Shown: positions 1 through 20,029 of the stretch, one piece after another
Layout of the letters: the number at the start of each line of letters is the position of its first letter
How positions within the stretch are numbered: position 1 is the stretch's first letter
IMG/VR virus record: IMGVR_UViG_3300025660_000034
Coordinates: 1-20,029 of that record
DNA from: a virus
DNA: 20,029 bases
Strand: one strand, 5' to 3'
The notes under the pieces: model-generated
Told to the model about the DNA's origin: nothing
The model's input: the letters and a program-made list of their open reading frames with translations, nothing else
The model's database searches: none
Position numbers and translations under genes: made by a program

Positions 1-278
1 CATTATCAGAAACATCCATTAAAGCACTTATGGCAGACCTTAAGAAAAAGAACTTTAAAGGTATGCGTAAATGGGTTGTGGATAACATTGATATGGAGAG
101 TGCTAAGTTATTCAGAATGATTTATGATAACATGCTAGAGTATGTTGATCCTTCTTATATACCTCAATTGGTTATGACACTTGCCGACTACTCATATAAA
201 GATGCATTCGTTGCAGATCATGAATTGAATACTGTTGCTTGTCTCACCGAGATCATGTCACAAGGTCAATTTAAATGA
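1..278 (+). CDS. 44: Sliding-clamp loader ATPase subunit gp44, C-terminal part (cut by window start)
   Basis: The reading frame is already open at base 3, and about 91 residues precede the stop, so this is the C-terminal end of a gene that starts outside the window. The helical tail (a stretch around DYSYKDAFVADHELNTV followed by a C-terminus ending QGQFK) resembles from memory the C-terminus of T4 gp44, which ends in a similar QWK-type tail after an 'ELHLAYL' segment. gp44 is the AAA+ motor subunit that, with gp62, loads the gp45 clamp; the ATPase motifs lie upstream and cannot be seen. The stop overlaps the start of the gp62 gene by 4 bases (ATGA), as expected for subunits made in fixed ratio. 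The internal ATG at base 30 is not the real start. The assignment rests on sequence resemblance plus gene order. Confidence 0.85.
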   Translation, partial: LSETSIKALMADLKKKNFKGMRKWVVDNIDMESAKLFRMIYDNMLEYVDPSYIPQLVMTLADYSYKDAFVADHELNTVACLTEIMSQGQFK

Positions 279-688
279 CACTAAATCGTAACACCAATGC
301 CTTAGATAAGAATCCGTTCTCTTATTTAAATGCTATTAATAAAAATGTATGGTATCATTTTAAAGATACTGTAATAGATAACAAAGACTATCCGGCCTTT
401 ATGGTTAACCGCGGTCTTTCTTATTTTCCTGACACTGTGTTATACGCTAATGAGATGAATATGAAAGCACATGTCGATGGACAATTGCAATTCGCGTTTT
501 ATATAAATATTATCAGGAAACGCAAACGTTTCTCGAAGTGGAATAAAGCTTCTGAGTCTGATGATATAAAATCTATTAAAGAATACTACGGGTATTCAAA
601 TGAAAAGGCCAGAGACGTTCTTCCGCTTTTAACTAATAATCAGTTGAAGACGATAAAGGAACGTATAGATCATGGTGGAACTAAATGA
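275..688 (+). CDS. 62: Clamp loader small subunit gp62
   Basis: Encodes 137 residues, shorter than the 187 of T4 gp62. The central segment with FMVNRGLSYFPDTV and the later KRKRFSKWNK align by eye with the T4 FMVENALSQFPE and GKRYGKWAK segments. gp62 has no ATPase activity; it holds four gp44 subunits together in the clamp loader that places gp45 on primer-template DNA. The start is an ATGA overlap with the gp44 stop, indicating translational coupling. The order 44-62-regA-43 matches T4. The shortening is at both ends, mainly in the C-terminal region, so this may be a minimal form of the family. Confidence comes from position and motif resemblance together. Confidence 0.85.
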   Translation: MTLNRNTNALDKNPFSYLNAINKNVWYHFKDTVIDNKDYPAFMVNRGLSYFPDTVLYANEMNMKAHVDGQLQFAFYINIIRKRKRFSKWNKASESDDIKSIKEYYGYSNEKARDVLPLLTNNQLKTIKERIDHGGTK

Positions 689-1082
689 TGAGATTGTTGA
701 TTGGAGCCCAGACCAGATGTTGGAAGTTGTTTTAGGACAACCGGATGACTTCTTAAAGATAAGAGAGACTCTAACTCGAATGGGTGTTGCTTCGAAGAAA
801 GATTCTAAACTATACCAGTCTTGTCATATCCTGCATAAGCAAGGTAGATACTTTATAACTCACTTTAAAGAATTATTTTTGTTAGATGGTAAGCCATCTA
901 ACTTAACAGAAAATGATGTTGGTAGACGTAATACAATCGTTACGCTAATGTCAGATTGGGGTTTATTAGAGACTGTTGATGCTATCGGCGATACAGCTCC
1001 ATTAAACCAGATAAAAATTATATCTCATAAAGAAAAGTCTGAGTGGGAATTGTGTCCGAAATATAACATAGGAACTAAGTAA
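672..1082 (+). CDS. regA: RegA translational repressor
   Basis: RegA binds ribosome-binding regions of early phage mRNAs and represses their translation, including its own. The segment DDFLKIRETLTRMG, then LYQSCHILHKQGRYFITHFK, and a C-terminus with EWELCPKYNIG match T4 RegA almost residue for residue. The start is uncertain. From 672 the protein is 136 residues, overlaps gp62 by 17 bases and has AAGGA 11 bases upstream. From the in-frame ATG at 717 it is 121 residues, aligns with Met1 of T4 RegA (122 residues), and has GGAG at 703-706. Homology favours 717; the longer form is listed because its extra 15 codons are also open and preceded by a ribosome-binding site. Function is near certain. 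Confidence 0.93.
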   Translation: MVELNDEIVDWSPDQMLEVVLGQPDDFLKIRETLTRMGVASKKDSKLYQSCHILHKQGRYFITHFKELFLLDGKPSNLTENDVGRRNTIVTLMSDWGLLETVDAIGDTAPLNQIKIISHKEKSEWELCPKYNIGTK

Positions 1083-1129
1083 CACCGCAATTTAAAAAGA
1101 ATTTGGAGTATGCCTAACGGGTACTCTAA

Positions 1130-1159
1130 TGTAGAAGTATCTCACGAGAGATGCTATAA
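1130..1159 (+). promoter_or_regulatory. Possible promoter upstream of hsp20
   Basis: The only gap of about 100 bases in this part (1083-1187) contains TATAAT at 1154-1159 and TGTAGA at 1130-1135, an 18-base spacing. TGTAGA resembles the TGTACT/TGTACA element of the four stronger promoters in this window, but the rest of their shared 13-base block is absent. It would give a leader of about 20 bases with AGGAG before the hsp20 ATG. Weak candidate. Confidence 0.35.
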
Positions 1160-1187
1160 TTTAACTCGCTTAACAGGAGAAAACAAC

Positions 1188-1619
1188 ATGACAAACTTTC
1201 AAAAAGATTTGTTCTTCGGCTTCGATTCATTATTTGATTCGATCCAAACCCCCCAGAAACAACAATCATACCCACCATACAATGTGGTAAAGAAAGATGA
1301 TAATCATTACTTGATTGAAATCGCAGTGGCTGGATTTCAATCAGATCAGATTGATTTGACTTTAGAGAAGGGTGTATTAACGGTGAAAGGTACAAGACTT
1401 CTTACCGATGATATAACTGATTATGTTCATAAAGGAATTTCAACAAGAGACTTTACAAGAGCATTTACATTAGCCAAAACCATTAAGGTTGTTGGTGCTG
1501 ATATCGTAGATGGTGTCTTACTAATTGGTCTTGAAAATGAAGTACCAGAGGAAGAGAAACCACAAACAATTAACTTAGGTGAATTTAGCAATAAGGCTAA
1601 AGAACTACTACTAGGTTAA
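1188..1619 (+). CDS. Small heat shock protein, Hsp20/IbpA family
   Basis: 143 residues with an alpha-crystallin domain. YPPYNVVK, then IEIAVAGF, LTVKG, a G-I-S-T-R-D-F-T-R-A-F segment and a final VLLIGLENEVPEEEKPQ follow E. coli IbpA/IbpB closely. Such proteins are ATP-independent holdases that keep partly unfolded proteins soluble; Hsp20 genes are common in T4-like phages of marine bacteria, where a role in virion assembly or in protecting host proteins has been proposed. The start at 1188 is chosen because AGGAG lies 8 bases upstream; an in-frame ATG at 1110 would add 26 residues unrelated to the family and lacks a good ribosome-binding site. It lies between regA and the polymerase gene, which are adjacent in T4, so it is an insertion relative to that order. 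Confidence 0.93.
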   Translation: MTNFQKDLFFGFDSLFDSIQTPQKQQSYPPYNVVKKDDNHYLIEIAVAGFQSDQIDLTLEKGVLTVKGTRLLTDDITDYVHKGISTRDFTRAFTLAKTIKVVGADIVDGVLLIGLENEVPEEEKPQTINLGEFSNKAKELLLG

Positions 1620-1625
1620 ATGTAA

Positions 1626-1657
1626 TATACAGTATACATTAAACCGTATACTGTATA
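1626..1657 (+). repeat. Perfect 12-bp inverted repeat with 8-base loop
   Basis: The arms TATACAGTATAC (1626-1637) and GTATACTGTATA (1646-1657) are exact reverse complements around ATTAAACC. Each arm is itself close to palindromic (TATAC-A-GTATA). It starts just 6 bases after the hsp20 stop and ends 24 bases before the next start. There is no T tract after it, so it is not a typical intrinsic terminator; an RNA hairpin (processing or mRNA protection) or a protein-binding operator fits as well. Confidence 0.8.
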
Positions 1658-1681
1658 CCACACTATACAATGGAGAAATAT

Positions 1682-1966
1682 ATGAGTGAACCTCAAATCG
1701 TAAGACTAGTAACAGGCGAAGAACTTCTATGTACAATTATAGATACTAACCCGCTCCACGTTACAATCGAAACACCTTTAATTATTATCCCTACATCAGA
1801 TGGCAAGATTCAATTCTTACCGTACATGGGTTATGCCGACTTTAAAACTTTACCGATCCGGGTACAAGATGTAATGTTCGTTGTTAATCCTTCAAAACAA
1901 TTGTCTGATAAATATAAGGAAGCTACCGGTGCTATTATGACACCGGCCTCAAAAATAGTTACATAA
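1682..1966 (+). CDS. Small Sm/LSm-like protein of phage
   Basis: 94 residues. The N-terminal half (IVRLVTGEELLCTIIDTN, then VTIETPLIIIP) has the alternating hydrophobic pattern and the TGEE turn of Sm-like phage proteins; a structure of an Sm-like protein of presumed cyanophage origin is published, and this protein resembles that group from memory. Sm/LSm proteins form rings that bind U- or A-rich RNA, so a role as an RNA chaperone or mRNA regulator near the replication genes is plausible but unproven. The start at 1682 is chosen because GGAG lies at 1672-1675, 6 bases upstream; an in-frame ATG at 1670 overlaps that site. The gene sits just upstream of the polymerase promoter. Alternative: an unrelated small beta-barrel protein. 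Confidence 0.6.
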   Translation: MSEPQIVRLVTGEELLCTIIDTNPLHVTIETPLIIIPTSDGKIQFLPYMGYADFKTLPIRVQDVMFVVNPSKQLSDKYKEATGAIMTPASKIVT

Positions 1967-1970
1967 ACGG

Positions 1971-1999
1971 TGTACATTTGCTGTTAATTGTGTTATAAT
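1971..1999 (+). promoter_or_regulatory. Promoter of DNA polymerase gene (family member 1)
   Basis: TGTACA (1971-1976), a 17-base spacer and TATAAT (1994-1999). The upstream block TGTACATTTGCTG is shared, with two or three changes, with the promoters at 4517, 6348 and 11828. A start 7 bases after the -10 box would fall on base 2006, which is the A of the polymerase ATG. Confidence 0.8.
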
Positions 2000-2005
2000 A
2001 GATAC

Positions 2006-4513
2006 ATGATTAATAAAAAAATATATACTAATGCATATCGATACGGCAATAAAATTCGCTATATCGGCTATGAAGACGGAAAGCGTGTCCAACGCGCTAT
2101 CCCTTTCAAACCTACTCTTTACGTAACCTCACAAGATACTTCTTCTAAATGGAAATCTCTTGACGGGAGTAACATTGAACCTATCGACTTTAGTTCAATG
2201 AAAGAAGCTTCAGACTTTGTCAAGCAATATTCTGGTGTAGACCGGTTTAACATATATGGTAATACCAATTATGCTATTCAATATCTGAATCAAGAATTCC
2301 CTGGCCAGATCAAATGGGATCCTAAACATATCAACATAACCTCTATCGATATTGAAACAAAATTCGAAGACGGCTTCCCTCACCCTGATATAGCAGATCA
2401 AGAGGTGACCGCAATCACATGCAAAAATAACATTGATGATATCTATTATGTCTTTGGTTGTGGTGAATATGATGTTGAGAAGTCATATATGCAAACCAAC
2501 CAAGTGATATACACTAAATGTAATGATGAGAAAGAATTGCTTATGCGATATGTTATTCATATGCAAGATGTAGATATCATCACCGGTTGGAATGTACGTT
2601 TCTTTGATATACCATATCTTGTAAATAGAATTGCATCGGTATGTGGTGAAACTATAATGAAGAAGTTATCGCCTTGGGGTGATATTGCAGAACGAAAGAT
2701 TGAAACCTTTGGTCATGAACGACAAACCTTTGAGTTAAAAGGTGTAACTATTCTTGACTATCTTGAAATATATAAGAAGTTTACGTATGTACCAAGAGAA
2801 TCGTATAAACTAGATCATATTGGTCATGTTGAATTAGGTGAGAAGAAGTTATCTTATGAAGAGTTCGGTGATCTTAACATACTATATGCAAAGAACTATC
2901 AAAAGTTTATTGACTATAATATTAAAGACGTTGAGTTGATCGATCGCCTTGAGGATAAGTTAGGTCTTATTACGCTTGCAATGACAATGGCATACAAAGG
3001 TGGCGTTAACTATAATGATGTTATGGGTACTGTTGCTATTTGGGATTCAATTATTTATCGTGATCTAGACATGATCGGTGTAGCTATTCCTCAACCAAAA
3101 TCTCATAAGAAAGAATCTTATCCGGGTGGATATGTTAAAGATCCTATGGTCGGCAAGCATGACTGGGTTGTATCGTTTGACTTGAACTCACTTTATCCTT
3201 CGATCATTATGCAGTATAACATGAGTCCTGAAACTATCATTGCGGGTAAAGACTTGCAAGTGACAGTGGATACTATATTAGATAATAAAGTTAAGAACTC
3301 AAGGCCTGATACGGCACTAGCCGCTAATGGTGTACGATTCGATACTTCTAAGCAAGGTGTACTCCCTCGTATTATTGAAGAGATGTACGAAGAGCGTGTA
3401 TTAATTAAACGAAAAATGTTAAAAGCACAACAGGATTTAGAGAATTGTGATAAGACAAATAAGACTGCAATTTATGAAGCTGAGAAAAGAATAGCTATTG
3501 CTAAGAATAATCAGATGGCGATCAAGCTTCTTTTAAACTCGTTGTATGGTGCTATGGGTAATATATGGTTCAGATACTTTGATATACGTATTGCTACTGC
3601 CGTAACATTATCTGGACAAGCCACGATCAAATGGGCAGAGAAACATCTTAATGAATATTTAAACAAACTAATGGAGACAAATGGAAACACTGATTATGTT
3701 ATTGCTATTGACACTGATAGTGTTTACGTCAACCTGGGTCCTCTTGTACATAAGCTTAACCCTCCTAACCCTGTTGACTTCCTTGATCAAGTTTGTGGCG
3801 GTAAATTGGAGAATGTCCTTGTTAACGCTTATAATGATTTATACTCTAGGTTGGGTGGTATCACTAATAAAATGGTCATGGGTAGAGAAGTTATTGCTGA
3901 TCGAGGTATTTGGACAGCTAAGAAACGTTACATCTTAAATGTACATGATAACGAAGGTGTTCGATATACTAAGCCCAAGTTAAAGATTATGGGTATTGAA
4001 GCTATTAAGAGTTCTACCCCTGAGATATGTCGTGATGAATTAAAGAGTTTATTCACGACGATTATGACTAAGGACGAAGAAAGTGTTCAAAAACAAATTG
4101 CAGACTTTAAACAAGTATTCGTGTCAGCATCACCAGAGCAAGTAGCATTCCCTCGTGGTGTTAACGAGCTTGATAAATGGAAGGATAGCGAAACTGTATA
4201 TTCGAAAGGTACACCTATTCATGTTCGTGGTGCACTCATTCATAACAATTTTATTACAGAGAATAGACTTAAACGTCGTGTGAATCTAATTACGCCAGGC
4301 GACAAGATTAAATTCACATATCTTAAGAAGCCTAATCCAATAAAGGAGAATGTAATCTCTTTCATTGATTATCTACCAAAGCAACTTAAGTTAGAATCAT
4401 ATATAGATTATGATATGCAATTTGATAAGACATATATGAGTGTGATAACACCGATTTTAGATTCGATCGGATGGAAAGCAGAACCAGAATTCACTTTAGA
4501 AAACTTTTTTTAA
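2006..4513 (+). CDS. 43: DNA polymerase gp43, family B, with 3'-5' exonuclease
   Basis: 835 residues (T4 gp43: 898). Replicative polymerase that copies phage DNA with the gp45 clamp. Exonuclease motifs are visible: Exo I with D115-I-E117, Exo II in GWNVRFFDIPYL near residue 200, Exo III in YNIKDVELIDRL near 310. Polymerase motif A is DLNSLYPSI starting at D392, motif B is KLLLNSLYGAMGN near 510, motif C is IDTDS with D569 and D571, followed by AKKRY. All catalytic residues are present, with no intein or split. The start at 2006 (MINKKIYTNAYR) fits the family N-terminus; a TTG at 1988 would lie inside the promoter. There is no ribosome-binding site upstream and the predicted transcript starts at the ATG, so translation from the dedicated promoter would be leaderless. 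Confidence 0.98.
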   Translation: MINKKIYTNAYRYGNKIRYIGYEDGKRVQRAIPFKPTLYVTSQDTSSKWKSLDGSNIEPIDFSSMKEASDFVKQYSGVDRFNIYGNTNYAIQYLNQEFPGQIKWDPKHINITSIDIETKFEDGFPHPDIADQEVTAITCKNNIDDIYYVFGCGEYDVEKSYMQTNQVIYTKCNDEKELLMRYVIHMQDVDIITGWNVRFFDIPYLVNRIASVCGETIMKKLSPWGDIAERKIETFGHERQTFELKGVTILDYLEIYKKFTYVPRESYKLDHIGHVELGEKKLSYEEFGDLNILYAKNYQKFIDYNIKDVELIDRLEDKLGLITLAMTMAYKGGVNYNDVMGTVAIWDSIIYRDLDMIGVAIPQPKSHKKESYPGGYVKDPMVGKHDWVVSFDLNSLYPSIIMQYNMSPETIIAGKDLQVTVDTILDNKVKNSRPDTALAANGVRFDTSKQGVLPRIIEEMYEERVLIKRKMLKAQQDLENCDKTNKTAIYEAEKRIAIAKNNQMAIKLLLNSLYGAMGNIWFRYFDIRIATAVTLSGQATIKWAEKHLNEYLNKLMETNGNTDYVIAIDTDSVYVNLGPLVHKLNPPNPVDFLDQVCGGKLENVLVNAYNDLYSRLGGITNKMVMGREVIADRGIWTAKKRYILNVHDNEGVRYTKPKLKIMGIEAIKSSTPEICRDELKSLFTTIMTKDEESVQKQIADFKQVFVSASPEQVAFPRGVNELDKWKDSETVYSKGTPIHVRGALIHNNFITENRLKRRVNLITPGDKIKFTYLKKPNPIKENVISFIDYLPKQLKLESYIDYDMQFDKTYMSVITPILDSIGWKAEPEFTLENFF

Positions 4514-4516
4514 GGG

Positions 4517-4545
4517 TGTACTTTTACTGAGAACTATGGTATAAT
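4517..4545 (+). promoter_or_regulatory. Promoter of MazG-like/primase-like operon (family member 2)
   Basis: TGTACT (4517-4522), 17-base spacer, TATAAT (4540-4545). From 4517 to 4555 it is identical, base for base, to 6348-6386, spacer included, so the two are recent copies or under tight constraint. It begins 4 bases after the polymerase stop codon. The leader carries GGAG at 4557-4560. Confidence 0.85.
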
Positions 4546-4568
4546 AGATATATAACGGAGAAAATATA

Positions 4569-4976
4569 ATGAGTATAAATTGGCCACTAGACATGCACAA
4601 GATGCATGACAAATATGGAATTAACACACTAGTAAAGGGGATGGATGTAAGTACACTATCATCGTTTATTAGATTTAGAGCTGAATGCGTCCAAGAAGAA
4701 GTGGATGAGTTTAAAGATGCTATTAAAGCGAATGATGCTGAGGAGATGGTAGATGCACTAATCGATATGTGTGTATTTGCTATTGGAACATTAGACTTAA
4801 TGGAAGTTGATGCTAACGAAGCATGGAATAAAGTTCTTAAAGCTAACATGGATAAGAGCGTTGGTATTAAAGAAGGAAGACCCAATCCTTTAGGACTACC
4901 AGATCTTATTAAACCTGAAGACTGGACAGCGCCGGATCATTTAGGCAATCATGGTGGATTCATTTACGTAGTATAA
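4569..4976 (+). CDS. MazG-like nucleotide pyrophosphohydrolase
   Basis: 135 residues. All-alpha NTP pyrophosphohydrolase (MazG/PRA-PH type) with the metal-binding pattern EExxE at 43-47 and ExxD at E59-D62 in EEMVDALID. The C-terminal part with EAWNKVLKANMDKS, GRPNP, GLPDLIKPEDW is typical of phage members of this group. Such enzymes cleave (d)NTPs to (d)NMP and PPi; phage copies are thought to clean the nucleotide pool or alter ppGpp-related signals, and the substrate cannot be read from sequence. It is the first gene after its own promoter, with GGAG 8 bases before the ATG, and its stop overlaps the next start (TAATG). A second MazG-like gene at 16284 is only distantly similar. Confidence 0.85.
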   Translation: MSINWPLDMHKMHDKYGINTLVKGMDVSTLSSFIRFRAECVQEEVDEFKDAIKANDAEEMVDALIDMCVFAIGTLDLMEVDANEAWNKVLKANMDKSVGIKEGRPNPLGLPDLIKPEDWTAPDHLGNHGGFIYVV

Positions 4977-5905
4977 TGACCGAGTTAACTCTTTACAAAT
5001 CGATATACGATAATAAAACCCATAAGCGAATGAGCTTCGATTCATTTGCAAAGTTTGAAGACATGTTATATACACTGTCTAAGAAACCATTGCCCGACAA
5101 GCAATCAGCAATGTTAATGACACCTGCTATCTATTTACCTGACACGACCAGAGCAAATGATAACGTTGTATCGTGGGCTGGTTGGGCCGCGGTAGATGTT
5201 GATGTTGATGCTGAACAGATTTTAAAGGAGTTAACTAAAGAGTATTATTATGTATGTTATTCGACGGCATCGTCTACTAAAGAGAAACCTAAGTTTAGAT
5301 TGGTATTCCCCTTAAGTAATGATGTTCCAGCTGATAAGATCAAACACTTTTGGTATGCTCTCAATAAAGAATTAAATGATATTGGTGATCCCCAAACAAA
5401 GGATCTATCGCGCATGTACTACATACCCGCTACGTACGCAGGCGCAGACAACTTCATCTTTACAAATAAAGGTGATGTAATGAACCCTAATGCTATTATG
5501 CTAAAGCATGATTATGTAGAGAAGACCGGTGGCAGCTTCATAGATAAGTTACCACCTGCGATCAGGGAACAAATGTTAGCACATCGTAGGAGCGTACTAA
5601 CAAACACAGACATACACTGGACAAGTTATCATGATTGCCCATTTGTAAATAAAAAACTGGTAAATGAATATAGACTTATCAGTGAAACTGGATGGTATTC
5701 TAAGATGTATGGCATTATGCTAAACATTGCCGGGAATGCACTTCGCAAAAAATATCCAATAACGGCGTTGGAGATAACAACACTATGTAAGGAGATCGAC
5801 AATGAGACAGGACAATGGTACAAAAATCGAGCATTTGTCAAAGAAGCTGAACGGGCTATTGAGTATGCCACAGCAGACAGTCCCGCTAGAGTTTATTCAT
5901 TTTAG
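4976..5905 (+). CDS. Archaeo-eukaryotic primase (AEP)-like protein
   Basis: 309 residues. The N-terminal 160 residues fit the AEP/PrimPol-type fold of phage and plasmid primases: an acidic DVDVD motif (D74, D76, D78) after WAGWAA, then YSTASSTKEKPKFRLVFPL (95-113), then D143-L-S-R with YIPATY (149-154). In relatives the second motif usually reads S-T-H; here it is S-T-A, so the catalytic His is missing. The C-terminal helical stretch (about 230-300) resembles PriCT-type domains. T4 uses a TOPRIM primase (gp61), not seen here, so this could be the primase of this phage or a degenerate regulatory or origin-binding relative. It overlaps the MazG-like stop by one base and lies in the operon driven from 4517. 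Fold moderately sure, activity doubtful. Confidence 0.65.
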   Translation: MTELTLYKSIYDNKTHKRMSFDSFAKFEDMLYTLSKKPLPDKQSAMLMTPAIYLPDTTRANDNVVSWAGWAAVDVDVDAEQILKELTKEYYYVCYSTASSTKEKPKFRLVFPLSNDVPADKIKHFWYALNKELNDIGDPQTKDLSRMYYIPATYAGADNFIFTNKGDVMNPNAIMLKHDYVEKTGGSFIDKLPPAIREQMLAHRRSVLTNTDIHWTSYHDCPFVNKKLVNEYRLISETGWYSKMYGIMLNIAGNALRKKYPITALEITTLCKEIDNETGQWYKNRAFVKEAERAIEYATADSPARVYSF

Positions 5906-6344
5906 AAATAGAGAATGGGCAAAGGGAACATATAAGAAGAAACTGGGAATGGATTCACTATTCCTTGAATGGTTATTACTTAAGCATGACCAGATTGAAG
6001 ATGCTACAAGCTTAGGTCAAGGCTGGGAAAGTGATGGGATATTAGATGGATTTAAATTAGATTTTAAAGAAATTCAAAATCAGCATAGAACCTTTGGCAT
6101 TCATACAAAAGAGAAATTCGATCAATACAAAGGCAATTATGATAATGAATTGCTAGACCTCGTAGTGTTTTACTCAACACGCCGTAATTATAAAAATCCT
6201 AGATTATTAAAGGCTGGTGATAACGTTAAATTTTATTACCGAGGTCTTATTGATGTACAGGATATGCTTAATGAATCTAAGCCTAGTCATTACCCTAGGG
6301 GTTATAAATTCATTTCTTTAAACAATCAATTAATCACTAAATAG
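5865..6344 (+). CDS. Unknown protein, possible PD-(D/E)XK nuclease-like fold
   Basis: 159 residues from ATG 5865, overlapping the AEP-like gene by 41 bases. I do not recognise it by sequence. After a helix (LFLEWLLLKHDQ) come D57-G-I-L-D61 and a hydrophobic strand ending D66-F-K68-E, then ELLDLVVFYSTR. This D-x(n)-DxK arrangement followed by a hydrophobic strand is what a PD-(D/E)XK nuclease core shows, so a nuclease is a reasonable guess, not a call. Start uncertain: an in-frame ATG at 5802 has a strong AAGGAG 7 bases upstream but lengthens the overlap to 104 bases; ATG 5949 would give a shorter protein with less of the N-terminal region. Last gene before the promoter at 6348. Confidence 0.7.
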   Translation: MPQQTVPLEFIHFRNREWAKGTYKKKLGMDSLFLEWLLLKHDQIEDATSLGQGWESDGILDGFKLDFKEIQNQHRTFGIHTKEKFDQYKGNYDNELLDLVVFYSTRRNYKNPRLLKAGDNVKFYYRGLIDVQDMLNESKPSHYPRGYKFISLNNQLITK

Positions 6345-6347
6345 CTA

Positions 6348-6376
6348 TGTACTTTTACTGAGAACTATGGTATAAT
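6348..6376 (+). promoter_or_regulatory. Promoter of nucleotide/DNA-modification operon (family member 3)
   Basis: TGTACT (6348-6353), 17-base spacer, TATAAT (6371-6376). Identical over 39 bases to the promoter at 4517. It starts 3 bases after the preceding stop codon. The leader has AGGAG at 6387-6391, 4 bases before the ATG. It probably drives the genes to 11824, in which starts and stops overlap or nearly touch. Confidence 0.85.
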
Positions 6377-6395
6377 AGATATATAAAGGAGAAAA

Positions 6396-6704
6396 ATGAA
6401 ATTAGATAATGGTAAACCAAACATAGCACTTATCCCGCCAGAAGTGTTATTACAAATGGCTGAAGTCTTTGGCTTTGGCGCAGAGAAATACGGTATGAAC
6501 GATTGGCGGAAAGATTATGGTGAATGGTCAAGAACATATTCATCTATTCAACGACACCTCAATGCATTTTGGATGGGAGAAGATCTTGATCCTGAATCAG
6601 GCAAACCCCACTTAACACATGCATTAACACAAATAGCAATACTATTAATGTATTACCATGAACATAAAGATATGGATGACAGATATAAAGGAGAAGAAAA
6701 ATAA
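6396..6704 (+). CDS. dATP/dGTP diphosphohydrolase-like protein (DUF5664 type)
   Basis: 102 residues. NIALIPPEVLL, then FGFGAEKYGMNDWRK, then SIQRHLNAFWMGEDLDPESG, then PHLTHALTQIAILLMYY is the signature, in order, of the small phage family annotated as dATP/dGTP diphosphohydrolase (N-terminal domain), an all-alpha hydrolase related in fold to MazG. Family members cleave purine dNTPs; in phages with diaminopurine DNA a related enzyme removes dATP, but no PurZ gene is visible here, so base Z is not implied. First gene of its operon, overlapping the next start by one base (TAATG). Fold and family quite sure, substrate not. Confidence 0.85.
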   Translation: MKLDNGKPNIALIPPEVLLQMAEVFGFGAEKYGMNDWRKDYGEWSRTYSSIQRHLNAFWMGEDLDPESGKPHLTHALTQIAILLMYYHEHKDMDDRYKGEEK

Positions 6705-6988
6705 TGTTTGTAGTACAAAATATAAAGTTTCCAACAGTCTATACACATGTAGACAGCACACAAAAGATTGCTATTTATCATAATAATAAAGATGGCAAAT
6801 ACACCACCCGGTTTTATGTTGACAATTATCAACCTAAAGATAAGCGATATCCACAACGAAGCTTCGGCAAGTCTTTCAAAACAATGGGTGAATCTTTAGA
6901 TTTTGGTGAAAAGATATGTAGTCACTTATCTAAATTTGACGCGAATGATGAACGTGCACTTAAACGAATTTATGAGGAAACAAAATGA
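6704..6988 (+). CDS. Unknown 94-residue protein
   Basis: Not recognised. A short, charged, soluble protein with an N-terminal beta-rich half (IAIYHNN, TTRFYVDNYQ) and a basic middle (KRYPQRSFGKSF) followed by a C-terminal helix. There is no signal peptide, membrane segment or metal motif. The start overlaps the previous stop (TAATG) after GGAG, and its stop overlaps the next start (ATGA), so it is translated as part of the nucleotide-metabolism operon. The basic middle might bind nucleic acid, but this is a guess. Confidence 0.8.
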   Translation: MFVVQNIKFPTVYTHVDSTQKIAIYHNNKDGKYTTRFYVDNYQPKDKRYPQRSFGKSFKTMGESLDFGEKICSHLSKFDANDERALKRIYEETK

Positions 6989-7671
6989 AGAAAATGAACG
7001 TAAGTGATATAAGAGAACATTTCAAACAGGCCTTAGCTAAAGAGGAATTCACCATTGATAAGACTGGAGCTAAGACTATTGAATTAATCGGAGCTTCTTT
7101 TATTGCTGATGAGAATGCTATCTTCGGCAAACCAGTTGATGGTTATATTGCTAAAGAGATTGAATGGTATGAGAGTATGTCAACTAATATCAATGACATT
7201 TATGGTGACGAACGTGATGCTCCTGCAGCTTGGAAATATGCTGCGGATAAGCATGGCAATATCAATTCAAACTATGGTAAGTTAATATTCTCTAAAGAAT
7301 ATCATAACCAATATTTTAATGTTAGAAATGAATTAGTTAACAACCCTGATGGACGAAGAGCTGAAATGGTTTACAATCGCCCATCGGTTTGGACCGAATT
7401 TGATAAAGGTGGTATGTCAGACTTCATCTGTACTAATGCAGTTACATATTATATCAGAAACAAGCAAATCCACTGTGTTGTTCAAATGAGATCTAATGAT
7501 GTAGTCTTTGGATATAAGAATGATTACGCTTGGCAAAAGTATGTATTAGACTCTTTAGTTAAATACATTAACTTACATGAAGATCATCCGGACGAGTTAT
7601 CAACTGGTGATATCCATTGGCAAGTACAGAATCTCCACGTATATGAAAAACACTTTAGCTTGGTAGAATAA
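6985..7671 (+). CDS. 42: Thymidylate-synthase-fold enzyme, likely dCMP hydroxymethylase (gp42-like)
   Basis: 228 residues (T4 gp42: 246). Core features of the thymidylate synthase fold: NSNYGKLIF (substrate loop), C149 as catalytic Cys, then exactly 20 residues on R169-S-N-D172, then G176-Y-K-N-D180-Y-A182, and H218-V-Y220. Counting from the Cys gives no gap against E. coli ThyA (C146, R166, D169, G173, N177, A179), so D180 stands where ThyA has N177. Asn reads dUMP; Asp there is the mark of dCMP hydroxymethylases such as T4 gp42 and of the ThyA N177D mutant that prefers dCMP. The gene sits between 43 and uvsX, as 42 does in T4, and a glucosyltransferase homologue follows. A separate ThyX gene (14277) makes a thymidylate role unnecessary. 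Likely makes 5-hydroxymethyl-dCMP with methylene-tetrahydrofolate. Confidence 0.8.
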   Translation: MKKMNVSDIREHFKQALAKEEFTIDKTGAKTIELIGASFIADENAIFGKPVDGYIAKEIEWYESMSTNINDIYGDERDAPAAWKYAADKHGNINSNYGKLIFSKEYHNQYFNVRNELVNNPDGRRAEMVYNRPSVWTEFDKGGMSDFICTNAVTYYIRNKQIHCVVQMRSNDVVFGYKNDYAWQKYVLDSLVKYINLHEDHPDELSTGDIHWQVQNLHVYEKHFSLVE

Positions 7672-7704
7672 CATGAGTAAAATATTTAATATAGGAGTTA
7701 TATA

Positions 7705-9138
7705 ATGAAAGTTGCTTTTATCTTTGGAAAGGGCATCGAAGGATGCGGCGTTACTAAAGGCGCAAACATATTTGAATCTTGGTTAGTGTCACAAGGACAT
7801 GAAACCATTGTAGTTGATTTTGACAACAAACAAAAATTTGGTCGTGCTAAAGATACTGAATGGAAAAGTACTATCCATCGTGTTGAATCTAATCACGATC
7901 TTAAAGATGCACAGCCAGTACTTGATGAAGTAAATACTTGCGATATTGCAATTATACATTCATTCCCAACACGTAAAAATGGAAAGTATATCGATCGTTT
8001 CCGTGAATTTGTTGAAGGCATTGGAGATCCAATCATTGTAATGCACGACCATGCTATTACAAAGAACACTATTAACAGACAAACACAAGCCGCTGAGTTG
8101 TTTTCTCTAGCAGACATTGGTGTTACACAATCATTTGAAGGTTACTCTAACGAGGGTTATCTACACACTGATCCAGGCCTTGAAGGTCGACTAATGGAGA
8201 ATCCAATATGGGTTCGCACTGGTGAATACGACAAACATCGTGCATCCCTTGAAGATCGTAAAAAGCACTTTATGTATATGGGTCGTATGTCAACACTTAA
8301 AGATCCGGGTATGATTTGTCGTATTGAACCACATTTAAATAATGACTGGGATTTAACTTTGATGGGTTGTGAACGTTCTATCTCATCTATTGGAAATCCA
8401 AACTCTAAAACTCTTGCCACTGATCCAGCACCTTACCATAAATCATATCAACCAAAGATTAAATTTATTGGCACAAATTCTGCAGGCGAACACTATGAAC
8501 CAGCTAAAGAAAAAGAAAAGACTGGTACCACGATTACAGCATATGATAGTTACAAATATGATTTTGGAATGAATCAACTTGGTAGTTCTATGGCAGCTTG
8601 GTGTGGATATCGTCTAGGTAATCCAAAAGAGTATGGCCATCGTATGGAATATACTGTAATTGAATCATTCCTTTTATCTCTTCCTGTTATTAGTAAGCAC
8701 TTTGCTGAAAACGCAGTATCACCTGAAGGTAAAAAGTGGGGTGAATACTATGGTCCACTAATATCTGAAGCAACATGTGAAGAAGAGTTAGCAGCAGAAT
8801 TAAATAGAATCTATGATAACAAAGAAGAATGGATTACTCGTACAAAAGCTTGCCAAGAATTAGTTTATAACTTTAATGATATTGAAGTGCTTGGTCCTAA
8901 GTTCTTAGATTTTGTGTTGACAAAAGGAAAAAGACGTGATAATATAGACTTTATGGATAGGATTTCAAGTTATTTTCCAAGTGCAAAACAACGACGTGAA
9001 GCTGGTGAGATTATTGTATCAACACCAAGCAGTGTATTAAATGAAAAAGCATACACACTTGTAGATGGCAGACAAAATGAAATCAAAGAACCTAAAGAAA
9101 CAGGTGCTACACTTGAGGGATTTTTTAATGTATCATAA
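7705..9138 (+). CDS. agt: DNA alpha-glycosyltransferase, homologue of T4 AGT
   Basis: 477 residues (T4 AGT: about 400). The N-terminus GKGIEGCGVTKG (residues 8-19) matches T4 AGT ARGLEGCGVTK, followed by the same Rossmann-type pattern. H114-D-H116, then INRQTQAAE and ADIG, parallel the T4 HDHS segment; MGRMSTLKD (192-200) parallels IGRTTTWK; HRMEYTVIES (312-321) parallels RSLEYTHLEL, the nucleotide-sugar site of GT-B enzymes. T4 AGT transfers glucose from UDP-glucose to hydroxymethylcytosine in phage DNA, protecting it from restriction. An insert of about 45 residues around 235-290 and a C-terminal extension of roughly 50 residues are absent from T4 AGT. GGAG precedes the ATG by 7 bases. The donor sugar cannot be read from sequence; downstream genes hint at one other than UDP-glucose. 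Confidence 0.88.
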   Translation: MKVAFIFGKGIEGCGVTKGANIFESWLVSQGHETIVVDFDNKQKFGRAKDTEWKSTIHRVESNHDLKDAQPVLDEVNTCDIAIIHSFPTRKNGKYIDRFREFVEGIGDPIIVMHDHAITKNTINRQTQAAELFSLADIGVTQSFEGYSNEGYLHTDPGLEGRLMENPIWVRTGEYDKHRASLEDRKKHFMYMGRMSTLKDPGMICRIEPHLNNDWDLTLMGCERSISSIGNPNSKTLATDPAPYHKSYQPKIKFIGTNSAGEHYEPAKEKEKTGTTITAYDSYKYDFGMNQLGSSMAAWCGYRLGNPKEYGHRMEYTVIESFLLSLPVISKHFAENAVSPEGKKWGEYYGPLISEATCEEELAAELNRIYDNKEEWITRTKACQELVYNFNDIEVLGPKFLDFVLTKGKRRDNIDFMDRISSYFPSAKQRREAGEIIVSTPSSVLNEKAYTLVDGRQNEIKEPKETGATLEGFFNVS

Positions 9139-10171
9139 ACGTATTGTAGTAGATTTTGACGACACCTTAGCTTTCCATCAAAACCGTAAATTTGATCAAG
9201 CTTTACCAAACAAGCCTCTTATTACGAAGCTAAACAAGCTGCATGCTGATGGTTGGCAAATTGATATTTTTACAGCTCGTGGTTCTATATCATGTAAAAA
9301 TCGTGAAGATGCTCGTGATAAGTATGAAACAAACATGCTTAAATGGTTGAATAAGCACAAAGTAAAGTTTAATATGCTCTCATTTGATAAACCATTAGCA
9401 ACTTATTATATCGATGATAAAGGTATTATGCCTGAAGATTTTATTGAAGTTGATATTCGTGAACTTGAAGGTGGATTATCTGGTGGTGAAATATATACCG
9501 ATGGTAAAGTAGTCCATAAGCAAGATAGTAATGCTCATGAAACACGGCTTTGGTTTGAAAGAGCTGAAAAGATTGGTATTAAAACACCTGCTATTCATCG
9601 TGTTGTTGGTGAAACAATTACTATGGATTATATTGATCACGATGAAAACTTCTTTAAAGAAAACTTTTGGATGGCTTTAGCTACAGTTCAAACACAGTTA
9701 GATAAAATGAAGAAATTAAAGCCTGTTGATAATAGATCTTATGTAACGTTTAGTAGTTATATTGATCGTATTGAAGAACATGCACAAAATTCTGGCCAGA
9801 AAAAACTGATGGACGTAGCAGCAAGTTTAAAGGGTTATAAAATAAAGCGTAGTTATTCGCATGGTGATTTTGGCATTAAAAACATGTTATTCAATAATTG
9901 TGATATGCATTTAATGCATTTAATTGATCCAATTTATGGCGTGTTTGGTTCTACTGAATTAGATGCTGCAAAGTTTTGCGCGAGCCTGCTTATTAACGAG
10001 TACCCGAACAAACTATTTAGTCGATCTTTAAATTATTTGGCTATGGCAAATGATATAAATAGAAGTATGCTGGTATCGTTGGTAGCAGCCGAAGTGACTA
10101 GGGTGTACAAATATCACCCTAACAAAGATTTTATTATGGAGTGTATTGATAATGTTTACAAACAAAGCTGA
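9128..10171 (+). CDS. HAD phosphatase-like domain fused to aminoglycoside-phosphotransferase-type kinase domain
   Basis: 347 residues, two domains. The first 110 residues are HAD-like: D9-F-D11-D-T-L (nucleophile loop), FTARG (48-52, motif II Thr), K88-P and YYIDD with D96-D97 (motif IV). The rest resembles kinases that phosphorylate small sugars or choline: SYSHGDFGIKNML with H245-G-D247 and N252 (catalytic loop), then LIDPIYG with D267 (metal site). Fusions of this kind occur in capsular and sugar-nucleotide loci. Starts at 9128 behind GAGGG, overlapping the glycosyltransferase end by 11 bases; an ATG at 9065 would add 21 residues lying inside that gene. Probable role: preparing a phosphorylated sugar or polyol for the cytidylyltransferase downstream. 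Domains sure, substrate unknown. Confidence 0.78.
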   Translation: MYHKRIVVDFDDTLAFHQNRKFDQALPNKPLITKLNKLHADGWQIDIFTARGSISCKNREDARDKYETNMLKWLNKHKVKFNMLSFDKPLATYYIDDKGIMPEDFIEVDIRELEGGLSGGEIYTDGKVVHKQDSNAHETRLWFERAEKIGIKTPAIHRVVGETITMDYIDHDENFFKENFWMALATVQTQLDKMKKLKPVDNRSYVTFSSYIDRIEEHAQNSGQKKLMDVAASLKGYKIKRSYSHGDFGIKNMLFNNCDMHLMHLIDPIYGVFGSTELDAAKFCASLLINEYPNKLFSRSLNYLAMANDINRSMLVSLVAAEVTRVYKYHPNKDFIMECIDNVYKQS

Positions 10172-10619
10172 GATAGCAAGAAAAGTTGGTAAGTCTGTTG
10201 AAGAAGTAAGAATTGGTTTTACCTGTTCTACTTTTGATTTATTACATGCTGGTCATATTGTAATGCTACAAGAAGCTAAAGAGCTTTGTGATTATCTCAT
10301 TTGCGGGTTATTAACCGATCCTACGGTTGACCGTCCTGATTCAAAAAATAAACCAATCCAAACTCCGTTTGAACGATATGTTCAATTGGCGGGTTGTCGT
10401 TTTGTTGATGAAGTCATTCCATTCAGTACAGAACAAGAAATCGTTGATATGATTTTAACTATTCAACCACACATTAGAATCGTTGGCGAAGAATATAAAG
10501 GCACAGATCATACTGGTGTTGGCTTATGTTCTATTCACTATAACAAACGTAAGCACTCGTTTTCATCTACAGATTTAAGGAATCGTGTAGTAGAAGCAAG
10601 TGCAGGAGAAAATAAATGA
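10152..10619 (+). CDS. Cytidylyltransferase-like protein (TagD/glycerol-3-phosphate type)
   Basis: 155 residues. Rossmann-type nucleotidyltransferase: GFTCSTFDLLHAGHIVMLQ carries the HxGH nucleotide-binding motif, followed by DYLICGLLTDP, PFERYVQLAGCRFVDEVIPF, IVGEEYKG and S-S-T-D-L-R-N-R near the C-terminus, the counterpart of the ISTTxLR motif. Relatives activate glycerol-3-phosphate, phosphocholine, ethanolamine phosphate or heptose phosphate with CTP. The start at ATG 10152 has GGAG 10 bases upstream and overlaps the preceding gene by 20 bases; a TTG at 10146 is also open. With the kinase and the AGT homologue upstream it could supply a CDP-linked donor for DNA modification. Alternatively it belongs to a surface or lipid pathway, but no such genes are nearby. 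Confidence 0.85.
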   Translation: MFTNKAEIARKVGKSVEEVRIGFTCSTFDLLHAGHIVMLQEAKELCDYLICGLLTDPTVDRPDSKNKPIQTPFERYVQLAGCRFVDEVIPFSTEQEIVDMILTIQPHIRIVGEEYKGTDHTGVGLCSIHYNKRKHSFSSTDLRNRVVEASAGENK

Positions 10620-11824
10620 CTTATACATACGCATCCATCGTACCCTTAATTGGTGGTGAAACTCTCGCAATGCAAAGCGTTTTTGGTAAACGACCAGAGT
10701 ATATTTTATCTTATGATGTGTTTGCTGGTAACGATAAACACTTATTAGAATATTATAATTATGAAGTACCGTATCATGTTTTAGACAAAGATGATATGTC
10801 AAAGGTTAACCTTGAACAGGTGGACGTAGTTAATACTGTATGTCCTTGTGCTGGGTTAAGTTCGTTGAGTGTTTCTGCTAGTGCTGACTCATCTGTTAAT
10901 GATTGGATGATTAATACTACTAAACATGTATTAGAGAATATGCAACCAAAGGTTTTTTGGGGTGAGAATGCTCCACGTCTTGCAACTAAAATGGGTTCAC
11001 CGGTTGTCGAGAAGATACGTAAGATTGGAAAGGAGTATGGTTATACCTTTTCGATATACAAAACAAAGAGTCTATTGCATGGCTTAAGTCAGGTAAGAGA
11101 TAGAACTTTCTACTTCTTTTGGAAAGGTGATGAAATACCGTTGTTTGATTATTATAATAGACCTAATCAAAACATGTGTGAAATGATTAGATCAGTACCA
11201 AGCGATCCGGCTGACCCAATGAATGTGCTTACATCTAACAAAGTGCCTTCACAAGATGATCATTACTATAAATTTATTCTTGAAGAGATTTGTGGTGGTA
11301 TTACCCATAAAGAATTTGTGGCCAGTCTTGAGCCAGGTCGAAGTGTTAATCCCCAATTGTATATAGAGAAACACAGTGATTATACTAAAGTTGCTGATTG
11401 GTTAATAAAGAATGGTAATCCAAAGGCTGCAGATAAAGCATTGAGAAATGCAGAGAAAATTGCTGGTGGTGGTAACCTTATGAGACGTACCAGTGAAATC
11501 CCATCTGATTATACAGGTGCTTTCGTTGGACATCTTCCTATGCGCGTAACACACCCTGATGAAGATCGATACTTAACATATCGTGAAGCTATGGAGTTTA
11601 TGAAGTTGCCTAGAGACTTTAATATCATTAGCCCTAAGAAGAATCTTAATCATATCTGTCAGAATGTACCTCTCACGACAGCAGCTGATATGGCAACTAA
11701 TATTAAACGGTATTTAGAAGGGACATGTGAAATGATTAGAGATGATTATCTTATTCAAGACAATAAATCTAAGAAGCTAGTTATGACAAATAGGTCAAGT
11801 TCTTTAGAAGAATTTTTAAAATAA
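10616..11824 (+). CDS. DNA C5-cytosine methyltransferase
   Basis: 402 residues. The main motifs are present in order: P77-C78 in VCPCAGLSS (catalytic Cys, motif IV), G116-E-N118 in GENAP (motif VI), Q159-V-R161-D-R163 (motif VIII), RYLTYREAMEFMKLP (motif IX region) and NVPLTTAADM (motif X). Motif I is unusual (PLIGGET in place of FxGxG), but the other catalytic residues are intact. The target-recognition region between 170 and 300 is of ordinary size. Such enzymes place a methyl on C5 of cytosine in DNA. That fits poorly with hydroxymethylated cytosine from the gp42-like enzyme, so the target may be host DNA, remaining cytosines, or the enzyme may be modified in function. The start overlaps the previous stop by 4 bases (ATGA). 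Last gene of the operon. Confidence 0.85.
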   Translation: MTYTYASIVPLIGGETLAMQSVFGKRPEYILSYDVFAGNDKHLLEYYNYEVPYHVLDKDDMSKVNLEQVDVVNTVCPCAGLSSLSVSASADSSVNDWMINTTKHVLENMQPKVFWGENAPRLATKMGSPVVEKIRKIGKEYGYTFSIYKTKSLLHGLSQVRDRTFYFFWKGDEIPLFDYYNRPNQNMCEMIRSVPSDPADPMNVLTSNKVPSQDDHYYKFILEEICGGITHKEFVASLEPGRSVNPQLYIEKHSDYTKVADWLIKNGNPKAADKALRNAEKIAGGGNLMRRTSEIPSDYTGAFVGHLPMRVTHPDEDRYLTYREAMEFMKLPRDFNIISPKKNLNHICQNVPLTTAADMATNIKRYLEGTCEMIRDDYLIQDNKSKKLVMTNRSSSLEEFLK

Positions 11825-11827
11825 CGG

Positions 11828-11856
11828 TGTACTTTTACCGCGTTTTGTGTTATAAT
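11828..11856 (+). promoter_or_regulatory. Promoter of uvsX-gp41 operon (family member 4)
   Basis: TGTACT (11828-11833), 17-base spacer, TATAAT (11851-11856). The upstream block TGTACTTTTACCG differs from the 4517 and 6348 copies in one base, while the rest of the spacer differs freely. It begins 3 bases after the methyltransferase stop; AGGAG then lies 7 bases before the uvsX ATG at 11888. Confidence 0.85.
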
Positions 11857-11887
11857 AGATCTATCAAGTAGAAAAAAGGAGAAATAT

Positions 11888-12925
11888 ATGAGTATAATGG
11901 ATAAACTCAAGAAGAATAGTAGAATTAAGGAATCGGCAATCCTTAACAAATCTAAGCTATTCACTAATCAGGATATGGTACCTACACCAGTTCCGATGAT
12001 TAACGTAGCATTGTCCGGTGATCCCGATGGTGGATTAACATCAGGCCTAACTGTACTTGCCGGACCATCGAAGCACTTCAAAACTTCGTTTGGTTTGTTA
12101 ATGGCTGCAGCTTATCTTAAGAAACATGATGATGCTATTATGTTATTCTATGATTCAGAGTTCGGCTCACCACAATCATACTTTGAAAGTTTCGGTATTG
12201 ACACTGGTAGAGTATTACATACACCAATCACTGACGTTGAAGAGCTAAAGTTTGATGTGGTAAATCAGTTAGAAGCTATCGAGAAAGAAGATAAAGTTAT
12301 TATTGTTATTGACTCTATTGGTAACCTTGCATCTAAGAAAGAAATGGAAGATGCTAAGAATGAGAAGAGTGTTGCTGACATGTCACGTGCTAAAGCCTTG
12401 AAAGGTTTGTTTAGAATGTGTACACCATATCTTTCAATGAGAGATATTCCAATGCTTGCAATCAATCATACCTACCAAACAATGGAGATGTTCTCTAAAG
12501 CTGTTGTGTCTGGTGGAACTGGAATTTACTATAGTGCTGATAACATTTGGATCATTGGTAGACAACAAGAGAAAGAAGGTAAGGACATTAAAGGTTATAA
12601 CTTTATTGTTAATGTTGAAAAGTCTCGATTCGTTAAAGAGAAGAGCAAGATTCCTATTGGTGTAACTTGGGAAGGTGGTATTGATCGATACACTGGTTTA
12701 TTAGATGCTGCTATTGAAGGTGGATTTGTTGTTAAGCCTACGATGGGTTGGTATTCAAAAGTGAACACCGCAACCGGTGAAGTCTCCGAAGATAAGTTAA
12801 GAGCTAAAGCATTAGATGGCGAGTTCTGGGAACCTATCCTTAAAGATCAAGCCTTCAAAGACTTCTTAAAGAATAAGTATGAAATCGGTCATGCCACTAT
12901 GATTAAAGGTGATATCTCTGAATGA
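11888..12925 (+). CDS. uvsX: UvsX recombinase, RecA family
   Basis: 345 residues. Strand-exchange protein of T4-type recombination-dependent replication and repair, acting on ssDNA with UvsY and gp32. Walker A is G59-P-S-K-H-F-K-T66, close to the T4 form GPSKSFKS; Walker B is VIIVIDSIGNL near 133-143; the segment SRAKALKGLFRMCTPYL and the late VNVEKSRFVKEKSKIPI also fit UvsX. AGGAG 7 bases before ATG 11888 fixes the start. A 4-base overlap with the helicase gene, the T4-like order uvsX-(40)-41 and its own promoter show a recombination and helicase unit; T4 gene 40 is missing between them. Confidence 0.96.
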   Translation: MSIMDKLKKNSRIKESAILNKSKLFTNQDMVPTPVPMINVALSGDPDGGLTSGLTVLAGPSKHFKTSFGLLMAAAYLKKHDDAIMLFYDSEFGSPQSYFESFGIDTGRVLHTPITDVEELKFDVVNQLEAIEKEDKVIIVIDSIGNLASKKEMEDAKNEKSVADMSRAKALKGLFRMCTPYLSMRDIPMLAINHTYQTMEMFSKAVVSGGTGIYYSADNIWIIGRQQEKEGKDIKGYNFIVNVEKSRFVKEKSKIPIGVTWEGGIDRYTGLLDAAIEGGFVVKPTMGWYSKVNTATGEVSEDKLRAKALDGEFWEPILKDQAFKDFLKNKYEIGHATMIKGDISE

Positions 12926-14277
12926 ATTTAGAAACATTAATATTACGTAACTTAATTCAAGATGAAAATTATACTAGAACAGTAATACCTCATATCAAGC
13001 CAAAATACTTTAATGGTCCTCATAAGATTTTATTCAATGAGATTGTTAAGTTTGTTACTGAATATAGTAAAATGCCTAACGTTGAAGCACTTAATGTTGA
13101 GCTTCAGAAGAATGGTAATATCCATCAAGATGAAATCGGTGAAGTGTTTGCTATCGCTAATGATTTGGATAAAGTGATTGAAGATACTAATGCAGAATGG
13201 TTAACGAAACAAACTGAGAAGTGGTGTCAAGATAGATCTATTTACCTTGCCATTATGGAATCTATTGATATTATTGATGGTAAGCATGACACACTTCAAA
13301 ACAATGCATTGCCTGAATTATTAAGTGATGCATTAGGTGTTTCATTTGATACTAACATTGGCCATGACTATATTGATAACTCCGATGATCGCTATGAGTT
13401 TTATCATAGAGAGGAAGAACATTTACCGTTTGACTTAGAGATGTTTAACAAGATCACTAAAGGTGGACTTGTTAACAAGAGTTTGAATATTGCCCTTGCA
13501 GGCACAGGTGTAGGTAAGTCTTTGTTTATGTGTCATGTAGCTGCAGGTGCTTTAACACAGATGAAAAATGTGTTATACATATCTATGGAAATGTCCGAAG
13601 AAAGAGTTGCTGAACGTATTGATGCTAATCTGATGAATGTACCTATTGACCAGTTAGAGAACTTAAGTAAAGATATGTTCGATAAGAAGTTACATAAGAT
13701 TGCTAACGTCGGTATTGGTAAGTTGATTGTTAAAGAATATCCTACAGGTGCTGCTAATGCTTCTCACTTCAGAGCCTTACTTAATGAGTTGAAGTTAAAG
13801 AAGGACTTCATACCAGATTTGATTTGTGTTGATTATCTAAACATTTGTTCTAGTAGTAGAATGAAAGCTGACGGTGCTGGTGGGTCATATCAATATGTTA
13901 AAGCCATTGCTGAAGAGCTACGTGGCTTGGCTATTGAGAATAACCTACCTATACTATCCGCGACTCAAACAACACGCGGTGGTTATGGTAATTCAGATGT
14001 AGGACTTGAAGATACTTCGGAATCATTTGGTCTACCAGCAACGGCAGATCTAATGTTTGCTTTAATCTCTACTGAAGAGTTGGAGAATCTAAATCAAATA
14101 ATGGTGAAGCAATTAAAGAATAGATATAACGATCCAACAGGAGCTACAAAGAAATTTGTCGTTGGAATTGATCGAGCTAAGATGAGATTGTATGATGTCG
14201 AAGACTCTGCACAATCGTTAAATTTGGGTACTGTTCAAGCAAGTACCACTAACAACTTTGAAGGATTTACAGTATAA
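12922..14277 (+). CDS. 41: Replicative DNA helicase gp41, DnaB family
   Basis: 451 residues (T4 gp41: 475). Hexameric helicase of the replication fork. Walker A is G194-T-G-V-G-K-S200 after SLNIAL; NVLYISMEMSEERVAERI (motif H1a region) and LICVDYLNIC (Walker B) follow, then SATQTTRGGY (sensor region) and KNRYNDPT. The N-terminal 170 residues form the helical domain that contacts primase in this family. Start overlaps the uvsX stop by 4 bases (ATGA). Normally a TOPRIM primase (gp61) gene lies nearby in T4; here the next genes are ThyX and dCMP deaminase, and no gp61 is visible in the window. Confidence 0.95.
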   Translation: MNLETLILRNLIQDENYTRTVIPHIKPKYFNGPHKILFNEIVKFVTEYSKMPNVEALNVELQKNGNIHQDEIGEVFAIANDLDKVIEDTNAEWLTKQTEKWCQDRSIYLAIMESIDIIDGKHDTLQNNALPELLSDALGVSFDTNIGHDYIDNSDDRYEFYHREEEHLPFDLEMFNKITKGGLVNKSLNIALAGTGVGKSLFMCHVAAGALTQMKNVLYISMEMSEERVAERIDANLMNVPIDQLENLSKDMFDKKLHKIANVGIGKLIVKEYPTGAANASHFRALLNELKLKKDFIPDLICVDYLNICSSSRMKADGAGGSYQYVKAIAEELRGLAIENNLPILSATQTTRGGYGNSDVGLEDTSESFGLPATADLMFALISTEELENLNQIMVKQLKNRYNDPTGATKKFVVGIDRAKMRLYDVEDSAQSLNLGTVQASTTNNFEGFTV

Positions 14278-14990
14278 TGAAAAGAACAAATAATATAAAA
14301 ACAGTAGATAAGGTAGCAACACCAGTAACACACACCACAAGAACAAAAGCAACGTTAGTGAGTTATTCAACACCGTCAGAAGAGTTTAAAGAAGAAGGTT
14401 TGGATGATGTAAAAGACTTAGTTGCATACTGTGCTAGAGTAAGTAATCCATCCAACCAGCTTAATAAAGAGACCGCTGATAAGTTAATTGGGTACTTGAT
14501 TAAACACCAACATTGGTCTCCATTAGAGATGGTAAGTGCTTGTATTGAAATTGAAACTACAAGAGATATTGCACGTCAAATCCTAAGACATAGATCATTT
14601 TCTTTCCAAGAGTTCTCTCAACGATATGCCGATCCTACTAAAGACCTATCATTTATGTTAAGAGAAGCTAGGTTACAAGATACTAAGAATAGACAGAACT
14701 CTATTGAAAATAACAATGAAGTATTAAGTGCTATGTGGAGAATCAAACAAGAGAACGTTATTAAAAATGCACTTAGCGCTTATAATTGGGCTATTGAGAA
14801 TGGTATTGCTAAAGAACAAGCCAGAGCAGTATTGCCTGAAGGTAACACTATGAGTAGGATGTATATGAATGGAACTATTAGAAGTTGGATTCATTACATC
14901 GACCTACGATCTAAGAATGGAACTCAAAAAGAACATATTGAAGTTGCATTAGCGTGTGCTCAAGCCATTGATAAAATCTTTAAATTATGA
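14277..14990 (+). CDS. thyX: Flavin-dependent thymidylate synthase ThyX
   Basis: 237 residues. The ThyX signature RHRx7S is seen at R104-H-R-S-F-S-F-Q-E-F-S114 followed by QRY; HQHWSPLEM, DIARQILRH, EQARAVLPEG and SWIHYIDLRS also fit. It makes dTMP from dUMP with methylene-tetrahydrofolate and FAD, unlike the Cys-dependent ThyA fold. An N-terminal tail of about 25 residues precedes the usual domain, and the ATG overlaps the gp41 stop by one base (TAATG). Next to it lies dCMP deaminase, giving a dCMP to dUMP to dTMP path. Coexistence with the ThyA-fold enzyme at 6985 supports a different job for the latter. Confidence 0.97.
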   Translation: MKRTNNIKTVDKVATPVTHTTRTKATLVSYSTPSEEFKEEGLDDVKDLVAYCARVSNPSNQLNKETADKLIGYLIKHQHWSPLEMVSACIEIETTRDIARQILRHRSFSFQEFSQRYADPTKDLSFMLREARLQDTKNRQNSIENNNEVLSAMWRIKQENVIKNALSAYNWAIENGIAKEQARAVLPEGNTMSRMYMNGTIRSWIHYIDLRSKNGTQKEHIEVALACAQAIDKIFKL

Positions 14991-15439
14991 TACATACTAA
15001 GAAATGGGGTGATCGATACTTAAGCATTTGTAAAGAAGTTGCTAGTTGGAGTAGAGACCCATCAACTCAGGTCGGTGCGGTAGTTGTAGGTGATAAAGGA
15101 CAAATATTATCACAAGGTTATAACGGCTTTCCGCGAAACATCAGAGATAACGCTAATAGATATAATGATAAAAAGCGTAAGTATGAGTTAATAGTTCATG
15201 CTGAAATGAATGCTATTTACAATGCTACATTAAATGGCCAATCATTGCAAGGATCTACAATGTATATATCTGGTTTAGGTGTATGTCATGAATGTGCTAA
15301 AGCAATTATTCAAGTTGGTATTACACAAGTGGTTGCCCAATGTAAAGAGATAAAACCAGGTTGGGAAGATAGTTGTAATTTAACTAAAAAATTATTTGAA
15401 GAAGCTGGCATTGATTATTTATTAGAGGAGAAAAAATGA
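14987..15439 (+). CDS. cd: dCMP deaminase
   Basis: 150 residues. Zinc-dependent cytidine deaminase fold with H71-A-E73 and C100-H-E-C103 as zinc ligands and proton shuttle, after STQVGAVVV and the QGYNGFPR substrate segment typical of dCMP deaminases. It converts dCMP to dUMP, feeding ThyX, whose gene it overlaps by 4 bases (ATGA). In hydroxymethylcytosine phages it also balances the dCMP pool against the hydroxymethylase. Start ATG 14987 fits the family N-terminus. The next small ORF overlaps the stop by 4 bases after GGAG, continuing the operon. Confidence 0.95.
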   Translation: MIHTKKWGDRYLSICKEVASWSRDPSTQVGAVVVGDKGQILSQGYNGFPRNIRDNANRYNDKKRKYELIVHAEMNAIYNATLNGQSLQGSTMYISGLGVCHECAKAIIQVGITQVVAQCKEIKPGWEDSCNLTKKLFEEAGIDYLLEEKK

Positions 15440-15597
15440 TAGCAAATTATAAAGAAAGGGTAAAGAACTTATTTACTAAAAAGCCTAACTACAAAGAGCT
15501 GTATGAAGAAGAAAGAAAAACGGCAGAAGTCTTTGAATTTAAATACAATAAGTTAAGAAGACAGTTAAAGTCTATTATAAAAGAGTGTGATCAATAA
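15436..15597 (+). CDS. Small unknown protein, 53 residues
   Basis: Opens with ATGA overlapping the dCMP deaminase stop, behind GAGG/GGAG 7-10 bases upstream, which is good evidence of translation. It is highly charged (many Lys and Glu), predicted as one long helix with heptad-like spacing of hydrophobic residues (YEEERKTAEVFEFKYNKLRR), so a coiled coil is possible. The sequence is not recognised. Confidence 0.65.
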   Translation: MIANYKERVKNLFTKKPNYKELYEEERKTAEVFEFKYNKLRRQLKSIIKECDQ

Positions 15598-15749
15598 TGC
15601 CTGTAATGACAAAATGGGCGGTGATATTCCATAATGGTGTTCATAAATCATTATTGGGATTTGACAAAGCCCATATTAGACAAAAATACCCTAATGTAAA
15701 ATCAGTATTTAAAATGGGAATTAAACACAACACAGGAGAAATAAAATGA
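15597..15749 (+). CDS. Small unknown protein, 50 residues
   Basis: ATG overlaps the previous stop by one base (TAATG), and the stop overlaps the next ATG by 4 bases. Reads MPVMTKWAVIFHNGVHKS with a beta-hairpin look, then a basic C-terminal half (AHIRQKYPNVKSVFKMG). Unrecognised. A weak ribosome-binding site; coupling to the upstream ORF is the main support. Confidence 0.55.
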   Translation: MPVMTKWAVIFHNGVHKSLLGFDKAHIRQKYPNVKSVFKMGIKHNTGEIK

Positions 15750-15877
15750 GTAAGACAGCAATTGATGGCGTAAAGATACGCAAAGATAACAACGGCAATA
15801 GACTAAGTAAGAAGACTTATAGCCACGGCAGCTATAGATGCAAACGTAAGCCACAGTCAAAGAGATGCAAGAAGTAG
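15746..15877 (+). CDS. Small highly basic protein, 43 residues
   Basis: CAGGAG lies 7 bases before the ATG at 15746, and the ATG overlaps the previous stop. About a third of the residues are Lys or Arg, with two Cys near the C-terminus (YRCKRKPQSKRCKK). Likely to bind nucleic acid or an acidic partner if expressed. Not recognised. Confidence 0.55.
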   Translation: MSKTAIDGVKIRKDNNGNRLSKKTYSHGSYRCKRKPQSKRCKK

Positions 15878-16020
15878 TTGATTGGTTGAACATAGCGATA
15901 ATCCTAATATTAGCTGGTATAGTAATGGGGATTGCGTTAATATCAGCATTAATATGGACACCGTTTTTATTATTAGGGATAGCATTAGATTATTATGAAA
16001 GCAGAAAAAGATTACGATAA
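15865..16020 (+). CDS. Small membrane protein, 51 residues
   Basis: After a short N-terminus (MQEVVDWLN) come two hydrophobic stretches, IAIILILAGIVMGIALI and ISALIWTPFLLLGIALDYY, then a basic tail ESRKRLR, so one long or two short membrane segments with a cytoplasmic basic tail. It overlaps the upstream ORF by 13 bases and the downstream gene by 26. Could be a phage membrane factor of unknown role; not recognised. Confidence 0.55.
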   Translation: MQEVVDWLNIAIILILAGIVMGIALISALIWTPFLLLGIALDYYESRKRLR

Positions 16021-16312
16021 GTGGTCCTTCGTTGAGAAGGATTTAGATCAAGAGCAATGGTTTATTAAGTTAGAAGGTGGGTTATATCATGGTGTTGTAT
16101 ATAGTTACGATGCTATTAAGTTGAATGAAGATGATGAATCCATTTCATTTGATTATGAGGTGGTTGATTATTTAGATGAAGATCCTCATGGCACTCCAAG
16201 ATTCAACGAATGTGTTGGTGAAATTCTAAAGCTTGTGTTAGATGATGCTATGAAAGCAAGTGATTATGTTATAGGTAAGAAAGATGAACGAAGCCCTAAT
16301 AATCCTAGCTGA
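15995..16312 (+). CDS. Unknown 105-residue acidic protein
   Basis: Acidic soluble protein with the pattern DQEQWFIKLEGGLYHGVVYSYDAI, then ISFDYEVVDYLD, then a helix (CVGEILKLVLDDAMK). Proteins of this look (FIKL...GVVYSY) recur in T4-like phages as conserved hypothetical proteins, from memory, with no assigned role. It overlaps the membrane ORF upstream by 26 bases and the MazG-like gene downstream by 29 bases, which suggests tight coupling. No catalytic motif seen. Confidence 0.8.
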   Translation: MKAEKDYDKWSFVEKDLDQEQWFIKLEGGLYHGVVYSYDAIKLNEDDESISFDYEVVDYLDEDPHGTPRFNECVGEILKLVLDDAMKASDYVIGKKDERSPNNPS

Positions 16313-16547
16313 AGAATGCGCCGAGGTCCAAGTTGAGGTGTCCAAGATACTTCGTTTTGGTGCTGAAGAAGGTAATTTAAAGAACCTTGAAAAAGAGATA
16401 GGTGATGTTATTGCAATGATGGCTATCTTAGCACATCAAGGTATTATTAATGAAGACGTGATAATGCGTAGAGTCCCATCTAAACTACGAAAGTTAAAGA
16501 AGTATAGCGATATTAAAGATTTAGATATTATTATTAAAAGTTTATAA
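16284..16547 (+). CDS. Small MazG-like pyrophosphohydrolase
   Basis: 87 residues. EExxE at E10-E11 to E14 and ExxD at E38 to D41, in LAEECAEVQVEVSKILRFG and LEKEIGDVIAMM, are the metal-binding motifs of the MazG-like all-alpha fold. Minimal length for the fold. A second, divergent copy beside the 4569 gene, so the two likely act on different nucleotides. Its stop codon (16545-16547) lies inside the TATAAATA box at 16543, so early and late units abut directly. Confidence 0.82.
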   Translation: MNEALIILAEECAEVQVEVSKILRFGAEEGNLKNLEKEIGDVIAMMAILAHQGIINEDVIMRRVPSKLRKLKKYSDIKDLDIIIKSL

Positions 16548-16550
16548 ATA
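16543..16550 (+). promoter_or_regulatory. Late promoter box TATAAATA for rimK-like gene
   Basis: Exact match to the T4 late promoter -10 consensus. With T4 spacing (box at -13 to -6) transcription would begin at 16556, the A of the next ATG. The following five bases and start read GACTTATG, as in the second late box (TACTTATG). It overlaps the preceding stop codon. Confidence 0.7.
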
Positions 16551-16555
16551 GACTT

Positions 16556-17857
16556 ATGAAACTAGTAATACTAACCAAAGACGTTAAGTCTGAAACTGTT
16601 GAGCGTCTATCCACCGAAATGACTAAAACCGGTGGTGAAGTTTATGCGGTAAACCTTGAAGGTGCCTACCTTAAAGACAATAAGATATTCAACATCGATG
16701 ATAAGAAGGGATTTGAAATATCCCCTCAAGATACAGTCGTTGCTGTTCGCGGGTCAATCACCCTTAAAGACTCTTATTTAGACCTACTATCTCAAATAGA
16801 AAAACGAAAAATCATGACGGTCAACAACCGCTTGTGTAATGAGATATGTGCTGATAAATTCAGAACTTCAATTATCCTCGATGAGGCTGGTATAGCTCAA
16901 CCTAAGACCGCCTTAATTGCTATTGGTGATAATATCAAAACCAATTACCCTGAGCAAGCATTTAACAAACTAGATACTAAATTCCCAGTTATTCTTAAAA
17001 CCCTACGTGGTGCTAAAGGTATCGGTGTATTGCTTATTGAGAGTATGCAAGCTTTAGAATCTACTACCCAATTATTATATAAGCTTGATGAAAGCTCTGA
17101 TTTGTTATTACAAGAATATATTAAATCAGACTTTGATATTAGAGTGCATGTATTAAATGGTGAAATCATTGGGGTTATGCGACGCAACGTGCCAGATGAT
17201 GATTTTAGATCAAATTACGCGCAAGGTGCAACCACTGAAAAATATAAGCTATCTAAGAAAGAAGAGGAAGTTGCACTAGCAGCTGCTAACGCCGTTAGTG
17301 GTTATTGGGTTGGGGTAGATTTTATTCCTAATAAGGGTAATCCATTAGTACTTGAAGTGAATTCATCAGCAGGCACTGAGGGCATCGAGCAGACTATTGG
17401 ATCATCTATTAATAGAAAAGTAATTAAAACCATAACTAACTCAGATAATTGGATTAAAGCTAAAACTGTGATTGGTGTTAGAGAAATATTTGAATTTGAT
17501 TTGTTTGGTAAGATGAAGGCCAAATTAGATACTGGCAATTCTGTTAAGACTCTTGTTATGCATGCCGACGATCTTGTAGTTAAAAATGATAAAGTAACCT
17601 TTACATCCCACGGCCGTGAATATACAATGAAGCTGTATGGTATTAAAAAGATTAGATTAAATGGCGACAATGGATTAGAAGAGAGGCCTATGGTTATGTT
17701 AGACTTTACCTTTAATGGTGTTATTCATAAGAATGTAACCTTTACTTTAGATGATAGATCGACAAAAACAACTGAGGTATTAGTGAATAAAGATTGGATG
17801 ATTGATAACTCATTCATCATCGATCCTAGTCTGATGTATACTTTAGGAGAATTATAA
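16556..17857 (+). CDS. RimK-like ATP-grasp ligase fused to retropepsin-like protease domain
   Basis: 433 residues. Residues 1-295 form an ATP-grasp ligase of the RimK type: VILKTLRGAKGIGVLLIES (146-164), LLLQEYIKSDFDIRVHVLNG (183-202), VGVDFIPNKGNPLVLEVNSSAG (252-273) with metal ligands E267 and N269. RimK adds Glu to the C-terminus of ribosomal protein S6. Residues about 305-425 resemble the 'ATP-dependent zinc protease' family (RimB-like, retropepsin fold): AKLDTGNSVKTLVMHADDL with D325-T-G, REYTMKL, and KTTEVLVNKDWM. In bacteria these proteins often lie next to rimK genes. Preceded by a late promoter, hence probably made late; target could be ribosome or a virion protein. No ribosome-binding site is visible. 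Confidence 0.85.
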   Translation: MKLVILTKDVKSETVERLSTEMTKTGGEVYAVNLEGAYLKDNKIFNIDDKKGFEISPQDTVVAVRGSITLKDSYLDLLSQIEKRKIMTVNNRLCNEICADKFRTSIILDEAGIAQPKTALIAIGDNIKTNYPEQAFNKLDTKFPVILKTLRGAKGIGVLLIESMQALESTTQLLYKLDESSDLLLQEYIKSDFDIRVHVLNGEIIGVMRRNVPDDDFRSNYAQGATTEKYKLSKKEEEVALAAANAVSGYWVGVDFIPNKGNPLVLEVNSSAGTEGIEQTIGSSINRKVIKTITNSDNWIKAKTVIGVREIFEFDLFGKMKAKLDTGNSVKTLVMHADDLVVKNDKVTFTSHGREYTMKLYGIKKIRLNGDNGLEERPMVMLDFTFNGVIHKNVTFTLDDRSTKTTEVLVNKDWMIDNSFIIDPSLMYTLGEL

Positions 17858-17860
17858 ATA
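17853..17860 (+). promoter_or_regulatory. Late promoter box TATAAATA for kinase-like gene
   Basis: Exact T4-type late -10 box overlapping the stop codon of the rimK-like gene. With T4 spacing the first transcribed base is 17866, again the A of an ATG, and the sequence to it (TACTT) matches the other late box in 4 of 5 bases. AGGAG at 17845-17849 lies upstream of that start and would not be in the late mRNA. Confidence 0.7.
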
Positions 17861-17865
17861 TACTT

Positions 17866-18738
17866 ATGCATAATTTTAAAAGCTTTTTAGACGAAGGTAA
17901 ATCTGAGATGTTATCAGAGAAACTTATCATGTTGAATAATGGCCGTAAAGACGGCCAAATCGTATTCCTCGCGGGTGGTGCTGGTTCTGGTAAGGGATTT
18001 GCTGCTACAAACTTCATGGAGAAGGAAAAGTTTAAGGTAAGAGATGTTGATGAGTGGAAGAAAGTGTTTCAAAAGATTGCTGATACTCAAGCAAAGTATC
18101 CAGAAATAAAAGGATTAGACATGAAGAAACCTGCTGATGTTGCTAAGCTTCATATGTTCATTAAGAAACTTGGTCTTAAAGATAAGACACTTGACTTAAT
18201 GTTAGGGCAACTTAAAGATAGAAAGAAGTTACCTAATATCATGTTTGATATTACGGCTAAAGACACTAAAGATGTATCTCAATTCCTTCCAAGATTATTA
18301 ACAGCTGGTTATAACCCTGCCAACATTCATTTAGTATGGGTGTTAACCGATTATAAAATTGCGATTAAGCAGAATGCAGATAGAGATAGAGTTGTGCCTT
18401 CTGACATTATGTTGCAAACACATAAAGGCGCATCTGAAACTGTGTACTCATATGTCACAGGAGAAGGTAAGAAGATGCAAATTAATGGTGAGATACATGT
18501 AATTTTAAATAACAAAGAAAACACCGTTATGTTTACTCCTTCAGGCAATGATAGAACTTCTAAGATAAGTGGTAAGAAGAATGGCGTAGTTGTTAAAGAC
18601 TTTACATACTTAACATTAAAGAATCGCGGCAAAGCACTGATCAAAATAGATAAGGTAATGAAACAACTATACCATTGGGTAATGGATAATATACCAAAGT
18701 CTGATTTTCAAAAAGCATTAACGGATACAATTAAGTAA
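17866..18738 (+). CDS. P-loop kinase-like protein (zeta-toxin-like), possibly packaged in the capsid
   Basis: 290 residues. A Walker A loop AGGAGSGKGF (36-45) follows a strand QIVFLA; a DVDEWKK segment, NIMFDITAK and HLVWVLTDYKIAI with an R-D-R motif (A-D-R-D-R-V) follow, the layout of a P-loop nucleotide or zeta-toxin-like kinase. The C-terminal half (200-290) is not recognised. The N-terminus MHNFKSFLDEGKSEMLSEKL has FKSF and two LxE sites (L8-D-E10 and L16-S-E18), resembling T4 capsid-targeting sequences cleaved by the gp21 protease. If so, it is packaged into the head and enters the host with the DNA. Neighbour: a late promoter directly upstream. Fold likely, substrate unknown. Confidence 0.72.
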   Translation: MHNFKSFLDEGKSEMLSEKLIMLNNGRKDGQIVFLAGGAGSGKGFAATNFMEKEKFKVRDVDEWKKVFQKIADTQAKYPEIKGLDMKKPADVAKLHMFIKKLGLKDKTLDLMLGQLKDRKKLPNIMFDITAKDTKDVSQFLPRLLTAGYNPANIHLVWVLTDYKIAIKQNADRDRVVPSDIMLQTHKGASETVYSYVTGEGKKMQINGEIHVILNNKENTVMFTPSGNDRTSKISGKKNGVVVKDFTYLTLKNRGKALIKIDKVMKQLYHWVMDNIPKSDFQKALTDTIK

Positions 18739-18778
18739 TGCTAAAATTTAATAATAACAGCAGGAAAAATTAAATAAG

Positions 18779-20029
18779 ATGAAGTCATTTAAGTCTTTTG
18801 ATCTGGTTGAAGCTACAAACTTAACAGCTTCTGAATTAGAAAAACCCAATTCAATTACAAAGAAATCAAGAGTAGGTATATTAATTAGCCTTATTAAAGC
18901 GGGTACACCTCTTGAAATGGTTAAAGGTAAACCGTTCGTGGTTACCGATAAAGAATTAGCCTTAGCTGGCATAGAACAATTTAAGAAAGATGGTAAGAAC
19001 TTCGCTTTAGGTGTTGACGCGGCTGGTAAACCTATAATGAATAACCACCTTAAGAAATCAAAAGCTTTTGGCGGTGATGTAGCAGGTGCTGGTGGTGGTG
19101 CCGCAGCTACGGCAATCACAGAGTCTGCTCAATGTTTATGGTGTGCGGCCCTATTAGGTGAAGGACATACTAATCCTATTGAACATTTCACTGATGATGT
19201 CCTTAAAAAATATAAGTCATCTATTGATGTTGGCGGCACAAAGATGGTTGATATGCTAGGTATTGATGATGGTTGGAAAGAGTCTTCATACTTATCAGCA
19301 CAATACTTAATTAAAAAAGGTTATATTAATAAGAATCAAGTGTTCCATAGAGATTCAAAGAAGATGAACACCATATACGCGGCTAAGTCATTAGCGTTTA
19401 CTAATAATAATCTTGGTAAGTTTAATAATGATAAGTGGAACCCGGGAGATATCTGGGCTATCGATAAATCATTTGATATGAAATCATTAGATGCTACTAC
19501 CGTAAGACAATTGAATACCTCTATATTAGTAGCATTTAATAATAGAAGTTGTGTTGGTATTTCCCTTAAGAAAGTTGTTAAGAAAGCACAGAGTAATGAA
19601 TATAACATTAAATTACCACCTGATGTTGCTGACTTTAAAATGGTTAAATGCGAATTGTCCTCAAATAAAGGAACATTTTGGTCAGCCAAATCTGGTAAAG
19701 TAACATATGATGGTGGTGAAATGAGTATAGCACCTAATTCATCAATGGGTACTAATAAAATGGAACTAAGAAATAAAAATGCTAAAGGCGGCGGTATTGG
19801 TTGGGGTGTTATTATTGATTCTGCTAAAATGGTATTTGGTCGTAAGATGAGAACCCATAAACAAATTCGAAAATTAGCAATTGCAATTGCTAAGAAAAAA
19901 GATAAGAGAGCTATTAGCGTATTCTATAAAGCCATTAATGACACCTCAACTAAAATGTCAAGGGCGGAGTTTGAAGAGAATATAAGTAAAAAGGATGCTC
20001 CTTGGCTTTCTGGTAAATTGGGTGCAGTA
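18779..20029 (+). CDS. Long unknown protein, cut by window end; possible capsid-packaged protein
   Basis: Open for 417 codons from ATG 18779 to the last base with no stop, so it is C-terminally incomplete. The N-terminus MKSFKSFDLVEATNL shares FKSF plus an LxE site (L9-V-E11) with the preceding gene and resembles T4 internal-protein targeting sequences. Other features: a Gly/Ala-rich linker GGDVAGAGGGAAA (about residues 99-111), then TESAQCLWCAALL, and a basic C-terminal part (GRKMRTHKQIRKLAIAIAKKK). I do not recognise the family; proteins with a Gly-rich linker followed by ESAQC are known to me only as hypothetical T4-like phage proteins. AGGA lies 13 bases before the ATG; no TATAAATA is placed as at the two upstream genes. 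Probably late-expressed. Confidence 0.75.
   Translation, partial: MKSFKSFDLVEATNLTASELEKPNSITKKSRVGILISLIKAGTPLEMVKGKPFVVTDKELALAGIEQFKKDGKNFALGVDAAGKPIMNNHLKKSKAFGGDVAGAGGGAAATAITESAQCLWCAALLGEGHTNPIEHFTDDVLKKYKSSIDVGGTKMVDMLGIDDGWKESSYLSAQYLIKKGYINKNQVFHRDSKKMNTIYAAKSLAFTNNNLGKFNNDKWNPGDIWAIDKSFDMKSLDATTVRQLNTSILVAFNNRSCVGISLKKVVKKAQSNEYNIKLPPDVADFKMVKCELSSNKGTFWSAKSGKVTYDGGEMSIAPNSSMGTNKMELRNKNAKGGGIGWGVIIDSAKMVFGRKMRTHKQIRKLAIAIAKKKDKRAISVFYKAINDTSTKMSRAEFEENISKKDAPWLSGKLGAV

Follow-up and report, generated by a model that had tools for sequence, protein, structure and literature searches.

A predicted dCMP hydroxymethylase beside an exchangeable, probable DNA-glycosylation cassette in a marine T4-like phage

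The dCMP hydroxymethylase of phage T4, gp42, is the model for the enzyme described here. According to the account in PMC6400193, its residue E60 serves in folate activation, while S94, Y96, and D145 are placed close to the water and to C5; changing any of these three residues is described as giving deficient mutants, and the active site of thymidylate synthase (ThyA) is reported there to be sealed by a C-terminal tail. A 2026 paper reports that Mosigvirus phages arabinosylate 5-hydroxycytosine, not 5-hydroxymethylcytosine (hmC), by way of a 5-hydroxy-dCMP synthase of the thymidylate synthase family (PMC13390438). Judging from that report, the phage proteins RB69p048 and JS98gp039 are likely to be 5-hydroxy-dCMP synthases, and the database record of RB69p048 carries the note “similar to dCMP hydroxymethylase, td.” The region between gene 43 and uvsX, with its sugar genes, is described as plastic in cultured T4 relatives (PMC6024577, PMC8056088).

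The DNA analyzed here, called the window, is the whole stretch of 20,029 nucleotides of IMG/VR virus record IMGVR_UViG_3300025660_000034. By its polymerase, this uncultured phage belongs to a lineage near the Kyanoviridae. The open reading frame (ORF) at issue and its two landmarks are these:

1988 to 4513, plus strand: gp43 DNA polymerase, a landmark
6985 to 7671, plus strand: predicted dCMP hydroxymethylase, orthologue of T4 gp42, ATG start, 228 amino acids
11888 to 12925, plus strand: uvsX, a landmark

ORF 6985-7671 lies downstream of gp43 and upstream of uvsX, which is the T4 gene order, as an earlier note on this DNA had pointed out. Its only Pfam label is “Thymidylate synthase” (PF00303, 1.1e-13), a name that several phage annotations also give to the family and that is misleading, just as the note had suspected. 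In a phmmer search of the PDB, the T4 dCMP hydroxymethylase (1b49 and others) is matched with an E value of 6.9e-71 and the best thymidylate synthase with 4.6e-6; by these values, the match to the T4 enzyme is far beyond chance. The identity is 52% over 225 amino acids to T4 gp42, 28% over 177 amino acids to E. coli ThyA, and 23% to RB69p048. When the ORF was aligned by MAFFT with E. coli ThyA and T4 gp42, C149 fell on ThyA C146 and D180 on ThyA N177 with no gap between them, which agrees with the gapless alignment in the note; the corresponding T4 columns are C148 and D179.

The ORF has 975 matching records in the phage collection. Among the matches listed, which are spread over the whole ranking of 975, the gp42 proteins of enteric and Aeromonas T4-like phages stand at 46-57% identity, followed mostly by Microbacterium phages at 30-35%. 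In a tree, the window gp42 groups with the gp42 proteins of T4, Klebsiella, and Enterobacter (support 0.74), to the exclusion of ThyA, the RB69-type proteins, and the actinophage proteins. Judged by alignment and tree, the window gp42 adds one more protein to a known family and is an ordinary T4 gp42 orthologue. Besides the overall identity, it shares with T4 gp42 (PDB 1b5e/6a9b) eight tested catalytic and substrate residues and the place between 43 and uvsX. It differs in its tetrahydrofolate contacts (N53V, R59K, I81A, V85A, and R177K), a point against the hydroxymethylase reading, and at its C-terminal end, which falls in the column of T4 residue 226. The last 20 residues of the T4 protein are missing in the window and, counting it, in 75 of the 81 ORFs of a first marine set, duplicates included. 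The marine ORFs counted here come from the best 80 of 590 relatives, additional loci, and the isolate XG4. The thymidylate synthase C-terminal tail is also absent from the MAFFT-aligned ORF.

Several genes around gp42 would act in nucleotide metabolism:

4569 to 4976, plus strand: MazG/PRA-PH-type pyrophosphohydrolase (mazG1, PF01503), a candidate dCTPase
6396 to 6704, plus strand: protein with a dATP/dGTP diphosphohydrolase-N domain, first gene to follow the promoter-like repeat that precedes gp42
14277 to 14990, plus strand: ThyX, flavin-dependent thymidylate synthase (7.2e-42), a dTMP supply independent of gp42
14987 to 15439, plus strand: dCMP deaminase (PF00383, PF14437)

Since ThyX is in the window, gp42 would not be needed for dTMP. 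Each of the six large marine relatives carrying gp42 has exactly one match to the thymidylate synthase fold family, and four of the six have ThyX. In the pelagiphage HTVC008M, a match to this fold was not found, and none is annotated between 43 and uvsX. PF01503, PF00383, and PF14437 are reported alongside thymidylate synthase genes on cytosine-modified contigs in PMC8670742, and all three were found by Pfam in the window. When the T4-type gp1 (dNMP kinase, phrog_139) and gp56 (dCTPase, phrog_173) families were searched for, the positive controls T4 and RB69 had strong scores, but none of the six large relatives, whose contigs are possibly incomplete, yielded a convincing match; among the marine gp1 values, the best (2.2e-4) is close to the 8.8e-4 of HTVC008M, the phage without the fold match. 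This negative result counts against full replacement of cytosine. The mazG1 product could stand in for gp56.

A promoter-like repeat, GTGTAC-TTT ... TATAATAGAT, occurs in four copies in the window (1951-2020, 4497-4566, 6328-6397, and 11808-11877), which precede gp43, mazG1, the dGTP-diphosphohydrolase-like gene, and uvsX, respectively. The TATAAT of the first copy (1994-2006) stops some 6 nt short of the likely gp43 ATG and would give a nearly leaderless polymerase mRNA. Elsewhere in the window, positions 16556-17857 encode a putative zinc-protease domain fused to a RimK-like ATP-grasp domain.

Between gp42 and uvsX lie four further genes:

7705 to 9138, plus strand: AGT-A, predicted DNA glycosyltransferase with a divergent T4 alpha-glucosyltransferase (AGT) fold, 477 amino acids
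9128 to 10171, plus strand: HAD phosphatase fused to a choline/aminoglycoside-type kinase, 347 amino acids from the ATG at 9128, proposed to dephosphorylate and re-phosphorylate a sugar
10146 to 10619, plus strand: RfaE-domain-II/TagD-type nucleotidyltransferase, proposed to act in NDP-sugar synthesis
10616 to 11824, plus strand: C5 cytosine methyltransferase homologue, the constant right flank of the cassette

Together with gp42, these genes would make up a single unit flanked by the last two repeat copies. The C5-methyltransferase homologue has a PC motif, in a phage expected to have little free cytosine.

Sequence comparison ties AGT-A to T4 AGT through its N-terminal part. The Pfam model PF11440 covers residues 14-147 only, phmmer aligns AGT-A alone to T4 AGT over 1-146, which is the first 150 residues or so only, and a profile made of AGT-A proteins only gives a good match to T4 AGT over 1-149 only. 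(One AGT profile search was biased because the T4-type AGT-B, described below, was included in its alignment.) The possibility that just a part of AGT-A is an AGT was set aside, as the structural match to T4 AGT is full-length: the best PDB match of the AlphaFold model (pLDDT 84) is T4 AGT 1y8z, with an E value of 1.4e-17 and a TM score of 0.68 by query and 0.82 by target. Eighteen columns are invariant over 25 AGT-A relatives and T4 AGT, including T4 R204, K209, E306, and E311, which presumably bind the donor. In its modeled fold and its invariant residues, AGT-A is thus of the AGT type. It differs from T4 AGT, a GT-B fold protein, in its low identity (17% in the structural alignment), in an insert around 228-275 and a C-terminal extension of about 70 residues, and in being accompanied by genes for its own donor synthesis. 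The end of the AGT-A gene (window about 9120-9138) has six T where L002 and L004, two related contigs, have seven, which could be a natural change or a sequencing error; because of it, the window ORF has 477 and not 474 amino acids.

In the HAD domain of the fused protein, D9, D11, T13, K88, D96, and D97 are invariant in 26 of 26 sequences. The other part of the protein has invariant H245, G246, D247, N252, D267, and P268 in HGD...N and DP motifs, which we take to be the marks of a kinase. A model of the fusion (pLDDT 82, pTM 0.64) matches choline, aminoglycoside (APH), and methylthioribose kinases, as well as the HAD protein 1xpj. The nearest described counterpart is the donor module of RB69 and JS98, composed of a HAD protein and an NTP-transferase-kinase (and an isomerase), which, as outlined in PMC6024577 and PMC8056088, has the three proposed chemistries and the pol-uvsX locus in common with the window. 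The window HAD profile matches the RB69-type HAD family with an E value of 1.6e-25, and by this measure the HAD domains of the two modules are clearly related; the kinase match is short and weak (probability 42.5). The window differs in having a HAD-kinase fusion and a separate RfaE/TagD-type nucleotidyltransferase and in its predicted acceptor base, hmC and not hydroxycytosine. The isomerase gene was not identified in the window.

AGT-A and its donor genes, here called cassette A, are present in six contigs (L002-L005, L092, and the window). In six more (L006-L011), a 390-amino-acid T4-type AGT, AGT-B, takes their place; AGT-B of L006 scores 254 bits with PF11440, and the AGT in the contig of L009 is 39% identical to T4 AGT. 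The gp42 of these 11 other contigs is at least 99.2% identical to that of the window over the aligned part, which in L092 is only 146 bases. Compared with L008, the window is 99.4% identical over 1-7671 and 99.2% identical over 10637-15777, and the two are unrelated in between. With the locus L095, the pattern is reversed: gp42 is only 61% and the C5-methyltransferase homologue 49% identical, but AGT, HAD-kinase, and nucleotidyltransferase reach 97%, 97%, and 98%. Comparing the window with both L008 and L095 reveals one more feature:

7651 to 7704, plus strand: recombination scar, composed of a donor-derived gp42 end, ATGAGTAAAAT (the first codons of the donor dCMP deaminase gene), and the donor AGT leader

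At the base level, the window is L008-like to about 7650 and then L095-like through the last gp42 codons and ATGAGTAAAAT. In L095, ATGAGTAAAAT starts a dCMP deaminase gene, which, flank included, measures about 0.87 kb and is absent from that place in the window. The L095-like sequence restarts just before AGT and extends into the first codons of the C5-methyltransferase gene, after which the window is L008-like again. The simplest reading is that an L095-like cassette was imported into an L008-like phage, in a direction that we infer, and that the deaminase gene was lost; the recipient has a dCMP deaminase elsewhere (14987). From the exchange and its scar, the genes that separate gp42 from the C5-methyltransferase gene appear to be an exchangeable glycosylation cassette.

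The same genes recur together across 41 loci with the HAD-kinase fusion. The nucleotidyltransferase is found in 40 of them, the C5-methyltransferase homologue in 37, and AGT-A in 30. A second, unrelated glycosyltransferase family (L125 type) is found in 10 (L116-L122, L125, L126, and L130), and the only locus without either glycosyltransferase, L128, begins inside the HAD-kinase gene. An AGT accompanies the RB69-like donor module (a HAD protein of about 120 amino acids and an NTP-transferase-kinase) in L025, L060, and L061; in L064 (L066 is cut) and in XG4, the partner of this module is the second glycosyltransferase. All four combinations of two donor modules and two glycosyltransferase types therefore occur, which suggests that they may serve the same kind of donor. 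XG4, or Pseudoalteromonas phage vB_Psh_XG4 (PP712099), is a cultured seawater isolate whose related cluster is made of gp42, HAD, NTP-transferase-kinase, two putative glycosyltransferases, and the C5-methyltransferase homologue.

These loci also bear on the question of what the sugar is attached to. The gp42 could make hmC while AGT, HAD-kinase, and nucleotidyltransferase decorate a glycan on the surface of the host or the virion and not DNA. The HAD (EcbF/BcbF) and RfaE/TagD-type families are, after all, named after capsule and lipopolysaccharide (LPS) pathways, and PMC7029224 reads RfaE and glycosyltransferase genes as LPS-related. Where at least 3 kb upstream is available, gp42 stands beside the HAD-kinase gene in 21 of 23 loci; the two misses are L097, with 3,032 bp of contig upstream, and L126, which has the HAD-kinase and nucleotidyltransferase genes and where gp42 was not seen in 13 kb. 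As L126 shows, hmC phages are not the only carriers of the donor module, a point in favor of surface glycans, but the other 21 loci argue for a role tied to gp42. So do the best PDB match of the modeled AGT-A, a DNA glucosyltransferase fold, and the allelic exchange of the cassette with a full-length T4-type AGT. Decoration of a surface glycan is therefore considered improbable. In L126 (5983-10956), the same donor module appears in another setting, with an epimerase-like gene and the second glycosyltransferase.

The nature of the base depends on the active site of gp42. The earlier note took Asp at the ThyA-177 position as the hallmark of a hydroxymethylase. That Asp does mark the reading of dCMP, but it is not a hallmark of hydroxymethylation by itself because Cys148 and Asp179 are both found in RB69p048 and JS98gp039 as well; Asp180 as sufficient proof was accordingly rejected. 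A wider residue set makes the distinction. The window has E58 (T4 E60), W83 (W82), S95 (S94), Y97 (Y96), D146 (D145), C149 (C148), D172 (D171), and D180 (D179), and all eight are identical to T4 in 75 of 75 distinct marine ORFs and in 81 of 81 ORFs of the first marine set, in which duplicates and the window are counted. RB69p048 and JS98gp039 differ at six of the eight (E60F, W82A, S94P, Y96N, D145E, and D171N). On these alignments it is the set, not the single Asp, that discriminates the hydroxymethylase from the RB69 type.

This comparison decides how much weight to give to a 5-hydroxy-dCMP synthase, which, like the enzyme of RB69-type phages, would hydroxylate C5 of dCMP and leave the cassette to glycosylate 5-hydroxycytosine. 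The RB69p048 and JS98gp039 proteins share with the window the thymidylate synthase fold, the Cys and Asp, and a slot in the pol-uvsX region beside HAD and NTP-transferase/kinase genes, and the HAD families match. Yet the six residues replaced in these two proteins are kept in the window and in all 75 distinct marine ORFs, the identity to RB69p048 is low, and an RB69p048-like active site is not present in ORF 6985-7671; such a synthase is very improbable. The retention of the T4 folate and water residues, which RB69p048 and JS98gp039 lack, supports the note's further proposal of a dCMP hydroxymethylase and hmC-type DNA.

Still less credible is a dCMP methylase with 5-methyl-dCMP as its product, by analogy with Asn-to-Asp mutants of thymidylate synthase; PMC8670742 reports that N177D turns ThyA towards dCMP, giving 5mdCMP. 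The window retains the hydroxymethylase-type residues at T4 positions 94 and 145, where ThyA has P and L, it is without the tail said in PMC6400193 to seal the ThyA site, and the adjoining putative DNA glycosyltransferase requires a hydroxyl acceptor. An ordinary second thymidylate synthase, as the family name and the “two different thymidylate synthases” of pelagimyophage group C (PMC7029224) might suggest, was rejected as next to impossible, since the ORF has Asp and not Asn at 177 and no closing tail, ThyX is already there, and dCMP hydroxymethylases are by far its closest relatives.

The ORF product is thus almost certainly a dCMP hydroxymethylase, with an activity predicted from T4 gp42. 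Transferred from that enzyme, Cys149 would attack C6 of dCMP while Asp180 would read and protonate N3, the C5 carbon would come from methylene-tetrahydrofolate activated by Glu58, and water near Ser95, Tyr97, and Asp146 would complete 5-hydroxymethyl-dCMP. The hm-dCTP would be incorporated into DNA, and the virion DNA very likely carries an hmC-derived base. After replication, the T4-AGT-fold enzyme (7705-9138) would attach a sugar to the hydroxymethyl group. For the donor, the HAD domain would strip the phosphate off a sugar phosphate, the fused kinase would phosphorylate another position, and the nucleotidyltransferase would then form the NDP-sugar. Because this glycosyltransferase is encoded directly downstream of gp42, the final base is probably glycosylated hmC, and glycosylation by AGT-A has good, if somewhat lower, credence than the base itself. 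The whole explanation, a gp42 hydroxymethylase with an exchangeable glycosylation cassette, is likely; orthology, active-site conservation, cassette exchange with its scar, and co-occurrence can be read from the DNA, and each enzyme activity, hmC in the virion, and the glycosyl product are predicted.

The adjoining donor genes suggest that AGT-A uses a donor other than UDP-glucose, and we lean slightly towards a sugar that is not glucose. The sugar cannot be named from sequence, as the families allow CDP-, ADP-, or UDP-donors. Perhaps it is a pentose, a guess made because arabinose is reported in RB69 DNA and a deoxypentose in the DNA of Shewanella phage Thanatos (PMC6024577, PMC12838424).

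Other marine loci hold other genes in this region. Two families, F19 (19 ORFs, with a GDSH motif) and F21 (18 ORFs), replace the sugar cassette between gp42 and uvsX (L035, L046, L047, L053, and others), and a PLP-fold protein, F26 (12 ORFs), often accompanies them. For neither F19 nor F21 was a relative found in Pfam or the PDB, and their loci are a possible new hmC hypermodification. Near gp42 in other marine contigs (L040, L039, and others) are a myo-inositol-phosphate synthase-like family (F40, by Pfam) and a KdsA-like family (F39, by eye), and the TET-associated glycosyltransferase family PF20691 adjoins gp42 and the C5-methyltransferase homologue in L027 (Pfam scan) and in L023, L024, and L052 (clustering). 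A broader scheme, which we offer tentatively and consider rather doubtful, is that in marine T4-like phages hmC is a constant anchor and the attachment is switched by cassette exchange between gp42 and the C5-methyltransferase gene or uvsX. The window would then carry pentosyl-5-hydroxymethylcytosine, perhaps arabinosyl-hmC, by way of the HAD-kinase fusion, the TagD-type nucleotidyltransferase, and a retuned AGT; elsewhere, the two families without a Pfam or PDB match and the PLP-fold enzyme would give a non-sugar hmC derivative.

Three things look new: a cassette with a HAD-kinase fusion, the way it replaces a T4-type AGT as an allele in phages that are otherwise near-identical, and a set of diagnostic residues for marine gp42. 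No description of them was found in the open-licence literature that was searched. Some of the genes reported in PMC7029224 may belong to the same system. The findings correct the label thymidylate synthase, under which cytosine-modifying phages stay hidden in marine data. They also show that the Asp marker alone cannot separate hydroxymethyl- from hydroxycytosine phages, while the residue set separates the examples compared. The cultured phage XG4, with its related cluster, makes the model testable, although it holds the other donor module. Here, probable DNA-glycosylation genes have been caught being replaced between near-identical phages in nature. The swap, a recent one, suggests that these viruses can change their own DNA chemistry and, if the sugars differ, it would give direct access to the question of how modification-dependent defenses are evaded by phages.

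Follow-up and report, generated by a model that had tools for sequence, protein, structure and literature searches.

We analyzed a 20,029-nucleotide stretch of viral DNA (IMG/VR record IMGVR_UViG_3300025660_000034, positions 1 to 20,029; here called the window), in which four consecutive, tightly packed open reading frames (ORFs) on the + strand between positions 6985 and 10619 encode, in order, a predicted dCMP 5-hydroxymethylase, an AGT homologue, a fusion of a HAD phosphatase to an APH-fold kinase (HAD-kinase), and an HxGH-type nucleotidyltransferase. The start of the hydroxymethylase gene overlaps the stop of the preceding gene by 4 bp, and 33 bp separate it from the gene for the AGT homologue. 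The HAD-kinase gene probably starts at ATG 9131, as in all close relatives, which gives it an 8-bp overlap with the AGT stop (9065 is the first position of the mechanically called ORF), and the nucleotidyltransferase gene starts at ATG 10152, overlapping the kinase stop by 20 bp. The ORFs, strand, order, and overlaps confirm the placement of these four genes in the initial annotation, which missed a fifth, overlapping cassette gene encoding a DNA cytosine-C5 methyltransferase (C5-MTase) homologue (positions 10616 to 11824, + strand; PF00145, 1.5e-16). Pro77-Cys78, Glu117-Asn118, Arg161, and Arg163 are invariant motif residues of this protein, which is encoded in 19 of 21 well-flanked cassettes in IMG/VR.

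Two landmarks lie outside the cassette, DNA polymerase gp43 on the left (positions 1988 to 4513, + strand), placed by synteny with T4 43-imm-42-b-gt-segA-uvsX and with JS98, and UvsX recombinase on the right (positions 11888 to 12925, + strand), supported by HMM matches across loci and by JS98 UvsX. The cassettes of relatives also lie mostly between gene 43 and uvsX, the site of gene 42 and beta-gt in T4; pelagiphage HTVC008M has no cassette in this interval.

Base hydroxymethylase and AGT homologue

The first cassette protein (positions 6985 to 7671, + strand) has a thymidylate-synthase fold and is 52% identical to T4 gp42 end to end over 225 amino acids, with profile matches to phrog_160 (4e-49) and to T4 dCMP hydroxymethylase as the top PDB matches (5e-99). 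The catalytic Cys149 and the dCMP-specifying Asp180, which stands where thymidylate synthase has Asn, align with T4 and are invariant in 23 relatives, as in gp42-type enzymes. Its match to the JS98 thymidylate synthase homologue (22% over 137 amino acids) falls far below that to gp42. From these sequence features, the protein is predicted to be a hydroxymethylase of the gp42 type and not a thymidylate synthase or 5-hodCMP synthase, and homology points to hydroxymethylcytosine (hmC) as the likely modified base. A search of relatives for homologues of T4 gp1, the hm-dCMP kinase, gave no match in a search that had no positive control.

The second protein (positions 7705 to 9138, + strand) belongs by fold and sequence to the AGT family (GT72-like, GT-B) of DNA glycosyltransferases. 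It matched Pfam PF11440 above the cut-off (2.6e-6; 27.2 bits against 25) and phrog_2888 (3e-31), and T4 AGT was its sole match in a PDB profile search (1e-29). The AlphaFold model (pLDDT 87) returned T4 AGT entries as the top nine Foldseek matches (TM 0.80 to 0.84), and both the fold and the motifs of T4 AGT are present. By homology, this protein would transfer a sugar onto DNA.

A putative donor-activating pair

The third protein (positions 9131 to 10171, + strand) combines a HAD phosphatase of the EcbF/BcbF type (residues about 1 to 115) with an APH-fold small-molecule kinase (about 116 to 346), as indicated by motifs, PDB profiles, and an AlphaFold model with a pLDDT of 90. The HAD half matched PDB entries 1xpj (3e-20) and 9iqw (9e-19) as well as TIGR01689 (7e-13), the last at 48.6 bits against a curated EcbF/BcbF cut-off of 162 bits, and a literature search returned nothing usable on PDB entries 9iqw, 9iqc, 9iqu, and 9ir2. 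The HAD motifs (DxDxT, T48, K87, and DD95-96) and the APH motifs (K130, HGDxxxxN at 244 to 251 with H244-G-D246 and N251, and D266) are invariant in 28 to 30 relatives. Profile matches of the kinase half were to methylthioribose (MTR) kinase, a pentose 1-kinase and the best solved relative (2olc; 1.4e-5), and to choline kinases (6e-4), and Foldseek recovered APH, choline, and MTR kinases along with ethanolamine and aminoglycoside kinases. The window fusion protein has no Pfam APH match, and its assignment as a kinase comes from motifs, profile, and fold; the kinase half has the fold, the HGDxxxxN motif, and the catalytic Asp and Lys of the APH/choline kinase superfamily.

The fourth protein (positions 10152 to 10619, + strand) is an HxGH-type nucleotidyltransferase of the TagD/ECT/HldE-C superfamily. 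It matched Pfam CTP_transf_like (PF01467) above the cut-off (6e-13), with further profile matches to ECT (3elb) and TagD (1coz). Among NCBIfam models it matched the HldE domain rfaE_dom_II (8e-22; 77.6 bits against a cut-off of 181.5) and TagD (3e-14; 53.3 bits against 165.4), reaching neither equivalog cut-off, so that its assignment stays at the level of the PF01467 superfamily. The profiles uphold the hydroxymethylase, AGT homologue, and HAD-kinase of the initial annotation, but because NCBIfam places the fourth protein closer to ATP-using HldE than to TagD, the name cytidylyltransferase given there is only a family label. The presumed substrate of the enzyme carries a phosphate and would be activated with CTP or ATP, and a literature search returned nothing usable on residues that separate the use of one from that of the other.

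CTP is the nucleotide used by the solved enzymes closest to the nucleotidyltransferase, which act on phosphoethanolamine and glycerol-3-phosphate, and the fold matches of the kinase include choline and ethanolamine kinases in addition to aminoglycoside kinases. This would be expected if a CDP-alcohol (of choline, ethanolamine, glycerol, or ribitol type) were the activated group and a phospho-alcohol or polyol the DNA decoration. We regard this as very unlikely, since a HAD step would be superfluous in a choline or glycerol route, NCBIfam prefers the HldE sugar domain, the transferases belong to glycosyltransferase families, and a CDP-alcohol phosphotransferase was not found in the window. Furthermore, four cassettes of relatives contain NDP-sugar epimerase genes and others contain UDP-glucose dehydrogenase genes. 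The proposal in the initial annotation of a phage-supplied sugar, polyol, or phospho-alcohol on hmC fits the linkage described below as far as a phage-supplied group is concerned, and the epimerase and dehydrogenase genes of some relatives favor a sugar over the other two.

Conservation of the cassette among phages

The HAD-kinase gene lies at most 2 kb upstream of the nucleotidyltransferase gene in all 30 non-redundant nucleotidyltransferase loci from IMG/VR. Among 21 such loci with long flanks, 19 contain a hydroxymethylase gene and all 21 a candidate glycosyltransferase gene, sometimes a recognized DNA glycosyltransferase (TAGT). The HAD-kinase gene is directly downstream of the AGT gene in 18 of 19 AGT groups, the AGT gene of the remaining group (L086) being placed after the nucleotidyltransferase gene, and all 12 AGT groups with enough upstream DNA contain the hydroxymethylase gene. 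Chance falls far short of explaining this arrangement, whose gene order recurs across dozens of divergent phages. In close relatives (L017-L020), a TAGT/phrog_842 DNA glycosyltransferase gene lies between the HAD-kinase and nucleotidyltransferase genes. One virus (L085) is without a hydroxymethylase, and Tet_JBP (6e-23) and TAGT genes adjoin its HAD-kinase/nucleotidyltransferase pair. The C5-MTase was considered as a 5mC source for TET in this virus and rejected, its 145-kb record containing no PF00145 gene. The pair also occurs with an Asp-type hydroxymethylase in unrelated gut phages (Agathobaculum phage AB434P2 and L136). This neighborhood search, which had been proposed with the initial annotation, speaks strongly for its interpretation, as the pair accompanies a hydroxymethylase or, in one virus, TET/JBP together with DNA glycosyltransferase families. 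Relatives without AGT, in which action of the pair on lipid or cell-wall substrates would have told against that interpretation, keep the hydroxymethylase and have another glycosyltransferase.

Cyanophages carry EcbF-type HAD and nucleotidyltransferase genes in clusters resembling surface-sugar clusters, and the pair could likewise remodel the host surface (LPS or capsule), as cyanophage auxiliary genes may, with its DNA-modification neighbors accidental. Some nucleotidyltransferase homologues indeed lack a hydroxymethylase: in one locus (L042) the pair and glycosyltransferase genes adjoin apparent structural genes on a 26-kb contig without a hydroxymethylase gene, and distant homologues in other phages have neither HAD-kinase nor hydroxymethylase nearby. 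Two observations make a role at the host surface highly improbable. Marine and gut phages alike retain the linkage to a hydroxymethylase or TET and to DNA glycosyltransferases, and bacterial genomes essentially lack the pair except in phage contigs: a search of 84,980 genomes of bacteria and archaea gave only 3 matches, of which two were in phage contigs. A host-genome origin of the HAD-kinase was likewise rejected, strong matches coming from phage contigs only.

Several relatives encode two glycosyltransferases per cassette, and the AGT donor motifs are similar to those of T4 AGT. These features would suit an AGT homologue that makes glucosyl-hmC from host UDP-glucose as in T4, while the pair feeds a second transferase, encoded elsewhere in the genome, that extends the first sugar or uses another hydroxyl; the analysis covered only the 20 kb of this genome in the window. 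We consider this division of labor unlikely, as the window, like most AGT-type relatives, has no cassette glycosyltransferase besides the AGT homologue, with the HAD-kinase gene directly 3' of it.

Comparison with known systems

The cassette resembles T4 in its gp42-type hydroxymethylase, AGT fold, and gene 43-uvsX locus. In contrast, T4 uses host UDP-glucose and is without a donor-activating kinase, phosphatase, or nucleotidyltransferase, and its AGT is only about 18% identical to the window homologue. The pentose module of RB69/JS98 (Mosigvirus/Dhakavirus) and Thanatos shares with the cassette an APH-fold kinase, an EcbF-type HAD, a nucleotidyltransferase, a hydroxylating enzyme of the thymidylate synthase family, a possible glycosyltransferase, and the gene 43-uvsX locus. 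However, those phages have an NTP_transferase in one fusion protein with the kinase rather than a separate HxGH gene, and their thymidylate synthase homologue, with about 20% identity to the window enzyme, is a 5-hydroxy-dCMP synthase. They also have a SIS isomerase, for which the records of 12 relatives gave no match. On these three differences, membership in the RB69-type ara-dC group was rejected. The RB69-type sugar, arabinose in RB69, sits on 5-hydroxycytosine (PMC13390438), and the analogy with arabinosyl-hmC in the initial annotation is outdated. The cassette is best read as following the logic of the RB69 arabinose module with other enzymes.

Partial parallels were found elsewhere. In Bacillus phage G (gp301-gp313), two AGT homologues lie near an APH-like kinase, a HAD, a nucleotidyltransferase, and a C5-MTase homologue, but these are separate genes, the nucleotidyltransferase is an NTP_transferase and not an HxGH enzyme, and the stretch viewed has no hydroxymethylase. 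The AB434P2 operon encodes a HAD-APH fusion, an HxGH nucleotidyltransferase (47% identical, tblastn), and the Asp-type hydroxymethylase, but this gut phage is not T4-like and has two glycosyltransferase-like genes (GTB2/GTx-related) instead of AGT. The ADP-heptose pathway (GmhA, HldE, and GmhB) also reaches an NDP-sugar by a kinase, a HAD phosphatase, and an HxGH nucleotidyltransferase, but the HldE kinase is of the PfkB type and the cassette is without an isomerase, making that pathway a functional analogue only. A literature search returned no usable description of such a cassette.

A model for cytosine hypermodification

Our analyses demonstrate the gene identities, the intact catalytic motifs, and the conserved linkage, and on sequence grounds they support the overall interpretation of the initial annotation. 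We propose, with a probability of roughly 70%, that the cassette makes a hypermodified cytosine, hmC bearing a phage-activated sugar whose donor is supplied by the phage and not by host UDP-glucose. The gp42-type enzyme would convert dCMP to 5-hydroxymethyl-dCMP, to be incorporated instead of dC. The HAD-APH fusion would start from a phosphorylated host sugar, probably a pentose, and yield a sugar-1-phosphate; as in ADP-heptose synthesis, the kinase would phosphorylate the anomeric position and the HAD would take off the phosphate at the other position. The HxGH nucleotidyltransferase would then form a CDP- or ADP-sugar, from which the AGT homologue would attach the sugar to DNA at the hydroxymethyl group. 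We are less confident about the sugar nature of the donor, about the particular sugar and nucleotide, and about which of kinase and phosphatase acts first.

A broader model, which we put forward tentatively and at slightly less than even odds, is that the HAD-APH fusion and HxGH enzyme form a widespread, interchangeable donor-making core whose CDP- or ADP-sugar product serves DNA exclusively. Glycosylation of phage DNA from this class of nucleotide sugar has not been described. The core would feed AGT, TAGT, and other GT-A or GT-B transferases acting on bases hydroxylated by gp42-type or TET/JBP enzymes, yielding one or more as yet undescribed hydroxymethylpyrimidine sugars.

The precursor pathway for non-glucose DNA sugars has been described as uncharacterized even in RB69 relatives (PMC13390438, 2026). 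The cassette offers a compact candidate route by which phages may obtain such sugars, consisting of one fused enzyme, one nucleotidyltransferase, and one transferase. It would add sequence-encoded donor makers for DNA-labeling chemistry. Because this route recurs in gut phages and in many marine ones, it suggests that a whole family of DNA modifications has so far gone unseen, and these could influence how sensitive phages are to restriction, CRISPR, and hmC-targeting defenses.

Organization of the cassette and its products

The window is an entire virus record of 20,029 bases with a backbone of the marine T4-like phage type: gene 43, uvsX, and gene 41 occur in this order, and short DNA matches were to cyanophage primase/helicase and the DNA polymerase of Pelagibacter phage HTVC008M. 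We confirmed the four plus-strand ORFs claimed in the initial annotation, neighbors overlapping or almost touching: a hydroxymethylase (6985 to 7671), an AGT homolog (7705 to 9138), a HAD-kinase fusion (9131 to 10171), and an HxGH nucleotidyltransferase (10152 to 10619), with the last two probable starts fixed from relatives. The cassette lies in the gene 43-uvsX interval, where T4 carries gene 42 and b-gt and JS98 its arabinose module (PMC6024577). By annotation, this interval in HTVC008M holds two genes only, none from this cassette. A fifth overlapping gene (10616 to 11824) encodes a C5 cytosine methyltransferase homolog (PF00145, 1.5e-16) with conserved catalytic motifs (PC, ENxP, and QxRxR), which is odd, given that the cytosines of this phage should be hydroxymethylated. 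A candidate ATP-grasp ORF (16556 to 17857; RimK-like by eye) follows the replication genes.

The hydroxymethylase was 52% identical to T4 gp42 across its length, and its profile match to T4 dCMP hydroxymethylase in the PDB (5e-99) far exceeded those to the RB69-type enzyme 9iqu (3e-56) and true thymidylate synthases. Alignment pairs Cys149 and Asp180 with their T4 counterparts, and neither residue varied in 23 relatives. From this likeness, we infer a product that would be hydroxymethylcytosine rather than hydroxycytosine. Because the window separately encodes ThyX followed by dCMP deaminase (14277 to 15439), dTMP synthesis is independent of this TS-fold enzyme. A gp42-like TS homolog (30 to 35% identity) annotated as thymidylate synthase also occurs in 191 Microbacterium phage records, and cytosine may be modified in these phages too.

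The AGT homolog scored above the Pfam AGT cutoff, and T4 AGT was its sole convincing PDB profile match (1e-29). T4 AGT also supplied structural matches 1 to 9 to its AlphaFold model (pLDDT 87; TM, 0.80 to 0.84), with other listed glycosyltransferases at a TM of ≤0.68.

A HAD phosphatase, invariant in all its motifs, makes up the N-terminal third of the fusion protein. Its closest PDB entries were 1xpj and 9iqw, the latter closely resembling the "capsule biosynthesis" HAD of the JS98/RB69 module, just as 9iqu/9iqc closely resemble the TS homolog of that module. The remainder is an APH-fold kinase with invariant Lys130, HGDxxxxN, and Asp266, for which profiles matched methylthioribose kinase and choline kinases, and folds matched aminoglycoside, choline, and methylthioribose kinases. 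Its BFVD matches included NTP-transferase-APH proteins of viruses, RB69 ORF052c among them. The hydroxyl phosphorylated by methylthioribose kinase is the anomeric one of a pentose, and this likeness offers a lead that the kinase part might be a sugar-1-kinase. The nucleotidyltransferase fell between TagD/ECT (CTP users) and HldE-C (an ATP user), below the curated cutoffs of both families; therefore, the CTP use proposed initially is only plausible.

Conservation and phage specificity

The neighborhood search suggested in the initial annotation showed that the cassette genes recur together. In three independent IMG/VR scans with the HAD-kinase, nucleotidyltransferase, and AGT proteins as queries, loci were counted nonredundantly at 97% identity; seeded with the window's own proteins, these counts describe this subfamily rather than the whole nucleotidyltransferase superfamily. 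In 30/30 loci, the HAD-kinase gene preceded that for the nucleotidyltransferase within 2 kb. Among 21 long-flank loci, 19 contained the hydroxymethylase, 19 the C5-methyltransferase homolog, all at least one candidate glycosyltransferase, and 4 an NDP-sugar epimerase. The HAD-kinase directly followed AGT in 18 of 19 AGT groups, with AGT after the nucleotidyltransferase in the sole exception (L086). The hydroxymethylase was upstream in 12/12 AGT groups with sufficient sequence and 29/31 HAD-kinase groups.

We scanned 84,980 species genomes from bacteria and archaea with an alignment-based search and obtained three loci, one a weak HAD-only match. The other two contained the whole cassette plus further T4-like genes, joined in one case by uvsX and gene 41, and are thus phage contigs in MAGs. 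This near-restriction to phages speaks against a role in the host cell wall.

Variation among relatives

The transferase slot is variable, with AGT replaced or joined by other candidate glycosyltransferases: a GT-B protein with weak Pfam glycosyltransferase matches, an unassigned protein whose DDD motif leads us to regard it as a GT-A enzyme, and a TAGT/phrog_842 protein of the T6 beta-glucosyl-HMC glucosyltransferase family, encoded between the HAD-kinase and nucleotidyltransferase in loci L017 to L020. In one HAD-kinase exception, L085, neither the hydroxymethylase nor a C5-methyltransferase (PF00145) gene was found across the 145-kb record. Instead, a Tet_JBP oxygenase (6e-23) and then TAGT (8e-12) directly precede the HAD-kinase and nucleotidyltransferase pair (L085:6736-8951). 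Since L085 lacks a PF00145 gene, the base that is oxidized may be either T or 5mC produced by the host. The other exception, L042, is a 26-kb contig that lacks the hydroxymethylase and carries the pair alongside genes for epimerase and glycosyltransferase. AB434P2 and L136 are gut phages without relationship to T4 in which the HAD-kinase and nucleotidyltransferase occur together with an Asp-type hydroxymethylase. Phage G carries two AGT homologs, with an APH-like kinase, a HAD protein, an NTP_transferase, and a C5-methyltransferase homolog encoded by separate genes nearby. Thus, in at least four phage lineages, a kinase, phosphatase, and nucleotidyltransferase accompany enzymes that modify bases; the fusions differ, as does the nucleotidyltransferase.

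Individual relatives contain further genes. One lineage (L074:5658-6407) has an HD_4 metal-dependent phosphohydrolase gene between those for the hydroxymethylase and glycosyltransferase; compare a gene annotated as GTP pyrophosphokinase near the phage G AGT genes. In L111 (8357-8764), a second, shorter nucleotidyltransferase paralog, preceded by a cupin-like gene, lies just before the hydroxymethylase. Some relatives carry a class I aldolase gene, which hints at carbon skeletons made to order; in L117 (8913-9713), a class I fructose-bisphosphate aldolase-like gene lies between the hydroxymethylase and AGT.

Proposed pathway

Building on these gene identities, motifs, and linkage, we propose that cytosine would be converted to hydroxymethylcytosine, a sugar-1-phosphate would be activated to an NDP-sugar, and the AGT homolog would move the sugar onto DNA. 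Epimerase and dehydrogenase genes in relatives argue for a sugar as the donor group. We found no RB69-type SIS isomerase in the records of 12 relatives, so the phage may draw on host pentose phosphate. RB69 and Mosigvirus NP DNA contains 5-arabinosyl-dC derived from 5-hydroxy-dCMP, with the arabinose precursor pathway described as uncharacterized (PMC13390438), and Thanatos, which encodes a UDP-xylose pyrophosphorylase, carries a pentose on cytosine (PMC12838424). A full-text search of the accessible literature found no description of the HAD-APH/HxGH cassette.

With the corrections above, our results support the initial interpretation of cytosine hypermodification. The cassette would represent a form of this known kind of phage DNA modification that uses a self-made donor, probably other than UDP-glucose.

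Follow-up and report, generated by a model that had tools for sequence, protein, structure and literature searches.

Two adjacent genes of a marine T4-like phage carry N-terminal tags that resemble the T4 capsid targeting sequence

Introduction

In phage T4, the first ten residues of the internal protein IpIII are enough for packaging (PMC9026906). Within this capsid targeting sequence (CTS), residues 4 and 7 serve targeting and residues 8 and 10 serve processing by gp21, which cleaves after L/I-x-E (PMC9026906). The IpIII propeptide is annotated as ten residues, MKTYQEFIAE/A, in X04567 (slashes mark cleavage sites and domain or module boundaries throughout). A review of T4 already proposes that varied proteins are packaged via the CTS in T4-like phages (PMC9026906), and it is the only source in which our literature search found "capsid targeting sequence" together with "cyanophage".

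A second body of work concerns enzymes in cyanophage virions. The virion list of S-CREM2 names three "regulatory" proteins (PMC10665884, Table 3). The S-CREM2 authors left packaging versus contamination undecided, with co-purification of abundant proteins a possibility, and their paper makes no mention of capsid targeting (PMC10665884). As cited by the same authors, a kinase was also reported in S-CRM01 virions (PMC10665884). Here we describe two neighbouring genes whose N-termini link these two bodies of work.

Results

The locus and its two N-terminal tags

The window, the whole stretch of DNA that was analysed, is a 20,029-base IMG/VR virus fragment. Annotation by reading identifies T4-type replication genes within it, encoding DNA polymerase, UvsX-like and gp41-like proteins, ThyX and dCMP deaminase, and the source virus is a marine, T4-like phage. 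Coordinates of the features are collected in Table 1.

Table 1. Positions of the tagged genes, their sequence elements and the upstream neighbour in the window.
Feature	Position	Strand	Remarks
P-loop kinase (zeta-toxin/PNK-like, PHROG_5268)	17866..18738	+	290 aa
CTS-like tag MHNFKSFLDE/ (kinase)	17866..17895	+	F4, F7, L8, E10
Second LxE site LSE18/K, start of kinase domain	17911..17919	+	in 32 relatives, L16 and E18 do not vary and residue 17 does
Walker A GGAGSGKG	17974..17997	+	invariant in relatives
phrog_1462 protein	18779..20029	+	417 aa read; 3' end past window edge
CTS-like tag MKSFKSFDLVE/ (phrog_1462)	18779..18811	+	F4, F7, L9, E11; one residue longer
RimK-like ATP-grasp fused to Zn_protease (PF05618) domain	16556-17857		own TATAAATA octamer; no tag
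TATAAATA, T4-type late-promoter octamer	17853..17860	+	5 nt before kinase ATG

The kinase reading frame begins MHNFKSFLDEGKSEMLSEKLIML and the phrog_1462 reading frame begins MKSFKSFDLVEATNLTASELEK. An earlier note on this DNA had claimed that the two adjacent genes share FKSF followed by LxE sites, and both N-termini are present as it described: LDE10 and LSE18 lie in the kinase and LVE11 in the phrog_1462 protein. It was also right that the remainder of the two proteins is unrelated, since one body matches PHROG_5268 (1e-51) and the other phrog_1462 (1e-34). The kinase N-terminus, MHNFKSFLDE/G, carries all four experimentally defined T4 CTS residues, and the phrog_1462 N-terminus, MKSFKSFDLVE/A, carries the same four with one residue inserted. 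Both proteins follow the targeting rule of aromatic residues at positions 4 and 7. Both also follow the (L/I)xE processing rule, displaced by one position in the second protein.

The same TATAAATA octamer that precedes the kinase gene is found at 16543-16550, before the ATP-grasp gene, and the phrog_1462 gene has no such octamer of its own upstream. G006, a 79.5-kb contig closely related to the window, has 22 copies of the octamer on the coding strand versus one on the other. As a separate observation, the octamer is followed by exactly 5 nt and an ATG at three of four sites in the window (16543-16550, 17853-17860 and 10054) and at 5 of 22 in G006 (2543, 35322, 38102, 62860 and 64170), not all of them gene starts. 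A late promoter at this spacing would place the transcription start close to the ATG, which suggests that such late mRNAs may be leaderless.

The protease evidence comes from G006, as the 20-kb window contains no protease gene. G006 encodes a portal, a gp21-type S77 protease, the scaffold protein gp22 and gp23; the protease and the T4-type scaffold were established by hmmscan (PF03420, 5e-43; PF25623). T4 gp23 is cleaved at FLTE/A. The G006 gp23 has KALNE/TRMAAGG at that position. Its phrog_1462 homologue is 456 aa long and is followed by a short reading frame (MKNLNEAAQSVLNE), a DUF6267 protein (MIKFKSHLTEA) and a cytidylyltransferase (MIHGFKEHYLTEK). Elsewhere, G006 (21423-23189; L110:1423-3189) encodes a 588-aa protein that starts MINFSALREA and in which ESVELEEA-like segments recur between small domains, an arrangement reminiscent of a polyprotein that the prohead protease would cleave several times.

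Agreement with published virion proteomes

When the strict-register motif was applied to the S-CREM2 genome (OR473000, ~210 ORFs), it matched only gp6, gp14 and gp154, which are the three virion "regulatory" proteins. These are a SAM hydrolase (MKDFDSFLEE), an APH/ChoK-like kinase ((V/M)KRFDAFLTE) and a cytidylyltransferase (MKNFSSFLTE). Of the ORFs detected in virions 3/50 have the motif, and of the remainder 0/160 (Fisher p = 0.013, resting on three matches). Another virion-detected protein, gp13, opens with MKDLHSFLTE; in the Cas9-like gp12, also from virions, RFASFMAE/A follows soon after the annotated start. The S-CRM01 virion kinase, looked up after the S-CREM2 result, begins MISFDQFLSE. 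Virion-detected cytidylyltransferase/NMNAT proteins start MKKFSAFLNEA in S-SM1 and MKSFLQFLKEA in S-SCSM1; that of S-SZBM1 starts MRFRQFIIEA, one residue short of the register.

The agreement has exceptions. The S-CREM2 kinase has an orthologue in S-N03 with a degenerate start only, MKSLKLFEGQE. In S-SCSM1, gp90 is a phrog_1462 protein adjoining the cytidylyltransferase and is annotated as "virion protein"; it lacks the tag, so packaging of this family may not need one. The untagged S-PM2 cytidylyltransferase was not detected in the virion study of that phage, which fits the model and weighs little because the study also missed known structural proteins. Our literature search found no virion proteomics covering this virus or this kinase family, including the RB43-like and Slopekvirus carriers, for which the single paper retrieved dealt with another genus. 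In cyanophages, the tag is followed by a ~60-aa module (LGL..GxGxYxDPxTGKxxxRTxDGxL) that the cytidylyltransferases share with the APH-like kinase and the Cas9-like protein, as in gp12 and gp14 of S-CREM2 (L330), and that may be a further packaging or adaptor element.

These data bear on the strongest alternative, that the two N-terminal peptides serve for docking to some other common partner, such as a tail or neck protein, the replisome or a chaperone, and not as a capsid address. Some tagged genes do adjoin replication genes, and a partner cannot be named from sequence alone. However, the T4 CTS register is matched position by position, prohead protease consensus included, and the virion-detected enzymes are tagged whereas neighbouring Dam, DenV and restriction-endonuclease genes are not. 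We consider a docking role improbable.

The tag is a module

The kinase family was seen in 206 phage records and 80 viral loci. Its match to Pfam Zeta_toxin (PF06414) is borderline (22.4 bits; cut-off 22.3), and this weak profile match together with the motifs suggests a place in the zeta-toxin/polynucleotide-kinase group of P-loop phosphotransferases. A PDB profile search gave no credible match. Among the larger genes beside the kinase, those for the RimK/Zn-protease and phrog_1462, none matches an antitoxin model. The searched genome contigs contained no chromosomal homologue of the kinase domain that could serve as an untagged outgroup.

Across ~45 distinct kinase N-termini, nearly all reach the kinase domain at LxE/K (or VE), while the rest of the tag is variable. 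The boundary reads LSE, LDE, LEE, LNE, LTE, LQE or LAE, and LVE in two cases; turnover within the tag, which stays FxxF-like, is illustrated by MKTFKQHLVE, MKKFNEFITE, MLSFQNYLTE and MKTFHQLRES. The shortest starts, MKKFSQFLTE/KLILISNG, have a CTS of exactly the T4 length. Since K19-L20 is invariant and may be the edge of the domain, the boundary LxE by itself is no proof of cleavage. The tag persists in remote homologues, namely those of RB43 (MKSFKDFVSLDE/A) and Aeromonas phage CC2 (MKMKFSEFVQLEE/K); KP27 has the kinase as well. The most distant clade (L062-L080, ~40% identity) keeps the LxE with a partial aromatic register, for example MIKDFILEVLTEEQLDE/K.

Two further observations concern kinase genes in other phages. 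In three loci the P-loop is split at GAG/SGK by an intein-like sequence (L060 1228-1608 and 1929-2861, G025 near 54114, and L359), with LAGGAG/CFSADTLV at one end and NMLVHN/SGKGF at the other. The interrupted gene is apparently two ORFs in L060 and G025 and a single ORF in L359 (Tenacibaculum phage PTm1 ORF187, IYVSGN/SGKGF). In L086 (884-1537), a different kinase of zeta/AAA_33 type with the tag MLPFKSFIEE lies directly upstream of phrog_1462, replacing the kinase of the window.

The phrog_1462 family has invariant residues E115, W-x-PAD224-I and G-x-SLK264, the order of which loosely recalls a PD-(D/E)XK nuclease; profile searches gave no Pfam match and no credible PDB match. Tagged members start MKSFKTYLSE, MKSFKQHFLTE, MKSFGSFLTE or MLKFSSFLSE. 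Other members are untagged, and the cyanophage proteins start at the domain. Similarly, the cytidylyltransferase is tagged in S-P4, S-SM1, Syn9 and S-H38 and starts directly at the catalytic domain in S-WAM2. The DUF6267 family, often met as a tagged neighbour, has the tag in G006 and G025 and lacks it in cyanophages S-P4 and S-SM1. Its invariant KxDGAP, QGD, EG(F/Y) and K-x-V would, at the motif level, resemble those of covalent nucleotidyltransferases or ligases; a PDB profile search gave no credible match, and phrog_455 unites it with the cytidylyltransferase. Because related proteins exist with and without it, the tag is a module, and this pattern of presence and absence is the behaviour of an added address label.

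Breadth of the tag

The strict-register motif replaced a first, looser motif that was dropped for lower specificity. At gene starts in 12 T4-like records it gave 18 matches, versus 1.4 expected from shuffles or 2.4 from internal Met positions. Within T4 it matched ipII, ipIII and gp61.1 only. The last of these (NC_000866 18966-19130) encodes a hypothetical protein that starts MKTFKEFIKED in full CTS register, and our literature search turned up no description of gp61.1 as an internal protein of the head. A search for further such N-termini, which the earlier note had suggested for the full proteome, returned 118 matches among 1,501 proteins encoded by related viral contigs, which had been retrieved with the kinase and phrog_1462 families as queries, versus 3.6 (shuffles) or 2.6 (internal Met) expected. 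After de-duplication, the remaining 113 proteins formed 26 clusters, including one that is a short spurious ORF, or ~25 families; 74 of the 113 lie outside the two seed families. Positions that the motif does not select are skewed as well (K2, S3, K5, Q/E6 and A11). The non-T4 controls phiKZ and SPO1 gave two and one matches, respectively, a chance-like level; a search of these two for the S77 family found no match and is not counted as evidence. By these gene-start counts, the tag occurs above chance.

That two adjacent genes both encode FKSF could also reflect a functionless 5' gene segment that was inherited in common or spread by recombination, or a translation signal at the DNA level. The codons argue otherwise: they are TTT AAA AGC TTT in the kinase gene and TTT AAG TCT TTT in the phrog_1462 gene, so the likeness resides at the protein level. 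Moreover, the tag pattern is kept despite residue turnover, in kinase relatives down to ~40% identity, and is present on ~25 families, which makes this explanation very improbable. Chance resemblance between two proteins, for which the shortness of the motif might speak, is scarcely credible given 118 matches against about 3 expected and the skew at unselected positions.

Discussion

The best explanation of the data as a whole is that both genes encode prohead cargo that is targeted by a CTS, trimmed by gp21 and ejected with the DNA. We give this reading a probability of about 0.82. The earlier note's view of the N-termini as T4-type CTSs is strongly backed by the T4 positional rules, the S77 protease of the relative, the LxE at the kinase boundary, the modularity of the tag and the agreement with virion proteomes of related phages. 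Targeting very likely works as it does for the T4 CTS, and entry of the two proteins into the prohead, their cleavage there and their ejection are very probable. Once injected, they may, as the earlier note proposed, act as host-takeover or defence-countering effectors.

In the mechanism that we propose, both proteins would be made late. The N-terminal CTS of 10-11 residues, with its aromatic residues 4 and 7, would bind the scaffold core of the prohead and so carry the proteins inside. A gp21-type S77 protease would then cut after LxE, in the kinase at E10 and/or E18 and in the phrog_1462 protein at E11, and the mature proteins would be freed within the capsid and later ejected along with the DNA. 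The kinase would probably act as a nucleotide or nucleic-acid phosphotransferase as infection starts, with the phrog_1462 protein, and its loosely nuclease-like residues, as a partner cargo.

The packaging mechanism is already known; the novelty lies in the kind and range of the cargo and in a sequence rule covering enzymes reported in cyanophage virions. The enzyme cargo is unexpectedly large. Tentatively, and with more doubt than confidence, we suggest that many marine T4-like phages use the common CTS to pre-load their heads with enzymes acting on nucleotides or nucleic acids. These enzymes would be injected with the genome and work before phage gene expression, for nucleic-acid repair or defence evasion. 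A possible set comprises the P-loop kinase, the ligase-like DUF6267 protein, the cytidylyltransferase and the nuclease-like phrog_1462 protein. The rule predicts head-loaded, injected proteins of T4-like phages from genome data alone, and points to about two dozen candidate cargo families as well as T4 gp61.1. It would also explain the repeatedly reported and doubted enzymes in cyanophage virions. Enzymes carried by the virus are the first to act on the host and its defences.

The closest described systems are T4 IpII and IpIII, which share with this locus a 10-residue N-terminal peptide with an aromatic residue at 4, F7, an aliphatic residue at 8, E10 and an L/I-x-E gp21 site, and in which the mature parts of the tagged proteins are likewise mutually unrelated. 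Unlike those small internal proteins, the tagged proteins of this locus are a P-loop kinase and the large phrog_1462 protein, the latter with a tag one residue longer and the former with an extra site at E18. The kinase resembles the zeta-toxin and polynucleotide kinase P-loop families (PF06414) in its Walker A and kinase motifs and differs from them in its N-terminal tag and its membership of PHROG_5268. The virion-associated enzymes of S-CREM2, S-SM1, S-SCSM1, S-SZBM1 and S-CRM01 bear the same N-terminal tag and were detected in virions; as cytidylyltransferase/NMNAT, APH-like kinase and SAM hydrolase, they belong to other enzyme families than the proteins described here.
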